A stretch of DNA of 64,000 nt from Azoarcus sp. Aa7 (GTDB lineage Bacteria > Pseudomonadota > Gammaproteobacteria > Burkholderiales > Rhodocyclaceae), in contig NZ_QVLR01000107.1 of the NCBI RefSeq assembly GCF_014822185.1, positions 62,001-126,000 of the forward strand, given 5' to 3'. The notes under the pieces are model-generated. The model was given only the letters and a program-made list of their open reading frames with translations, was not told where the DNA came from and made no database searches. Of the stretch, positions 1-64,000 are shown one piece after another (position 1 is the first letter of the stretch; every line of letters starts with the position of its first letter). Position numbers and translations under genes: made by a program.

Positions 1-442
1 CAACATCTGCAGATCGCCTACTGCTGAAGGCGTGGCCCGGCATGCCATCCGCGCGGCGGGGCTCGAGGGGGTGGTCGCGGTCGAATCGGCCGGGACGCAC
101 GGCTATCACGTCGGCGAGGCGCCCGATCCGCGCACGCGCAAGGCGGCCGAGAAGCGCGGCTACGATCTGTCGATGTTGCGGGCACGAAAACTCGAACCCG
201 CGGATTTCGAGGCCTTCGACCTGTTGCTCGCGATGGACACCGGGCACCTCGAGATCATGAAGCGTAACTGTCCCGACGCGCATCAAGCCAAGGTCCGGCT
301 CTTCATGAGCTACGCACGCCGCTTCAAGGCCGACGAAGTGCCCGATCCCTATTACGGCGGCGAGCGCGGGTTCGATCTGGTGCTCGACTACTGTGAGGAT
401 GCGGTCGGAGGGCTCGTCGACGTGCTGAGGTCGTCGCGCTGA
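1..442 (+). CDS. Low-molecular-weight protein-tyrosine phosphatase (5' truncated by window)
   Basis: The reading frame is open from base 2 and begins inside the phosphatase P-loop (NICRSPTAEG), so the N-terminus with the catalytic Cys lies before the window. The C-terminal part carries the DPYYGG loop that holds the general-acid Asp of LMW-PTPases. The family dephosphorylates phosphotyrosine in cytoplasmic proteins, often together with a bacterial tyrosine kinase. The GTG at position 32 is not the real start, because conserved catalytic sequence precedes it. A strong hairpin follows the gene and separates it from convergent rne. The exact substrate cannot be told from sequence. Confidence 0.9.
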   Translation, partial: NICRSPTAEGVARHAIRAAGLEGVVAVESAGTHGYHVGEAPDPRTRKAAEKRGYDLSMLRARKLEPADFEAFDLLLAMDTGHLEIMKRNCPDAHQAKVRLFMSYARRFKADEVPDPYYGGERGFDLVLDYCEDAVGGLVDVLRSSR

Positions 443-469
443 TCGATCGCCGTGTGACCGCCTGAAATG

Positions 470-495
470 AAAAAGGGGCGCCCGGTGGGCGCCCC
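470..495 (-). terminator. Rho-independent terminator downstream of rne
   Basis: A perfect 9-bp GC stem (GGGGCGCCC / GGGCGCCCC, 475-483 and 487-495) has a 3-nt loop. On the minus strand the stem is followed by five Ts (complement of 470-474), the classic form for rne. On the plus strand it is followed by TTCCTTTCC, so it may also stop the phosphatase transcript, less efficiently. Confidence 0.8.
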
Positions 496-519
496 TTCCT
501 TTCCGCTTGTTGCTGCCGA

Positions 520-3390
520 TCAGTGCGGCTTTTGAGTTTCAACCTGCTGCAGCGGCTCATCGGTGATCACGAGCGAAGGCCGCGGGCGCCGGCCGAGCGG
601 GCGGGCAGAGGCCTCTTCGGCATGGGACTGGGTGAAGGCCTGGACCTTTTCGCGGCTCGTTTCGATCATCACGAGGCCGCTATCTGCCAGCGAGCCGCCG
701 AGATCGATCGGTGCGGACGGCGCGCGCGAGGCTTCCGGTGCCTCGGTCGTGGCGGCCTGCTCGACGACAAGGGCAGGGGCTGCCTCGGCCTCCATCGGAG
801 CCGGTTGCTCGGCTTCGATTGAAGCTGCCGCTGGCGCCACTGCCGCGTCCTCGACCGGCGCGACGACTTCCGCCGGCGCCTCTTCGGTCTGTGTCGTCTC
901 GAGGGCCGCTATTTCCTCGACGGTCGGCGCTGCCGCGGCTACCGCCTCGGCCGGTACCTCTGCCGCTGCGGCACGAACGGGCATGGGTGCTTCCTCGATC
1001 TCGGCCGGTACCGCTTCGGCTGCGCTGGCGACGACAGGCAGCGGCGCCTCGGTTTCGGCGACAGTGATCACCTCACGGGCGGGTTCGGCAGCTGCGGGCG
1101 CCACAGCCTCGACCGTTTGCGGGGCCGGTTCCGTCTGTGCAGCTTCGCCTGCGGCGGCGGCTTCGATGGCTTCGGTGCCGGTCTCCACTGCGGCCGCGAT
1201 TCCCTGCTCCTCGCCCGGGCGACGGTCGCGGCGACCGCGGCTGCGGCGGCGGCGCTTCTCCGGGGTGCCTTCCTCGCCCGACGGAGCGGTCGCCTCAGTC
1301 ACACCGGTTGCAGCGACGGCCTCTGCGACTTGCTGTTCGGCCGGGTTCTCGATGGCCTCGACAGGCTTGGGTTGGCGCGGTCCGCGCTGGCGGCGGCTTT
1401 CGCTGCGCTCCGCAGCTTCGGGACGCTCCGCGCGTTCGGCGCCGCGTTCCTGGCGTTCAGCACGTTCCGGACGCTCGGTCCGTTCGGTGCGCTCCTGGCG
1501 TTCTTGCCGCGGTTCGCTTTTGCCGCTGCTGCGGGTGGGCTGCGACGATTCCTCACGTTCGGCGCGCTGGCCTTCACGGCGGTTGCGGTTGTTGTTGCCG
1601 CGGCGATTCTCCCCGCGCTCGCCGCGCGGACGCGCTTCGCGTTTCGGCTGTGCTTCTTCGGCGGGTTGCGGAGCAGGGGTCGCCTTCTCGCCGCGCAGCC
1701 ACGCAAAGAGGCGTGCGAACAGGCTAGGCTCGGCAGCCGGAGCAGTAGCACGCTCGGGTTTCGGCTCCACCACCGGCGCAGGCTGCGCGGGGGCGATGCC
1801 CTTCACCACGGCTTCGGCGCGAGCCGGCTTCTTGTCGTCCTTCGTCGGCAGGCGCAGGTCGACTTCGGCGGGCTTGCCGACCATCTGGTAGCTGGCGAGC
1901 GTCAGCTCCTCCAGGTTCAACTGGTCGTGGCGCAGGCGGATGATCTCGTGGTGTGGCGTCTCGAGATGGCGGTTGGGGATGATGATCAGCTGGATCTTGT
2001 GCCGGTACTCGATGTGCGCGATGTCCGAACGCTTCTCGTTGAGCAGGAAGGTCGCGACATCCACCGGCACCTGCAGATGCACCGCGCCGGTGTTTTCCTT
2101 CATCGCTTCCTCTTCGAGGATGCGCAGGATGTGCAGCGCGGACGATTCCGTGCTGCGGATGTGGCCGGTGCCGTTGCAGCGCGGGCAGGGGATGTAGCTC
2201 GTTTCCGCGAGCGCGGGACGCAGGCGCTGGCGCGAAAGCTCGAGCAGGCCGAAGCGGCTGATCTTGCCGGTCTGGACGCGCGCGCGGTCGTGGCGCAGCG
2301 CGTCACGCAGGCGGTTCTCGACCTCGCGCTGATTCTTCTGCGACTCCATGTCGATGAAGTCGATGACGATCAGGCCACCGAGGTCGCGCAGACGGAGCTG
2401 GCGTGCGATCTCTTCCGCCGCCTCGAGGTTGGTGCGGAAGGCCGTTTCCTCGATGTCCGCGCCCTTGGTCGAGCGGCCGGAGTTCACATCGATGGAGACG
2501 AGGGCTTCGGTATGGTCGATCACGACCGCGCCGCCGCTGGGCAGGCTCACCTGGCGCGAATAGGCGGATTCGATCTGGTGCTCGATCTGGAAGCGCGAGA
2601 ACAGCGGCACGTCGTCGCTGTAGCGCTTCACGCGATTCACGTTGGCCGGCATCACGTGGGCCATGAACTGGCGGGCCTGCTCGTACACGTCGTCGGTGTC
2701 GATCAGGATTTCGCCGATGTCCGGCTGGAAGTAGTCGCGGATCGCGCGGATTACGAGGCTGCCTTCCTGGTAGATCAGGAAAGCGCCCGACTGCGACTGC
2801 GCAGCACCGTCGATCGCGCGCCACAACTGCAGCAGGTAGTTGAGGTCCCACTGCAGTTCCTCGGCATTGCGGCCGATCGCCGCGGTGCGCGCGATCAGGC
2901 TCATGCCCGGGGGGACTTCGAGCTGATCCATGACTTCACGCAGTTCGCTGCGCTCGTCACCCTCGACGCGCCGCGAAACACCACCCCCTCGGGGGTTGTT
3001 CGGCATCAGGACCAGATAGCGTCCCGCCAGCGAGATGTAGGTGGTCAGGGCCGCGCCCTTGTTGCCGCGCTCGTCCTTCTCGACCTGGACGATGAGTTCC
3101 TGGCCTTCCTTGAGCGCGTCCTGGATGCGCGCCTTGCCAGCATCGACGCCAGGCGCGAAGTAGGAGCGGGATATCTCCTTGAACGGCAGAAAACCATGCC
3201 GCTCCGAGCCGTAATCAACAAACGCTGCCTCGAGACTGGGCTCGATGCGCGTGATGACGGCCTTGTAGATATTGCTCTTGCGTTGTTCCTTGGCGGCCGA
3301 TTCGATATCGAGGTCGATCAGTTTCTGACCATCCACGATTGCGACGCGCAGTTCTTCGGCCTGCGTCGCATTGAAAAGCATGCGCTTCAT
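520..3390 (-). CDS. rne: Ribonuclease E
   Basis: Endoribonuclease that starts mRNA decay and matures rRNA and tRNA; it scaffolds the degradosome. The 956-aa protein has the N-terminal S1 domain (about residues 35-125), the catalytic DNase-I-like subdomain with the metal-ligand Asp in SIDVNSGR (about 300) and in IDFIDM (about 345), and the Zn-link CPRCNGTGHI (about 402). After about residue 530 it becomes a disordered scaffold: an Arg/Glu-rich segment with repeated ER(Q/T/P) units (about 620-670, likely RNA binding), then a long Ala/Glu-rich acidic tail. It begins MKRMLFNAT as in other RNase E proteins. Transcribed away from rluC, with a terminator just downstream. Confidence 0.97.
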   Translation of the reverse strand: MKRMLFNATQAEELRVAIVDGQKLIDLDIESAAKEQRKSNIYKAVITRIEPSLEAAFVDYGSERHGFLPFKEISRSYFAPGVDAGKARIQDALKEGQELIVQVEKDERGNKGAALTTYISLAGRYLVLMPNNPRGGGVSRRVEGDERSELREVMDQLEVPPGMSLIARTAAIGRNAEELQWDLNYLLQLWRAIDGAAQSQSGAFLIYQEGSLVIRAIRDYFQPDIGEILIDTDDVYEQARQFMAHVMPANVNRVKRYSDDVPLFSRFQIEHQIESAYSRQVSLPSGGAVVIDHTEALVSIDVNSGRSTKGADIEETAFRTNLEAAEEIARQLRLRDLGGLIVIDFIDMESQKNQREVENRLRDALRHDRARVQTGKISRFGLLELSRQRLRPALAETSYIPCPRCNGTGHIRSTESSALHILRILEEEAMKENTGAVHLQVPVDVATFLLNEKRSDIAHIEYRHKIQLIIIPNRHLETPHHEIIRLRHDQLNLEELTLASYQMVGKPAEVDLRLPTKDDKKPARAEAVVKGIAPAQPAPVVEPKPERATAPAAEPSLFARLFAWLRGEKATPAPQPAEEAQPKREARPRGERGENRRGNNNRNRREGQRAEREESSQPTRSSGKSEPRQERQERTERTERPERAERQERGAERAERPEAAERSESRRQRGPRQPKPVEAIENPAEQQVAEAVAATGVTEATAPSGEEGTPEKRRRRSRGRRDRRPGEEQGIAAAVETGTEAIEAAAAGEAAQTEPAPQTVEAVAPAAAEPAREVITVAETEAPLPVVASAAEAVPAEIEEAPMPVRAAAAEVPAEAVAAAAPTVEEIAALETTQTEEAPAEVVAPVEDAAVAPAAASIEAEQPAPMEAEAAPALVVEQAATTEAPEASRAPSAPIDLGGSLADSGLVMIETSREKVQAFTQSHAEEASARPLGRRPRPSLVITDEPLQQVETQKPH

Positions 3391-3768
3391 TGATTTCGTT
3401 CCCCCGCGCGAAACTCACGGGCAGGACGAACCGCGCGCACCATCGCGCTTGTTACGTGATCAGGAGCGGGTAGGTTCTTCTACTTCTTTCCGGTCGGTAA
3501 TGGGCTGTGATGGGTCGGCTGGTCGATGTTCATGCATTCCCGCCTGGGGCCGGAACGCTTGATCCTGCGGGTGCGTTACACGTCTTTGTTCAATCCAATG
3601 GATCGAAGATTGTCGATTGCGTTACCATCGATGTCTTTTTCGGCAACGACAGCACGTTCTGGTTGTCCGGGAGCTCTTCTGGGGCTCGTTGTCGACCGCT
3701 TTCCTCCGCATTGGTGCGCGAGGGGCGTCGACCAAACCGGGACTAACCGGCGGCAAGTATATTTCAGG
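3391..3768. other. Intergenic region between divergent rne and rluC
   Basis: 378 bp without a convincing gene. The rluC frame stays open back to 3526, but the extra residues look unlike any RluC, so I treat them as untranslated. By analogy with other bacteria much of this is probably the rne 5' leader, which in E. coli mediates autoregulation; no conserved stem-loop could be identified by eye. A poor candidate minus-strand promoter (TTGCCG, 16 bp, TAACGC near 3625-3655) is not convincing. Confidence 0.4.
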
Positions 3769-4728
3769 ATGATGGCACAAGGCAAAGCGGTGACGGTCCG
3801 GCGCGAACGCGTCGATGATTCGGTGGCCGGTCAGCGGATAGACAACTACCTCATGCGCGTGTGCAAGGGGGTGCCGAAGAGCCACGTCTATCGGATCCTG
3901 CGCAGCGGGGAGGTGCGGGTGAATGGGGGGCGGGTCGGCCCGACCTACCGCCTCGCGCTTGGCGACGAGGTGCGGATTCCTCCTGTTCGCGTTGCGGAAT
4001 CGAATACGCCGGCTGCGGTGCCTGCCGGCAAGCCCTTGCCTGTGGTGTATGAGGATGACGCCCTTTTCGTCATCGACAAGCCCTCGGGCAAGGCCGTGCA
4101 CGGCGGCAGTGGCGTGAGCTTCGGGGTCATCGAGCAATTGCGCAGCCAGCGGCCGGAAGCGCGCATGCTCGAGCTCGCCCATCGCATCGATCGCGAGACC
4201 TCGGGGTTGCTGATCATCGCAAAGAAGCGCTCGGCGCTGACCGCGCTGCACGACATGATGCGCGAGGGGCGCGTGGAAAAGCGCTATCTCACGCTGGTGT
4301 CCGGGCGATGGGCTAACCCGTTGCAGCACGTGAAGGAGCCGCTGTTCAAGTACCTCACGCCGGAGGGGGAGCGGCGCGTGCGCGTGAGCGGCGAAGGCAA
4401 GCCGGCGCACAGTGTCGTGCGACTCGTGAAACGCTGGCAGCGCTTCAGTCTGCTGGAGGTGGAACTCAAGACGGGCCGCACCCATCAGATCCGTGTCCAC
4501 CTCGCCCACCTCGGTTTTCCGTTATGTGGCGACGACAAGTATGGGGATTTCCCGCTCAATAAGGCGCTCGAGCAGGAAGGACTGAGGCGGATGTTCCTCC
4601 ATGCGGCCCATCTCTCCTTCGCTCATCCGCTGACCGGGGAGCCGATCGTGTTGCAGTCGCCGCTTCCCGACGAGCTGCAGGGCTTCATCGATCACCTGGA
4701 TGCAACGGAGTCTCGCAAGAATGGCTAA
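3769..4728 (+). CDS. rluC: 23S rRNA pseudouridine synthase RluC
   Basis: Converts specific uridines of 23S rRNA to pseudouridine (955, 2504 and 2580 in E. coli). The 319-aa product from the ATG at 3769 has an N-terminal S4 domain (about 20-80, RIDNYLMRVCKGVPKSH) and the RluA-family catalytic motif HRIDRETSGLL with its Asp (about residue 145), plus the GRTHQIRVHLAHLG motif near the C-terminus. The 3769 start gives the same length as E. coli RluC (319 aa) and was preferred to an upstream in-frame ATG. The next gene starts 8 bp before its stop, so the two are probably cotranscribed. Divergent from rne, as in many proteobacteria. Confidence 0.93.
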   Translation: MMAQGKAVTVRRERVDDSVAGQRIDNYLMRVCKGVPKSHVYRILRSGEVRVNGGRVGPTYRLALGDEVRIPPVRVAESNTPAAVPAGKPLPVVYEDDALFVIDKPSGKAVHGGSGVSFGVIEQLRSQRPEARMLELAHRIDRETSGLLIIAKKRSALTALHDMMREGRVEKRYLTLVSGRWANPLQHVKEPLFKYLTPEGERRVRVSGEGKPAHSVVRLVKRWQRFSLLEVELKTGRTHQIRVHLAHLGFPLCGDDKYGDFPLNKALEQEGLRRMFLHAAHLSFAHPLTGEPIVLQSPLPDELQGFIDHLDATESRKNG

Positions 4729-5377
4729 GCGCTTTGACCTCATCGTCTTCGACTGGGACGGAACCCTTATGGATTCCGCGGCGGCGATCGTAAGCGCGAT
4801 CGTGGCAGCGTCACGAGACCTCAATCTGCCGGAGCCGTCCGAGGCTCGTGCGCGCCACGTCATCGGACTGGGGCTGGTCGACGCGCTGCGCCATGCCGTG
4901 CCGGATTTGCCCGAGTCCGACTATCCTCGCATGGTCGAGCGCTATCGCTACCATTACCTGGCGCGGGATCACGAGCTGTCGCTGTTCCCGGGTGCGTACG
5001 CAATGATTGAGGAGCTCTCCGCGGCGGGGCGGATGTTGGCGGTCGCAACCGGAAAGAGCCGGCTGGGTCTCAACCGCGCACTCGAGTGCAGCGGGCTGGG
5101 GCCGTTCTTTCACAGCACGCGGTGCGCGGACGAATGCTTCTCCAAGCCACACCCGGCGATGCTGGAGGAAATCATGGACGAACTCGGCGTCGCCCGGGAT
5201 CGCACGCTGATGGTCGGTGACACGACGCACGACCTTCAGATGGCGAGGAACGCGGGAGTGGCCGGGCTTGGCGTGGCCTTCGGGGCACATCCGAGGGCGG
5301 CGCTGGAGGGCGAGGAGGTCGTCGGTCTCCTCGATTCGCCTGCTGAGCTAGCCCTGTGGCTGCGCGAGAACGCCTGA
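4721..5377 (+). CDS. HAD-superfamily (subfamily IA) phosphatase, phosphoglycolate-phosphatase-like
   Basis: Predicted cytoplasmic phosphomonoesterase of 218 aa. HAD motif I is FDWDGTLMDS (nucleophile and acid Asp near the N-terminus), motif II is the T in VATGKS, motif III is the K in SKPHP, and motif IV is GDTTHD. A cap domain lies between motifs I and II, as in Gph/YieH-type enzymes. The start at 4721 overlaps the end of rluC by 8 bp; an upstream ATG at 4700 inside rluC is less likely. The substrate is not determined: phosphoglycolate, pyrophosphate or a sugar phosphate are all possible for this subfamily. Confidence 0.88.
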   Translation: MAKRFDLIVFDWDGTLMDSAAAIVSAIVAASRDLNLPEPSEARARHVIGLGLVDALRHAVPDLPESDYPRMVERYRYHYLARDHELSLFPGAYAMIEELSAAGRMLAVATGKSRLGLNRALECSGLGPFFHSTRCADECFSKPHPAMLEEIMDELGVARDRTLMVGDTTHDLQMARNAGVAGLGVAFGAHPRAALEGEEVVGLLDSPAELALWLRENA

Positions 5378-5385
5378 CCCGGGGG

Positions 5386-6105
5386 TCAGCTCGCGAGAAA
5401 CAGAAATAGCGTGGGGCGTCTGGCCAGCTCGGGCCTGGGCTTCCGGCGCCAGTCGGCAATGCTCGCGCTGCCCACCCATTCGCTGTCCGTCGTCAGTTCG
5501 CGCGCGACGCACAGCCGTGTCGTCGGGCGGCAGTGCGCCAGCAGGGCGTCGAAGAGCCGCTCGTTGCGGTAGGGCGTTTCGATGAAAATCTGCGTGCGCT
5601 GCAGGCGGCGCGACTCGTCCTCGAGTTGCCGGATGCGCCCGTCCCGCTCCGCTTCGGAAACCGGCAGATAACCGTTGAAGGCAAAGCTCTGGCCGTTCAG
5701 GCCGGACGCCATCAGGGCCAGCAGAATCGACGACGGGCCGACCAGCGGTCGCACCGCGATGCCCATTGCGTGCGCGCGTGCCACCAATCGCGCCCCGGGG
5801 TCCGCGACTGCCGGGCAGCCGGCTTCCGACATCAGGCCGATATCGTGGCCCTGAAGTGCCGGGGCCAGCAGGGCGTCGAGTGCGGCCGGCGCGTCCTTCT
5901 CGGGCAGGACCTGGATGTCGATGTCGCGCAAGGGGCCCGGGTGTTCGAGGCGTTTGAGTTCCGTTCGTGCCGTCTTGGCGTTTTCGACGACAAAATGGCC
6001 GATCCGGCGCGCAATCGCCTGCACCTCGTGCGGGAGAATGTGCGAGCACGCTGTGTCGCCGAGGCTCACCGGCACGAGAAACAGGGCTCCGCGTTGTGCG
6101 CTCAT
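5386..6105 (-). CDS. SAM-dependent methyltransferase, RsmI-like tetrapyrrole-methylase fold (short form)
   Basis: The 239-aa protein has the Rossmann-like tetrapyrrole-methylase fold: LFLVPVSLGD at the N-terminus, then GLMSEAGCPAVADPG and VRPLVGPSSI, which line the SAM pocket in RsmI. RsmI methylates the 2'-OH of C1402 in 16S rRNA. The sequence departs from RsmI in the first motif (SLGD rather than a GN-type loop), so it may be a paralogue with another substrate, and I assign no symbol. It overlaps maf by 4 bp on the same strand, implying an operon, and is convergent with the HAD gene with only 8 bp between. Confidence 0.75.
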   Translation of the reverse strand: MSAQRGALFLVPVSLGDTACSHILPHEVQAIARRIGHFVVENAKTARTELKRLEHPGPLRDIDIQVLPEKDAPAALDALLAPALQGHDIGLMSEAGCPAVADPGARLVARAHAMGIAVRPLVGPSSILLALMASGLNGQSFAFNGYLPVSEAERDGRIRQLEDESRRLQRTQIFIETPYRNERLFDALLAHCRPTTRLCVARELTTDSEWVGSASIADWRRKPRPELARRPTLFLFLAS

Positions 6106-6677
6106 GGGAGTTGCATGCCTTCTGCGCGCAGGAGGCGAGACAGCGCAATGAGCGGGAGGCCGATCAGCGCTGTCGGATCGTCGCCGGAGAGCGATTCAAG
6201 GAGCGTGATGCCGAGGCCTTCCGACTTGGCGCTGCCGGCGCAGTCGAGCGGGCGTTCCTTGTCTACGTAGCGTCGGATCTCCTCGTCGTCGAGATCGCGG
6301 AAGCGTACGAAGGTCGGGACGCTCTCGCTGCGGACGTGGCCGGTGCGCGTATTGACGACCGCGAGTGCGGTGTGAAAAGTGACGGCCTCTCCGCTCATGC
6401 GGCGCAGCTGGGCGATGGCTCGCTCGACTGTGCCCGGCTTGCCGAATACTTCGTCACCGATGTGCGCGACCTGATCGCTGCCGATCACGAGGGCGTCGGC
6501 ATGGTCGAGCGCGACCGCCTGCGCTTTCTCGATCGCAAGGCGGTTTGCCGTCGCGGGCGGTGTTTCGCCGGGCAGAGGTGTTTCGTCAACCTTCGGGCTG
6601 GCGGTCTCGAACGGGGTCTGGAGACGTTCGAGGAGCATGCGGCGATAGGCGGACGTCGAGGCGAGTATGAGTTTCAT
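6102..6677 (-). CDS. maf: Maf-family nucleotide pyrophosphatase (YceF-like)
   Basis: Hydrolyses the alpha-beta phosphate bond of non-canonical or modified NTPs; YceF prefers m7GTP. The 191-aa protein shows the Maf hallmarks: LASTSAYRRMLLERL at the N-terminus, the KVDE loop, NRLAIEKA, and VIGSDQVA with the catalytic Asp. The position back-to-back with yceD-rpmF-plsX is the same context as E. coli yceF, which supports the YceF subgroup. Its stop overlaps the start of the RsmI-like gene. Confidence 0.9.
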   Translation of the reverse strand: MKLILASTSAYRRMLLERLQTPFETASPKVDETPLPGETPPATANRLAIEKAQAVALDHADALVIGSDQVAHIGDEVFGKPGTVERAIAQLRRMSGEAVTFHTALAVVNTRTGHVRSESVPTFVRFRDLDDEEIRRYVDKERPLDCAGSAKSEGLGITLLESLSGDDPTALIGLPLIALSRLLRAEGMQLP

Positions 6678-6772
6678 GGTCGAAGGGGCGGGGAAAGCTG
6701 CCGGATGGCGCGGGCGGGGCTCGCGCAGTCTTGCCGGCAGCGCAAATCCTTGAAAATAGGCGTTTCGGGGTT

Positions 6773-6801
6773 TTGACAGGGGAAGCCGAAAATAATATCA
6801 T
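6773..6801 (+). promoter_or_regulatory. Sigma-70 promoter of the yceD-rpmF-fab cluster
   Basis: TTGACA (6773-6778), a 17-bp spacer, then TATCAT (6796-6801), close to consensus. The predicted transcription start (about 6807-6809) is only a few bases before the yceD ATG at 6811, so the mRNA would be leaderless or nearly so. Confidence 0.7.
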
Positions 6802-6810
6802 GCGCCCCTT

Positions 6811-7314
6811 ATGCCGCAACGAAGCGTTCTTCCGGATCCGTTCAAGTTCGCAGCCGAAGGCCGCAGCCTGAGCGGCACCATTCCGCTGGCGGAATTGCCC
6901 CGGCTCGGCGACGTGTTGGTGGATAAGTCCGGCGGCATTCAGTTCAGCCTGATCGGCGAGATGGGGATTGACCGCAAGCCGCGCATGCGGCTCGCCATTT
7001 CGGGCGAGTTGCAGGTGCGGTGCCAGCGCTGCCTTGGTTTCATGGTTTGGCCGCTGGAGGTGGATGCGCTGTTCGAGTTGGTCAGGCCCGGTCAGCCGAT
7101 CGCGGACGACGAGCTGGAAGAAGACGAGTTTGATGCAATTGAGGCGACGCCGGACATGGATGTGACGGCGTTGATCGAGGATGAGATCGTGCTGGCGGTG
7201 CCTATTGCGCCTCGGCATGAAAAGTGTGAGGCGCCCCGCCCCGACGGTGGCGCCGTAAAGGAATCGCCTTTCGCGTCGCTTGAGAAGTTGCGCAAGACCG
7301 ACGGCGCGGAATAG
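6811..7314 (+). CDS. yceD: YceD/DUF177 family protein (23S rRNA accumulation)
   Basis: The 167-aa protein has the DUF177 Cys pattern CQRCLGF (about 70-76) and a second conserved Cys in the KCEAP segment near the C-terminus, with a central acidic stretch (ELEEDEFD). In bacteria and plants the family is needed for normal 23S rRNA accumulation, and its gene normally precedes rpmF, as here. No Shine-Dalgarno sequence is seen upstream of the ATG, consistent with a very short leader. The molecular mechanism is not known. Confidence 0.88.
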
Positions 7315-7341
7315 GCGCGATATTTGTACTAGGAGTTTTTC

Positions 7342-7521
7342 ATGGCCGTTCAGCAGAACAAAAAATCCCCCTCCAAGCGTGGCATGCATCGTGCCCACGA
7401 CTTCCTGACCAATCCGCCGCTCGCCGTCGAGGCGACCACCGGCGAAGTCCACCTGCGTCACCACATCAGCCCGAGCGGTGTGTATCGCGGCAAGAAAGTC
7501 GTCAAGACCAAGGGCGAATAA
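7342..7521 (+). CDS. rpmF: 50S ribosomal protein L32
   Basis: Small 59-aa protein beginning [20 protein letters not shown], the standard L32 N-terminus, and ending in a basic KKVVKTKGE tail. It lacks the zinc-binding cysteines, so it is the C-minus form. A strong ribosome binding site (AGGAG at 7331-7335) lies 6 bases before the ATG. It is 27 bp after yceD and is followed by a terminator-like stem. Confidence 0.96.
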
Positions 7522-7542
7522 GTCCTGTCTTCCAAGGCGGCG

Positions 7543-7571
7543 CGGCGCTTAGGGCGTCTGCGCCGTTTTTT
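7543..7571 (+). terminator. Terminator or attenuator between rpmF and plsX
   Basis: CGGCGC (7543-7548) pairs with GCGCCG (7560-7565), followed by six Ts (7566-7571). A second CGGCGC five bases upstream offers an alternative pairing. Because plsX follows 36 bp later on the same strand, the element probably lowers fab expression relative to rpmF rather than ending the operon. Confidence 0.6.
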
Positions 7572-7607
7572 CATCCCGAGTCTCTGTTCGAGGTGCACGA
7601 AAGCTCC

Positions 7608-8621
7608 ATGGGTGTCACCGTTGCGATAGATTGCATGGGCGGCGATCATGGCCCGTCCGTGACGGTGCCGGCCGCGCAGGCCTTCCTGTGCAACCATCCC
7701 GAGGCCAAAGTGATTCTGGTCGGGCGTCAGGACGCGCTCGATCAGGCCGTGGCTGCCATCGGCAATGGTTTTGCGGATCGTCTGTCGGTCCGTGCGGCGT
7801 CAGAGGTCGTCGAGATGGGCGATCCGCCGGCGATCGCGATGCGCACAAAGAAGGATTCCTCGATGCGCGTCGCGGTGGATCTGGTGAAGGCCGGCACGGC
7901 CCAGGCGGCAGTGTCCGCGGGCAATACCGGCGCCTTGATGGCGATCTCGCGTTTCGTTTTGAAGACGCTCGACGGCATCGACCGGCCCGCGATCGCGACA
8001 ATCCTGCCCACGCGAAAGGGACAGGTGTATGTGCTCGACCTCGGCGCCAACGTCGACTGCGAGCCCGAGCACCTGCTCCAGTTCGGCATAATGGGAGCAA
8101 TGCTCGTGTCTGCGGTCGAGCACGTCGACCGCCCGTCGGTAGGGTTGCTCAACATCGGCGAAGAGGCGATCAAGGGTAACGATGTCGTCAAGCGCGCCGG
8201 CGAACTGCTGCGCGGAAGCGGCCTGAACTTCTACGGCAATGTCGAAGGCGACGACATCTACAAGGGTACGACCGACGTCGTCGTGTGCGACGGGTTTGTC
8301 GGCAACGTGGCGTTGAAGACGTCCGAAGGGCTTGCTCAGATGCTTGCTGCCTTCCTCAAGGAGGAATTCAGCCGCAGCCTGCTGACCAAGGCCATGGCGG
8401 TCGTCGCGATGCCCGCGCTCAAGCGGTTCAAGAGCCGTGTCGATCATCGTCGCTACAACGGTGCTGCGCTGGTCGGTCTGCGTGGTGTCGTGGTCAAGAG
8501 CCACGGTTCTGCCGACGCGTATGCGTTCGAGCAGGCCATTCACCGAGCCGCCGAGGCTGCGTCGAACCGCCTCGTCGAACGCATCAGCGAGCGCATGGCG
8601 GCAATGGGGAGAGCAGCATGA
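7608..8621 (+). CDS. plsX: Phosphate acyltransferase PlsX
   Basis: Makes acyl-phosphate from acyl-ACP, the first step of phospholipid synthesis in the PlsX/PlsY pathway. The 337-aa protein starts [16 protein letters not shown], the family signature, and has [10 protein letters not shown] and the C-terminal [15 protein letters not shown] motifs. I chose the ATG at 7608 over the GTG at 7593 because family members begin close to the VAIDxMGGD motif. Overlaps fabH at ATGA. Confidence 0.95.
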
Positions 8622-9583
8622 TCTATGCACGAATCGCCGGCACAGGAAGTTTCCTGCCGGGCGAGCCGGTCAGTAACGACGATCTGGTCGCGCGCGGCAT
8701 CGATACGTCGGACGAATGGATTGTCGAGCGCACGGGCATCCGCGCCCGTCATCTCGCTGCGAGCGACGTCACGTCGAGCGATCTGGCCTGCGAAGCGAGC
8801 CGCCGCGCCATCGCGGCCGCGGGCCTGCAGCCCGAAGACATCGATCTCGTCGTCGTCGCGACCTCCACGCCCGATTGCATCTTCCCGAGCACCGCGACCC
8901 TGCTGCAGGCAAAGCTCGGGATGCGCAACGGCGCCGCCGCGTTCGACGTGCAGGCCGTTTGCACAGGTTTCGTCTACGGACTGACGATCGCCGAGAAGTT
9001 CATTCGTTCCGGTAGTCACAAGCGCGCGCTGGTGGTTGGTGCTGAAGTGTTCTCGCGCATCCTCGACTGGTCGGACCGAGGCACCTGCGTGCTGTTCGGC
9101 GACGGGGCGGGCGCAGTCGTGCTCGAGGCGTCCGATGCGCCGGGCATTCTGGCGACCGCACTGCACGCGGACGGCAGCCATCACCCCATCCTGTGCGTGC
9201 CGGGAGCGGTTGCTTCCGGCCAGGTGGTCGGTGATCCGTTCCTGCGCATGGACGGTCAGGCGGTGTTCAAGTTTGCGGTCAAGGTGCTGGGTGAGGTCGC
9301 GCACGAGGTCCTTGCCGACGCTGGTGTGCAGCCCGAGACGGTCGACTGGCTGATCCCGCATCAGGCCAACATCCGCATCATCCAGGCGACCGCGAAGCGG
9401 CTCGGTGTGCCGATGGACAAGGTCATCGCAACGGTCGATCGGCATGGCAACACGTCGGCGGCATCGATTCCGCTTGCCCTCGATCTGGCCGTGCGCGACG
9501 GGCGTATCCGGACGGGCCAGCGGATCATCGTCGAAGGCGTCGGCGGCGGCTTCACGTGGGGCGCTGCACTGCTCCAATTCTGA
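8618..9583 (+). CDS. fabH: Beta-ketoacyl-ACP synthase III
   Basis: Condenses acetyl-CoA with malonyl-ACP to start fatty acid synthesis. The 321-aa protein carries the catalytic Cys in [12 protein letters not shown] (about residue 114), the His in PHQANIRI and the Asn in HGNTSAAS, completing the Cys-His-Asn triad. It ends in the family GGGFTWG motif. The ATG overlaps the plsX stop, which fixes the start. Confidence 0.96.
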
Positions 9584-9598
9584 GACAGGATAAGAACA

Positions 9599-10528
9599 AT
9601 GGCTTTTGCTCTGGTGTTTCCGGGACAGGGGTCCCAATCCGTCGGAATGATGGCGGGCTACGGCGACCGCACCGAAATCCGCGACACCTTCGCCGAGGCA
9701 TCCGATGCGCTCGGCGAGGATCTCTGGCAGATGGTCAATGAAGGGCCTGCCGAGCGGCTCGCGCTGACCGTTAATACGCAACCCCTGATGCTCACGGCCG
9801 GTGTGGCTGCATATCGCGCCTGGCTTGCTGCGGGCGGTCCCAGGCCGCAACTGGTTGCGGGTCACAGTCTCGGCGAGTATTCCGCGCTTGTTGCTGCCGG
9901 TGCCATGTCCTTCGCTGACGCCGTTCCTCTCGTGCGTTTCCGCGCGCAGGCGATGCAGGAGGCCGTTCCTGCCGGTGAGGGCGGTATGGCCGCGTTGCTG
10001 GGTCTGGAAGTCGACGCTGTCCGTGAAGCCTGCACGGAAGCCGCGCAGGGTGAAGTTGTCGAGGCTGCGAATCTGAACGCCCCCGGCCAGATCGTGATCG
10101 CCGGGGCCAAGGGCGCGGTCGAGCGCGCGATCGAGGCAGCGAAGGCACGCGGCGCCAAGCGCGCGATGCTGCTGCCGGTGAGCGCCCCGTTCCACTGTGC
10201 GCTGATGAAGCCGGCGGCGGAGCGCCTTGCCGAGCGACTCGCGTCGGTAACGATCGGCAAGCCGGAAATTGCCGTGATCAACAACGTGGACGTCGCCGTG
10301 TACGACGACCCCGCCAGGATCCGCGACGCTCTCGTGCGCCAGGCCTTCTCGCCGGTGCGCTGGATCGAACTGGTGCAGGAGATGGCGCGCCGCGGCATGG
10401 GGCACGTCCTCGAGTGCGGGCCGGGCAAGGTGCTTGCGGGCATGACGAAGCGCATCGCGGGCGATGTGCAGGGCGGCTCGATTCACGACGCCGCGAGTCT
10501 CGAACAATCCATTGCGGTCTTGAGGTGA
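9599..10528 (+). CDS. fabD: Malonyl-CoA:ACP transacylase
   Basis: Transfers malonyl from CoA to ACP. The 309-aa protein has FPGQGSQSVGM at the N-terminus, the nucleophile Ser in GHSLGEYSAL (about residue 90), the substrate-binding Arg in VRFRAQAMQEA, and the active-site His in SAPFHCALM. It lies 15 bp after fabH with an AGGAT ribosome binding site. Confidence 0.96.
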   Translation: MAFALVFPGQGSQSVGMMAGYGDRTEIRDTFAEASDALGEDLWQMVNEGPAERLALTVNTQPLMLTAGVAAYRAWLAAGGPRPQLVAGHSLGEYSALVAAGAMSFADAVPLVRFRAQAMQEAVPAGEGGMAALLGLEVDAVREACTEAAQGEVVEAANLNAPGQIVIAGAKGAVERAIEAAKARGAKRAMLLPVSAPFHCALMKPAAERLAERLASVTIGKPEIAVINNVDVAVYDDPARIRDALVRQAFSPVRWIELVQEMARRGMGHVLECGPGKVLAGMTKRIAGDVQGGSIHDAASLEQSIAVLR

Positions 10529-10533
10529 TTTCA

Positions 10534-11283
10534 ATGAGTTTTCCGCTCGATGGGCAGGTGGCCCTCGTGACCGGTGCTTCCCGCGGGATCGGACGCGCCG
10601 TGGCGCTCGAACTGGGTCGTCTGGGTGCGACCGTCGTCGGCACCGCAACTTCGGAAGCCGGTGCCGACGATATCGAAAATGGTCTGCAGGAAGCCGGCAT
10701 CAAGGGCTGCGGGATGGCGCTCAACGTCACCGACGCGGCTGCGTGCGAAGCGGCCATCGGCGACATCGAGAAGCGCTTCGGCGCAGTCGGCATCCTCGTG
10801 AATAATGCCGGCATCACGCGTGACAACCTCGCGATGCGCATGAAGGACGACGAGTGGGATGCCGTCATCGACACCAACCTGAAGGCGGTGTTCCGCATGT
10901 CGCGCCTGGTCATGCGTGGCATGATGAAGGCACGGGGTGGTCGCATCATCAACATCACGTCCGTGGTCGGCAGCGCCGGCAACCCGGGGCAGGCCAACTA
11001 CGCGGCGGCGAAGGCCGGTGTCGCAGGCATGAGTCGTGCGCTGGCGCGCGAGTTGGGTAGCCGCAATATCACCGTCAATTGCGTGGCTCCGGGCTTCATC
11101 GACACCGACATGACCCGTGCGCTGCCGGAAGCGGCCCGTGACGCCCTGTTGGGCAACATCGCCCTCGGCCGCCTCGGGCGTCCCGAAGAAATCGCGGGGG
11201 CGGTGGCGTTCCTGGCATCGCCTGCTGCCGCCTACGTTACGGGCACGACCCTGCACGTGAATGGCGGCATGTACATGTCGTAA
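10534..11283 (+). CDS. fabG: 3-oxoacyl-ACP reductase
   Basis: NADPH-dependent reductase of the elongation cycle, short-chain dehydrogenase family. The 249-aa protein has the cofactor loop TGASRGIGRAVA, NNAG, and the Ser-Tyr-Lys catalytic set (ITSVVG, then YAAAKAG). It ends with the typical GTTLHVNGGMYM. The ATG at 10534 has GAGGTG upstream and lies 5 bp after fabD. Confidence 0.96.
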   Translation: MSFPLDGQVALVTGASRGIGRAVALELGRLGATVVGTATSEAGADDIENGLQEAGIKGCGMALNVTDAAACEAAIGDIEKRFGAVGILVNNAGITRDNLAMRMKDDEWDAVIDTNLKAVFRMSRLVMRGMMKARGGRIINITSVVGSAGNPGQANYAAAKAGVAGMSRALARELGSRNITVNCVAPGFIDTDMTRALPEAARDALLGNIALGRLGRPEEIAGAVAFLASPAAAYVTGTTLHVNGGMYMS

Positions 11284-11285
11284 TC

Positions 11286-11339
11286 GCCGGCGGCGATAGC
11301 GGTTCTCATCCTTTTTGGTAGAATACGCCGGCTTTTTTT
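11286..11339 (+). terminator. Fab-acpP intergenic stem with T-tract, overlapping a -10 box
   Basis: GCCGGCG (11286-11292) can pair with CGCCGGC (11326-11332), followed by seven Ts (11333-11339). This forms a terminator-like stem with a long 33-nt loop. The loop contains TAGAAT (11319-11324), a good -10 hexamer that could start an acpP-specific transcript, although no clear -35 is seen. Whether it is a terminator, a promoter, or both is not settled by sequence. Confidence 0.45.
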
Positions 11340-11376
11340 CTTACATATCTGGATCATTCTGGGAAGGAGTTAGTTC

Positions 11377-11616
11377 ATGGAGAACATCGAGCAGCGCGTC
11401 AAGAAAATTGTCGCCGAACAACTTGGTGTGAACGAGTCGGAAATCAAGATCGAATCCTCGTTCGTCGACGATCTGGGCGCGGATTCGCTGGATACCGTGG
11501 AACTGGTCATGGCCCTCGAGGAAGAGTTCGAGTGCGAAATCCCGGACGAGGAAGCTGAGAAGATCACCACGGTTCAGCAGGCGATTGACTACGTCAACGC
11601 CCACCTGAAGAAGTAA
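11377..11616 (+). CDS. acpP: Acyl carrier protein
   Basis: The 79-aa acidic protein carries the growing acyl chain on phosphopantetheine attached to the Ser of GADSLDTVE. It has the usual four-helix length and composition. A strong AAGGAG ribosome binding site precedes the ATG. It sits between fabG and fabF, with its own likely promoter signal in the 93-bp gap upstream, matching the need for very high ACP levels. Confidence 0.97.
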
Positions 11617-11637
11617 GACTGATTACCGGAGCGAACA

Positions 11638-12876
11638 TTGACCCGTCGCAGAGTCGTCATTACCGGTCTGGGCATCATTTCCCCGGTCGGGAATACCGTT
11701 CCGGAGGCCTGGGACAACATCGTCAACGGCCGCTCCGGTATCGGTGAGATCACGCGCTTCGATACCACGAACTTCCCGGTAAAGATCGCCGGTGAGGTGA
11801 AGGGGTTCGACATCGGCGCGTATCTTTCGCCGAAGGAGGCCCGCCGCATGGATGTGTTCATCCATTACGGCATGGCCGCCGGCATCCAGGCGTTCAAGGA
11901 TGCCGGCCTGCAGGTTACCGCCGAGAACGCCGAGCGTATCGGCGTGAATCTGGGCTCGGGCATCGGCGGCCTGCCGATGATCGAATCCACCCACGACGAT
12001 TACCTGAAGGCGGGGGCGCGCAAGATTTCCCCGTTCTTCATTCCTGGCACGATCATCAACATGATCGCGGGCAATCTTTCGATCATGTTCGGCCTCAAGG
12101 GGCCGTGCCTGGCGATGGTCACCGCCTGCACTACTGCCACGCACTGCATCGGCGAAGCCGCGCGTCTCATCCAGTACGGCGACGCCGACGTGATGATCGC
12201 CGGTGGTGCGGAGTCGACCGTGACGCCGCTGGCCGTCGGTGGATTTGCCTCGGCCCGTGCGCTTTCCACGCGCAACGACGACCCGCAGACGGCGAGCCGT
12301 CCGTGGGACAAGGGGCGCGACGGCTTCGTGCTTGGGGAGGGCGCCGGCGTGCTCGTGCTTGAGGAATACGAGCATGCGAAGGCGCGTGGCGCGAAGATCT
12401 ATGCCGAAGTCGCCGGCTTCGGCATGAGCGCCGACGCCTACCACATGACCGCTCCGTGCGAGGATGGCAACGGTGCCGCGCGCTGCATGACGAATGCGAT
12501 GCGCGATGCCGGTATGGCACTCGACGAAGTCGACTACATCAACGCGCACGGCACGTCGACGCCGCTCGGCGACCTGGCTGAAACGACGGCGGTCAAGCGC
12601 TGCTTCGGTGACCGCGCCAAGTCGATTGCGGTGAATTCGACCAAGTCGATGACGGGCCACCTGCTGGGTGCAGCGGGAGGCGTCGAGGCGGTGTTTACAA
12701 CGCTGGCCATCCATAATCAGATCGCGCCGCCGACGATCAACATCTTCGATCAGGATGAAGGTTGCGATCTCGACTATGTCGCGAACAAGGCGCGTCCGAT
12801 GGAGATCCGTGCCGCGTTGTCGAACTCGTTCGGCTTTGGCGGTACCAACGGAACCATCGCGTTCCGCCGCGTCTGA
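11638..12876 (+). CDS. fabF: Beta-ketoacyl-ACP synthase II
   Basis: Elongating condensing enzyme of fatty acid synthesis, 412 aa. Active-site Cys164 is in [13 protein letters not shown]; the two His are in [11 protein letters not shown] and [11 protein letters not shown]. The start is a TTG at 11638 with a GGAG site at 11628-11631, spaced 6 bases; no ATG or GTG fits the conserved N-terminus ([11 protein letters not shown]). The rare TTG start may tune its level relative to acpP. Confidence 0.96.
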
Positions 12877-12895
12877 GTCACCGGTGCGGTAGCCA

Positions 12896-13381
12896 GTGCG
12901 CTACCCGGTTGAGATCTGGCTTCGCCCGTCGAGGCTGATGTTCCTGTTGAACGCCGCGATCCATGCGATCGCGGCGTTTGCATTTCTGCGCTCGTCCTTT
13001 CCGCCGTTGCTCGTCATCGTCGTCGTTGCGGGACTGGGATTCTCGCTGCGCTCGGCGATCCGCGCTGAAAAGGAGCAGGCGCGCGTGCGTCTGGTCCTGC
13101 AGGACGATGGTGAACTGTGCGTGGATCCTGACGGCCTTGGGCGCCGAACGGTGTATGCGGTGGCCGAACCGGGCTGCGTCGATTTCGGCTGGGCCGTTTG
13201 GATTCACTGGCGCGGTACGCGGGTGCGACGTTCGCCTCGCAGACCGATGCGCGGGACGCTGATGCTTGTGCGAGGGAATGTCGGCGACGACGAGTGGCGG
13301 GGGCTGAAGATCTGGCTCAGGCACAAGGTCGGCGCTGCCCGGACGGACGATTCCGGGGGCGATGCACCGGCCCAGCGCTGA
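12896..13381 (+). CDS. YgfX-like membrane protein
   Basis: The 161-aa protein has two hydrophobic segments near the N-terminus (about 17-32 and 36-52), then a soluble Arg-rich domain. This architecture, plus a location beside nadB and rpoE, matches the YgfX (CptA/DUF1434) family, linked in E. coli to SdhE and a toxin-like effect on cell shape. Assignment is by layout and general sequence character, not a diagnostic motif. The GTG start sits in the loop of a 6-bp inverted repeat (GGTAGC/GCTACC, 12888-12905), with no clear ribosome binding site, so the start is uncertain. Confidence 0.6.
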   Translation: MRYPVEIWLRPSRLMFLLNAAIHAIAAFAFLRSSFPPLLVIVVVAGLGFSLRSAIRAEKEQARVRLVLQDDGELCVDPDGLGRRTVYAVAEPGCVDFGWAVWIHWRGTRVRRSPRRPMRGTLMLVRGNVGDDEWRGLKIWLRHKVGAARTDDSGGDAPAQR

Positions 13382-13410
13382 GCCCGGTTCCGTCTGGTGT
13401 GTGCCGTCCC

Positions 13411-15009
13411 TCAGCGCCGGTGCGGGCGCAGGACGGTGGGGCGTGCGACCGGCAGCATGTCAGGGTAATCGCGTGAGCTGTGCAGGCCGCGGCTTTCCTT
13501 GCGGCGCAAGGCGCAGCGCACGATCAGGTCGGCAGTGACGACGAGGTTGCGCAGTTCGATCAGATCGTTGCTGACGCGGAAGTGCGAATAGAACTCGTTG
13601 ATTTCGCGTGACAGCAGGCGGATGCGGTGCTGGGCGCGCTGCAGGCGCTTGGTCGTGCGTACGATGCCGACATAGTCCCACATGAAGCGCCGCAGTTCCG
13701 CCCAGTTATGCGAGATCACGACCTCTTCGTCGGCGTCGGTCACGCGGCTTTCGTCCCAGTCCGGGAGTCGGGGCAGGGTGCGGCGCGGTTGGGAGAGGAT
13801 GTCGTTCGCGGCCGCCTCGCCGAAAACCAGACACTCGAGGAGCGAGTTGCTGGCGAGGCGGTTGGCGCCGTGAAGGCCCGTGTACGCGGATTCGCCGACG
13901 GAGTACAGGCCCGGCACGTCGGTGCGTGCGGCAAGATCGGTGACGATGCCCCCGCAGGTGTAGTGAGCCGCGGGAACGACGGGAATCCCCTCGCGCGTGA
14001 TGTCGATTCCCAGTTCCAGGCAGCGTGCGTGAATATTGGGAAAATGCTCGCGCAGCCATTCCGCCGGCTTGTGGCTGATATCGAGATAGACGCAGTCGAG
14101 GCCGTGCTTCTTCATCTCGAAGTCGATGGCGCGGGCGACGATGTCGCGCGGAGCCAGTTCCGCACGGGCATCGTGCGCCGGCATGAATCGGGTGCCGTCG
14201 GGCAGCTTCAGCAGGCCGCCTTCACCGCGCACGGCTTCCGATATCAGGAAGGATTTCGCTTGCGGGTGATACAGGCAGGTCGGATGGAACTGGATGAATT
14301 CCATGTTCGCCGCGCGGCAACCGGCCCGCCATGCCATGGCGATACCATCGCCGGTCGCGACGCTGGGGTTGGTCGTATATAGATAGACCTTGCCCGCCCC
14401 GCCGGTCGCAATGACGGTATTGCGGGCGCCGATCGTCTCGACGCGGTCGTTGGCGATGTCGAGCACATAGGCGCCGAGGCAGCCCTGGTCGGACAGGCCC
14501 AGCTTGTCGCCGAGGATCAGGTCGACGGCAATGTGGTTTTCGAGGATGTCGATATTGGGATGCTTGCTGACCTGCTCGGTCAGCGTTGCTTGCACCGCAG
14601 CGCCGGTGGCGTCTGCCGCATGGATGATGCGCCGGTGCGAGTGGCCGCCTTCTCGCGTGAGGTGGTATCCGAGGCTCGACTGGTCTTCGCGCGTGAAGGG
14701 GACGCCGCGTCCGATCAGCCATTCGATGGCCGCCTTCCCGTGTTCGACGACAAAGCGCGTGGCCGTCGGGTCGCACAGACCGCCGCCCGCGATATAGGTG
14801 TCCTGGATATGGGCTTCGACGCTGTCGGAGGTGTCGAGGACTGCGGCGATGCCGCCCTGCGCCCAAGCGCTGGCACTGTCGGAGATCGCGCGTTTGGTGA
14901 CGAGGGCGACTCGCTGACTGTCTGCCAGGCGCAGGGCGATCGATTGTCCTGCGGCGCCGCTACCGAGGATGAGTACGTCGTATTGTTTTGACAAGATCGT
15001 ATGTGCCAA
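13411..15009 (-). CDS. nadB: L-aspartate oxidase
   Basis: FAD enzyme that oxidises L-aspartate to iminoaspartate, the first step of NAD synthesis. The 532-aa protein has the dinucleotide loop [16 protein letters not shown], the catalytic motif region [10 protein letters not shown] and THEGI-type segments, and C-terminal helices typical of the succinate dehydrogenase/NadB family. No ATG fits: candidate starts are the TTG at 15009 or a TTG five codons later (14994). Both lack a good Shine-Dalgarno sequence. Convergent with ygfX and divergent from rpoE. Confidence 0.93.
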
Positions 15010-15149
15010 GAATCGACAGATTCATTAACTATATCACGTTCGATATGCCGCTCCGGGACGTCGGTCGCCGCGCCCTTTGTGCGCGCCGGAAAACCACTTC
15101 GCGGTCTGAACTATTTCAAAGCGTGTCGGTCTTCTTGTTAGCTTCGACT

Positions 15150-15179
15150 TTGCCGGAAACGGGGCGGGGTCGCTATACT
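15150..15179 (+). promoter_or_regulatory. Sigma-70-type promoter of rpoE
   Basis: TTGCCG (15150-15155), an 18-bp spacer and TATACT (15174-15179), ending 38 bp before the rpoE ATG. Confidence 0.55.
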
Positions 15180-15217
15180 GGCGCGGATTTTGCACAACAT
15201 AGAGTAACGACCCGCCC

Positions 15218-15817
15218 ATGAGCGATCGCGAGATAGATCAGCAGCTTGTCGAGCGCGTACAGCGCGGTGACAAGCAGGCTTTCGGCTTGCTGGTAGCAAA
15301 GTACCAACGCAAGCTGCACAGGCTGCTGTCCCGCTTGATCCGCGATTCGGCAGAGGTCGAAGACGTGGCCCAGGAAACCTTCATCAAGGCGTATCGCGCC
15401 TTGGGGTCGTTTCGTGGCGATAGTGCTTTTTACACATGGCTTTACCGTATCGGGATCAATACTGCAAAGAACTATCTGGTTTCGCAAGGCCGACGGGCGC
15501 CCACCTCGACCGGATTCGATTCGGAAGAGGCGGAGACCTTCGAGGAAGGCGATCAGTTGCGCGACATCAATACGCCGGAACGTCTGATGATGACGCGGCA
15601 GATCGGCGAGACGGTCGATCAGGCGATGGAGGCGCTGCCAGAGGAGTTGCGTACGGCGATCATGCTTCGGGAACTTGAAGGGCTGAGCTACGAGGAAATT
15701 GCCAGCATCATGGATTGTCCGATCGGAACCGTGCGTTCGCGAATCTTTCGCGCACGCGAGGCGATTGCTGAAAGACTGCGGCCGCTGCTGGACACGGCAC
15801 CTGATAAACGTTGGTAG
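15218..15817 (+). CDS. rpoE: RNA polymerase sigma factor RpoE (AlgU/ECF)
   Basis: Extracytoplasmic-function sigma factor for the envelope-stress response, 199 aa. Region 2 is seen in EVEDVAQETFIKAYRAL and FYTWLYRIGINTAKNYL, and region 4 in LEGLSYEEIASIMDCPIGT. The order rpoE-rseA-rseB-rseC-mucD is the classic sigma-E operon, so activity should be held by the RseA anti-sigma factor downstream. The 199-aa length and sequence style match the RpoE/AlgU group rather than iron-type ECF factors. Confidence 0.96.
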   Translation: MSDREIDQQLVERVQRGDKQAFGLLVAKYQRKLHRLLSRLIRDSAEVEDVAQETFIKAYRALGSFRGDSAFYTWLYRIGINTAKNYLVSQGRRAPTSTGFDSEEAETFEEGDQLRDINTPERLMMTRQIGETVDQAMEALPEELRTAIMLRELEGLSYEEIASIMDCPIGTVRSRIFRAREAIAERLRPLLDTAPDKRW

Positions 15818-15826
15818 GTGGTACTC

Positions 15827-16366
15827 ATGAAGGACAGATTGTCGGCACTTCTGGATGGTGATCTCGACGAGCAATCGGCGCATCCGGTTTTCGAGTCGAT
15901 GCGGCGCGACCGGTCGTTGCGCACCGAGTGGGAGGCTTACTGCTTGATCGGTGACGTGCTCCGCGGAGATCGTGACGGGAACGCCGGGTTTGTCGGGCGC
16001 GTCATGGCGAATATCGACGAGGCCCCCACCTTGCTTGCGCCTCCCGTGCGCGCGGTGGAGGGCGGGTGGCTGCGGCGGTCGCTGATGCCGCTGGCCGCCT
16101 CCGTGATGGGCGTGGCCGCCGTGGGGTGGGTTGCCCATACCTTGTACAGCGATCAGGGGCAGGGGGGCGGCAGCCGCGTTGCCGTCGCCCGATCGTCGGC
16201 CGCCACCGCGGTGCGTCCGGTTGCGGTGGTTCCCACTCCGGTTGCGGTGGATCCGACGCGCGAATATGTGTTCGTTCATCAGGCGATGTCCGGCGGCGGG
16301 CCCATCTCAGGTGTGATCCAGCACGTGCGTACCGTTTCCGATGTTGGGCAGGACAGTGGTCGATGA
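15827..16366 (+). CDS. rseA: Sigma-E anti-sigma factor RseA
   Basis: Inner-membrane protein of 179 aa that sequesters RpoE until regulated proteolysis. The N-terminal cytoplasmic domain starts MKDRLSALLDGDLDEQ and contains WEAYCLIGDVLRGD, the RseA_N pattern. One transmembrane segment lies at about 83-105 (LMPLAASVMGVAAVGWVAHTL), followed by a short periplasmic tail rich in Val, Pro and Ala. I chose the ATG at 15827 over the in-frame GTG at 15818. The stop overlaps rseB. Confidence 0.88.
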   Translation: MKDRLSALLDGDLDEQSAHPVFESMRRDRSLRTEWEAYCLIGDVLRGDRDGNAGFVGRVMANIDEAPTLLAPPVRAVEGGWLRRSLMPLAASVMGVAAVGWVAHTLYSDQGQGGGSRVAVARSSAATAVRPVAVVPTPVAVDPTREYVFVHQAMSGGGPISGVIQHVRTVSDVGQDSGR

Positions 16367-17328
16367 AGCGGGTTTCGGCTGTCTTGGCGGTCTGCGCGGC
16401 ATTGATGCAGGCGCCGGCCATTGCGGAGTCTCCGAGTGATCCATTGTCTTGGCTCGGGCGAATGGCAACTGCGGGCCAGCGACTCAATTACTCCGGTACT
16501 TTCATCTATCAGTCGGGAAAAAACTTCGAGACTTCGCGCATCGCGCACATGAGCGACGCGAACGGCGAACACGAACGCCTCGAAGTGCTCGACGGCAGTC
16601 CGCGCGAGGTGATCCGCAGCAACAGCGAAGTGCGTTGCGTGCTGCCGGACCAGAAGACCGTGATCGTGGACCGCCCGGGTACCCGACGCGCATTTCCTTC
16701 CCGACTGCCCGTGGCTTTCGGCGGCCTCGCGGAAAATTATCGTATCCGCAAGGGCAGCGTGGGCCGGGTTGCGGGTCTCGACGCTCAGCAGATCATCCTC
16801 GAGCCGAAGGACGACCTGCGCTTCGGTTACCAGTTGTGGGCGGAGCTGCAATCGGGTCTTCTGCTCAAGGCTCGCACGGTCGATGATCGCGGCGAGATCG
16901 TCGAGCAATTCACCTTCAGTGACGTCAGGATAGGCGGCGAGATTGGCAGCGATGCTTTCCGCCCGCGCATCACGAAGAGCAGCGACTGGCGGATCGTCCA
17001 GGCCAATGGCGTCGAAGTGCGCAAGGAGGAGAGCGGTTGGGCGCTGAACGCGCCGCTGGCGGGCTTTTCCCTCGTGTCGGTCATGCGCAGACCTCTCGGC
17101 CGGGATCGGGGTGAGGCGCTGCACATGGTGTATAGCGACGGACTCGCATCGATTTCGGTGTTCATAGAGCCGAATGACGGGACACGCGCCGAGCCGAGAC
17201 CGTTCGCGAGTGGCGCGATCAACATTTACAAGCGTGTCGTGGGTCCGCATCTCGTGACGGCTCTGGGCGAGGTGCCCTTGCGTTCGGTACAGCGACTGGG
17301 TGATGCGATTGAGCCGGTGACGCGATGA
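16363..17328 (+). CDS. rseB: Sigma-E regulatory protein RseB/MucB
   Basis: Periplasmic protein that binds RseA and protects it from DegS cleavage, releasing it on lipid or LPS signals. The 321-aa product has a signal peptide (MKRVSAVLAVCAALMQAPAIA, cut after AIA) and then WLGRMATAGQRLNYSGTFIY, the typical MucB N-terminal domain; the LolA-like fold continues to about 200, followed by the small C-terminal domain. Start by ATGA overlap with rseA; the stop overlaps rseC. Confidence 0.93.
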   Translation: MKRVSAVLAVCAALMQAPAIAESPSDPLSWLGRMATAGQRLNYSGTFIYQSGKNFETSRIAHMSDANGEHERLEVLDGSPREVIRSNSEVRCVLPDQKTVIVDRPGTRRAFPSRLPVAFGGLAENYRIRKGSVGRVAGLDAQQIILEPKDDLRFGYQLWAELQSGLLLKARTVDDRGEIVEQFTFSDVRIGGEIGSDAFRPRITKSSDWRIVQANGVEVRKEESGWALNAPLAGFSLVSVMRRPLGRDRGEALHMVYSDGLASISVFIEPNDGTRAEPRPFASGAINIYKRVVGPHLVTALGEVPLRSVQRLGDAIEPVTR

Positions 17329-17798
17329 ACGAAGCGCAGGGCGTGGTAGAGCGGGTCGCGGGCGGGTACGCGTGGGTTCGCCTCACCGGGCGGGCGGGGG
17401 GCTGCGGACGCTGCGACGAGCCGGGTGGATGCCGTTCGACGGGACTCGCATATGCGCTGAAGGCTCCGAATGAAGTATTTGCGGTCTCGAATTCCATCGA
17501 TGTCGGGCCTGGCGAATTGGTGCGCCTGCGGATGCACGATGGTGCGCCGTTGCGGGGCGCGCTGCTGGGCTATGGCCTGTCCGTCGGTCTGCTGCTGATC
17601 GGTGCCGCGCTGGGTAGCGCACTCGCTGATCCGGGGGTGCAGGACCTGAGCACGGCGGTGGGTTGCCTTGCCGGTCTCGCTGTTGCGTTCGGGATCAATC
17701 GTGCGGTGTTCCGCAGCCGTAGCGTACGTCGCGGCTTCGAGATCGAGATGGTGCGCGGGAGCGCAGGATGTGGTGTGACGGGGGCGCAGCAGGGATGA
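17325..17798 (+). CDS. rseC: RseC/MucC family membrane protein
   Basis: Inner-membrane protein of 157 aa with a Cys-rich N-terminal domain (GGCGRCDEPGGC, about 26-37) and two transmembrane helices (about 85-107 and 112-132). In other bacteria RseC is a modulator of sigma-E and is related to RsxC-associated SoxR-reducing proteins. The Cys cluster could bind an iron-sulfur centre, but that is inference. Overlaps its neighbours at ATGA on both sides. Confidence 0.85.
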   Translation: MNEAQGVVERVAGGYAWVRLTGRAGGCGRCDEPGGCRSTGLAYALKAPNEVFAVSNSIDVGPGELVRLRMHDGAPLRGALLGYGLSVGLLLIGAALGSALADPGVQDLSTAVGCLAGLAVAFGINRAVFRSRSVRRGFEIEMVRGSAGCGVTGAQQG

Positions 17799-19219
17799 GT
17801 CTCGGGCGTCTGGTGCGCGCATTCGTCTTTGCGCTGTCCTGCATGTTTGCAGCCTCTTCCGCGAGTGCTGCAGGCAGCCTGATTGCTTTGCCCGATTTCA
17901 CGCAGCTCGTGCAGCGGCATGGTGCGGCCGTCGTGAACATCAGCGCGGCGCAGGCGGGGAAGGGCGTGGGGCCCGGATTCCCCCAGCTTGCGCCGGATGA
18001 TCCGATGTTCGATTTCTTTCGGCGCTTCATTCCGCGCAAGCCCGAGCACCCCCGCATCGATCCCGACAACAAGTCTCTGGGATCCGGCTTCATCGTGAGT
18101 GCGGACGGTTATATCCTGACCAATGCGCATGTCATCGATGGGGCGGAGGAAATCATCGTCCGCCTGATCGACAAGCGCGAGTACCGTGCGCGTGTGGTGG
18201 GGGCGGACGCGCGTTCGGATGTGGCGCTGATCAAGATCGATGCGACGGACCTGCCGCGTCTGACGATCGGCGACCCGGACAAGCTTCAGGTCGGGGAATG
18301 GGTGGTCGCGATCGGATCGCCCTTCGGTTTCGACCATTCGGTGACGGCCGGCATCGTCAGCGCGAAGGGGCGCAGCCTGCCGGACGAGAATTTCGTGCCG
18401 TTCATCCAGACGGACGTCGCGATCAATCCTGGCAATTCCGGCGGACCGCTGTTCAACCTGAAGGGCGAGGTCGTCGGCATCAACTCGCAGATCTACAGCC
18501 AGACCGGCGGTTTCATGGGGCTGTCGTTTGCGATTCCGATCAACCTTGCGATGGACATCCAGGGTCAGCTCAAGGCCAGCGGCCGGGTGCAGCGCGGGCG
18601 CATCGGCGTTGCAATCCAGGAAGTGACGCGCTCGCTCGCGGAGACCTTCGCGCTGCCGCGTGCGGAAGGTGCGCTCGTGAGCGCCGTCGAGCCGGGTGGT
18701 CCGGCGGCGAAGGCGGGCATCGAGCAGGGCGACGTTATCGTGCGGTTCGCCGGCAAGGCGGTCGAAGAGTCCAGCGATCTGCCGCGGATCGTGTCCACGA
18801 GCCGTCCGGGATCCCAGGTCAGCCTGTCGCTGTACCGGGCGGGCGCGCTGCGCGAGATCAACATCGTGGTCGGCGAATGGGCGGACGAAGCCGGTTCGCG
18901 CGCGCGCCGAAGCGAGCGCGCGCAGCCGGCGCCCAATAAACTCGGTCTGGTGCTCGCATTGCCGACCCCGGCGCAGAAGCGCGAGCGCAACGTGGAACAC
19001 GGGCTGGTCATCGAGCGGGTGCAGGGCGCAGCGGCGCGTGCCGATCTGCAGGTGGGCGACATTGTGCTCGCGATCGTGACAGGCGGGCGCCAGATCGCGC
19101 TGAAGACCGTGGATGGTTTCGCGCGTCAGGTCGCGGACGTCAAGGACGGCCAGTTGGTGACCCTGCTGGTGCATCGCGGTTCCGGAACGAGCTACGTGAC
19201 CCTGAGGGCGGGGGAGTGA
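17795..19219 (+). CDS. mucD: Periplasmic serine protease DegP/MucD
   Basis: Do-family protease/chaperone of 474 aa with a signal peptide (cleavage near SASAAG). The catalytic triad is His in TNAHVIDGA (about 111), Asp in RSDVALIK (about 142) and Ser in GNSGGPL (about 215). Two PDZ domains follow (about 265-360 and 380-470). The start at 17795 overlaps the rseC stop; the upstream in-frame GTG is rejected because the signal peptide begins here. Acts on misfolded periplasmic proteins and dampens sigma-E signalling in MucD-type systems. Confidence 0.95.
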   Translation: MSLGRLVRAFVFALSCMFAASSASAAGSLIALPDFTQLVQRHGAAVVNISAAQAGKGVGPGFPQLAPDDPMFDFFRRFIPRKPEHPRIDPDNKSLGSGFIVSADGYILTNAHVIDGAEEIIVRLIDKREYRARVVGADARSDVALIKIDATDLPRLTIGDPDKLQVGEWVVAIGSPFGFDHSVTAGIVSAKGRSLPDENFVPFIQTDVAINPGNSGGPLFNLKGEVVGINSQIYSQTGGFMGLSFAIPINLAMDIQGQLKASGRVQRGRIGVAIQEVTRSLAETFALPRAEGALVSAVEPGGPAAKAGIEQGDVIVRFAGKAVEESSDLPRIVSTSRPGSQVSLSLYRAGALREINIVVGEWADEAGSRARRSERAQPAPNKLGLVLALPTPAQKRERNVEHGLVIERVQGAAARADLQVGDIVLAIVTGGRQIALKTVDGFARQVADVKDGQLVTLLVHRGSGTSYVTLRAGE

Positions 19220-19482
19220 GCGTGGGACGAGAGCTCACCGTCATGAGTCGCGAATGGTGTCATTTGTGTCACGATCTCGTCGACCGCTTGCTGCCCCTGG
19301 CTGCCGAACTCGGGTGGGCCGTGCGCGTCCTGGACGTCGATGCCGATCCTGCGCTGGAAGCGCGATGGGACGAACTGGTTCCCGTCGTGTTGGCTGGTGA
19401 CGCCGAGCTGTGCCATTACCACCTCGACGAGGCGGCGATCCGTGCCTATTGCGGGCGTTTTCCGCTAGAATCCGCGGCTTAG
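19216..19482 (+). CDS. Glutaredoxin-like (DUF836) protein
   Basis: The 88-aa protein begins with a thioredoxin-fold strand (LTVMSREWCHLC) carrying a CxxC pair (WCHLC, about 15-19), followed by a helix and the VPVVLAGD segment that resembles the cis-Pro loop of glutaredoxins. The overlapping GTG start (19216) keeps the first beta strand; starting at the ATG at 19243 would delete it. It lies between mucD and lepA, a common place for this family. The redox partner is unknown. Confidence 0.8.
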   Translation: MSVGRELTVMSREWCHLCHDLVDRLLPLAAELGWAVRVLDVDADPALEARWDELVPVVLAGDAELCHYHLDEAAIRAYCGRFPLESAA

Positions 19483-19536
19483 CCGATTCAACCGATTCAA
19501 CCTGGGTGCCGCATGGCACCTTTCTTTTGTTGGCGC

Positions 19537-21333
<1,797 letters not shown>

Positions 21334-21385
21334 GCGGCGGGGCCTTGCGCCGCGCTGCGTTGAATCGCGACGAAACGGAGTCTGT

Positions 21386-22174
21386 GTGAATTTTGCGCTG
21401 GTGTTGTTCCTGCTGCTGGTGGCAACGGCGATCCTTTGGGTCATCGACCGCTTCTACGCGAAGAAGCGTCGCGCTCCTGGCGCTCCCGCGCCGTGGTGGG
21501 TCGAGTACGGCGCCAGTTTCTTTCCTGTGATCCTGATCGTGTTCGGCCTGCGCTCGTTCATCGTCGAGCCGTTCAAGATTCCGTCCGGCTCCATGATTCC
21601 GACGCTGCTGGTCGGCGATTTCATCCTTGTGAACAAGTGGACCTACGGCATTCGCCTGCCGGTGATCAACAAGAAGATCATCGACGTGAATTCGCCCAAG
21701 CGCGGCGACGTGATGGTGTTCCGCTATCCGGCCGATCCTTCGATGGATTACATCAAGCGTGTCGTGGGCCTTCCGGGCGACAGGATCGAGTATGTAGACA
21801 AGCGCCTGCGCATCAACGGCGAAGCGGTGTCGATCGCGCCGCAGGACGATTACCTCCATCCGGATCGCCTGTACTACTCGCCGCGTTTCCTGGAAAAGCT
21901 GGGCGCGACCGAGCATTCGGTATTGATCGAGCGCGACGTGCCGCCCTTCGTGCCGCAGGTGCTCGATTATCCGCATCGCGAGAACTGCACCTATACTACG
22001 GCCGGCGTGCGTTGCACCGTACCCGAAGGGCATTACTTCGTGATGGGCGACAATCGCGACGCGAGCAGCGACAGCCGCGTCTGGGGATTCGTTCCGGATG
22101 AGAACATCGTCGGCAGGGCGTTTTTCATCTGGTTCAACTTCAACGACATGAAACGGATTGGCGGCTTTCACTGA
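21386..22174 (+). CDS. lepB: Signal peptidase I
   Basis: Membrane-bound leader peptidase of 262 aa that removes Sec and Tat signal peptides. It has an N-terminal transmembrane segment, a second hydrophobic segment near 45-60, the nucleophile Ser in PSGSMIPTLLVGD (about 69) and the catalytic Lys in DYIKRVVGLPGD (about 124), then GHYFVMGDNRDASSDSR. Start GTG at 21386 with CGGAG upstream. lepA-lepB-DUF4845-rnc-era is a widely conserved proteobacterial order. Confidence 0.96.
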   Translation: MNFALVLFLLLVATAILWVIDRFYAKKRRAPGAPAPWWVEYGASFFPVILIVFGLRSFIVEPFKIPSGSMIPTLLVGDFILVNKWTYGIRLPVINKKIIDVNSPKRGDVMVFRYPADPSMDYIKRVVGLPGDRIEYVDKRLRINGEAVSIAPQDDYLHPDRLYYSPRFLEKLGATEHSVLIERDVPPFVPQVLDYPHRENCTYTTAGVRCTVPEGHYFVMGDNRDASSDSRVWGFVPDENIVGRAFFIWFNFNDMKRIGGFH

Positions 22175-22186
22175 TACGGAGACGAC

Positions 22187-22552
22187 ATGCGGATGAAGAA
22201 ATGGCAACAGGGCATGAGCCCTATCAGCGTACTGGTTGTCGGTGGACTTCTCGGTTTCGTGCTGCTGATCGGTTTTCGTGCCGTTCCAGCGGTAAACGAA
22301 TACTTCGCCGTCCAGCGCATCATCAACAAGGTCGCCGGCGAGGGTGACGGCGGGGCGTCGATCGCGGACATGCGCAGGAGTTTCGAGCGCAGCGGGCAGA
22401 TCGATGACGTGTCGACTGTCACCGGCGCGGACCTCGAAATCAGGAAGGAAGGCGGCAAGGTGGTCATCGACGTCGAGTATTCCCGGAAGGTTCCGGTGGT
22501 GTCGAACGTCAGCCTGCTGATCGACTTCAAAGCGACGACGACCGGAAGATAG
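22187..22552 (+). CDS. DUF4845 membrane protein
   Basis: The 121-aa protein has one N-terminal transmembrane segment (about 12-30, a pilin-like GMSPISVLVVGGLLGFVLL), then a soluble domain. It matches the DUF4845 family found between lepB and rnc in proteobacteria; its function is unknown. The segment resembles type IV pilin N-termini, but no prepilin cleavage motif is obvious. The last base of its TAG stop is the first base of the rnc GTG. Confidence 0.8.
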   Translation: MRMKKWQQGMSPISVLVVGGLLGFVLLIGFRAVPAVNEYFAVQRIINKVAGEGDGGASIADMRRSFERSGQIDDVSTVTGADLEIRKEGGKVVIDVEYSRKVPVVSNVSLLIDFKATTTGR

Positions 22553-23229
22553 TGGCAGCCAATCTGGATCGTCTCCAGCGGATCGTCGGCTATCAGTTCA
22601 CGGACCGTGCGCTGCTGGATCAGGCGCTCACGCACCGCAGTTTCGGGCAGCCCAATAACGAGCGCCTGGAGTTTCTCGGCGACAGCATCCTGAATTGCGT
22701 CGTCGCGATCGCACTGTTCGAACGTTTCGGCGAGTTGCGCGAAGGCGAGATGTCGCGCCTGCGGGCCTCGCTCGTGTGTCAGGACGGCCTGCATGGCATT
22801 GCCCGCGACCTCGATTTCGGCGAGTACCTGCGACTGGGCGAGGGGGAGCTGAAGAGCGGCGGGTTCCGCCGGCCTTCCATCCTCGCCGACGCGCTCGAAG
22901 CGATGTTCGCGGCAGTCTTTCTCGACCAGGGTTTCGACGCGGCGAAGACGGTGATCGATCGTCTGTATGCGCCGCTGATCGCAGCCATCGATCCCGGTGT
23001 GGCAGCCAAGGATCCGAAGACCGCGCTGCAGGAATACCTGCAGGGGCGCAGAATGGCGCTGCCGACCTACACGACGGTGAAGGTGCATGGCGAGGCGCAT
23101 GCGCAGGAATTCGAGGTCACCTGCGAGGTCAACACACTGAAGATCCGTACCACCGGGCGGGGCACGAGCCGTCGCGCCGCCGAGCAGCAGTCGGCCGAGA
23201 ACGCGCTGGCGCAGTTGAGGAAGTCATGA
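22552..23229 (+). CDS. rnc: Ribonuclease III
   Basis: Double-stranded-RNA endonuclease, 225 aa, for rRNA processing and sRNA/mRNA regulation. The catalytic signature [13 protein letters not shown] is present near residue 35-47, the second acidic site is in [14 protein letters not shown], and a dsRNA-binding domain occupies the C-terminal 70 residues ([11 protein letters not shown] to the end). GTG start overlapping the upstream stop. Overlaps era at ATGA. Confidence 0.96.
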
Positions 23230-24152
23230 ACGAGAACATCGGTCCGGAAAACGGGCCTGCCGCAGCGCCCGAAGGATTCCGCACGGGTTTCGTCGCCATC
23301 GTCGGACGGCCCAACGTCGGCAAATCGACGCTGCTGAACCGCCTGATCGGGCAGAAGATCAGCATCGTTTCGCGCAAGGCGCAGACGACACGGCATCGCG
23401 TCACGGGCATTCTGACCAACGACGAGGCGCAGTTCGTCTTCGTCGATACGCCGGGTTTCCAGACCAAGCATCGCAACGCGCTCAACCGTTCGATGAACCG
23501 GACGGTGTCGCAGGTGCTCGCCGACGTCGATCTCGTGCTCTTCGTGATCGAGGCCGGCCGTTTCGGCGAGGATGACCGCAAGGTCGTCGAGGTGCTGCCG
23601 CAGGAAGGGAAGGTGGTCCTCGTCATCAACAAGGTCGATCGGCTCGCCGACAAGACCCAGCTGCTGCCCTTCATCGCGCGCGTGAAGGACGTCTACCCGT
23701 TCACCGAGATCGTGCCGCTCAGCGCCGAGCGGGGGACCAACGTCGAGCAGTTGCTGCGGGCGGTGACGCCGCTCCTGCCCGAGGGCGCGCCGATGTACGG
23801 CGAGGACGAGGTCACCGACCGCAGCGAACGTTTCCTCGCGGCCGAGTTCCTGCGCGAGAAGCTCTTCCGTCTGTTGGGGGACGAACTGCCTTATGGCATC
23901 GCGGTGGAGATCGAGAAGTTCGAAACGGAAGGCAAGCTGCGTCGCATCCATGCTGCCGTCGTCGTCGACCGTGCCAGTCACAAGGCTATCGTCATTGGCA
24001 AGGGTGGCGAACAGTTGAAACGCATCGCCTCGGAAGCTCGCGTGGAACTGGAGCAGCTGTTCGACGGCAAGGTCTTTCTCGAGGTGTGGGTCAAGGTCAA
24101 GAGCGGCTGGGCGGATGACGAGCGCGCCCTCAAGAGTCTGGGCTACGAATAA
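23226..24152 (+). CDS. era: GTPase Era
   Basis: Essential GTPase for 16S rRNA maturation and 30S assembly, 308 aa. G1 is [13 protein letters not shown]3 is DTPGFQ, G4 is NKVDRL; the C-terminal KH domain contains [17 protein letters not shown]. It has a slightly extended N-terminus before the G domain (about 24 residues, [10 protein letters not shown]). Overlaps rnc and is followed by recO after 21 bp. Confidence 0.96.
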
Positions 24153-24173
24153 GGCCTGCGGGCGCGTGCCGTC

Positions 24174-24896
24174 GTGAGTCAGAAGCAGCGCGTCGACGGA
24201 CAGCCGGGTTTCGTCCTGCATACACACCCCTGGCGCGAGACCAGCCTCATCGTCGAAGTCTTCTCGCGCGATCACGGCCGCGTCGCACTGGTTGCGAAGG
24301 GCGCGCGGCGCCCGATGTCGGCGCTGCGCGGCGTCATCATGGCGTTTCAGCCGCTGCTGCTGGACTGGTCGGGCGGCGGCGAGATGAAGACGCTCGTGCG
24401 CGCCGAGCGCTGCGGCGGACAGCCCTTGCTGGCGGGTCGCGCGCTGATGTGCGGTTACTACCTGAACGAGCTGATGGTGCGCCTGACGGCCCGCGAGGAT
24501 CCGCATGCCGTGCTCTTCGATGCGTACGCCCGTGCGATCGCGACGCTGGGCCGCGGCGAACCGCAGGAGCCGGTCCTGCGCCGCTTCGAGCTCGCGCTGC
24601 TGCGCGAGCTCGGCTACGGCATCGGTCTCGGGTCGGACAGCGAATCGGGAGAGCCGCTCGATCCCCGCGCCGACTACGTCTATATAATCGAGCGCGGTCC
24701 GGTGCCGGCGCCGGAAGGCGGGGGCGATCTGCCGGCGACGAGCGGGCAGACCCTGCTCGACATGGAGCGCGACGATTTTTCCCGCCCCGAAACGCTGGCC
24801 CAGAGCAAGACCCTGCTTCGTATGCTGATCAATCATTACCTCGGCGGGCAGACGCTGCAGTCGCGCCGGGTTCTAAAGGAGTTGCTGGAGCTGTGA
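24174..24896 (+). CDS. recO: DNA repair protein RecO
   Basis: RecF-pathway mediator that anneals ssDNA and loads RecA, 240 aa. The N-terminal OB-fold is clear (GFVLHTHPWRETSLIVEVF, then GRVALVAKGARRPMSALRG), followed by the helical C-terminal domain. GTG start at 24174. The stop overlaps the pdxJ start. Gene order era-recO-pdxJ-acpS is conserved in proteobacteria. Confidence 0.93.
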   Translation: MSQKQRVDGQPGFVLHTHPWRETSLIVEVFSRDHGRVALVAKGARRPMSALRGVIMAFQPLLLDWSGGGEMKTLVRAERCGGQPLLAGRALMCGYYLNELMVRLTAREDPHAVLFDAYARAIATLGRGEPQEPVLRRFELALLRELGYGIGLGSDSESGEPLDPRADYVYIIERGPVPAPEGGGDLPATSGQTLLDMERDDFSRPETLAQSKTLLRMLINHYLGGQTLQSRRVLKELLEL

Positions 24897-25648
24897 TCGA
24901 ACTCGGCGTGAATATCGACCATGTGGCGACGCTGCGCCAGGCGCGCCGCACCTGGGAGCCGGACCCGGTATGGGCGGCCGTGGAGGCACATCTCGGCGGC
25001 GCGGACGGCATCACCGTGCATCTGCGCGAGGATCGGCGCCACATCCAGGACGAGGACGTGCGCAGACTGCGCGAGCTCACGCAGGTCAAGCTGAACCTCG
25101 AGATGGCTGCGACCGACGAGATGGTCGGGATCGCATGCCGCCTGAAGCCCGAAATGGCGATGCTGGTGCCGGAGGGACGTCACGAGGTGACGACCGAAGG
25201 CGGCCTCGACGTCGTCGCCCAGGAGGCGCGGCTGAAAAACGTCGTGGGGCGGCTGGCCGACGCCGGGATCGTCACGAGCGTGTTCATCGACGCGGAGATC
25301 GCGCAGGTCGAGGCGGCCGCGCGCATCGGCGCGCGCGTGTGCGAGATCCACACTGGGCCTTACGCACATGCCTTCCACAATGCCGGACGGGACGCCGAGA
25401 GCGCGTCCGTGCTCGCGGAAGTCGCGAAGGTGCGCGAGGCGGGTGACGCGATCCGCGGCCTGGGCATGCGCTTCAACGCCGGCCACGCCCTCAACTACTA
25501 CAACGTGCAGCCGATCGCCCGGCTCGCAGGCGTGCGCGAACTGCACATCGGCCACGCCATCGTCAGCCGGGCGGTGTTCGCCGGCATGCGCGAGGCGGTG
25601 CGCGAGATGAAGCGCCTGATGCGCGAGGCCGCGGGGCAGGGCTGCTGA
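24893..25648 (+). CDS. pdxJ: Pyridoxine 5'-phosphate synthase
   Basis: Condenses 1-deoxyxylulose 5-phosphate with 3-amino-2-oxopropyl phosphate to make pyridoxine phosphate, the last ring-forming step of the DXP-dependent vitamin B6 route. The 251-aa TIM-barrel protein starts LGVNIDHVATLRQAR, the family hallmark, and contains NLEMAATDEM and LNAGHALNYYNV-type motifs. GTG start overlaps the recO stop. Confidence 0.95.
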   Translation: MIELGVNIDHVATLRQARRTWEPDPVWAAVEAHLGGADGITVHLREDRRHIQDEDVRRLRELTQVKLNLEMAATDEMVGIACRLKPEMAMLVPEGRHEVTTEGGLDVVAQEARLKNVVGRLADAGIVTSVFIDAEIAQVEAAARIGARVCEIHTGPYAHAFHNAGRDAESASVLAEVAKVREAGDAIRGLGMRFNAGHALNYYNVQPIARLAGVRELHIGHAIVSRAVFAGMREAVREMKRLMREAAGQGC

Positions 25649-25658
25649 GCGTCGCCGG

Positions 25659-26039
25659 ATGATTCACGGGATCGGTACGGACATCGTTCAGATCGCCCGC
25701 CTGGGCGCTGCGCTGGAACGCAACGGCGAGCGCTTTGCCGCGCGCATCCTTGCGGCCGGCGAGGAGCGCGGAGGCTTCCGGGCGAGCCGCGATCCGGCCC
25801 GATTCCTTGCCAAACGTTTTGCGGCCAAGGAGGCCTTCGGCAAGGCCCTGGGGACGGGCGTTGCCGTCCCGGCGACCCTGCATGCGGTTCGGGTCGGGCA
25901 CGACGAGCTCGGCAAGCCGGTCTACCTGTTCGACGACGGGCTTGCCGCCTACATGCGGGAGCGCGGACTGACTGCGCACCTGAGCCTGAGCGACGAAACC
26001 GATTACGTGGTCGCGTTTGCGCTGATCGAGAAGCCATGA
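25659..26039 (+). CDS. acpS: Holo-ACP synthase
   Basis: Transfers phosphopantetheine from CoA to apo-ACP; the partner acpP is at 11.4 kb in this window. The 126-aa protein shows the AcpS motifs IHGIGTDIVQIARL and KRFAAKEAFGKALGTG (Mg and CoA binding) and ends HLSLSDETDYVVAFALIE. It overlaps nagZ at ATGA. Confidence 0.95.
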   Translation: MIHGIGTDIVQIARLGAALERNGERFAARILAAGEERGGFRASRDPARFLAKRFAAKEAFGKALGTGVAVPATLHAVRVGHDELGKPVYLFDDGLAAYMRERGLTAHLSLSDETDYVVAFALIEKP

Positions 26040-27103
26040 ATTCCACAACTCACGACACACTGCACCTGCCGCTCGGGCCGGTGATGCTCGACGTCGCGGG
26101 CACGGTGCTCACCGACGAGGAGCGCGAACGCCTGTGCGATCCGCTGGTCGGTGGCGTGATCCTGTTCGCACGCAACTTCACCGGTTCCGAGCAGCTCTCG
26201 GCGTTGACGGCCGAGATTCATGCATTGCGCGATCCGGCGCTGGTGATCGCGGTCGATCACGAAGGCGGGCGCGTGCAGCGCTTCCGCACCGACGGCTTCA
26301 CGCGTCTGCCGTCGATGCGCCGGCTCGGGCAGTTGTGGGCGCAAGACCACGTTGCCGCGCTGGATGCGGCGCGCGCGGTCGGCTACGTGCTCGCGTCCGA
26401 ACTGCTGGCCCACGGTGTGGACCTCAGCTTTGCGCCCGTGCTGGATCTCGATTACGGCTGCAGCCGGGTGATCGGGGACCGCTCCTTCCATCGCGACCCT
26501 CAGGTGGCGGCGTCGCTCGCGCAGGCTCTCGCCGCCGGCATGGCCGAGGCCGGGATGGGCTGCGTGGGCAAGCACTTTCCGGGACATGGTTTCGTCGAGG
26601 CGGATTCGCACCTCGAAATCCCGGTGGACGAGCGCGACTTCGAGGCGATCTGGAACGAGGACATCGTTCCCTACCGCCATCGCATCGGCCGCCAGCTCTC
26701 TGGCGTGATGCCGGCGCATGTTATCTACCCGAAGGTCGATCCGAGTCCGGCGGGCTTTTCGCCCTTCTGGCTGCAGGACGTGTTGCGCGGACGCGTCGGC
26801 TTCAAGGGCGTCGTGTTCAGCGACGACCTGACGATGGAGGGGGCTGCCGTGGCTGGCGACATCCTCGCGCGTGCCAAGGCGGCCTATGCGGCCGGCTGCG
26901 ACATGGTGCTGGTGTGTAATCGCCCGGATCTGGCAGCCGATCTGCTGGACCGCTGGGTTCCCGAGGTGCTGCCAGAGAGCCGCGCACGCATAGCGGCCTT
27001 GCGCGCCCGTCCGCAGTTCTGCGATCCCTTCTCGCTCGAACTGAGCCCGCTCTATCAGCAGGCGCGCGGGACGGTCGCCGAAATTCCCGCAGAGCTCGCC
27101 TGA
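26036..27103 (+). CDS. nagZ: Beta-N-acetylhexosaminidase NagZ
   Basis: Cytoplasmic glycosidase (family GH3) of 355 aa that removes GlcNAc from anhydro-muropeptides in peptidoglycan recycling; it can influence AmpC induction where AmpR is present. It has [11 protein letters not shown] and the catalytic loop [14 protein letters not shown] with the His-Asp pair, and the nucleophile Asp in [10 protein letters not shown]. Starts within acpS. Confidence 0.95.
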
Positions 27104-27132
27104 GCCTTCAACCGGTTCCGAGCCCACCGGCA

Positions 27133-28944
27133 ATGCCCCATCCCGCCGCGCCTTTCGATGCCAAGGCCTTCCTGAAGACGGTACCGGAGGAGCCCGGTGT
27201 CTATCGCATGATAGGCGCCGAGGAACGGGTGCTTTACGTCGGCAAGGCCAAGAATCTCAAACGGCGGGTATCGAGCTACTTCCTGCGCACGCAGCCCAGT
27301 CCGCGCATCGCGCTGATGGTCGCGCAGATCCAGCGCGTCGACGTGACTGCGACGCGTTCGGAGGCCGAGGCGCTGATCCTCGAGAACAATCTCATCAAGA
27401 GTCTGGCGCCGCGCTACAACATCCTGTTCCGCGACGACAAGTCGTATCCGTACATCGAACTCTCCGGCGACGGGTTTCCGCGCCTGGCCTACCATCGGGG
27501 AGCCTTCGCGAAAGGCGCGCGCTACTTTGGGCCCTTTCCGAACGCGTACGCCGTGCGCGAGAGCATCCATCTGCTGCAGAAGACCTTCCAGCTGCGCACC
27601 TGCGAGAACTCGGTTTTCCAGAACCGTTCGCGCCCGTGCCTGCTGCACCAGATCAAGCGCTGCACGGCACCCTGCGTCGGCCTGATCGACCGTGACGCCT
27701 ACGCCGCCGACGTGAAGCTCGCGGCGCGCTTCCTGGACGGGCGCGCGTCCGAGGTCATCGACGACCTGACCTCGCGCATGCATGCCGCCGCCGAGCGCCT
27801 CGCGTTCGAGGAAGCGGCGGCGATCCGCGACCAGGTGCGCGTGCTGCAGGCCGTGTTGCAGCGGCAGTATGTCGACAGCCGCAGGGACGAGGACGTCGAC
27901 ATCATCGCCGCGGTCGAGGAGGGCGGGCTGACCTGCGTGAATATCGCGATGGTGCGTGGCGGCCGGCACCTCGGCGACCGTCCGCAGTTCCCGAGTGCCG
28001 CGGCCAGCTGCGGTGCACTCGACGGTGCGCTAGCCTTCGTCGAGCAGCATTACCGCGACCACGGCATGCCCGCGCGCCTGCTGCTCGACGTGCCGCTGGA
28101 GCCGGTCAAGGCCCTGATGGCGGAGATCAGCGACAAGCCCTGTGCCCTGGTGGCACCGCGCAGCGCGGCCGAAAAGGCGTGGATGGAAATGGCGGAGAAC
28201 AATGCGCGCCTCGCGATCCTCGCCCGGGCGCGTGACACGGGGCGCAGCGAGGCGCGTCTGGAGGCGCTGCGCGAGGTGCTCGACCTGCCGGAGGCGCCGC
28301 GCCGCGTCGAGTGCTTCGACATCAGCCACACGATGGGCGAAGCGACGGTCGCGTCCTGCGTCGTGTGCGTCGATGGGGCGATGAAGAATTCCGAGTATCG
28401 TCGCTACAACATCGCCGGCATCACCGGCGGCGACGACTTCGCGGCGATGCGGCAGGTGCTGGAGCGCCGTTACGGCAAGGTCGCGGCGGGCGAGGGGTTG
28501 TGCCCGGACCTGATCCTGATAGACGGCGGCAAGGGGCAGGTGAGTTCAGCGCTCGAGGTGCTGACCGAGGTCGGGCTCGAATCGATCGCGATGGTCGGCG
28601 TCGCCAAGGGCGAGGAGCGCAAGCCGGGCCTCGAGACGCTGATCTTCCCGGACGGGCGCGTTCCGCTGAACCTCGCGTCGGATCATCCCGCGCTGCACCT
28701 GATCCAGGAAATCCGCGACGAGGCGCACCGTTTCGCGATCACGGGGCATCGCGCACGCCGCGCCAAGGCGCGCATCGGCTCGCGCCTGGAGGATATTCCC
28801 GGCGTCGGTGCGACCCGGCGGCGCAACCTGCTCGCGACCTTCGGCGGGCTCGACGGGGTGCGTGCGGCCACGGTCGAGGATCTATGCCGCGTCGATGGGG
28901 TGAGCCGAAAGCTCGCCGAAGCGATATACAATGCGTTGCACTAG
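27133..28944 (+). CDS. uvrC: UvrABC system protein C
   Basis: Excision endonuclease of nucleotide excision repair, 603 aa. GIY-YIG domain at the N-terminus ([22 protein letters not shown]), UvrB-binding UVR motif in the middle ([24 protein letters not shown] region, about 205-235), RNase-H-like nuclease domain with [11 protein letters not shown] and [12 protein letters not shown], and a C-terminal helix-hairpin-helix pair ([12 protein letters not shown]). It follows nagZ after 29 bp. Confidence 0.96.
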
Positions 28945-28977
28945 CCATGCATTTGTCGCATTACCGTCATCTTCTCA

Positions 28978-29568
28978 ATGCAGATCAACATTCCGAACTC
29001 GCTGACCTGGGCGCGCATCGCGCTGATACCGCTCTTCGTCGGCGTCTTTTATCTTCCGGAACAGTGGCTTGATCCGCAGGAGAAGAATTTCGCCGCGACC
29101 CTGATCTTCATCGTTGCGGCTGTGACGGACTGGTTCGACGGCTACCTCGCGCGAGCCTTGAATCAGACCTCGGCCTTCGGCGCCTTCCTCGATCCCGTTG
29201 CCGACAAGCTGATGGTCGCGGCCGCGTTGATCCTGCTCGTTCAGCTCGCGCGCGTGGATTCGATCATCGCCGTGGTCATCATCGGGCGCGAGATCACCAT
29301 TTCCGCGTTGCGCGAATGGATGGCGCGTATCGGCGCATCCGCGGGTGTCGCGGTTGCCTTCGTCGGCAAGCTGAAGACCGCGGCGCAGATGACCGCGATT
29401 CCCCTCCTGCTGTATGACGCACCTTTGTTGCATCTGAACGTCCGGCTGGTCGGCGAGATCCTGATCTATGTCGCGGCGGCGCTGACCTTGTGGTCGATGG
29501 GCTACTACCTGCATCGCGCGATGCCCCATCTGGCGAACGAAGGAAGCAAGGCGCGGCGTCCCGGCTGA
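28978..29568 (+). CDS. pgsA: CDP-diacylglycerol-glycerol-3-phosphate phosphatidyltransferase
   Basis: Inner-membrane enzyme of 196 aa that makes phosphatidylglycerol phosphate. The CDP-alcohol phosphotransferase signature is complete: the DxxDGxxAR(x8)Gx3Dx3D pattern is spanned by TDWFDGYLARALN and GAFLDPVADKL. Several transmembrane helices are evident. The C-terminus ends shortly before the tRNA-Leu gene that hosts the integrative element. Confidence 0.93.
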   Translation: MQINIPNSLTWARIALIPLFVGVFYLPEQWLDPQEKNFAATLIFIVAAVTDWFDGYLARALNQTSAFGAFLDPVADKLMVAAALILLVQLARVDSIIAVVIIGREITISALREWMARIGASAGVAVAFVGKLKTAAQMTAIPLLLYDAPLLHLNVRLVGEILIYVAAALTLWSMGYYLHRAMPHLANEGSKARRPG

Positions 29569-29571
29569 TGC

Positions 29572-29600
29572 TGGGCAGGGGCGTCCTCTCACGGTAGAAT
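29572..29600 (+). promoter_or_regulatory. Promoter of tRNA-Leu
   Basis: TGGGCA (29572-29577), a 17-bp spacer and TAGAAT (29595-29600), ending 15 bp before the tRNA. The -10 is good; the -35 matches consensus at four of six positions. Confidence 0.5.
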
Positions 29601-29615
29601 GCCGAGCCCTCGCGG

Positions 29616-29700
29616 GCCGGGATGGTGAAATCGGTAGACACAGCAGACTTAAAATCTGCAGCCCCAGGGCGTACGGGTTCGAGTCCCGTTCCCGGCACCA
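29616..29700 (+). tRNA. tRNA-Leu (anticodon UAA)
   Basis: 85 nt including an encoded CCA. The acceptor stem is GCCGGGA paired with TCCCGGC (29616-29622 and 29690-29696). The anticodon stem is GCAGA/TCTGC with loop CTTAAAA, so the anticodon is TAA. The long variable arm is typical of class II tRNA. The gene is intact although its 3' end serves as the left attachment site of the element that follows, so the incoming DNA restored the 3' end. Confidence 0.95.
29682..29694 (+). repeat. attL core within tRNA-Leu
   Basis: The 13-bp sequence AGTCCCGTTCCCG is repeated exactly at 41472-41484. At this end it continues as GCACCA and completes the tRNA. Confidence 0.8.
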
Positions 29701-29816
29701 TCAAGGCACATCAAGCTGTCTCAAATAGAATCAAAAACCGCAGTAAAAACAGATTGTTGTCCTTGATTGCTCGAGTTTTGCTGTCCTTTCTGCGTCAAAC
29801 TGTCTCATTGCATTTC

Positions 29817-29876
29817 ACGGTAGTTTGGCGGTATCTTTGTCGGTAACCGAGCAGGGGCCGAAAGGAGTTACCGTCA
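29817..29876. promoter_or_regulatory. Candidate integrase arm-type sites, left side
   Basis: Short repeats related to TGACGGTAAC lie just upstream of the integrase start: ACGGTAG (29817-29823), TCGGTAACC (29840-29848) and an inverted TGACGGTAAC (reverse of GTTACCGTCA, 29867-29876). Three more copies of ACGGTAA lie near the right end of the element. A weak int promoter (TTGCAT 29808-29813, 18 bp, TATCTT 29832-29837) overlaps them, so integrase binding could repress its own gene. Confidence 0.4.
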
Positions 29877-29877
29877 A

Positions 29878-31107
29878 ATGCCGCTCTCAGACGTTGCAAT
29901 CCGCACCGCGAAACCCGGCCCGAAGCCGCTCAAGCTCTCGGATGCTGGCGGCTTGTACCTGCTGCTGAATCCATCGGGCGCGAAGTGGTGGCGCCTCGAT
30001 TACCGCTTCGGCGGAAAGCGCAAGACGCTGTCCATGGGCGTCTATCCTGATGTGACCCTGAAGCTTGCTCGCGAGCGTCGCGACGAGGCCCGTAGGCGGA
30101 TTGCCGACGGTATCGACCCTGGGGAGCACCGCAAGGCGACGAAGAAGGCGCGCGCCGAAGTCGCCGCGAACAGCTTCGAGGCGGTGGCGCGCGAGTGGTA
30201 TGCGCGTCAGGCGACGGTGTTGAAGGACAGCACGAAGGACAAGCTGCTGCGCCGCCTGGAAGTGGATGTGCTGCCCTACATTGGCGCCCGCCCGGTTTCG
30301 GAGCTCGCTGCGCCCGATCTGCTGGCGATCATCAAGCGTATCGAAGGGCGCGGGGCCTTCGACATCGCCAAGCGCATGCACAACGCCTGCGGGCGCATCT
30401 TCCGCTACGCGGTCGCGCACGGCCTGTGCGCTCGCGACCCGTCACGCGACATCGAACTGCGCGACGTGCTGCAACCGGTCGCGATCCGACACCATGCGAG
30501 CCTGACGAACCCGAAGGACGTTGGCGGGCTGCTGCGTGCGATCGACGGCTTTACCGGTGCCTTCACCACGCGTTGCGCGCTCCAGCTCGCGCCGCTGATG
30601 TTCGTTCGGCCGGGCGAGTTGCGACACGCGGAATGGTCGGAATTCGACTTCGACAAGAGCGAATGGCGCATTCCTGCCGAGAAAATGAAGATGGAGGAAC
30701 AGCACATCGTTCCGCTGTCGCGTCAGGCCGTGGCTGTCCTGCGTGAGATCCAGCACCTGACCCGGGCAGGGCGGTACGTGTTCCCCTCAGAGCGCGGGGG
30801 CGGCCGGCCGATGAGCGAGAACACCGTGAACGCGGCCTTGCGGCGCATGGGATACACGAGCAACGAGATGACCGGGCATGGGTTTCGCTCGATGGCGTCG
30901 ACGTTGCTGCACGAACTCGGGTATCCGCACCAGGTCATTGAACGCCAACTCGCGCACGGCGAGCGCAACCAAGTCGCGGCAGCATACAACTTCGCAGAGT
31001 ACCTGCCCGAGCGCAGGGTGATGATGCAGCAGTGGGCCGACTATCTCGACAAGCTCAAGAAAGGGGCGGACGTGATCTCGCTCGACAAGGGCAACGCCGC
31101 CGCCTGA
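29878..31107 (+). CDS. int: Tyrosine recombinase integrase, P4-type
   Basis: The 409-aa protein should catalyse integration and excision at the tRNA-Leu att site. It has an N-terminal arm-binding DUF4102-type domain (LSDAGGLYLLLNPSGAKWWRL and GVYPDVTLKLARERRDEAR, about 20-75), a SAM-like core-binding domain (about 100-190), and the catalytic domain with Arg in RPGELRHAEW, the His region HIVPLS, HGFRS, the LAHGERN His and the Tyr nucleophile in AAAYNFAEYLPER. It begins 178 bp after the tRNA, the standard place for a tRNA-site integrase. It looks intact. Confidence 0.95.
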   Translation: MPLSDVAIRTAKPGPKPLKLSDAGGLYLLLNPSGAKWWRLDYRFGGKRKTLSMGVYPDVTLKLARERRDEARRRIADGIDPGEHRKATKKARAEVAANSFEAVAREWYARQATVLKDSTKDKLLRRLEVDVLPYIGARPVSELAAPDLLAIIKRIEGRGAFDIAKRMHNACGRIFRYAVAHGLCARDPSRDIELRDVLQPVAIRHHASLTNPKDVGGLLRAIDGFTGAFTTRCALQLAPLMFVRPGELRHAEWSEFDFDKSEWRIPAEKMKMEEQHIVPLSRQAVAVLREIQHLTRAGRYVFPSERGGGRPMSENTVNAALRRMGYTSNEMTGHGFRSMASTLLHELGYPHQVIERQLAHGERNQVAAAYNFAEYLPERRVMMQQWADYLDKLKKGADVISLDKGNAAA

Positions 31108-31189
31108 CGGGCTCAGGCAAAGCGGGCCGAACGGTGCGGGAACACCGATCGGCCCTGACCACAACCCGATCTGCAAAGGAGATCGAATC

Positions 31190-31924
31190 ATGGCTGACCT
31201 CGATTCTAGACCAGTCTCATCCGTCCGGGATTTCACGCCTGCTCGCCCCGCGTTTCCCTCGCTTGCGAATGCGAACGTGTGGAGCTCCGGCCGCATCAGT
31301 TTCACCATTCAGACGGCCAAAGGCGAAATCCACGTCGAAACATGGGCGCAACGCGAATGGCGCCTACAAGGTAGCGCCGAGTCTCTGGATGACTTCGGGG
31401 CAATCAGTGTCGAATGGCTGCCCGGACGGCGCGGAAACGGCAGATTTAGACAAACCGTCGCCTTCGCACCTGACGGCCGCATCTTCCTTGGCTCGTGGAA
31501 AGGAGGCACGCCGCCAATGCCGCACATCGCGATCGCGAAAAACAGCGGTCGCACATTCACCGTCCATATGCCGTTCAACGCCGAAGAGCAGGCGCAGCTC
31601 GATGAACTGAGGCAGCAGAGCGAGCAGCGGCAAACGTGGGAGACAGCTAAAGCCATCCGTCAGGATCGGGACTTCATCGGCGATTGGAAAACGGCCATCT
31701 TGAAGCGGATTGACGAAATGGAAGCGCTGATCGGCGGGAGGCGGTACTTCACTGGCCTCCCTGAAATTGGCCTTCGCGTTCGCGAGCAGAAGCCGATACT
31801 GGCCGCCCTGGCAGAGGCGAAACAACGGGTGGAGTTCTGCTCCCCCCAATACAAGGACGCGATCCGCAAGGACAACGTGTATTCGCTGAACGGCGAGGCC
31901 TACCTCGGAATGGTAGGCGAATAG
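31190..31924 (+). CDS. Unknown accessory protein (244 aa)
   Basis: I do not recognise this protein. It has a strong ribosome binding site (AAAGGAG) before the ATG. The N-terminal half (about 30-130) looks beta-rich, with alternating hydrophobic residues (ISFTIQTAKGEIHVETW; TVAFAPDGRIFLGSW); a helical, Gln/Glu-rich stretch follows at about 130-170, and a final part with one Cys. No signal peptide or membrane segment. It lies 82 bp after the integrase in an A/T-richer part of the element, a typical place for cargo, which could be defence or host-adaptation related; that is only inference. Confidence 0.7.
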   Translation: MADLDSRPVSSVRDFTPARPAFPSLANANVWSSGRISFTIQTAKGEIHVETWAQREWRLQGSAESLDDFGAISVEWLPGRRGNGRFRQTVAFAPDGRIFLGSWKGGTPPMPHIAIAKNSGRTFTVHMPFNAEEQAQLDELRQQSEQRQTWETAKAIRQDRDFIGDWKTAILKRIDEMEALIGGRRYFTGLPEIGLRVREQKPILAALAEAKQRVEFCSPQYKDAIRKDNVYSLNGEAYLGMVGE

Positions 31925-32053
31925 TCACGCCTTCGCCTGGCTCCGACCGGGCACCATTACGCCGCCCCTACCTCGACGGAGGGAAGAGCCGGGACACCCT
32001 GCCCGGCCTGGGGCGGCACCTTCTACCAGGGCTCGCCGCAATGGGTGGGCGAA

Positions 32054-32890
32054 ATGACGAGCGTTGCATCATTCCCGAACTGGCGGGACGCATCGGTATA
32101 CCCCCAAGATTTTGACGACTGGCCGCTCATGAAGTGGGTGTGGGAGTTCTTGCGACGCAATGTCGATTATCAGGACGACTATGCTCGTTACGCCTCTTTG
32201 CCTGCCTACACGGACGATGGGAAGACGGGAAAGCTCCAGGGTACGGCGATTAGGGGGTGGGAACCGATGACCTACCGCCACTCAGATCCGCCTGCGCTGG
32301 CGGGTGAATCAGGAGATGAGTACTTGAATCGCATGGAGGCAGAAGGGTGCGATTTCGCAGAGTCGGCCCTCGGAGATTACCTGGCAGACAAATGGGGAGT
32401 TGACCTGCTTCTCGACCCTGCAAGCCCCGATGCCTGGATTCTTGATGATGGAACGGGGGATGTGTTGAGCCTACTTTATCCGCGCCTCGGGAAGATTCAA
32501 GTTCCGTCTGAACCGGAACTCCTTCACGGGTTTGAAGGGGCGGACAAGTGGAATGAAAGATCAATTCGTTTCGACTTGCGAAGACCCATTGACCGTCAAG
32601 TCGAAGAGGCGCGGCGCATCCTCCTCTTCGAGCGTGACGAAATGCGGAAGCAACGTGAAGTGTCTTGCGTTTCCTCACCGAAACTGCACAAAGGAAAGCT
32701 TCCAGAGTACCTGCGCGCTTTCGACGCAAAGTCGTCTGGCGCCACGGCTCCCGAAATAGCGGAACTGATGTATCCCAACTTGCCGCGCGAACTGCCCCGC
32801 GACGCAGGTATTACTAGAGCCGAGCACGCCATGCGGGCGGGCACACGGTACGTTCAGCACGGATACCTAGACTTGATGCTGTGGGGCTGA
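32054..32890 (+). CDS. DUF6499/DUF2285-like putative DNA-binding regulator
   Basis: About 278 aa. The N-terminus (FPNWRDASVYPQDFDDWPLM, WVWEFLRRN) resembles the transcriptional-regulator-like DUF6499 domain seen in integrative elements. The C-terminus (YLRAFDAKSSGATAPEIAEL, then a region with paired basic residues) resembles DUF2285 helix-turn-helix proteins. The middle has the DLRRP/ARR segment typical of that family. I recognise these by pattern only. The start at 32054 was chosen because conserved sequence begins a few residues later; GTG at 32045 is possible. Its base composition is lower in GC than the replication genes downstream. Confidence 0.6.
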   Translation: MTSVASFPNWRDASVYPQDFDDWPLMKWVWEFLRRNVDYQDDYARYASLPAYTDDGKTGKLQGTAIRGWEPMTYRHSDPPALAGESGDEYLNRMEAEGCDFAESALGDYLADKWGVDLLLDPASPDAWILDDGTGDVLSLLYPRLGKIQVPSEPELLHGFEGADKWNERSIRFDLRRPIDRQVEEARRILLFERDEMRKQREVSCVSSPKLHKGKLPEYLRAFDAKSSGATAPEIAELMYPNLPRELPRDAGITRAEHAMRAGTRYVQHGYLDLMLWG

Positions 32891-32984
32891 GAGAAATCGC
32901 CACCCCTGATTATTCTGGAATACAAGCTCGGTAGAAACCGCGAAATTCAATCCGTCGCAAACCCAACGCAAAGGAACGACGGAC

Positions 32985-33203
32985 ATGGAAAGCGCACATC
33001 TTCCCGACTCAGCCCGGCACTTCGACAACCTGCCTGACTCCGCACGCATGGACATCGCCGCGCTGGTTGCCGTGACCGGCAAGAGCCGCGCGACGGTCTA
33101 TCGCTGGATCGACCGCGGCATCCTGCCGAAGCCCCGGCGCTTTGCCGGCACGACGCAAAACACCTGGAACGTGGGTGAAGTCCGCCGCGCGCTCTCCGCC
33201 TGA
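32985..33203 (+). CDS. AlpA-like helix-turn-helix regulator/excisionase
   Basis: The 72-aa protein has a MerR-like winged helix-turn-helix: MDIAALVAVTGKSRATVYRW, then IDRGILPKPRRFAG and WNVGEVRRAL. This is the AlpA pattern (P4-type and many genomic islands), where the protein activates integrase or acts as recombination directionality factor. An AAAGGA ribosome binding site precedes it. It starts the main block of element genes, so it may control the replication module. Confidence 0.82.
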   Translation: MESAHLPDSARHFDNLPDSARMDIAALVAVTGKSRATVYRWIDRGILPKPRRFAGTTQNTWNVGEVRRALSA

Positions 33204-33218
33204 TCGGAGGTCGCCAGC

Positions 33219-33704
33219 ATGCCCCGCCAAGCAAAACGGGCCGCCCCCGCCAAGGAATCGGCCCGTCCGCAAACCGCCAGCAACGCCGATTCTATCCCCC
33301 CGGCCCCGCTCTATCACCCCCTGACCTGGCGATCGGAGAAGCCCGCAGGCCGGTTCACGGCGAAGGCTGACGCGACCGTCACGGCACCCGATCGCGTGCC
33401 CGCGGCGATGAGGATCGACCCGGCGCTGATCGTCGTGTTCGAGCCGGATGCAGTCGCGCGCCTGCTGCAGCTCCGGGCCGGCGCATCCGTAAGCCTGGCC
33501 GGCATGCTGAAGGTGGGCACGTACCAGGCCAAGGACGGCACCGCGCGCCCGAGTCTCGACCTGCAGGCCGATGAGGTCGCGAGCACGACACCGCGCCCGC
33601 GCAAGGCGAAGGAAAGCCCGCGGCAGGGAGCGACGGCGGCGGCGCAGTCCGACCCCTTCGGCGATCTACCCGGCGCGGGTGACATCGATTGGACGGGGGC
33701 GTGA
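33219..33704 (+). CDS. SSB-like OB-fold protein
   Basis: The 161-aa protein matches the small single-stranded-DNA-binding proteins of genomic islands in its core: AVARLLQLRAGASVSLAGML, then GTYQAKDGTARPSLDLQADEV, the last beta strands of an SSB OB fold. The N-terminal 30 residues are low-complexity and basic. The C-terminal tail is acidic (DPFGDLPGAGDIDW), like SSB tails that recruit partners. It stands between alpA and the RepA-like ATPase, supporting a replication role. The N-terminal half of the OB fold is hard to align, so the family call is moderate. Confidence 0.6.
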   Translation: MPRQAKRAAPAKESARPQTASNADSIPPAPLYHPLTWRSEKPAGRFTAKADATVTAPDRVPAAMRIDPALIVVFEPDAVARLLQLRAGASVSLAGMLKVGTYQAKDGTARPSLDLQADEVASTTPRPRKAKESPRQGATAAAQSDPFGDLPGAGDIDWTGA

Positions 33705-33705
33705 C

Positions 33706-34089
33706 GTGACCCTGACCGACTTTCGATCGCACCCGGCACGTCGACGCGAACCCGCACGCCGGCTCCCGGCATATGGCGCCCAGCTCGCAAGCCGGCTGCG
33801 CGAGGGCTTCGAGCCGGCGCACGGGATCGCGGTATGGATCGATACGCCGCCGAGCCTGCGCGGCATCTGTGCGCCGCTGGCCGTGTTCGCCGACACCGAC
33901 CCGGCCGCGCTCGACTGGAGCCAGTGCCACCGGCGCGACGTGTTCATTGCCCGAGCAGATAGCGTCACGCCCGAGCGCCTGCAGGCCACTGTCGCGGCGA
34001 TCACCGCCGCGAAGCCCCGCCGGCTGCTCTTGCTGCGCGCGAGTCCGCCGTTCTGCACGCTGCTTATACCAGGGAAGGGCGCCCGATGA
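33706..34089 (+). CDS. Unknown protein in the replication module (127 aa)
   Basis: Not recognised. It starts at a GTG one base after the stop of the SSB-like gene and overlaps the RepA-like gene by 4 bp (ATGA), so it is almost certainly translated with them. Visible features are a basic N-terminus, hydrophobic strands (GIAVWIDT; GICAPLAVFAD) and an RRLLLLRASPPF segment. No zinc motif or membrane helix. The placement argues for a part in replication; nothing in the sequence proves it. Confidence 0.65.
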   Translation: MTLTDFRSHPARRREPARRLPAYGAQLASRLREGFEPAHGIAVWIDTPPSLRGICAPLAVFADTDPAALDWSQCHRRDVFIARADSVTPERLQATVAAITAAKPRRLLLLRASPPFCTLLIPGKGAR

Positions 34090-35360
34090 CGGCATGGACC
34101 AAGCCCGCACAGCTGCTGCCCGAGGTGCGGTATCGGCTGCTCACTGCCGAGGACCTGGCGAGCCGCCCGCCGCTGCGCTGGCGTGTGAAGGGCGTGCTGC
34201 CCGAATCGGGCCTTGCGGCGATCTACGGCCCCAGCGGCTGCGGAAAGACCTTCCTGACGCTAGATCTGGCCGGCGCGGTGTCCGATGGCTGCAACTGGTT
34301 CGGCCGGCGTGTCACGCCCTCCAGCGTGTGTTACCTCGCGCTCGAAGGGGAACACGGCATATCGAACCGTGTCCGGGCCTTCCGTGTCCGGAATGGCGCC
34401 GAGCGGCTCGCCTGCGTGCGCTTCATCGCCGCGCCGTTCTCGCTGCTCGACGTGCGCGACGTGCCCGACCTGGCCGCCTCGATCTTGGCTGCGGATGCTG
34501 GCGGGGGAATCGTGATCATCGACACGCTGAACCGCGCCGCACCGGGCGCCGACGAGAACAGCGGGCAGGACATGGGCGTCCTGATCGCCGCAGCGACCGA
34601 GCTGCAGCGCCTTGTCGGCGGGCTCGTGGTGCTCGTGCATCACAGCGGGAAGGATCAGGGCCGCGGCGCTCGTGGGCATTCAAGCCTCATCGCCGCACTG
34701 GATGCAGCAATCGAGGTGACGCGCGACGGCGATCGGCGGGAGTGGAAGGTCGCGAAGGCCAAGGACGGCGAGGATGGACAGGCGCACCCCTTCCGCCTGG
34801 AGGCAATCGAGATCGGCCGCGACGAGGACGGCGACGCCGTAACGAGCTGCGTTGTCGTCGCCGATGACCAGCCGGCGGCACCACGTGTGCCGAAGCTGAC
34901 CGGGGCAACCCGGATCGCGTGGCGTGCGTTCCTCGCGACGGTGGAGGATGACGGCTCGATTCCGGACAGTGCGACGCTCGAGCAGATGGGCGGCCGCGCC
35001 CTATCGCGTGTCGTGTCGGAGGAAGCCTGGCGCGCCCGTGCATATGCTGCCGGTGTGTCGGACGGCACCGACGAGTCTGCAAAGCGGAAGGCCTTCCGGC
35101 GTGCTCGAACGCAGTTGATGGACTTCGGCATGGTTGCCACCTGGAACGGTCTGTACTGGATCGGCCGTGCCGGTTTGCCGCCTACCGGGACACCGGGACA
35201 TAACGGGACAAACGGCCCGACGTGTCCCGCAGGGTACCGGGACATAACGGGACACACCCCTGTAAGGGTGTCCCGGTTGTCCCGCCCGACGTCCGAGCAG
35301 CGGACGGAGGGACCGGGACATCGTGAATCGGAAGACTCCGCCGACGTGGAGGTGTTCTGA
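34086..35360 (+). CDS. RepA-like hexameric helicase ATPase (AAA_25 family)
   Basis: The 424-aa protein has Walker A GPSGCGKTF (about residue 48-56), Walker B IVIIDTLNRAAPG (about 138-150), the HHSGKDQGRGARG sensor region and the GHSSLIAALDAAIEV motif of RSF1010 RepA-type helicases. After about 350 the sequence turns low-complexity (Gly/Pro/Thr/Arg), and the underlying DNA carries the repeated GGGACA motif described separately, so the 3' end seems to serve as a binding region as well as coding. Likely the replicative helicase of the element. Confidence 0.85.
   Translation: MTAWTKPAQLLPEVRYRLLTAEDLASRPPLRWRVKGVLPESGLAAIYGPSGCGKTFLTLDLAGAVSDGCNWFGRRVTPSSVCYLALEGEHGISNRVRAFRVRNGAERLACVRFIAAPFSLLDVRDVPDLAASILAADAGGGIVIIDTLNRAAPGADENSGQDMGVLIAAATELQRLVGGLVVLVHHSGKDQGRGARGHSSLIAALDAAIEVTRDGDRREWKVAKAKDGEDGQAHPFRLEAIEIGRDEDGDAVTSCVVVADDQPAAPRVPKLTGATRIAWRAFLATVEDDGSIPDSATLEQMGGRALSRVVSEEAWRARAYAAGVSDGTDESAKRKAFRRARTQLMDFGMVATWNGLYWIGRAGLPPTGTPGHNGTNGPTCPAGYRDITGHTPVRVSRLSRPTSEQRTEGPGHRESEDSADVEVF
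35187..35320. repeat. Cluster of nine GGGACA/TGTCCC hexamers, candidate iteron origin
   Basis: Inside the 3' end of the RepA-like gene, GGGACA occurs at 35187, 35195, 35205, 35239, 35249 and 35315, and its complement TGTCCC at 35223, 35269 and 35278. Two blocks share the longer unit GGGACATAACGGGACA (35195-35210 and 35239-35254), giving 10-bp spacing. A stem can form at 35249-35274 (GGGA and CACCC pairing with GGGTG and TCCC, with a 2-nt bulge). Repeats of this density at helical spacing next to a replication gene are typical of iterons. Confidence 0.6.
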
Positions 35361-35947
35361 TGGCAATGCGCGGCGATCAACCGTCTGGCGTGTGGCACTT
35401 CACGCTGAAGGGGACAAGGCCCCACCTGCGCAAGGACGGCACTGCAACCGTGCTCGCATGCTGGGAGGGGCGCTGTCGCGTCTGCGGAGCGCCGTTCGAG
35501 GTCACGACGCCTCAACCGGGAGCGCCGGGGTTTGAGCGAACCAAGGCCTTCGGCCGTGTCCATTGCGACGCACACAAGGCAGTCGCGGACGGCTCAGGCG
35601 TGAAGTCGATTCTTGCGGGCCTCGTCGCGGATGGCCTGGCCCTGACGACCGACGATGGCCGCCTGATCGTGGAGCCGGCCGGCAGCATCACCGAGCAGCA
35701 CCGCGCCCTGATCCGGGCGCACAAGGGCGAATTGCTCGACCTGCTCGCGTCGCACGTGGACGACATTGATGTTGCTGGCGTCGGTACCTGCCAACGCTGC
35801 CGCCACATCCGCAGGCCCGGCCTCGTCGTCAATGGCTACTGCGCCGGCCGTGCAGACCTGCCGCTCGCCTACGGCGCCGGCCACCCGCTGCGCCAGCTGC
35901 CGGGGGATGGGGGCGTGTTCTGCTCGAGCTGGGAGGCGCCGCGATGA
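35360..35947 (+). CDS. Zinc-finger/TubC-N-like domain protein
   Basis: 195 aa. The first part has a Cys cluster (CWEGRCRVCGAPFE, later a Cys-Asp-Ala-His). The middle (about 82-128; LAGLVADGLALTTDDGRLIV, then RALIRAHKGELLDLL) resembles the TubC N-terminal docking domain often found in phage and island proteins. The C-terminal part has a second Cys pattern (CQRCRHIRRPGL, GYCAGR, FCSSW). The function of such proteins is unknown. The start overlaps the RepA-like stop by one base. Confidence 0.7.
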   Translation: MAMRGDQPSGVWHFTLKGTRPHLRKDGTATVLACWEGRCRVCGAPFEVTTPQPGAPGFERTKAFGRVHCDAHKAVADGSGVKSILAGLVADGLALTTDDGRLIVEPAGSITEQHRALIRAHKGELLDLLASHVDDIDVAGVGTCQRCRHIRRPGLVVNGYCAGRADLPLAYGAGHPLRQLPGDGGVFCSSWEAPR

Positions 35948-36108
35948 GCGAGCAGACGGTCGGACCACGCCCGGCGCCATGCCGAGTGAATCGTGCACCT
36001 TCGAAGCGCGAAGCTACTACGGGTCCTTGGCAAGGGGTTTCGATTGAGGGTGGTTCGGACCTCATGCATCGGCTGGTTTTCGGCCCCCTTGACCCCCACC
36101 ACCAGTGA
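35944..36108 (+). CDS. Small ORF (54 aa), possible translationally coupled gene
   Basis: ATG at 35944 overlaps the preceding stop (ATGA), the same coupling used elsewhere in the element, and the frame is open to TGA at 36106-36108. The peptide begins MSEQTVGPRPAPCRVNRAP and has no recognisable motif. The coupling is its only positive evidence; no homologue is known to me. Confidence 0.4.
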   Translation: MSEQTVGPRPAPCRVNRAPSKREATTGPWQGVSIEGGSDLMHRLVFGPLDPHHQ

Positions 36109-36121
36109 ATAGGACGGCACC

Positions 36122-36598
36122 ATGACTGCCCCGACCCTTGCCCCTGTGAGCGTGCGCGCCCTCGCGCGAATCACCCGCCTAGACCGCGACTACATCCTGC
36201 GGCGGATCGCCGGTATCGAGCCGGCAGGCAAGCGCGCCGGGCACGCCGTGTTCAACCTGGCGGACGTGCTGCCGGCGCTGTGCCGGCCTGGCACCGCGGG
36301 CGGCGAGGGGCCGGTCGACGTGTCCCTACTGTCGCCAGCAGACCGCCGCCATCACTTCGACGCCGAACTGAAAGCCCTGGAGCTGCGGCGCCGCGCGGGC
36401 GAGCTGTGCGAGCTTGACGAAGTGATGCAGCTCTACGCCACGACGATTGCCGTGTTCGCCGAGCAGATGCGCAGCGTTCCCGACATCCTCGAACGAAAGG
36501 CCGGCATCACGCCGAAGCAGGCCGAAACCGCCGAGGAGGCGATCGACACTCAGCTCGAGGAGCTGCGCGGCCGGCTCATGCGGAGGTTCGGAAAATGA
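36122..36598 (+). CDS. Nu1/DUF1441-like protein, copy 1 (terminase-small-subunit-like)
   Basis: The 158-aa protein begins with a helix-turn-helix (SVRALARITRLDRDYILRRI), then GHAVFNLADVLPALCRPG, and a long helical C-terminal half (about 80-158). This layout resembles the DUF1441 and lambda Nu1-type proteins, whose N-terminal winged helix binds phage cos DNA in small terminase subunits. It has a paralogue at 36789. No large terminase follows. A small regulator with the same DNA-binding domain is a real alternative. Confidence 0.6.
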   Translation: MTAPTLAPVSVRALARITRLDRDYILRRIAGIEPAGKRAGHAVFNLADVLPALCRPGTAGGEGPVDVSLLSPADRRHHFDAELKALELRRRAGELCELDEVMQLYATTIAVFAEQMRSVPDILERKAGITPKQAETAEEAIDTQLEELRGRLMRRFGK

Positions 36599-36792
36599 TC
36601 GACACCATTCGCACCGTGCTCGACGACGCACTGACGCACACCTGTGCCGGGCTGCTCGCCGTCCTCGCTGACCAGCACCAAGCGGGCCGCCTGACCGACG
36701 AACAGCTCGCCGAGGCACAGGCGGCCGTGCGCGAGCACATCGCGGCCGCGCGTGCGGCTGTGGCCCGTGCCCTCGGGGAATATGTCCGATGA
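36595..36792 (+). CDS. Unknown small helical protein (65 aa)
   Basis: Overlaps both neighbours by 4 bp (ATGA), so it is translationally coupled in a three-gene set with the two Nu1-like genes. The sequence is Ala/Glu/Gln-rich and strongly helical, with heptad-like spacing (LADQHQAGRLTDEQLAEAQ). No known motif; possibly a partner of the flanking proteins. Confidence 0.6.
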   Translation: MIDTIRTVLDDALTHTCAGLLAVLADQHQAGRLTDEQLAEAQAAVREHIAAARAAVARALGEYVR

Positions 36793-37289
36793 CCGCCATC
36801 ACGCTGCCAAACCTTTCAGTGCGGGCATTGAGCCGACTTACCCGACTCGATCGCGACCGCCTGAGCCGCGCCCTAGGGGATGCGAAGCCTGCAGGCATGC
36901 GCGGTGGACACCCGGTCTATGCACTCGCCGACGTGCTCCCCCTGCTGTGCCGCCCGGGCATTGCCGACGCAGCCGGCGAGATCGACGCTGACCGCCTCGC
37001 ACCGACCGACCGGCGGGCGTGGTACGACTCCGAGGCGAAGCGCCGCGAACTGCAGGTGCGTGACCGCGAACTGATCCCGGCGACCGAAGTCGGGCAGGTG
37101 ATCGCGACCGCATTCGCAAACATCGCCAGCGAACTGCGCGCCATTGCCGACAACCTGGAGCGCCAAGGCGAGGCGACGCCCGATCAGGCCGCACGGATCG
37201 AACGGCGGATCGACGTTGCGCTCGATGTGCTCGCAGATCGCTTGTCAGGCCTCGCTCCTGATGTGAGCAATGGACGCAAATCCGATTGA
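36789..37289 (+). CDS. Nu1/DUF1441-like protein, copy 2
   Basis: The 166-aa paralogue of the protein at 36122. Shared blocks are SVRALxRxTRLDRD at the N-terminus, then a LADVLPxLCRPG motif, and a long helical rest with similar spacing (ALPxERRxxY, and EAxxDQAxRIExxID in the second half). The gene probably arose by local duplication, with the small 36595 ORF now between the copies. Same functional options as the first copy. Confidence 0.6.
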   Translation: MTAITLPNLSVRALSRLTRLDRDRLSRALGDAKPAGMRGGHPVYALADVLPLLCRPGIADAAGEIDADRLAPTDRRAWYDSEAKRRELQVRDRELIPATEVGQVIATAFANIASELRAIADNLERQGEATPDQAARIERRIDVALDVLADRLSGLAPDVSNGRKSD

Positions 37290-37686
37290 CCGCCTCGCCC
37301 TGGCCGCTGAGCTCCTGCAGCCTGCCGACCCGGAGCTCGCACGGTGGCTTGCCATGGCGATCGATGCTCATGTGCGAGATGGCGAATCCCTCGACCGCGC
37401 ACTCGGGCTCGCCGGGACCCTCGGGCGATCGCCGCGGTTCGAAATCCTGCGCCGAGATCGAAACCACCACCTCGTCCTCGCCCTGGCGCACCTCGGGGGC
37501 GATTACGCCCGCTTGGCCGATGAGGTGGCCCGGTTCGAACTGCGCCTGTGGCCCGCCTGGCGATACCGCACCGAACACGATCCGCTGTGGTCACCGGCGC
37601 GCCGCGCCGTGTTCGCGGCGTTCCGGGTGGGCGTGCCCGTGCCCTGCACGGTTCCCGGTCTGCGAAAGGCGCTCGCCGAAAACTGA
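37270..37686 (+). CDS. Unknown protein (138 aa)
   Basis: Starts 20 bp inside the end of the preceding gene. The sequence is soluble and Arg/Ala-rich, with a WPAWRYRTEHDPLWSPARRA segment and a hydrophobic helix at about 60-75 (HHLVLALAHLGGDY). I do not recognise it. The frame continues without break through a dense operon, which supports coding. Confidence 0.6.
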   Translation: MDANPIDRLALAAELLQPADPELARWLAMAIDAHVRDGESLDRALGLAGTLGRSPRFEILRRDRNHHLVLALAHLGGDYARLADEVARFELRLWPAWRYRTEHDPLWSPARRAVFAAFRVGVPVPCTVPGLRKALAEN

Positions 37687-37756
37687 ACCCCCCGTGTTCC
37701 GTTTGCGCGAGCGGCCCGATGATGGCCCCATGGCAACGCACATGGAGACCACCACA

Positions 37757-38215
37757 GTGGCAAGTTATGACAAACCCAAGCTGATCGGCATGCTGGAGGC
37801 ACGCAATGCCGCCTTCGTGCAGATCCGCGACATCTCCGACCGCTTGCGCGTCGCGCGGGCCTCGGTCGACAAGTGGAAATCGCACATCCGGATCGCTGCC
37901 AGCCAGTTCGGTGCGTCAGCGGTCGGCGTCGATCACCTGCTCGGCCTGCCTCTCGAGGAGGCGCTGCGACTGAGTCAGGAAGAAGTCGAGTCGTACGAAG
38001 TCGAAGAGCGCAACGGCGTCCGGAAGTATCTAACTGGCGTGAATCTGCAGAACTTCCAGTCGTACCTCAATGCCAGGTCCGCGTTGGAGCATCTGCAGCG
38101 CCAGTACGATGCCGCGCAGGCCGACATCGAGGCGCGCTTCGGCATCGTCCCCAAGCTCGTGGAGGCTGTCGAGCGCTGGGGCTTCAAGAATCCGCGAACG
38201 GAGGTGGGGCTGTGA
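37757..38215 (+). CDS. Unknown protein (152 aa)
   Basis: I start at the GTG at 37757 because a GGAG site lies 9 bases upstream (37744-37747); ATG codons at 37730 and 37742 are alternatives in the same frame. The protein is helical, Gln/Glu-rich (ALEHLQRQYDAAQADIEARF), with an acidic middle (SQEEVESYEVEE). Overlaps the next gene at GTGA. Not recognised. Confidence 0.6.
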   Translation: MASYDKPKLIGMLEARNAAFVQIRDISDRLRVARASVDKWKSHIRIAASQFGASAVGVDHLLGLPLEEALRLSQEEVESYEVEERNGVRKYLTGVNLQNFQSYLNARSALEHLQRQYDAAQADIEARFGIVPKLVEAVERWGFKNPRTEVGL

Positions 38216-38919
38216 GCACCAAACTGCACACGGATGTGGAGAAGATCCGCGCCGAGATTGCGCGCGTTCGTGACGAACTCGAATGGCTCGAAAGTGCCCG
38301 CATCCCCCGCGACGAGCTGAAGGCACGGGCCACCGAGCGTATCCGCGCAGCGGCCGAGAGGTTCGACGGGGATCTCGCGCTTCATCAGATGGCATACCCG
38401 CAGGGGTCGCGTGCCGAACTGCTGACGGTCGCTGTGCCGGCCAGCCAGGGCACGGTCAAGAACGTCGAGCTCGCACCGCTTCTGAGCTGGCTGATGGGCG
38501 TCGACACGCTGATCGGGCTCGTGCATGGCAGGATCGACGCCATGGACTACCGCCCCGGCCCGCCGCTGGCCGAGCGCCCCGCCCGCCTGGCCGAGCTGCG
38601 CACAGAGCTGCGCGCGCTCGAGGAGCGCGAAGAGGCGACGATCGTCCGCGCCGAGGCCGATGGTGTCCTCATCCCGCGCCGCATCGACGCTGACCCGGAA
38701 GCGGTGCTCGGCTACAAGCCGAACGGCGAGATGGCAGAAGGAATCAAGTTCGGCAGCGCGCCGCTTGGGCCGCAGGGTGCGATCAACGCCGAACAGCCGA
38801 CTGCCGCCGTCACGGCGCCCGCAGCGCCGGCCTACGCCCGCCACGCAGCCCCCCAATCGATGGGTCCGGCCGCGTCTGCGCGAGCTCCGCTGAACGTCGC
38901 CAGCCGCTTCCGGCGCTGA
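38212..38919 (+). CDS. Unknown protein with coiled coil (235 aa)
   Basis: Starts at the GTG at 38212, overlapping the preceding stop. The N-terminal 60 residues are helical and charged (VEKIRAEIARVRDELEWLES), and a second helical stretch lies at about 125-160 (ARLAELRTELRALEEREEAT). The C-terminal part is a low-complexity Ala/Pro-rich tail ending VASRFRR. No domain recognised. It may be structural or regulatory. Confidence 0.6.
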   Translation: MSTKLHTDVEKIRAEIARVRDELEWLESARIPRDELKARATERIRAAAERFDGDLALHQMAYPQGSRAELLTVAVPASQGTVKNVELAPLLSWLMGVDTLIGLVHGRIDAMDYRPGPPLAERPARLAELRTELRALEEREEATIVRAEADGVLIPRRIDADPEAVLGYKPNGEMAEGIKFGSAPLGPQGAINAEQPTAAVTAPAAPAYARHAAPQSMGPAASARAPLNVASRFRR

Positions 38920-38933
38920 CCATGGAGACGACC

Positions 38934-39299
38934 ATGACTACCACCCACGACCCGTATCGGTCGGAGCGCGAGGAATACACCCGGTGGCTCGCCGACCCGG
39001 GGAACGCCGAAGCAGAGGGTCGGGAGCACATCCAAGCGGCGCTCGACCGCCTTCCGCCCCCACTTGGCGCGGCTGCTGCCGCGGCTGCCCCTGCCGCCGC
39101 TCCGGTCGCCGTCGTTTCGGTCGCGGAGAGCTGGGACCGCGCCTTCGCCGCGGCACAGGCGAACTCGGCGCCGTACGCTGCACCCGTGGCGGCGCATGTT
39201 GCTGCGCAGGGGCTCGGGCAGACCCAGCCTGCCGCAGCCGCAGAAGACCCGCACGGCTGGGACCGGGCATTCGCCCGTGCTGCCTCCGACCGTTCCTGA
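38934..39299 (+). CDS. Unknown Ala-rich protein (121 aa)
   Basis: I start at the ATG at 38934, which has GGAG six bases upstream; the ATG at 38922 is possible. The protein opens TTTHDPYRSEREEYTRWLAD and has an Ala/Pro-rich middle with a repeated WDRAFA motif (SWDRAFAAA at about 59 and GWDRAFARA at about 108). The repeated motif suggests two short linear binding units. Not recognised. Confidence 0.5.
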   Translation: MTTTHDPYRSEREEYTRWLADPGNAEAEGREHIQAALDRLPPPLGAAAAAAAPAAAPVAVVSVAESWDRAFAAAQANSAPYAAPVAAHVAAQGLGQTQPAAAAEDPHGWDRAFARAASDRS

Positions 39300-39312
39300 A
39301 AGCATGAATACG

Positions 39313-39351
39313 CCCCGCGCTGCGAGAGCGGCCGCCCATAGCGGCGCGGGG
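39313..39351. repeat. Inverted repeat in a 188-bp gap
   Basis: CCCCGCGC (39313-39320) pairs with GCGCGGGG (39344-39351), an 8-bp stem with a 23-nt loop. No T-run follows. It could end the upstream transcript or pause it. The gap 39300-39487 also holds a 31-codon ORF (39304-39399) that I do not support. Confidence 0.35.
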
Positions 39352-39487
39352 TTGGTGCTAGACACCATGGGCGGCCACCGGGCGCACACGACGGGCTGAC
39401 GTGTGCGCAAGGCGGGATACCGGGCACTCGGACTGTTGCGACCGAGCGATCAACACCCGCCAACTCTTTCGCCTGGAGATCAGCCGC

Positions 39488-39775
39488 ATGAGTACCGAAC
39501 TGCGCGAACACGGCCGCGAGATCTCCCGCGCGCGGGCATTGATGACCTTGGCGCACGTTGCCGCCTTCGAACGCCTCGACGCATGCCGGCAGCTCATCGC
39601 CCTGGGCGCCCCGCCCGAGGCCTCGCTCGCCGTGCTCGACCAGCTGCGCCCCGACCCCTATCCAGAGCGCGAAGCCGGCATTCAGGCCGAGCGCGGGCGC
39701 ATCCTGGCGATCCTGGACCGTCCCGGCGCGGCGACCGATCCCGCCGAGACGCTGCGGCTGATCGAGGCCGGGTGA
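39488..39775 (+). CDS. Unknown helical protein (95 aa)
   Basis: ATG at 39488 with GGAG upstream. The protein is mainly helical (REHGREISRARALMTLAHVA; PEREAGIQAERGRILAILDR), charged and without Cys or membrane segments. Not recognised. The stop overlaps the start of a 24-codon ORF by one base. Confidence 0.6.
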   Translation: MSTELREHGREISRARALMTLAHVAAFERLDACRQLIALGAPPEASLAVLDQLRPDPYPEREAGIQAERGRILAILDRPGAATDPAETLRLIEAG

Positions 39776-39849
39776 TGAGCGACGAGTACGAGAAACCCAG
39801 CCGCCAGAACCGCCGCCAGAAACGGGGGTGGCAGCGCAAGCGCCAATGA
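39775..39849 (+). CDS. Possible 24-aa Arg-rich micropeptide gene
   Basis: ATG at 39775 shares a base with the preceding stop, and the stop overlaps the next gene at ATGA, so it sits exactly between two coupled genes. The peptide is very basic (PSRQNRRQKRGWQRKRQ), as in RNA-binding peptides. The size is below what can be proven by sequence; it may only be a spacer that carries ribosomes to the next start. Confidence 0.35.
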   Translation: MSDEYEKPSRQNRRQKRGWQRKRQ

Positions 39850-40163
39850 CCCGCCTGTGCCCCTGCTGCGGATTCCCCGCGCAGCCGGCGCTCATATCCT
39901 TCGGCCGCTTCAACGACAAGGCTCTCGTGATGGGCTTCTGCCGGCGCTGCGTCGCCGCCAACGAACGCCTGCCGCTCTCGACCGAGCAGAAGCGAACGAA
40001 CGCAGCTGCCGCACGCGCAGCGGCAAATCCGGGTCGCTACTTCGCTGCGATCCTGCCCGACCTGGGAGCAGCGCAGCTTGCGGCCGGGCTGCTCGCGCAT
40101 CCAGTGCATGCTGAAGACGCTGCGCGCGCCCTCGGGTGGATAGATGAGAAATCCCGTGTCTGA
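39846..40163 (+). CDS. Zinc-ribbon protein (105 aa)
   Basis: The protein begins MTRLCPCCGFP and has a second pair CRRC about 25 residues later, so a four-Cys zinc ribbon is likely. The rest is helical and Ala-rich, ending HAEDAARALGWIDEKSRV. A related end (VDDAARALRWA) is found as a remnant at about 41.1 kb. Start ATG 39846 overlaps the preceding stop. Function unknown. Confidence 0.65.
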   Translation: MTRLCPCCGFPAQPALISFGRFNDKALVMGFCRRCVAANERLPLSTEQKRTNAAAARAAANPGRYFAAILPDLGAAQLAAGLLAHPVHAEDAARALGWIDEKSRV

Positions 40164-40169
40164 CTGTTT

Positions 40170-40199
40170 TTGCAATCGGTTGCAATCGGTTGCAATCGG
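40170..40199 (+). repeat. Three tandem copies of TTGCAATCGG
   Basis: Three exact 10-bp units follow the zinc-ribbon gene directly. The 10-bp period equals about one helical turn, so a protein could bind all three on one face of the DNA. They could be operators or a second iteron-like site. Confidence 0.8.
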
Positions 40200-40280
40200 C
40201 GCGCGCTTGATCCGGTGGGGCCAGCGAGGCGAGCCCTCAGTGATCCGGATAACGCCTTGTTAGAAGGTGACATTTGCTCG

Positions 40281-40324
40281 TGCGTAAGTGCAACAGTGGT
40301 TGCGCTGCGGAAAACTCTTACGCA
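40281..40324. repeat. Nested inverted repeat
   Basis: TGCGTAAG (40281-40288) pairs with CTTACGCA (40317-40324), and inside it GCAAC (40290-40294) pairs with GTTGC (40299-40303) around a 4-nt loop. The structure lies between the tandem repeats and the next gene and may be a protein- or strand-specific signal. Confidence 0.5.
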
Positions 40325-40341
40325 TACTTAACATCAAACAA

Positions 40342-40366
40342 AAGCCGCCAACCGAAGCGGCTTTTT
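40342..40366 (+). terminator. Rho-independent terminator
   Basis: AAGCCGC (40342-40348) pairs with GCGGCTT (40357-40363), with an 8-nt loop, and a T-run ending at 40366. It would end the long element operon before the last two genes, which therefore may have their own promoter. Confidence 0.7.
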
Positions 40367-40388
40367 GTACAAGAACTCGGGAGAAGTC

Positions 40389-40583
40389 ATGCAAACGAAG
40401 CGTAACCTCATCACGCGCGATATGGTCGTGCGGGCGAACGAGGCAATGGTGAAGAACCGCACCGCGAACGTTGCAGGCCTGCCTACTAAGGTCGTCGCTG
40501 TTATCCGCGAGACCAAGGTTACCCGCGAGGAAATGAACCGCGCGTTCGCCGAAGCACGTCGCGCAGTCGAGGCCGACGCCTGA
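40389..40583 (+). CDS. Unknown small basic protein (64 aa)
   Basis: ATG at 40389 with GGAG eight bases upstream. The protein is basic with a pattern MQTKRNLITRDMVVRANEAM and TKVTREEMNRAF, helical, no Cys. Lies downstream of a terminator and 4 bp before the next gene, so these two form a separate unit. Not recognised; small regulators and antitoxins have such a profile, but there is no specific evidence. Confidence 0.55.
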   Translation: MQTKRNLITRDMVVRANEAMVKNRTANVAGLPTKVVAVIRETKVTREEMNRAFAEARRAVEADA

Positions 40584-40587
40584 CCTT

Positions 40588-41112
40588 ATGGCAGAGGGCC
40601 TGCCGCAGACACCTCAATACAGCTGGATTTACAAGGATCTCGTCGAGGACGAAGGCGATATCATCGGCGCCATTGCCTATTCGATCTACAAGTCGCGAAA
40701 GATTGAATATATCCGGCAGTTTGAAGATGAGCACGGGCGGTCCCCGAACGATGACGAACTCGCGGAGTTCAATCGCGCTGCGAAGCTGCCTGGGCAGCTC
40801 GAGGATTACAGGGACAAGGCCGAGCGCTACATCGATGAGTTCCTCGAAGCCGTCCTCGCGGAACGAATTCGCGTAGCCGAGCAGGAACTGCTGCAGTCTC
40901 GATTCATCAAGGAAATTCGCCCTAAATGGTGGCGTGGCATCGTGGACAACGTCGTGGCGGCGGTACTTACGTCGGCTCTGACGGTGGTGCTGCTCATCTT
41001 CCTCTGGGTGCAGGCGGTCGGAACCGATCGGTTGATGTCTGATATCCTGAATCATTATTTCCCCCGGTCGGATAAGTCCGCTGAGATCAGCGGACATCCA
41101 TCCGTGCGTTGA
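40588..41112 (+). CDS. Unknown protein with one C-terminal transmembrane helix (174 aa)
   Basis: The soluble N-terminal 115 residues are acidic and helical (DEHGRSPNDDELAEFNRAA), followed by a single transmembrane segment at about 121-143 (VAAVLTSALTVVLLIFLWVQA) and a short tail. There is no signal peptide, so it is probably tail-anchored in the inner membrane. With the 64-aa gene it forms a two-gene set at the end of the element, a frequent location for cargo such as toxin-antitoxin or defence pairs. Function unknown. Confidence 0.65.
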   Translation: MAEGLPQTPQYSWIYKDLVEDEGDIIGAIAYSIYKSRKIEYIRQFEDEHGRSPNDDELAEFNRAAKLPGQLEDYRDKAERYIDEFLEAVLAERIRVAEQELLQSRFIKEIRPKWWRGIVDNVVAAVLTSALTVVLLIFLWVQAVGTDRLMSDILNHYFPRSDKSAEISGHPSVR

Positions 41113-41293
41113 CGACGCTGCCCGCGCCCTTAGGTGGGCCGGGGGGAGTTCTGCGTGCGCATCGGCTTGCCAGCACTCCAGCGCGGCAGCTCGCATGAGT
41201 CGAGATTACGGGCGCAGGCGCGGAGATTGGTGCAGCGCAAGGCCGATCCATTCTGCCGCCACACCGACGGCCTGCCGGCTCTATCAAGGCTGA
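41096..41293 (+). pseudogene. Remnant similar to the C-terminus of the 39846 zinc-ribbon gene
   Basis: Bases 41108-41139 match 40110-40141 at 25 of 32 positions, and the differences are mostly at third positions, so both once coded for protein (VDDAARALRWA and AEDAARALGWI). The frame runs on to a stop at 41291-41293 without recognisable sequence. This is a frayed copy of the end of that gene family. The rest of the 418-bp gap (41113-41530) holds the arm-like sites and attR, and I see no other gene in it. Confidence 0.35.
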
Positions 41294-41354
41294 ACCTCGA
41301 AGTGCTGGAACTGCTCCGAGTGACCTTCATTGGCGCACGAATCGGGTGCTTGTC

Positions 41355-41413
41355 ACGGTAAAATTGTCATACGGCCGCAAACTCGAAGGGACCTACGGTA
41401 ACTCTGACGGTAA
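41355..41413. promoter_or_regulatory. Candidate integrase arm-type sites, right side
   Basis: ACGGTAA occurs at 41355-41361, 41395-41401 and 41407-41413; the last two are 12 bp apart. The motif is shared with TGACGGTAAC and related sites near the integrase. They lie within about 130 bp of attR, where arm sites of a P4-type integrase would be expected. Confidence 0.45.
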
Positions 41414-41471
41414 GCGGAAAAATCGAATCGCCTATGCTGCTTGTGGGTGCTGGTGTTGATGGGTTTTTGGT

Positions 41472-41484
41472 AGTCCCGTTCCCG
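41472..41484 (+). repeat. attR core
   Basis: AGTCCCGTTCCCG matches the core in tRNA-Leu. The sequence continues CACCA, one G short of the GCACCA at the tRNA, so this displaced tRNA end has lost a base. Confidence 0.78.
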
Positions 41485-41530
41485 CACCACGCGCCAACGG
41501 GCATGCCTTTGCCCCAGTCCGGAAGTTCAC

Positions 41531-41992
41531 GTGATCGTTCTCAATCTCAGCTGCGACCATGAGCACCTGTTCGAGGGCTGGTTTGCCTCGTCGGCGGCCT
41601 ATGACGAGCAGCGCGAGCGGGGATTGGTGTCCTGCCCGGTGTGCGCATCGACCACGATTTCGCGGCGCCCCAGCGCGCCGTATGTGAACACGGGGGCGTC
41701 TGCCCCGGTTCCGGAGAGAAAATCCAGCTTGCCGGCCGGTGCCGACGCGGCGCCAGCTGCTTCGGTGGCGCCGGACGCCAATGTGCTTGCGGCGGCGATG
41801 GCGATGCTGCGCCGTCTCGGTCGGGAGTCGGAGGACGTGGGCGATCGCTTCGCCGACGAAGCGCGCCGCATCCATCATGGCGATAGCGAGGCGCGCAATA
41901 TCCGCGGCCGTGCGACGCGCGATGACGTCAGCGAGCTGGTGGACGAAGGCATCGCTGTACTGCCCTTACCTGCGGACGAGGACCTGCACTGA
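41531..41992 (+). CDS. DUF1178 family protein
   Basis: The 153-aa protein has the family start IVLNLSCDHEHLFEGWF and a two-Cys knuckle (SCPVCASTTISRRPSAP), with a Ser/Ala-rich linker and a helical C-terminal part (RFADEARRIHHGDSEARNIR) that ends with the typical DDVSELVDEGIAVLPLP. The family is common in alpha- and betaproteobacteria, has unknown function, and may bind zinc. GTG start. It is the first chromosomal gene beyond attR. Confidence 0.85.
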   Translation: MIVLNLSCDHEHLFEGWFASSAAYDEQRERGLVSCPVCASTTISRRPSAPYVNTGASAPVPERKSSLPAGADAAPAASVAPDANVLAAAMAMLRRLGRESEDVGDRFADEARRIHHGDSEARNIRGRATRDDVSELVDEGIAVLPLPADEDLH

Positions 41993-42019
41993 GGGCAGCG
42001 TCTGCGCGTCGGCTGGTCG

Positions 42020-43234
42020 TCAGCAGCGTGCCTGGATCAGAGGAATCCACATTTCGTCGGGCGTGAGCCCGCCGTGAACGCCGATCATCGCGTGTTCCTG
42101 TTCGCCCGGAACATGGTCGCGAATCGTCCAGCCCGGTTCCATCAGTAGCGCATGAGTTCCGATGCGCTCTTGCAGTCGCCGATGAGGTTTGCCCGGACCG
42201 AAGACGCCGAGGCCGATCAAGTCGTCCGAACGCGCGGCGATCGCTTTTCCTGTTAGATACTCGCGTGCCAGCAGCTCGAAATCGCGTTCCGCTCCGCGGC
42301 GCACGGAGCAAAAAGCGGCACGCCGTTCGCCGAACAGCGGGGCTGCCAGCATGGTTTGCAGTCCGGGCAGGGTGGCCAGATCGATCACGCGCTCCGGCGG
42401 CGAGTCGATGAAGCCGTGATCGGCCGTGAGGACGATGTCGGTACCGCTCCCGTGCAGTCGTTCGAGGAGCTGCCCGAAGGCCGCGTCGATGCGCTCGAAG
42501 TGAGTGATGACCTCCTTCGAGTTGCAGCCGTAGGCGTGGCTGAGGCCGTCGAAGGTCGGGTAGTAGGCATGCACGAGGACGGGGTCGCTTCCGCTCTCCC
42601 TGATCGCCCCGGCGATTGTGTCGATCATTCCCTGCAGACCCTTGTAGCCCAGGGTGCTTGCTCCGCGGCTGTGACGGCGCGAGTAGGGTGTGAATGCCAG
42701 TTCACGGGGCGAGACGAAGATCGCAGGACGCTTGCGGCGCTGGAAGAGTGTGCGATAGGCGAAGAGCCGGGGCACGGCCAGCGGGCCCCGCAGGGGGGCG
42801 CCGCCGCGCCGGATGGCTGGCAGCGGTGCGATGACGCCGCCGAAGCGCCGGTCGTGGATGAACCACCCCGTCAGGCCATGGCATGCGGGTGCGAGACCCG
42901 TCATCGTCGTCGTGACGGCACTTGCGGTGGTGCTCGGAAATACGGAGGTGAGGCGGCCCGTCCGGTGAGCGAGGAGTGCTCCGCTGGCACTGGTGCGCTG
43001 CAGGAACATGTCGCCAAGGCCGTCGATGAGGATGAAGACGAGCTTGCGCGGGGCGCTCTCCGTGCCAAGGGGTGCGGACGGTCCGGGTGCGTGCCAGGGG
43101 CGGCCATCGAGATAAGTCCCCACGCTGCGCGCCAGCCCGAACAGGCCGCCGTCGCGATAGTCGGGAAGCACGGCATTCTGCGGCAACTCGATGCGTGGCC
43201 GATCGGAGGGCGCTCGTCGCCGGGAGGGGGACAT
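42020..43234 (-). CDS. Alkaline-phosphatase-superfamily protein (type I phosphodiesterase/nucleotide pyrophosphatase)
   Basis: 404 aa. The metal and nucleophile region is VFILIDGLGDMF followed by SVFPSTTASAVTTTMTG (Thr nucleophile region), the second metal site is in LTADHGFID, and a third ligand is in IGVHGGLTPDEMWIPL. These match phosphodiesterase/phosphopentomutase-like enzymes. No signal peptide is evident, so it is probably cytoplasmic. The substrate is unknown. It lies downstream of the tRNA cluster on the same strand, and a terminator separates them. Confidence 0.82.
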   Translation of the reverse strand: MSPSRRRAPSDRPRIELPQNAVLPDYRDGGLFGLARSVGTYLDGRPWHAPGPSAPLGTESAPRKLVFILIDGLGDMFLQRTSASGALLAHRTGRLTSVFPSTTASAVTTTMTGLAPACHGLTGWFIHDRRFGGVIAPLPAIRRGGAPLRGPLAVPRLFAYRTLFQRRKRPAIFVSPRELAFTPYSRRHSRGASTLGYKGLQGMIDTIAGAIRESGSDPVLVHAYYPTFDGLSHAYGCNSKEVITHFERIDAAFGQLLERLHGSGTDIVLTADHGFIDSPPERVIDLATLPGLQTMLAAPLFGERRAAFCSVRRGAERDFELLAREYLTGKAIAARSDDLIGLGVFGPGKPHRRLQERIGTHALLMEPGWTIRDHVPGEQEHAMIGVHGGLTPDEMWIPLIQARC

Positions 43235-43253
43235 GAAGATGGGCGGCAGAAAG

Positions 43254-43287
43254 ACAAAAAGGGAAGGTGCATCGGCACCTTCCCTTT
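43254..43287 (-). terminator. Terminator of the tRNA-Gly/Cys/Gly operon
   Basis: A perfect stem of ten bases (GGGAAGGTGC 43261-43270 / GCACCTTCCC 43275-43284), extended by AAA/TTT, with a 4-nt loop. On the minus strand it is followed by TTTTTGTCTTT. Confidence 0.85.
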
Positions 43288-43296
43288 GTCAATTAC

Positions 43297-43372
43297 TGGA
43301 GCGGGAAACGAGTCTCGAACTCGCGACCTCAACCTTGGCAAGGTTGCGCTCTACCAACTGAGCTATTCCCGC
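43297..43372 (-). tRNA. tRNA-Gly (anticodon GCC), distal copy
   Basis: 76 nt including encoded CCA. Minus strand begins GCGGGAATAGCTCAG; anticodon GCC in CTTGCCAAG; T-arm GTTCGAG; 3' end CCCGCTCCA. Identical to the copy at 43525. Confidence 0.95.
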
Positions 43373-43381
43373 GTGTACTTC

Positions 43382-43455
43382 TGGAGGCGCGAGCCGGAGT
43401 CGAACCGACCTACACGGATTTGCAATCCGGTGCATAACCGCTTTGCTATCGCGCC
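43382..43455 (-). tRNA. tRNA-Cys (anticodon GCA)
   Basis: 74 nt including CCA. Minus strand begins GGCGCGATAGC and ends GCGCCTCCA; anticodon GCA in ATTGCAAAT. It lies between the two tRNA-Gly copies. Confidence 0.95.
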
Positions 43456-43494
43456 AGTTGTCTGCTCTGACTCCCGATACGCCTCGATCGGGTG

Positions 43495-43516
43495 AAAAGG
43501 CTTTACGGAGCCTTTT
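43495..43516. repeat. Processing-type hairpin between tRNA-Gly and tRNA-Cys
   Basis: AAAAGGCT (43495-43502) pairs with AGCCTTTT (43509-43516) over a 6-nt loop. It is not followed by a T-tract beyond the stem, so I read it as an RNase processing stem rather than a terminator. Confidence 0.45.
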
Positions 43517-43524
43517 CGAGAATC

Positions 43525-43600
43525 TGGAGCGGGAAACGAGTCTCGAACTCGCGACCTCAACCTTGGCAAGGTTGCGCTCTACCAACTGAGCTATTCCCGC
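43525..43600 (-). tRNA. tRNA-Gly (anticodon GCC), proximal copy
   Basis: 76 nt including CCA, identical in sequence to the copy at 43297. It is the first gene of the operon, with a consensus promoter just upstream. Confidence 0.95.
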
Positions 43601-43611
43601 GAAAGACCGCC

Positions 43612-43639
43612 ATTATAGGTCGTAATCTGGCGGTGTCAA
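43612..43639 (-). promoter_or_regulatory. Consensus sigma-70 promoter of the tRNA operon
   Basis: On the minus strand: TTGACA (43639-43634), 16-bp spacer, TATAAT (43617-43612). Both hexamers are perfect. The -10 ends 11 bp before the tRNA-Gly gene, giving a very short leader. Confidence 0.85.
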
Positions 43640-43660
43640 CTGCCTCCTGAGAGCTCGTTT

Positions 43661-45562
43661 TTAGCGATCGCGCTGAGGCTTCTTCTTGGCCGGTTTGAAG
43701 CCAGTGCCCTGCGTTTCGCGATGGTCGGAGTGGAACGGCTTACCGCCCTGCGGGCGATCGCCGCCAGGTTTGCCGGCGGGCTTGTCCCACGGTTTCGCAA
43801 AGGGTTTGCGGGGCGCGTCCTCGCCGCGCGGAGCGGGCTTCGCGCCGAAGCGCGGGCCGGGGCCGGGCCGGGGGCGCGCGGCGTCGCGCTGCGCCTCGTC
43901 GTGGTCCAGCGGACGGATGTTCAGCTGGCGCTGCCGCACACGCACACGACGCAGGATGTCGAGGACGTCGTTCGGCAGGTCGCCCGGCAGTTCGACGGTG
44001 CTGTAATCCTCGTACAGGTTGATCTGGCCGATGAAGCGGCTCTCGATGCCGGCTTCATTCGCGATCGCGCCCACGATGTCCTTGGGGGTCGCCTGCTGGT
44101 TGCGGCCGACCTCGATGCGGTAGCGCTGCAGGCGTCCATGGGTGAAGTCGCGGCGGCGCTCCAGGATGGCGTCGCGGTTTTCGCGCGGGGGGCGTTCCGC
44201 GCGCGGGGCGGATTGGGCTGCGGCGATGTCCGGGCCGGCGCTCCGCGGCAGCTGCAAGGGGCGTTCGCGCTGTGCGAGGAAGGCGAGGGCGGCGGCAATG
44301 TCGTGGAGGTCGGCATCGTGGCTGTCCTCCATGCCGGCGACGACCTCTCGGAAGAAGTCGAGGTCTTCGGATTCGAGCACCGTCGCCACCTGCTGGCGGA
44401 AGGCGGTCACGCGCTTGTCGGCGACGGCTTCGCGTGACGGCAGTTGCAGCGGTTCGATCGGCTGGCGCGTCGCCCGTTCGATCACCTTCAGCATGCGCAT
44501 CTCGCGCGGCGCGACGAAGAGGATGGCGCTGCCGGTGCGGCCTGCGCGACCGGTGCGGCCGATGCGGTGAACGTAGGCCTCGGTGTCGTAGGGGATGTCG
44601 TAGTTGATGACGTGGCTGATGCGCGGCACGTCCAGGCCGCGCGCGGCGACGTCGGTCGCGACGACGATGTCGAGGCTGCCGCCCTTGAGCTGTTCGATGA
44701 CCCGTTCGCGCAGCTGCTGGGTCATGTCGCCGTTCAGTGCGGCGGCGGCATAGCCGCGCGCCTCGAGCTTCTCGGCGAGCTCGACGGTGGCGGTCTTGGT
44801 ACGTACGAAGACGATCGCTGCGTCGAACTCCTCCTCGACCTCGAGGATGCGCGTGAGGGCGTCGAGCTTGTGCGCGACGGCGATCTGGCAGAAGCGCTGG
44901 CGGATCGTCGTCACGGTGGTCGTGGCGGTCTTGATCTTCACCTCGCGCGGCTCGCGCAGGTAGCGGTGGGCCACGCGCCGGATCGCGTCCGGCATCGTCG
45001 CGGAGAACAGCGCGGTCTGCCGTTCGGCCGGGACGTGCTCGAGGATCCATTCGACGTCGTCGATGAAGCCCATGCGCAGCATCTCGTCGGCCTCGTCGAG
45101 CACCAGCGTCTTGAGGTCGCCGAGGTTGAGGCTCGCGCGCTCGATGTGGTCCATCACGCGTCCCGGGGTGCCGACGACGACATGCGCGCCGCGGCTCAGC
45201 TGGCGCAGCTGCACGACCATACTCTGGCCGCCGTATATCGGCAGCACGTGAAAGCCGGGCAGGTTCTTCGCATAGCGCTGGAAGGCCTCGGCAACCTGGA
45301 TCGCGAGTTCGCGTGTCGGGGTCAGTACGAGGACCTGCGGGTTGCGGGCGGAGAGGTCGAGGCGGTCGAGCAGCGGCAGCGCGAAGGCCGCCGTCTTGCC
45401 GGTGCCAGTCTGGGCTTCGCCCAGCAGGTCATGCCCGGCGCGCAGGTGCGGGATGCAGGCTGCCTGGATCGGCGACGGGGTTTCGTATCCGATGCCGGCA
45501 AGGGCTTCGAGGATCGGGGGGCTCAGCTCGAGCTGTGCAAAGGATTCGATAGTGGGGTTCAT
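43661..45562 (-). CDS. deaD: DEAD-box RNA helicase DeaD/CsdA
   Basis: ATP-dependent RNA helicase of 633 aa, involved in ribosome assembly and mRNA structure at low temperature. Q motif and Walker A (GEAQTGTGKT), DEAD box in VLDEADEMLRMGF, SAT motif (LFSATMP), and motif VI (HRIGRTGRAGR). A DbpA-type RNA-binding domain lies near 490-560 (AIANEAGIESRFIGQINL), and the C-terminus is Arg/Lys/Pro-rich. I use the ATG at 45562 (MNPTIESFAQLELSPP); upstream in-frame codons do not resemble helicase. The 266 bp before it (45563-45828) holds no gene and may be the leader, which is long in cold-shock helicases. Confidence 0.93.
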   Translation of the reverse strand: MNPTIESFAQLELSPPILEALAGIGYETPSPIQAACIPHLRAGHDLLGEAQTGTGKTAAFALPLLDRLDLSARNPQVLVLTPTRELAIQVAEAFQRYAKNLPGFHVLPIYGGQSMVVQLRQLSRGAHVVVGTPGRVMDHIERASLNLGDLKTLVLDEADEMLRMGFIDDVEWILEHVPAERQTALFSATMPDAIRRVAHRYLREPREVKIKTATTTVTTIRQRFCQIAVAHKLDALTRILEVEEEFDAAIVFVRTKTATVELAEKLEARGYAAAALNGDMTQQLRERVIEQLKGGSLDIVVATDVAARGLDVPRISHVINYDIPYDTEAYVHRIGRTGRAGRTGSAILFVAPREMRMLKVIERATRQPIEPLQLPSREAVADKRVTAFRQQVATVLESEDLDFFREVVAGMEDSHDADLHDIAAALAFLAQRERPLQLPRSAGPDIAAAQSAPRAERPPRENRDAILERRRDFTHGRLQRYRIEVGRNQQATPKDIVGAIANEAGIESRFIGQINLYEDYSTVELPGDLPNDVLDILRRVRVRQRQLNIRPLDHDEAQRDAARPRPGPGPRFGAKPAPRGEDAPRKPFAKPWDKPAGKPGGDRPQGGKPFHSDHRETQGTGFKPAKKKPQRDR

Positions 45563-45828
45563 TGGGGGTCGTGAGGAGGGATTGGATGGCGCGCCCGATG
45601 TTGCCTGCATCGTACCGAAAACGCGGGGTGGTCGCTCGGCGCGGATGCATGTCGCGTGCCCCGGTCTGCTGTTGCCGCGAGTTGCGTCAGCGCTGGACCG
45701 TGCCGGTGGCGCGGGAGGGTGAGGGGGGTGGAGTCGAGAACCGACTCGTGCAGGCGAAGACCGAACCTGCCTTTCGGGGGGATGGTCGCGGCGGGGCGGA
45801 CGGGCATGGCCGGTCCGCCCGCGGATGC

Positions 45829-46635
45829 TCAGGCGCGCAGCGCTGCAGTGCGGTGGGCCTGGATGATGGGCAGGATCTGCCCGAAGATCTTGGGGCTGCC
45901 AGCGACGACGTTGCCGGTTTCCATGTAGGTGCCTTCGCCGGCAAGGTCGCTCACCAGGCCGCCCGCTTCCTGGATAAGCAGTGCGCCGGCTGCTACGTCC
46001 CAAGGCTGCAGGCCCATCTCCCAGAAGCCGTCGAGGCGTCCGCAGGCCACGTAGGCGAGGTCGAGCGAGGCGGCGCCGGGGCGGCGGATGCCGGCGGTCT
46101 TCTGCGTCAGGTCCTTGAACATCGCGAGGTAGGCGTCGACGTGGTCGAACTGGCGGAACGGAAAGCCCGTGCCGATCAGCGACTCGTTCAGGCGGACGCG
46201 CTTGGAAACACGGATGCGACGGTCATTGAGGAAGGCGCCGCGGCCCTTGGTGGCGGTGAACAGCTCGTTGCGCGTCACGTCGTAGACAACGCCCTGTTCG
46301 AGCGCGCCGTTCTTCGTCAGCGCGATCGAGATCGCGTACTGGGGGAAGCCGTGGATGAAGTTCGTCGTGCCGTCGATCGGGTCGATGATCCACTGGTATT
46401 CGCTGTCGGAGGACTGCGCGGACGCGCCCGACTCCTCTGCTAGAATGCCGTGCTCCGGGTATGCTTCGCGCAGGACCTCGATGATGGCGGCCTCGGCGGC
46501 CTGATCGACTTCGGTGACGAAATCGTTCGGGGACTTGGCCTGGACCGACACCTGGTCCAGCTGCAGCGAGGCGCGATTGATGATGGAGCCCGCACGGCGG
46601 GCGGCTTTCACTGCGATGTTCAGGGTGGGGTGCAT
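45829..46635 (-). CDS. suhB: Inositol-1-monophosphatase SuhB
   Basis: The 268-aa protein hydrolyses inositol phosphates and in E. coli also acts in rRNA transcription antitermination with Nus factors. Metal-site motifs are [28 protein letters not shown] (with the Asp ligands) and [15 protein letters not shown]. Start [16 protein letters not shown] at 46635 fits the family N-terminus. It is divergent from trmJ with 78 bp between. A hairpin without a T-run (stem 45794-45801 with 45813-45820) follows it. Confidence 0.94.
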
Positions 46636-46713
46636 GCGCGTCGGTCTCGCTTGAGTCGGGGGCCCGGAGAGCGTCCCGCTCGAAAGAATTCCAATAAAAC
46701 GAAGCATTTTAAT

Positions 46714-47442
46714 ATGAACGGAGCCATCGCGCTCGACCGCATCCGCATCGTACTTTCCCGTACAAGCCATCCCGGCAACATCGGCGCCGCTGCGCGCGCG
46801 ATGAAAACGATGGGGCTCGGTCGTCTCTGGCTGGTAGATCCGGCCTCCTTTCCCGATCCGGTGGCGGAGGCGCGCGCCTCCGGTGCCGGCGATCTCCTTG
46901 CGGCCGCTCGGGTTGTCGGCTCGCTCGAGGAGGCGCTCGAGGGTACCGTCCTCGCGGCTGCCGTCACGGCGCGGCGGCGCGAACGTTCGGTGCCTGTGCG
47001 CATTGCGCGCGAGGCGGCCCCGGAGCTGGTGTCGTTTGCCGAAAAGGGCGAAGTTGCGCTGGTGTTCGGCAACGAAACGAGCGGGCTCACGAACGAGGAG
47101 GTCGGGCTGTGCTCGATGCCGGTGACGATTCCGGCGAACCCCGCATTTTCGTCGCTCAACCTCGGCGCCGCGGTGCAGCTGCTGTGTTACGAGCTGCGCA
47201 TGGCGGCGCTGGATCCGGTTCCGCCCGCGGAGCCACTCCCGGACCTGGCTGCGTTCGAGGAGATCGAGGGGTTCCATCGTCATCTGGAAAGGGCGATGAC
47301 GGTCAGCGGTTTCTACGACCCGGCAAATCCGAAGCGCCTGTTGCAGCGCTTGCGCCGCTTGTTCGGCCGCATCCGGCTCGAAAAGGAGGAAGTGAACATC
47401 CTTCGCGGCATCATTAGTGCGTTCGAACGCAAAGCTGAGTAA
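46714..47442 (+). CDS. trmJ: tRNA (cytidine/uridine-2'-O-)-methyltransferase TrmJ
   Basis: SPOUT-fold enzyme of 242 aa that methylates position 32 of certain tRNAs. Start at 46714 gives [20 protein letters not shown], the TrmJ N-terminus, with [10 protein letters not shown] and [18 protein letters not shown] in the SAM knot. The region before the ATG contains TTTTAATATG, a plausible -10 area. Divergent from suhB. A weak GAGTA/TACTC palindrome overlaps the end of the gene at its TAA. Confidence 0.92.
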
Positions 47443-47484
47443 AATACTCGGAATTAAAAAACCGGACACCGGAGCAAGCCACTC

Positions 47485-48252
47485 ATGTTCAGACGTCTGC
47501 GCGAAGACCTGGCCAGCGTTCGCGAACGCGACCCCGCCGCCCGCTCGACCTTGGAGGTGCTGACCTGCTATCCCGGGGTGCATGCGCTGTTCCTGCACCG
47601 TTTTGCGCACGGTGCGTGGAAGCGCGGCTTCTATTGGGCGGGGCGGTTCGTCAGCCACGTCAGTCGCTTTCTCACCGGCATCGAGATCCATCCGGGAGCG
47701 ACGATAGGCAGGCGCGTGTTCATCGACCACGGCATGGGGGTGGTGATCGGCGAAACGGCCGAGATCGGGGATGACTGCACGATCTATCAAGGCGTGACGC
47801 TCGGGGGGACCTCGCTGTACCGCGGCACGAAGCGCCATCCAACGCTGGGAAAGGGCGTCGTGATCGGCGCCGGTGCTAAAGTGCTCGGCGGCTTCACGGT
47901 CGGTGACGGCGCCCGGGTCGGTTCCAACGCGGTCGTCGTCAAGCCCGTACCGACCGGGGCTACCGCAGTCGGCAATCCGGCCCGCGTCATCGAGGCCGAC
48001 CGGGACAACGCGCGCGACCGCGCACGCGAGCAGAAGGCCGAGCAGATGGGCTTCTCCGCCTACGGCGTGACGAAGCAGATGGACGACCCGCTGACCAAGG
48101 CTCTGCACGGGCTGCTTGATCACGCGGTCGAAACCGATCGTCGTATCCAGATGCTGGTGGAGCGTCTTGAGAAGGCCGGATTCAGCCTCGACGTGGCGAT
48201 CGAGAAGAGCGACGAATTCGACGCCGAGCGCCTATCGAAGATGGTTGACTGA
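47485..48252 (+). CDS. cysE: Serine O-acetyltransferase
   Basis: Makes O-acetylserine for cysteine synthesis, 255 aa. It contains a helical N-terminal domain shorter than the E. coli enzyme, the left-handed beta-helix hexapeptide repeats ([20 protein letters not shown] region), and [11 protein letters not shown]. The sequence continues about 60 residues beyond the usual catalytic core ([17 protein letters not shown] to the end). In this genome it precedes iscR, so the cysteine supply is placed beside Fe-S assembly. It has no obvious terminator before iscR. Confidence 0.93.
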
Positions 48253-48263
48253 GTGACATCCGA

Positions 48264-48316
48264 TTAGTTGACTGATTTTGTCGGGCTCCGTATAGTTGAG
48301 CGAAACGTTCGGGTAT
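48264..48316 (+). promoter_or_regulatory. isc promoter with two IscR type-1 boxes
   Basis: TTGACT (48268-48273), 17-bp spacer and TATAGT (48291-48296) form a strong promoter. Box 1 at 48264-48288 fits the type-1 IscR consensus (ATASYYGACTRWWWYAGTCRR..., 25 bp) at about 20 positions, and box 2 at 48292-48316 at about 21. Box 1 covers the -35 and box 2 starts in the -10. This is the arrangement expected for IscR repression of its own operon. Confidence 0.8.
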
Positions 48317-48356
48317 TCCCCCGGGCGAGAATCTCCGCGACAGAAGGAGCTCCGAC

Positions 48357-48839
48357 ATGAGACTGACCACCAAAGGACGTTTTGCCGTCACCGCGATGAT
48401 CGATCTGGCATCGCGCCAAGCTGAAGGGCCGGTGACGCTGGCCGGCATTGCCGATCGGCAGAAGATCTCCCTGTCCTATCTCGAACAGTTGTTCGGCAAG
48501 TTGCGCCGCCACAAGCTGGTGACCAGCGTACGTGGTCCAGGCGGAGGCTATCGGCTGGCGCGCGACATGGCGCGCATTACCGTTGCCGACATCATTGTCG
48601 CGGTGGACGAGCCACTCGATGCGACGCAGTGCGGTGGCAAGCAGAACTGCCAGGATGAACATCGCTGCCTGACGCACGACCTGTGGGCAAACCTCAACAA
48701 GCGCATGTATGAGTATCTCGATTCGGTGACGCTGAATGCGCTGGTTCATCGCGAGATCAAGCCGGATCCGGACATGAGCGTCCTCAAGGACGTGCGCCGG
48801 CGCGCGATGGTCGCGATGCGCGAGGCTGCGGCGGCCTGA
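48357..48839 (+). CDS. iscR: Fe-S cluster assembly regulator IscR
   Basis: Rrf2-family repressor of 160 aa that senses Fe-S status with a [2Fe-2S] cluster. N-terminal winged helix (MRLTTKGRFAVTAMIDLA, then LEQLFGKLRRHKLVTSVRG), and the ligand motif CGGKQNCQDEHRCLTHDLW with three Cys spaced 5 and 5 residues. RBS AAGGAG before the ATG. First gene of the isc operon. Confidence 0.96.
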   Translation: MRLTTKGRFAVTAMIDLASRQAEGPVTLAGIADRQKISLSYLEQLFGKLRRHKLVTSVRGPGGGYRLARDMARITVADIIVAVDEPLDATQCGGKQNCQDEHRCLTHDLWANLNKRMYEYLDSVTLNALVHREIKPDPDMSVLKDVRRRAMVAMREAAAA

Positions 48840-48854
48840 CGGGGTGGTTCGAGC

Positions 48855-50006
48855 GTGTTCGCCCCCGTCTATCTCGACTGGAACGCCGCTGCGCCGCTCG
48901 AACCGGCCGTGCGCGACGCGATGCTGTCGTGGCTCGGCAGCCGCTTCGGCAATGCGTCGAGTCGGCACGAATACGGACGACAGGCGCGTGCCGCGGTCGA
49001 CGAGGCGCGTGCGCGGGTCGCAGTGGCGGTCGGCGCCCACGCGACGGAAGTGATCTTCACCAGCGGCGGTACCGAGGCGAACAACCTGTTCGTGAAGGGT
49101 GCGGCGGGCCTGATGAAACCGGGGCTGATCGCGATCAGCGCGATCGAGCATCCGTGCGTGCGCGAACCGGCGAAGCAGTTGCGGCGCGCCGACTGGACGC
49201 TGCGTGAAATCGCTGTCGATCGCGCCGGGCTGGTCAAGCGCACCGACTGGCTGGCCGTGCTGGCGGCGAAACCGGCTCTCGTGTCGGTGATGCTCGCGAA
49301 CAACGAGACGGGCGTGCTGCAGGACGTCGCGACGCTCGCGCGCGAGGCGAAGGAAGCCGGTGCCTGGTTTCATACCGACGCGGTGCAGGCGCTGGGCAAG
49401 ATCGGCGTGGATTTCCGCGCGCTGGGCGTCAATGCGATGACGCTGTCGGCGCACAAGGTCGGCGGTCCGCTGGGGGCGGGCGCCCTGGTCGTCGACAAGC
49501 GGCTGGAACTCGCACCGCTGCTCGCCGGTGGCGGGCAGGAACGCGGACTGCGCTCGGGTACCGAGAACGTTGCCGCGATCGTCGGCTTCGGTGTCGCGTG
49601 CGAGTTGGCAGCGGCACGCGTGTCCGGAGAAAATGCCCGTTTGTGCGGCCTGCGGGATACGCTGGAAGCGGGTCTGGCGGCGCGCGGCATGCGGATTTTC
49701 TCGGCCGGTGCGCCGCGCCTGCCGAATACCGTGTTCTTCGCCGCCGAAGGCGTGGATGGCGAGACCTTGGTGGCGCGGCTCGATCGGGCGGGGTTTGCGT
49801 GTGCGAGCGGATCGGCGTGTTCGAGCGCGAATCCGGAGCCGTCGCACACCCTGCTGGCGATGGGCGTCGAGCGCGAGACCGCGCGCGGCGCGGTGCGCGT
49901 CAGCTTGGGGCGCGATACGCAGGAAAAGCATGTAGTCGATTTTCTGGCCTGCCTGGGGCAGCAGATGAGCGAACTGAACAATCTGACCGCCGTGGCGGTT
50001 CAATGA
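48855..50006 (+). CDS. Cysteine desulfurase, NifS-like paralogue of IscS
   Basis: PLP enzyme of 383 aa that takes sulfur from cysteine. It has [20 protein letters not shown], the PLP Lys in SAHKVGGP (about 200) and the active Cys in [16 protein letters not shown] (about 320). It differs from IscS beside it in its shorter C-terminus ([16 protein letters not shown], with no IscU-docking extension) and begins with the GTG at 48855. This second desulfurase between iscR and iscS is unusual; it may serve another sulfur acceptor. Confidence 0.88.
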
Positions 50007-50023
50007 TCGACGGAGGAGTACCG

Positions 50024-51235
50024 ATGCTGAAGTTTCCGATTTACCTGGACTATTCCGCTACCACGCCGGTCGATCCGCGCGTCGCGCAGGCAATGATCCC
50101 TTGGCTTACCGAGCATTTCGGTAACCCGGCGAGCCGTTCGCACGCCTACGGCTGGGAAGCCGAAAAGGCGGTCGAGGATGCGCGCGAGCAGGTCGCGGCG
50201 CTGGTGAATGCGGACCCGAAGGAAATCGTGTGGACTTCAGGCGCGACCGAATCGAACAACCTCGCGATCAAGGGGGCCGCGCAGTTCTACAAGGGCAAGG
50301 GCAAGCACATCATCACCGTGAAGACCGAGCACAAGGCCGTGCTCGACACCTTCCGCGAGCTCGAACGCCAGGGATTCGAGGCGACCTATCTCGACGTGCA
50401 GGAAAACGGTCTGATCGATCTGGCTGCGTTCCGTGACGCGCTGCGCCCGGACACGATTCTCGTTTCGCTGATGTTCGTGAATAACGAGATCGGCGTGATC
50501 CAGCCGATCGCCGAGATCGGCGAGATCTGCCGCGAGAAGGGCATCGTGTTCCACGTGGATGCCGCGCAGGCGACGGGCAAGGTCGATATCGATCTGCAGA
50601 CGCTCAAGGTCGACCTGATGTCCTTCTCCGCGCACAAGACCTACGGTCCGAAGGGCATCGGCGCGCTCTACGTACGCCGCAAGCCGCGTGCGCGCCTCGA
50701 GGCGCAGATGCATGGCGGCGGCCACGAGCGCGGCCTGCGCTCGGGCACCCTCGCGACGCACCAGATCGTCGGCATGGGCGAAGCCTTCCGCATCGCGCGC
50801 GAGGAGATGAAGGTCGAGAACGAGCGCATCCGTTCGCTGCGTGACCGCCTTCTGAAGGGCCTGCAGGACATCGAAGCAACCTATGTGAACGGCGACCTCG
50901 AGCACCGCGTGCCGCACAACCTGAACATTTCCTTCGCCTATGTCGAAGGCGAGTCGATGATCATGGCGGTGAAGGACATCGCGGTGTCGAGCGGCTCGGC
51001 CTGTACGTCGGCGAGCCTGGAGCCGTCCTACGTGCTGCGCGCGCTGGGACGCAACGACGAGCTGGCGCACAGCTCGATCCGCTTCACGATCGGCCGCTTT
51101 ACGACCGAAGAGGAAATCGACTACACGATCGACCTCATGCACAAGAAGATCGGCAAGCTGCGCGAACTGTCGCCGCTGTGGGAGATGGTGCAGGAAGGCG
51201 TCGATCTGAATACCGTGCAGTGGGCAGCCCACTGA
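50024..51235 (+). CDS. iscS: Cysteine desulfurase IscS
   Basis: Sulfur donor for Fe-S, tRNA thiolation and cofactor synthesis, 403 aa. It has [15 protein letters not shown] at the N-terminus, [16 protein letters not shown], the PLP Lys in [12 protein letters not shown] (about 205) and the catalytic Cys in [18 protein letters not shown] (about 328), with the long C-terminal helix found in E. coli IscS (404 aa). I chose the ATG at 50024 with CGGAGG upstream; an ATG at 50003 is possible. Confidence 0.96.
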
Positions 51236-51259
51236 GCACTCGAGACAGGAGAAACGATA

Positions 51260-51643
51260 ATGGCATACAGTGAAAAAGTGCTCGATCACTACGAGAATCC
51301 CCGCAACGTCGGTGCCTTCTCGAAGGAAGACGAAGGCGTGGGCACCGGCATGGTCGGCGCCCCGGCCTGCGGCGACGTGATGAAGCTGCAGATCAAGGTC
51401 GGCAAGGATGGCGTCATCGAGGATGCCAAGTTCAAGACCTACGGCTGTGGTTCGGCGATCGCGTCGAGCTCGCTGGTGACCGAGTGGGTCAAGGGCAAGA
51501 CGGTCGAACAGGCGCTCGAGATCAAGAACACGCAGATCGCCGAGGAGCTCGCGCTGCCGCCGGTCAAGATCCACTGTTCGATCCTCGCCGAGGACGCCAT
51601 CAAGGCGGCCGTGGCAGACTACAAGAAGAAGCACGAAGGCTGA
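51260..51643 (+). CDS. iscU: Fe-S scaffold protein IscU
   Basis: Scaffold on which IscS sulfur and iron make [2Fe-2S]. The 127-aa protein has the three ligand Cys in [25 protein letters not shown] and [10 protein letters not shown], and the LPPVK motif that binds HscA. Follows iscS after 24 bp. Confidence 0.97.
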
Positions 51644-51660
51644 AACCCGGAGGCGGAATC

Positions 51661-51984
51661 ATGAGCGTCACTGTTAGCACGAGCGCAGCCAAGCACGTTT
51701 CGAACTTCATCGCCAAGCGCGGCAAGGGCTTGGGGATCCGTCTCGGCGTTCGCACCTCGGGTTGTTCGGGCATGGCCTACCGCCTCGAATTCGTCGACGA
51801 GACGCACGAGGACGACGTGGTGTTCGAGAGCAACGGCGTGAAGGTCATCGTCGACCAGAAGAGTCTGGCCTATCTCGACGGCACCGAGCTCGATTTCGTC
51901 CGCGAGGGCCTCAACGAAGGCTTCAAGTTCAACAACCCGAACGTCAAGGACTCGTGCGGCTGCGGCGAGAGTTTCAACGTCTGA
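51661..51984 (+). CDS. iscA: Iron-sulfur assembly protein IscA
   Basis: A-type carrier protein of 107 aa with the three conserved Cys ([10 protein letters not shown] and SCGCGESF). The ATG at 51661 ([16 protein letters not shown]) fits the family start; an upstream in-frame opening is not coding. Delivers clusters to target proteins. Confidence 0.96.
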
Positions 51985-52003
51985 AAGCGGTGGTCCGGAT
52001 CCG

Positions 52004-52537
52004 ATGAGCATCGACCTCCAGCAGGACTTCTTCGGGCTGTTCGGGCTGCACCGCCGGTTTCGTATCGACGAGGCGGCGCTGGAGCTCGCCTACCACGATC
52101 TGCAGGGGCGCGTGCATCCCGACCGTTTCGCACATCTGCCCGACAGCGAGAAGCGGCTGTCGATGCAGTGGGCGACACAGGTGAATGAAGGCTTCCGCAC
52201 GCTGCGCAAGCCACTGCCGCGCGCGATCTATCTCCTCGAACTGATGGGTGTCGACGCCGGGCTGCATACGAACACCGCGATGTCGCCGGCCTTCCTGATG
52301 GAGCAGATGGAGTGGCGCGAGGCGGTCGAGGAGGCGCGGGCGGCGGGTGAAGCGGAGGAGCTCGCGCAGCTCCACACGCGCCTGCGCCAGCATTCGCGCG
52401 AGGTGTTCGACGAGCTCGCGCAGCAGTGCGACGACGAGCATGACTATGCGGGTGCCGCGGAAACCGTGCGCCGGCTGATGTTCATGGAAAAACTACAACA
52501 CGAGATCGACGACGCCCTCGAGGCGCTGGAGAGCTGA
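52004..52537 (+). CDS. hscB: Co-chaperone HscB
   Basis: J-domain partner of HscA, 177 aa. The HPD motif is in GRVHPDRFA, and the helical IscU-binding C-terminal domain follows. The start overlaps no gene (19 bp after iscA); the stop overlaps the hscA start. Confidence 0.95.
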
Positions 52538-54405
52538 TGGCACTTCTGCATATCGCCGAACCCGGTCTGTCGACCGAACCGCACAAGCACCGCCTCGCCG
52601 TAGGCATAGATCTCGGCACGACCAACTCGCTCGTTGCGACGGTGCGCAACGGTATCGCCGTGTGCCTCGTCGATGAGGAAGGGCGTGCGATGCTTCCGTC
52701 CATCGTCCGCTACCACGCCGATAGCAGGATCGAGGTCGGCCGCAGCGCGGCGGTGGCGCACGCGACCGATCCCAGGAACACCATCATCTCCGTGAAACGC
52801 TTCATGGGGCGTGGCCTCAAGGACGTTGCCTACATCGAATCGATGCCCTACGACTTCGTCGATGCGGGCGGGATGCTGCGCCTGCGCACCGTGCAGGGCG
52901 TGAAGTCGCCCGTCGAGGTGTCGGCGGAGATCCTCAAGGTGCTGGCTGCACGCGCGCAGGCGAGCCTCGGCGGCGAACTCACCGGCGCGGTGATCACCGT
53001 GCCCGCCTATTTCGACGATGCGCAGCGCCAGGCGACGAAGGATGCGGCGAAGCTCGCCGGCATCAACGTGCTGCGGCTGCTCAACGAACCGACCGCCGCG
53101 GCGGTCGCTTACGGTCTCGACAACGCGGCCGAGGGCGTCTATGCGGTTTACGACCTCGGCGGCGGCACCTTCGACCTGTCCATCCTCAAGCTTTCGCGCG
53201 GTATCTTCGAGGTGCTGGCAACCAATGGCGACGCGGCGCTCGGCGGCGACGACTTCGACCACCGCTTGTTCTGCTGGGCGCTGGACCAGAGCGAGATCGA
53301 TCCGCCTTCGAGCGAGGATGCTCGCCGTCTGCTGCTGAAGGCGCGCGAGGCGAAGGAATTGCTGACCGCGTGCGAGGAGGCGTCGATCAAGGCGACGCTG
53401 GGGTCCGGCGAAAAGGTCGATCTCGTCGTCACCCGCGACCAGTTCGCCAGCATGACGAAGCATCTCGTGCAGAAGACCGTCGCGCCGATGCGCAAGGTCC
53501 TGCGCGATGCGGGCCTCGCTCCGGAGGACATCAAGGGCGTCGTGATGGTCGGCGGCGCAACGCGCATGCCGCACGTGCAGCGCGCGGTGGCCGAGTTCTT
53601 CGGTCAGGAGCCGCTCACGAATCTCGATCCGGACAAGGTCGTCGCGCTCGGTGCGGCGATCCAGGCCAACGTGCTGGCGGGCAACCGCAAGGAAGAGGAC
53701 GACTGGCTGCTGCTCGACGTGATCCCGCTGTCGCTCGGCCTCGAGATGATGGGTGGGCTCACCGAGAAGATCGTGCCGCGCAATTCGACACTGCCGATTG
53801 CGCGGGCACAGGAGTTCACGACCTACAAGGATGGCCAGACGGCCATGGCCTTCCACGTCGTGCAGGGCGAGCGTGAACTCGTCGCCGACTGTCGTTCGCT
53901 GGCGCGCTTCGAACTGCGCGGCATCCCGCCCATGGCGGCTGGCGCGGCGCGCATCCGCGTGACTTTCCAGGTCGATGCCGACGGATTGTTGTCGGTGTCG
54001 GCGCGCGAGATGTCGTCGGGCGTCGAGGCCAGCGTGCTGGTGAAGCCGTCCTATGGCCTGACGGATGACGAGATCGCCGGCATGCTGCGCGACGGCGTCG
54101 AGCGTGCGTCCGAGGACATCGACGCGCGCGCGTTGCGCGAGCAGCAGGTCGAGGCCGACCGCGTGATCGAGGCGACCCTCGTCGCGCTGGAACAGGACGG
54201 CGATCTGCTGAGCGACGAGGAGCGCGCAGCGATCGACGCGGCCATCGCCGAAACCCGGCAAACCGCAGCGGGTCACGACCCGCGTGCGATCAAGCGCAGC
54301 ACGGAAGCCCTGTCCCGTGCAACCAACGAATTTGCCGCCCGGCGCATGGACAAGAGCATCCGTGCGGCGCTGGCGGGTCACAAGGTGGATGAGATTCAGG
54401 TATGA
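52537..54405 (+). CDS. hscA: Chaperone HscA
   Basis: Hsp70-family chaperone of 622 aa dedicated to IscU cluster transfer. ATPase motifs [24 protein letters not shown] and [11 protein letters not shown] are present, with the substrate-binding domain after about residue 385. Start overlaps hscB; the stop overlaps fdx. Confidence 0.96.
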
Positions 54406-54743
54406 CGCAGATCATCGTATTGCCGCACGTGGAACTCTGTCCGGACGGGACAGTGATCGAGGCGGAGCCGGGCACGTCGATCTGCGACGCACTGCTGCGC
54501 AACGGTGTCGAGATCGAGCACGCGTGCGAGCAGTCCTGTGCCTGCACGACCTGTCACGTGATCGTGCGCGAGGGGTTCGACTCGCTCGACGAGGCCGAGG
54601 AAGAGGAAGAGGATCTCCTCGACAAGGCCTGGGGCCTGGAGGCGCAGTCGCGTCTTTCCTGCCAGGCGGTCGTCGCGGAGACGCCCCTGGTGGTCGAAAT
54701 TCCCCGCTACACGATCAACATGGCCCGGGAGGGCAAGCACTGA
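54402..54743 (+). CDS. fdx: ISC-type [2Fe-2S] ferredoxin
   Basis: Electron donor for cluster assembly, 113 aa. Three ligand Cys lie in [14 protein letters not shown] and a fourth in RLSCQAVV, the ISC ferredoxin pattern. The start overlaps the hscA stop and its TGA overlaps the ATG of iscX. Confidence 0.96.
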
Positions 54744-54937
54744 TGAAGTGGACCGAGGTTCAGGAGATCGCCATCCAACTCGCGGACAAGTTTCCCGAGA
54801 CCGATCCGACGCGCGTGAATTTTGTCGACCTGATGAACTGGGTGATGGCCCTTCCAGAGTTCGACGACGATCCGCAGCACTGCGGCGAACGTGTGCTGGA
54901 GGCCATCCAGCAGGCCTGGATCGACGAGGTCGCCTGA
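54743..54937 (+). CDS. iscX: Iron-sulfur assembly protein IscX
   Basis: Small acidic protein of 64 aa ([20 protein letters not shown], then FVDLMNWVMALPEFDDDP), which binds IscS and iron and modulates cluster assembly. Last gene of the isc operon; the stop is 40 bp before a convergent gene. Confidence 0.95.
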   Translation: MKWTEVQEIAIQLADKFPETDPTRVNFVDLMNWVMALPEFDDDPQHCGERVLEAIQQAWIDEVA

Positions 54938-54977
54938 GGCGCGACAGGACTGCGGACAGTCGTTCCGCGTCGCCGCC

Positions 54978-55430
54978 TCAGAACCGGATGGTGTCGTCCG
55001 GCGCTTCGTTCAGGCCAAGCCAGTATCGTGCGATGAGCGCGCTTGCGCGCTCGAACTCCTGTGCGTCGAGCGGTTTCCTGACGTAGCTGTTGGCGCCGAG
55101 CCGGTAGGCTTCTCGGATATCCTCAGGCGTGCAGGATTTTGCGAACATCACGACCGGCAGGAGCGAGGTCCTGAGCTCGGCGCGGATGCGGCGCAGCACC
55201 TCGAGGCCGTCGATCCGGGGAAGGTCGGGATCGAGCACGACAACCGCCGGCTGGCTCGCCGGCTTGGGTGTCGGGTGATCGTTTTCGGTGGACAGGAAGG
55301 CGAGAGCCTCGATGCCGTCGTGCGCGACGACGACGCGGTTGCCGAAACCATTCGCGCGCAGTGACGCAAGGGCCCGGGCCGCGTGGTCCGGGTCTCCTTC
55401 AACCAGCAGGACGTAACTGCCGCCAGCCAT
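54978..55430 (-). CDS. Single-domain response regulator (Rcp1-like)
   Basis: The 150-aa protein is a receiver domain alone. It has LLVEGDPDH at the start, the likely phospho-Asp in VVLDPDLPRIDGLEV (about 70), the Thr/Ser region in MFAKS, and the Lys in YVRKPLD. The acidic pair that normally binds Mg (E/D-D) reads EGD here, so one acid is replaced by Gly or shifted by one; signalling could be affected. I start at the ATG at 55430 with a good RBS (GGAGG). Cognate kinase is not in view; these proteins often pair with hybrid kinases or phytochromes. Confidence 0.82.
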   Translation of the reverse strand: MAGGSYVLLVEGDPDHAARALASLRANGFGNRVVVAHDGIEALAFLSTENDHPTPKPASQPAVVVLDPDLPRIDGLEVLRRIRAELRTSLLPVVMFAKSCTPEDIREAYRLGANSYVRKPLDAQEFERASALIARYWLGLNEAPDDTIRF

Positions 55431-55495
55431 GCCTCCACCTCCGCATTCCGGACGAATCGTGGCGGCGGCGCAGACGGCACCGCCGCACGCGGGCG

Positions 55496-56452
55496 TCAGG
55501 CTTGGGCTTCGGGCAGCTCCTCCGCACGCAGCAGGAAGACCATGTCGTCGCCGCCGCTGGAAGACAGCCACACGAAGGGCAGGTCGGGGAAGGCCGCCTC
55601 CACGATATGACGATTATGCCCCACTTCGACCGCGAGTACGCCACCGGGATTGAGGTGTGCGCGGCCTTCGGCGAGGATGCGGCGCACGACGTCGAGGCCG
55701 TCCTCGCCTGCGGCGAGTGCCATCCGCGGCTCGTGGAGGTATTCGGCCGGCAGCGTTTCCATCGAATCGGCGGTGACGTAGGGCGGATTGCTGATGATGA
55801 TGTCGAAACGGCGTCCCGCGAGTCCGTCGAACACGTCGCTCTTCACGAGCTCGACCTGTTCCTCGAGGCCGTACTCGGCGACGTTGAGGTGCGCCACCTC
55901 AAGTGCGTCGTCGGACAGGTCGGCGCCGACCACGTCGGCGTTCGGGAAGGCGTGCGCCATCAGGATCGCCAGACAGCCGGACCCGGTGCACAGGTCCAGC
56001 GCGCTGCCGACGCGCTCCGCATCCTCCACCCAGGGGGCAAAACCGTTTTCGAGCATTTCGGCGAAGAACGAGCGGGGCACGATCACGCGCTCGTCGACAT
56101 GGAAGCGGAAGTCGCCCAGCCAGGCCTCGCCGGTAAGGTAGGCGGCCGGGACGCGCTCCTCGGCGCGGCGCTCGATGACCGCGAACAGGGCTTCGCGTTC
56201 GTCGGCGGTGATGCAGGCGTCGAGGAAGGGTTCCAGGCGGTCGAGCGGTAGCGACAGGGTGTGCAGCAGCAGCCACACGGCCTCGTCGTAGGCGTCGGCG
56301 CAGCCGTGGCCGAAGAACAGGCCGGCGCGGTTGAAGCGGGTGACGGCGTAGCGCAGCCAGTCGCGCAGCGTCACGAGTTCGGCGAGCGGGCCGCTCTCGT
56401 GTTCGTGCGCGTGTTCTTCGCCGTTGTCACAGTGTTCGCAGTGGTCGGTCAT
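55496..56452 (-). CDS. prmB: Ribosomal protein L3 glutamine methyltransferase PrmB
   Basis: Methylates a glutamine of L3, 318 aa. The SAM domain has SALDLCTGSGCLAILMAH and the catalytic NPPY motif in IIISNPPYV. The N-terminal part is the helical PrmB domain. The first 20 residues are unusual: MTDHCEHCDNGEEHAHEHE, with two Cys and four His that could bind a metal. The start is fixed by the dapE stop 11 bp upstream. Likely in one operon with dapE. Confidence 0.9.
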   Translation of the reverse strand: MTDHCEHCDNGEEHAHEHESGPLAELVTLRDWLRYAVTRFNRAGLFFGHGCADAYDEAVWLLLHTLSLPLDRLEPFLDACITADEREALFAVIERRAEERVPAAYLTGEAWLGDFRFHVDERVIVPRSFFAEMLENGFAPWVEDAERVGSALDLCTGSGCLAILMAHAFPNADVVGADLSDDALEVAHLNVAEYGLEEQVELVKSDVFDGLAGRRFDIIISNPPYVTADSMETLPAEYLHEPRMALAAGEDGLDVVRRILAEGRAHLNPGGVLAVEVGHNRHIVEAAFPDLPFVWLSSSGGDDMVFLLRAEELPEAQA

Positions 56453-56463
56453 GCTCGGTCTCG

Positions 56464-57639
<1,176 letters not shown>

Positions 57640-57662
57640 TCAGGGTTGGGGGTGCGTGGCGC

Positions 57663-58850
57663 TCAGCGCGCCGGGCCGTCGTCGAGGTGCAGCGCGAATT
57701 CGCTGAACGAGGCGCCGTCGGCATTCTTGTTCTGGGGTTCGAAGTCGACCGAAGGCGGGGCGTCGGTACCTTCTGCACTGGGCGCAGCGTTGATCTGCGC
57801 GTTGTTGATCAGCCACGCGAGGTTGGTCGGCGAGTCGGCGTTCGCGAGCGCCTCCTCGAAGCTGATGATGCCTTCGCGGTAGAGCCGGTGCAGGTCCTGC
57901 TCGAAGGTCTGCGACCCCGGCGCGAGGCTCTGCTGCATCGCTTCCTTGACCTCGTTCAGCTCGCCGCGCTCCACCAGCTCGGAGACGTGGCGCGTGTTCA
58001 TGAGGATCTCGACCGCCGGAATGCGCATGCCGTCGGGTTTGCGCACGAGGCGCTGCGAGATGATGCACTTGAGCGCGACCGCGAGGTCGAGGTACAGCAG
58101 GGAACGGTTTTCCAGCGGGAAGAAGTTAACGATGCGGTTCAGCGCGTGGTAGGCGTTGTTCGCGTGCAGCGTCGCGAGGCACAGGTGGCCGGTCTGCGAG
58201 TACGACAGGGCCGCCTGCATCGTCTCCCGGTCGCGGATTTCGCCGATCAGGATGCAGTCCGGCGCCTGGCGCATCGCGTTGCGCAGCGCCTCGTGCCAGC
58301 CGAGGGTGTCGATGCCGACCTCGCGCTGGTTGACGACCGACTTGCGGTGCTTGAACAGGTATTCGATCGGGTCCTCGACCGTCAGGATGTGGCCGGAACG
58401 GTTGCGGTTGCGGTGGTCGATCATCGACGCGAGCGTCGTCGATTTGCCCGAGCCGGTCGCGCCGACGACGAGGATCAGGCCGCGTTTTTCGGTGACCACT
58501 TCGGACAGCACGGGCGGCAGGCCCAGGGATTCCAGCGAGGGGATTTCGCCCTGGATGTAGCGCACCACGATCGCGATACTGTGGCGCTGCCAGAAAACGT
58601 TCACCCGGAAATTGCCGAAATCGCGCCGTCCGAAGGACAGGTTGAGCTCCTTCTCGCTCTCGAAGGTCTCGATCTGCTCCGGGGTCATCATCTCGTAGAT
58701 CATCCGCTTGATCATGGAGGGGTCCATGACCTGCTGGTTGATCGGCATCGTGATGCCCTGGATCTTGATGTGGATCGGGGCGCCGGCCGAGATGAAGATG
58801 TCCGAAGCGAGCTTTTCCGCCATCAGTTGGAACAGCTTGTCGAAAATCAT
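57663..58850 (-). CDS. pilU: Type IV pilus retraction ATPase PilU
   Basis: AAA motor for pilus retraction, 395 aa. Walker A GATGSGKST (about 133), Asp box ILTVEDPIEYLF, Walker B CILIGEIRDRETM, His box HLCLATLHANNA. The C-terminus is longer than in PilT and lacks the PilT AIRNLIRE motif, so I call it PilU. It stands between dapD and dapE, with no pilT in view, although pilT and pilU are usually adjacent. Confidence 0.86.
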   Translation of the reverse strand: MIFDKLFQLMAEKLASDIFISAGAPIHIKIQGITMPINQQVMDPSMIKRMIYEMMTPEQIETFESEKELNLSFGRRDFGNFRVNVFWQRHSIAIVVRYIQGEIPSLESLGLPPVLSEVVTEKRGLILVVGATGSGKSTTLASMIDHRNRNRSGHILTVEDPIEYLFKHRKSVVNQREVGIDTLGWHEALRNAMRQAPDCILIGEIRDRETMQAALSYSQTGHLCLATLHANNAYHALNRIVNFFPLENRSLLYLDLAVALKCIISQRLVRKPDGMRIPAVEILMNTRHVSELVERGELNEVKEAMQQSLAPGSQTFEQDLHRLYREGIISFEEALANADSPTNLAWLINNAQINAAPSAEGTDAPPSVDFEPQNKNADGASFSEFALHLDDGPAR

Positions 58851-58891
58851 CCGGACATTCTCCTGAGCATGGTTGGGCGGACTTCGGTGTC

Positions 58892-58914
58892 GGGGTGGCC
58901 TCCGCGGCCACCCC
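58892..58914. repeat. Stable hairpin between dapD and pilU
   Basis: GGGGTGGCC (58892-58900) pairs perfectly with GGCCACCCC (58906-58914) with a 5-nt loop. No T-run follows on either strand. It could shield the dapD transcript end or set lower downstream expression of pilU. Confidence 0.6.
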
Positions 58915-58926
58915 CGGAAAGGGCGA

Positions 58927-59748
<822 letters not shown>

Positions 59749-59767
59749 GGGGGTTTCCGTTTGTATT

Positions 59768-60994
59768 TCAAAGAGTTTGGCAGAAGGCGGCGATGCGCTC
59801 GGCAGCCTCGACGCACTCGGCCGTTTCGGCCACGAGGGCGATTCGCACGAACCCGGCGCCCGGATTGACGCCGTTCGATTCCCGGGCGAGGAAGCTGCCC
59901 GGCAGAACCGTCACATTATATGCAGCCTGCAGGCGGCGGGCGAACTCGGTGTCGGGGATGGGGGTCTGCGCCCACAGGTAGAAACCGGCGTCCGGACGCT
60001 GCACCTTGAGGTGTTTGGCGACGATCGGCATCGCGCGGTCGAACTTCTCGCGGTACAGGCGGCGGTTCTCTACGACGTGTGCTTCGTCGTTCCACGCGGC
60101 GACCGAGGCGGCCTGGATCGGCAGGCTCATCGCGCAACCGTGGTAGGTGCGGTAACGCAGAAAGCCCTTCAGCACCTTCGCGTCGCCCGCGACGAAGCCC
60201 GAGCGCATGCCTGGCACGTTCGAGCGCTTGGACAGGCTGGAGAACATCACGAGGTTGCGGAAGTCGCTGCGCCCGAGGGCGTGGGCGGCCTGCATCGCTC
60301 CGACCGGGGGCGCGTCGTCGTCGAAGTAGATCTCCGAGTAGCACTCGTCGGCGGCGATCACGAAGCCGTAGCGGTCCGACAGCTCGAACAGGCGGGCCCA
60401 TTCCGCCTGCGACAGCATGCGGCCGGTCGGGTTGCCCGGCGAGCACACGAACACGAGCTGGATGTCGCGCCACACCGCCTCGGGAATGCTGTCGAAATCC
60501 GAGCCGAAACCGTTTTCCTGCAGGTTGTTGAGGAACACCGGTTCGGCACCGGCGAGCAGGGCGGCGCCTTCGTAGATCTGGTAGAAGGGGTTCGGGCTCA
60601 GCACCTTGGCGCCGGGGCGGCTGCCGTCGATCACCGCCTGAGCGAAGGCGAACAGCGCCTCGCGCGAGCCGGTGACCGGCAGCACCTGGGTCGCCGGATC
60701 GACCCTGGGCAGGCCGAAACGGCGCTCCAGCCAGCCCGCGATCGCCACGCGCAGCGGGTCGCCGCCGATCGTCGCGGGGTAGTTCGCGAGCCCCTGCAGG
60801 TTGTCCGTGAGCGCCTGCATGATGAAGGGCGGAGTCGGGTGCTGCGGTTCGCCGATCGACAGACGGATCAGCTTCAGGTCGGCCGGGGGAACGACGCCGT
60901 CGAGCAGCGCGCGCAGTTTTTCGAAGGGATAGGGCTGGAGGGGGTCGAGGTTCGGATTCACGGCGGACTGTTTCGGCTTGTTTCGAAGGGGCAT
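59768..60994 (-). CDS. dapC: N-succinyldiaminopimelate aminotransferase DapC
   Basis: PLP aminotransferase of 408 aa converting succinyl-keto-aminopimelate in the DAP route. It has the family N-terminus ([16 protein letters not shown]), [17 protein letters not shown], the Tyr/Asp cofactor region [11 protein letters not shown], and the PLP Lys in [12 protein letters not shown]. The dapC-dapD-dapE set makes this the succinylase pathway. Divergent from smc over 110 bp. Confidence 0.92.
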
Positions 60995-61104
60995 GCGCCT
61001 GTGCTTGAAGGCAAGGGCATCGAGCGCGCGATGTTATCATGACGCGCTTTCGCCGGCCCCGGCCGCCAATTCCAGTTCCGATTCGATCCGGCTCCGTCCC
61101 GAAG

Positions 61105-64000
61105 TGCGTCTCTCCAAGCTCAAACTCGCCGGTTTCAAGACCTTCGTCGATCCGACCACCGTGCTTACCCCCGGCAATCTCGTCGGCGTGGTGGGGCCGA
61201 ACGGCTGCGGCAAGTCGAACATCATCGATGCCGTGCGTTGGGTGCTGGGCGAGACGCGTGCGAGCGCGCTGCGCGGCGAGTCGATGCAGGACGTGATCTT
61301 CAACGGCTCGACGACGCGCAAGCCGGTGTCGCGCGCGAGCGTCGAACTGGTGTTCGACAATGCCGAGGGGCGTGCCGCGGGGCAGTGGTCGCGCTATGCG
61401 GAAATCTCGGTCAAGCGCGTGCTCGACCGCAGCGGCGAGTCGACCTACTTCCTCAATAACGTCCAGGTCCGGCGCAAGGACGTCATCGACCTCTTCCTCG
61501 GCACCGGTCTCGGCCCGCGCGCCTACGCGATCATCGAGCAGGGCATGATCTCGCGCATCATCGAGGCGCGTCCCGAGGAGGTGCGCGGCTTCCTCGAGGA
61601 GGCCGCGGGCGTCACGAAGTACCGCGAACGCCGGCGCGAGACCGAAGGCCGATTGTCCGATGCGCGCGACAACCTCGCCCGCCTCGACGACATCCGCATG
61701 GAGCTGGGCGAGCGCATCGGCCACCTGGAAGTGCAGGCGGAGATCGCGGCGCGCTACCGCGACCTGAACGCCGCGCACACGCAGCGCCAGCAGCTGCTGT
61801 GGCTGCTCAAGCGCAACGAGGCGCACGCTGAGCAGGCGCGGCTCGAGGGCGAGCTCAATCAGCTGTCGTCGAAGATGGAGGCCGACAGCGCCCGCCTGCA
61901 GGAGCTCGAGAACGCCGTCGAGGAGACGCGCGCGGGGCACTTCGAGGCGTCCGAGGCCACGCATGCCGCGCAGTCGGACCTCTTCGCCGTGTCGGCGGAG
62001 GTGACGCGGCTGGAGGCCGAACTGCGCCATCTCGACGACGCGCGCAAGCGGCTGGAGGCACGGCTCGCACAGCTCGCGACCGACGAGGCGCACTGGCAGG
62101 AGCGCCAGGCGGCGCTGGCGGCGGAGCGCGAGCGCTGGACAGGCCTGCTCGACAACGCGGCGATGCGGGCCGAGCAGGCCGAGGCGCGCCATGGCGAGAT
62201 CGCCGAGCGCCTGCCCGAGGCGGAGACTGCCCGGCAGGCTGCCGATACCACGGTCGCCGCGGCACGGCGCGAACTCGCGCAGACCGAGCAGCAGCTGCGC
62301 GTCGAAGAGGCCAACCGCGCAAGCGCCGTGCGCGCGATCGATGCATTGAACCAGCGCCGCGGGCGCCTGACGGGTGAATCGGGCGGCATCGAAGGGCCGG
62401 ACGAGGCCGTCGTCGCCCGGCAGGAGGCGCGCCTCGAAGCCCTGCGCGAGGCGCAGGAAGGTCATCAGGAAGAACTCGCTGCCGTCCAGATGCGCCTGCC
62501 CGAGGCGCAGGCCGCGCTGAAGGCCGCGCTCGAGCACGAACGGCAGGTGCAGCGGCGCCTCACCGAACTGCGGGCGCGGCGCGATGCACTCGTGCAGTTG
62601 CAGGCCAAGGTGCAGTCCCAGGGGCAGCTCGGCGACTGGTTGAAGCGCCACAGGCTGGCGGAGCTGCCGCCGCTGTGGCGCGACCTGCGGGTGGAATCGG
62701 GCTGGGAGATGGCGGTCGAGGCCGTGCTGCGCGAGCGGCTGGCGGCGCTGACCGGCGACGTGAGTGAAGCGGCGCGCGCGCTGTTCGACGACGCGCCGCC
62801 GGGATCCTTCGCCCTGGCCTTCGGCGACGGGGTGGGGGCGGCCGCCGAGCCTGCGCCGTTGCCCGGTACGTTCGCGCTGATGGACAAGATTTCCTTCGAG
62901 GACGAAGGGCTCCGGCCGGTCGTCGCCGACTGGCTGCGCGGCTGCCTGGCCACCGACGGCCTGGAGCCGTGGGTCGAGCGGCGCGGGGAGCTTGCTGCGC
63001 ATCAATGTCTCGTCGGTCCGCGCGGCCAGATCCTCACGCGGCATGCCCTGGTGCATTACGCGCCGGACAGCCGTACGCACGGCGTCATGGAGCGCCAGCG
63101 CGAGATCGACGGTCTGGCGGAACAGCAGCGCGGGCTCGAGATGGAGGCCCATATCGCCCACGACGCGCTGATTGCGGCCGAGGGCGTGGCGGCCGAGCTG
63201 CAGGAACGCGGCAACGTACTGCGGCGCGAGCTGCAGGCGGCGCAGCAGCAGGTGCATGCCGAGCAGGTCGAGCTCCTCAAGCTCACGCAGGCGCGGCAGC
63301 GCGCCGAGGAGCGCCGGGCGCAGCTCGCGCGCGACCTCGAGGACATCGTCCATCTCGAATCCACCGAACGCGAACACCTTGCCCGCGCGGAGATGGAGCA
63401 GGCGCGCGCGGCGGAGCTGGCCGAGCTGCAGCGCGAGCGTCTCGACGGCGCGCAGGAGGTGCTGGCGGAGCGCGACAACGTGCTGCGCGAGACGCGCTCG
63501 CTCGAGCAGGCCCTCGCGCGCGAACTGCAGGAGGCGCGCTTTTCGGAGCGCGAGTGCGCGGGCAAGCTCGAAGACATCGCGCGCAACCTGCAGCTGGCCG
63601 GCGAGCAGCTGGGGCGGATCGCAACGGAAACCGAGGCGCGCCGGCACGAGCTCGACGCGACCGACAGCGGCCGCAGCCGCGACGCGCTGCAGGAGGCGCT
63701 GGAACTGCGTGCGAGCCGCGAGGCGGCGCTGGCGGCGCGACGCGACGCGCTGGAAACAGCGGCGATGCGGCTCAGGCAGACCGAGGAGCTGCGTCTGCGC
63801 ACCGAGCAGGAGGCGGCGCCCGCACGCGGACGGGTTGCCGAGTTGCGGCTCGCCGTGCAGGCGGCGGAGCTCGCGGCGGCGCAGTTCGACGAGCGGCTGA
63901 TCGAGGCGCAGGCCGACGAGGCGGCGCTGCAGCCGTTGCTCGTACCCGACCTGCGCGAGGGTTCGCTGGTCCGGGAGGTTGGACGGCTTGCGCGCGAAAT
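61105..64000 (+). CDS. smc: Chromosome segregation ATPase SMC (3' truncated by window)
   Basis: Structural-maintenance ATPase of the condensin type; 965 codons are visible and the frame is still open at the window end. GTG start at 61105 gives VRLSKLKLAGFKTFVDPTTV, and the Walker A is GPNGCGKSN with IIDAVRWVLGE just after. Head sequence continues to about 165, a long coiled coil follows, the hinge is at about 515-665 (LGDWLKRHRLAELPPLWRDL to RGQILTRHALVHY), and then the second coiled coil runs to the end. Walker B and the C-terminal head lie outside. No sharp promoter is visible in the 110 bp upstream. Confidence 0.96.

Follow-up and report, generated by a model that had tools for sequence, protein, structure and literature searches.

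The window analysed here, a 64,000-nucleotide stretch of DNA from Azoarcus sp. Aa7, contains an element of ~11.8 kb which, judged from its genes and their relatives, is very likely to be an integrated, Gram-negative PICI-like phage satellite that redirects helper packaging. The element has inserted site-specifically at a tRNA-Leu gene. Its genes for integration and replication are intact, and it also holds an iteron cluster and two homologues of the small terminase subunit, TerS. Since it brings its own genes for insertion and copying together with two TerS and no recognised shell genes, the island probably travels by hijacking other viruses.

The ends of the element were set by alignment to the empty site in relatives, which places it at about 29,701–41,489 with the 3′ end of tRNA-Leu as the insertion target; the empty site was seen in 6 of the 12 genus loci fetched. 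The attL core was taken as the overlap of both alignments to the empty site. The attR copy is one G short of this core, which is why a search for exact repeats missed it. The first-pass annotation had described an element at 32985–40163; the element is real but that range is incomplete, as the integrase and two genes to the right of 40163 also lie inside it. The combination of an integrase and a specific att site, expected of Gram-negative PICIs, is present. Megablast with the island DNA matched no plasmid or phage records. The insertion site and the left-hand genes are as follows:

29616–29700, plus strand: tRNA-Leu(taa), the insertion target (ARAGORN; relatives with an empty site)
29682–29700, plus strand: attL core AGTCCCGTTCCCGGCACCA (two overlapping empty-site alignments)
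41472–41489, plus strand: attR core, without one G (empty site of relatives)
29878–31107, plus strand: tyrosine integrase (PF13356, PF22022, PF00589; PHROG_1, 5.5e-63)
31190–31924, plus strand: gene without Pfam or PHROG match (open reading frame)
32045–32890, plus strand: putative regulator (PF20109 and PF10074; 2.7e-7 and 3.7e-7, both above cut-off)
32985–33203, plus strand: AlpA-like regulator, weak match (PHROG_66, E 1.3e-5; Pfam AlpA below cut-off)
33219–33704, plus strand: SSB-like protein, weak match (PHROG_44, 2e-5)
33706–34089, plus strand: gene with a GTG start (open reading frame; the longer frame was scanned without match)
34086–35360, plus strand: RepA-type replication helicase (AAA_25, 1.4e-37; PHROG_906, 3.5e-39)
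35186–35320: iteron cluster of nine CGGGACA, putative replication origin (repeat count)
35360–35947, plus strand: protein with a TubC_N-like stretch (25.4 bits, just under the cut-off of 26)

The integrase, AlpA-type, SSB-like and RepA-like parts named in the first-pass annotation are thus all present, with matches of unequal weight. The AlpA-like protein scores 18.5 bits on Pfam AlpA, for which the cut-off is 21, and the SSB-like protein reaches an E value of 0.017 on Pfam SSB, under the cut-off, whereas the AAA_25 match of RepA is strong. No primase domain was recognised in the RepA-type Rep protein with Pfam or PHROGs. The possible iteron origin also held up: the nine CGGGACA copies (six forward, three reverse) give a peak of nine GGGACA cores per 200 bp, compared with three or fewer in 500 two-base block shuffles, so that the clustering exceeds chance.

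Downstream of these genes lie the two TerS genes, with a small open reading frame between them:

36122–36598, plus strand: small terminase TerS1, DUF1441 (PF07278, 2.2e-32; PHROG_141, 3.5e-31)
36595–36792, plus strand: 65-residue open reading frame (start and stop overlap both TerS genes; no Pfam match)
36789–37289, plus strand: small terminase TerS2, DUF1441 (PF07278, 6.5e-35; PHROG_141, 2e-32)

PHROG_141 is annotated as ‘terminase small subunit’, and both proteins match the small-terminase profile across nearly their full length, the C-terminal part included, in agreement with the earlier description of a small-terminase-like, ‘Nu1-like’ pair. Among 80 viral contigs with a related TerS, a large terminase of the GpA type lies within 2.5 kb of it in 76; for the TerS relatives in loci L137 and L183, GpA terminase was not found in the 8 kb downstream. 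The host genome gave no match to the GpA family, a result in keeping with the satellite reading. The two marks of a DUF1441/Nu1-like small terminase, the profile match and a large terminase beside the phage relatives, were therefore both found. The outcome that the first-pass annotation had set against its own satellite reading, namely unrelated regulators with no relatives next to terminase genes, did not occur, and that reading gains support from the profiles and the viral neighbourhoods alike. The structural check that it proposed gave a divided answer. The N-terminal winged helix resembles small terminases (7lwr, 6hn7 and 7lw0) and MerR/RacA-type proteins alike; Z scores of 6.0 for 7lwr, 5.9 for 6hn7, 5.8 for 7lw0 and 5.2 for 6ejq, all below 8, stand amid MerR/RacA and helical chains, and the predicted fold by itself does not decide between the two identities. 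When the TerS profile was run against PDB sequences, small terminases made up five of the nine weak matches. Scans of genome contigs with both TerS, and of viral sequences with TerS2, confirmed no relatives.

TerS1 and TerS2 are 49% identical overall, with N-terminal halves that are 66% identical and C-terminal halves that are 43% identical. Third codon positions are saturated while the protein sequence is kept, so the likeness of the N-terminal halves is not due to recent gene conversion. When 968 other pairs with comparable overall identity were examined, just one equalled this contrast between halves; these pairs are not independent, and the comparison was chosen after the alignment had been seen. 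Fisher’s test for the window pair alone gives p = 0.012. In the tree both proteins fall within one clade of nine rows (support 99/100), in which the program warns of long branches for L064, L205, L206 and L207. Plain tandem duplication was considered and set aside, as the tree does not group the two as sisters, and it neither proves nor rules out a single origin.

The remainder of the island contains the following features:

37270–37686, plus strand: module protein (conserved in locus L063, more weakly in L064)
37730–38215, plus strand: module protein (conserved in L063, more weakly in L064)
38212–38919, plus strand: all-helical module protein, hereafter 38212 (common to nine other loci)
38922–39299, plus strand: protein with two WDRAFA motifs (motif reading)
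39488–39775, plus strand: protein with its start taken inside the open reading frame 39401–39775
39828–40163, plus strand: protein without match (open reading frame)
40170–40199: three tandem copies of TTGCAATCGG (repeat search)
40365–40583, plus strand: protein of a family of unknown function (PHROG_29725, 4e-4)
40588–41112, plus strand: phage-type protein of a family of unknown function (PHROG_22648, 3.4e-22)

Families of large terminase, portal or capsid were matched by none of the 19 island open reading frames with Pfam and PHROGs, about half of which lack an informative match, and the earlier statement that structural genes and a large terminase are absent stands on that footing. Capsid-forming PICIs are defined by having a capsid, a protease, a portal and the two terminase subunits of their own; of this set, TerS alone was recognised. 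No packaging site was identified on the island.

The gene for 38212 served as a marker that led to further islands. Eight of the nine loci that share it (one match being weak and one truncated) are integrase islands, several of them with partial head or packaging genes; the islands found in this way presumably span Alpha-, Beta- and Gammaproteobacteria, the classes being taken from organism names. Sister island L063 has an AlpA homologue, a Nu1-type TerS, a GpA TerL and the shared module, while L064 (integrase by reading) and L212 each combine an integrase, TerS and the 38212 gene; L215 has an integrase, an AlpA-like gene and a primase-helicase by reading, and TerS, followed by tRNA-Pro. In other islands the 38212 gene adjoins head genes: gpD and capsid E by Pfam in L079, capsid E in L086 together with a protein resembling the C-terminal region of head proteases, another protein of the latter kind in L078, and a capsid gene immediately after it in L085. 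The loci L065, L066 and L073, which have relatives of the Rep protein, also hold a capsid gene. The partial head sets of the 38212-bearing islands thus differ (TerS only, TerS with TerL, capsid, or a scaffold-like protein), which makes piecemeal hijacking of helper heads testable. Tail-type genes in L078 and L212 (by reading) and, weakly, in L067 raise the possibility of defective prophages among the relatives, and 38212 is not exclusive to satellites, since the Mu-like locus L087 has a weak homologue; L062 gave a very weak match. The gene was seen in none of the 80 phage contigs with a related TerS, viral scans with the protein confirmed no relatives and a plasmid search found none. Fold searches with the protein against the viral and PDB libraries gave nothing at E 0.001, and a PDB profile search returned only weak, mostly unrelated chains. 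Tblastn for portal, protease and capsid in the sister islands was discarded as too insensitive to establish absence, having missed the L079 gpD and capsid E found by Pfam.

Considering these genes together, a helper phage would switch the island on via the AlpA-like protein, the integrase would excise it and the RepA helicase would copy it from the iterons. The TerS proteins would then bind a site on the island DNA and dock on the GpA-type large terminase of the helper, whose heads would thereby be filled with island DNA, and 38212 and its neighbours would probably adjust head assembly. A more specific proposal, which we regard as doubtful, is that the twin TerS act as a pair of packaging adapters that share a DNA address but couple to two different motors, and that the 37270–38919 module represents a family of satellite capsid-assembly factors. 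The similar N-terminal halves would bind DNA and the diverged C-terminal halves, where docking on the large terminase is expected, would allow two different helper motors to load the island; the module family also adjoins capsid genes in capsid-bearing islands. If the proposal for the twin TerS is true, one satellite could serve two helpers from a single packaging site, offering a simple test of how satellites broaden their helper range.

Several other histories could leave a similar set of genes. The capsid genes next to the 38212 gene in L079, L085 and L086, and those of the Rep relatives, would suit descent by reduction from a capsid-forming satellite, in which helper capsids have taken the place of the element’s own and the 38212 module remains as a leftover of a head operon. 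We consider this unlikely, as no trace of capsid, portal or protease is recognised in the window element, and the 38212 gene persists in the capsid-less L063, L064 and L212, an argument that it has a role today. Improbable to a greater degree is a decayed prophage that has retained integration, replication and TerS, lost its head and tail genes and ceased to move. Such decay would accord with the tail-type genes of some relatives, the Mu-like character of L087 and the failure to find a packaging site or a helper: in the same draft genome, where the first-pass annotation had proposed to look for a helper prophage, PF05876, PF03864, PF20441 and PF04860 each went unmatched (0 of 1). However, the island shows open, closely spaced reading frames and has kept both att cores, relatives have the empty site, the head-less module recurs in L063, L064 and L212 with differing integrases and replication genes, and the TerS pair has preserved its protein sequence despite saturated third codon positions.

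That the element is a mobilizable or plain genomic island moving by conjugation, with the Nu1-like proteins as DNA-binding regulators, is highly improbable. The likeness of the winged helix to MerR/RacA proteins speaks for it, as do the PF20109/PF10074 proteins, which are known from other mobile islands. Against this, no relaxase family was matched among 20 proteins scanned with Pfam, and both the nearly full-length profile match of the TerS pair and the large terminases beside its viral relatives point to packaging.

The satellite reading is in keeping with the architecture of the Gram-negative PICIs EcCICFT073 and PmCI172, which have a terminal integrase, an AlpA-type regulator, a replication module with an origin, terS in some cases and no structural genes (PMC6092414). 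In comparison with that description, the AlpA-like match of the element is weak, and the element has a RepA-type helicase and a separate SSB-like protein with no primase domain found, two terS, the helical module and a Rhodocyclaceae-type host. The pac SaPIs with CpmAB are described as using their own TerS to redirect packaging, and SaPIpT1028 as having Rcm (PMC12409344); the element likewise has its own small terminase, although of the DUF1441/Nu1-like kind, and the helical 38212 may be a capsid redirector comparable to CpmB or Rcm, with no match in PDB or viral folds. SaPIbov5 carries Ccm, a capsid homologue (PMC5052747), a precedent for the capsid genes of the related islands L065, L066, L073 and L085, whereas the window element has no recognised capsid gene. 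The cfPICIs have genes for a capsid, a protease and a portal as well as for both terminases (PMC10690885, PMC11389934); the capsid genes next to the 38212 gene in L079, L085 and L086 lean towards them, while the window element has TerS only. What is new here is the pairing of two TerS that resemble each other in the N-terminal half and have diverged in the C-terminal half, together with the shared helical protein 38212. A probable phage satellite with defined ends, whose empty site has been mapped, is hereby placed in the Rhodocyclaceae, for which the literature searched, of limited coverage, yielded no satellite papers, as the first-pass annotation had anticipated in suggesting that such satellites had seldom been described there.

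The WDRAFA motif of the 38922–39299 protein was considered as a general scaffold motif and rejected, being absent from all ten phage S49 proteases inspected (L114–L123); L078 and L086 likewise lack it in their scaffold-like proteins. As a lead only, one L064 protein and the protease of L079 have WDRAFA close to their C-termini.

The candidate satellite described by the first-pass annotation at 32,985–40,163 proved to be drawn too narrowly: the element extends on both sides of these limits, between the two att cores listed here.

Features of the element (positions in the window)
29,682–29,700: attL core, AGTCCCGTTCCCGGCACCA
34,086–35,360: rep, gene of a RepA-type helicase
35,186–35,320: CGGGACA in six forward and three reverse copies, within the 3′ end of rep
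36,122–36,598: TerS1, DUF1441 protein
36,789–37,289: TerS2, DUF1441 protein
40,170–40,199: three perfect tandem copies of TTGCAATCGG
near 40,345: terminator-like hairpin and T run, by reading
41,472–41,489: attR, the core minus one G

Since the core positions fix both ends, the element measures about 11.79 kb. In relatives from the same genus the DNA to the left of the tRNA-Leu gene is joined directly to the DUF1178-side DNA; a search of 17 genomes, from which 12 loci were fetched, gave such an empty site in six (L102–L107). In L103, for example, window positions 28,406–29,700 correspond to 1–1,295 and 41,472–47,999 to 1,277–7,803. The core lies in both alignments in five of the six, and in L107 the alignments are separated by a gap of 28 bases. 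DUF1178 was not seen in the 10 kb taken from L108, and L109–L113 are otherwise arranged. The G+C content of the element (0.653) is nearly equal to that of the rest of the window (0.656), and composition is therefore no marker of it.

Judged from its sequence, the element appears to work like a Gram-negative PICI, most of the testable features of that class having been found. The parts that the first-pass annotation had listed are indeed present within 32,985–40,163 in Pfam and PHROGs scans. These recognised the RepA-type helicase (AAA_25, 1.4e-37; PHROG_906, 3.5e-39), in which no primase domain was recognised, and both DUF1441 proteins (PF07278, 2.2e-32 and 6.5e-35; PHROG_141 terminase small subunit, 3.5e-31 and 2e-32). 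The SSB-like protein matched PHROG_44 (2e-5) with a Pfam score under the cut-off, and the AlpA feature is here a weak match, a helix-turn-helix protein with PHROG_66 at 1.3e-5 and Pfam AlpA below the cut-off. The scan covered 20 ORFs, 19 from the island and the last the chromosomal DUF1178 gene. Among the 19 island ORFs, about half of which had no informative match, none was recognised as belonging to a family of large terminases, portals, capsids or relaxases. This agrees with the absence of structural genes and large terminase noted by the first-pass annotation, and on it we reject a capsid-forming PICI. PADLOC gave no match for ten of the island's proteins. That such satellites are little described in this group agrees with our literature search, which found no paper on satellites in Rhodocyclales or Betaproteobacteria.

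Viral contigs searched with the TerS alignment yielded at least 542 confirmed relatives of the small terminases. Of the best 80, 76 have a GpA large terminase no more than 2.5 kb from TerS, so that relatives near terminase genes, whose lack would have counted against the first-pass annotation's reading, do exist. Two of the four exceptions are contigs that end less than 0.9 kb from TerS (L125, L144); in the other two (L137, L183) no GpA large terminase was found in 8 kb of room. DUF1441 is rare near this host: the genomes in which it passes the cut-off number 1 of 399 in the order sample (only the host), 6 of 395 in the family sample and 7 of 398 in the phylum sample. The proposed structural comparison was less clear-cut. 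The AlphaFold model of TerS2 (pLDDT 77.4, pTM 0.36), which resembles a winged helix at the N-terminus and is helical at the C-terminus, matches the small terminases 7lwr, 6hn7, 7lw0 and 6ejq at Z 5.2–6.0; the fold is thus compatible but not decisive, because MerR/RacA-type proteins and helical chains are interspersed among these matches. A TerS profile gave nine weak matches to PDB sequences, five of them small terminases, the top-scoring match not being one.

TerS1 and TerS2 are 49% identical. In a tree of 46 sequences they fall in a clade of nine (99/100) in which the program flagged long branches, and their placement as sisters is not supported either way. Their clade-mates are the TerS of the islands L064, L205/L212 and L215, of the viral contigs L124 and L126, and of L206/L213 and L207/L214, where a lambda-type portal lies downstream of TerS. 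The simplest relative, L215, has an integrase and TerS, between which reading places an AlpA-like protein and then a long primase-helicase; chromosomal genes lie on either side of it, with tRNA-Pro at the right. In a comparison made after the alignment was seen, TerS1 and TerS2 share 31 of 47 aligned residues in their N-terminal halves and 37 of 87 in their C-terminal halves (Fisher p 0.012). The 968 other pairs of 40–58% identity, which are not independent, have a median half difference of −0.06 and include a single contrast as large, that between L064 and L126. Recent gene conversion of the N-terminal part is no explanation, because third codon positions there agree at only 0.37–0.39. Following lambda Nu1, we take the N-terminus to bind DNA and the C-terminus to dock on the motor.

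With integration and the identity of the genes as the observed starting point, we infer the later steps, and the following mechanism as a whole is the most likely. The AlpA-like activator would be triggered by a GpA-type phage, either entering the cell or induced within it, as reported for EcCICFT073 (PMC6092414). The integrase would cut the island out of the chromosome, RepA and the SSB-like protein would copy it with the iterons as origin, TerS1 and TerS2 would carry its DNA to the helper's large terminase, and helper heads and tails would transport it. A helper prophage in the same genome, as envisaged by the first-pass annotation, was not found with the four families tried (GpA, capsid E, TerL_nuclease and portal PF04860) in the 107-contig assembly (GpA, 0 of 1 genome). 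Genome G983 holds both the island-like locus L212, which has TerS and a 38212-type gene, and a GpA large terminase locus, L216 (30% over 640 residues); the two are a candidate satellite and helper pair. The L216 locus (6765–10310) also has a partial homologue of the protein at 35360 in the window.

The possible iteron origin gained support, as the GGGACA core reaches nine copies per 200 bp against at most three in 500 two-base block shuffles, and we regard the cluster as a putative origin. Towards the 3′ end of rep, L065, L066, L067 and L073 have heptamer repeats that differ in sequence from this one (4–7 copies, counts without a significance value); L079 and L215 have no striking repeats there. 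The TTGCAATCGG copies, conspicuous among the five intergenic stretches inspected, sit between two gene groups and could be a site for TerS, an integrase arm or a regulator; the hairpin follows them. At E 0.001 the rep of the window has matches, many of them weak, in 39 of 199 family genomes, and 11 rep-bearing regions were fetched (L065–L075), ten proteins from five of them being scanned against PHROGs.

Rep-bearing regions
L065 (the host's own genome): integrase; rep, 58%; capsid, PHROG_10, 1.5e-15
L066: capsid, 3.4e-43; weak TerS, 0.002
L067: protein with weak tape-measure similarity
L071: tail-completion protein
L073: capsid, PHROG_617, 1.5e-42

L065 4703–11462 (contig C14:46000-64000) is a second integrase island of the host genome, near tRNA-Met, whose HK97-type capsid gene seems to stand alone on a reading of the ORFs with few proteins scanned. 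The rep and capsid island at L073 3475–13246 (G911) adjoins pgsA and tRNA-Gly/tRNA-Cys; the window has pgsA at 29 kb and tRNAs of these types at 43.3–43.6 kb, and these surroundings are a possible integration hotspot.

Relatives of the 38212 protein occur in 4 of 199 family and 4 of 349 order genomes, the host being counted in both; four loci came from one scan of genome contigs and one more from the DUF1441 search.

Loci with relatives of the 38212 protein
L063: Sulfuritalea MAG, same contig as L076; Nu1-type TerS, 3.8e-13; GpA TerL, 3.7e-73; tail-type protein PHROG_1924, 9.2e-48
L064: Azoarcus MAG, same contig as L077; TerS DUF1441, 7.9e-27; tail-fibre-like protein PHROG_6320, 3.1e-13
L078: Brucella pseudintermedia; protein matching only the PHROG_53 C-terminal region
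L079: Plasticicumulans lactativorans; S49 protease; gpD, 5.2e-37; capsid E, 6.2e-90
L085: also followed; capsid, 3.9e-55, directly after the 38212 homologue; TerS PHROG_57, 1.7e-16
L086: also followed; capsid E, 1.5e-92; protein matching only part of the PHROG_53 C-terminal region
L087: weak 38212 match; Mu-like locus by reading
L088: short contig with the 38212 match at its end
L212: also followed

The window's integrase matched one in L063, L078, L079, L085, L086 and L088 by tblastn, and in L212 in pieces; that of L064 was found by reading. L063 has homologues of 37270, 37730 and 38212 in the order of the window. In L079 gpD and capsid E are separated by a short ORF and the homologue of 38212. 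This is unlike the phage order: in the five phage records whose head decoration gene is annotated (L114, L115, L116, L119, L123), the capsid gene comes directly after it. We infer that the PHROG_53 C-terminal region corresponds to the scaffold segment of the head protease. None of the 37270, 37730 and 38212 genes was found in the best 80 viral TerS contigs at E 1e-3, and two scans of viral contigs with the 38212 protein itself confirmed no relative. PHROGs has no family for the window's protein, and two families each match one of eight members of the set at E about 0.002. Its model (pLDDT 75.5, pTM 0.56) is purely helical; two helical parts are confident and the tail is disordered, and no structure matched it at E 0.001. 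A role in head assembly is suggested by the capsid or terminase genes that adjoin its relatives. Satellite capsid redirectors include the helical proteins CpmB and Rcm (PMC12409344) and a capsid homologue, Ccm (PMC5052747); the likeness to these is one of analogy, not membership.

Tape-measure-like genes, read by eye or, in L067, weakly matched by PHROGs, lie near satellite-type genes at L212 3655–6780, L078 13470–15704 and L067 11351–13411, and these loci could be tail-altering satellites or defective prophages. A motif W[DG]x[AV]F, absent from all ten phage S49 proteases examined, occurs near the C-termini of proteins at window 38922–39299, L064 7664–7927 and L079 8049–9296. In L078 (9563–10492) the 38212-type domain forms the C-terminal part of a longer protein.
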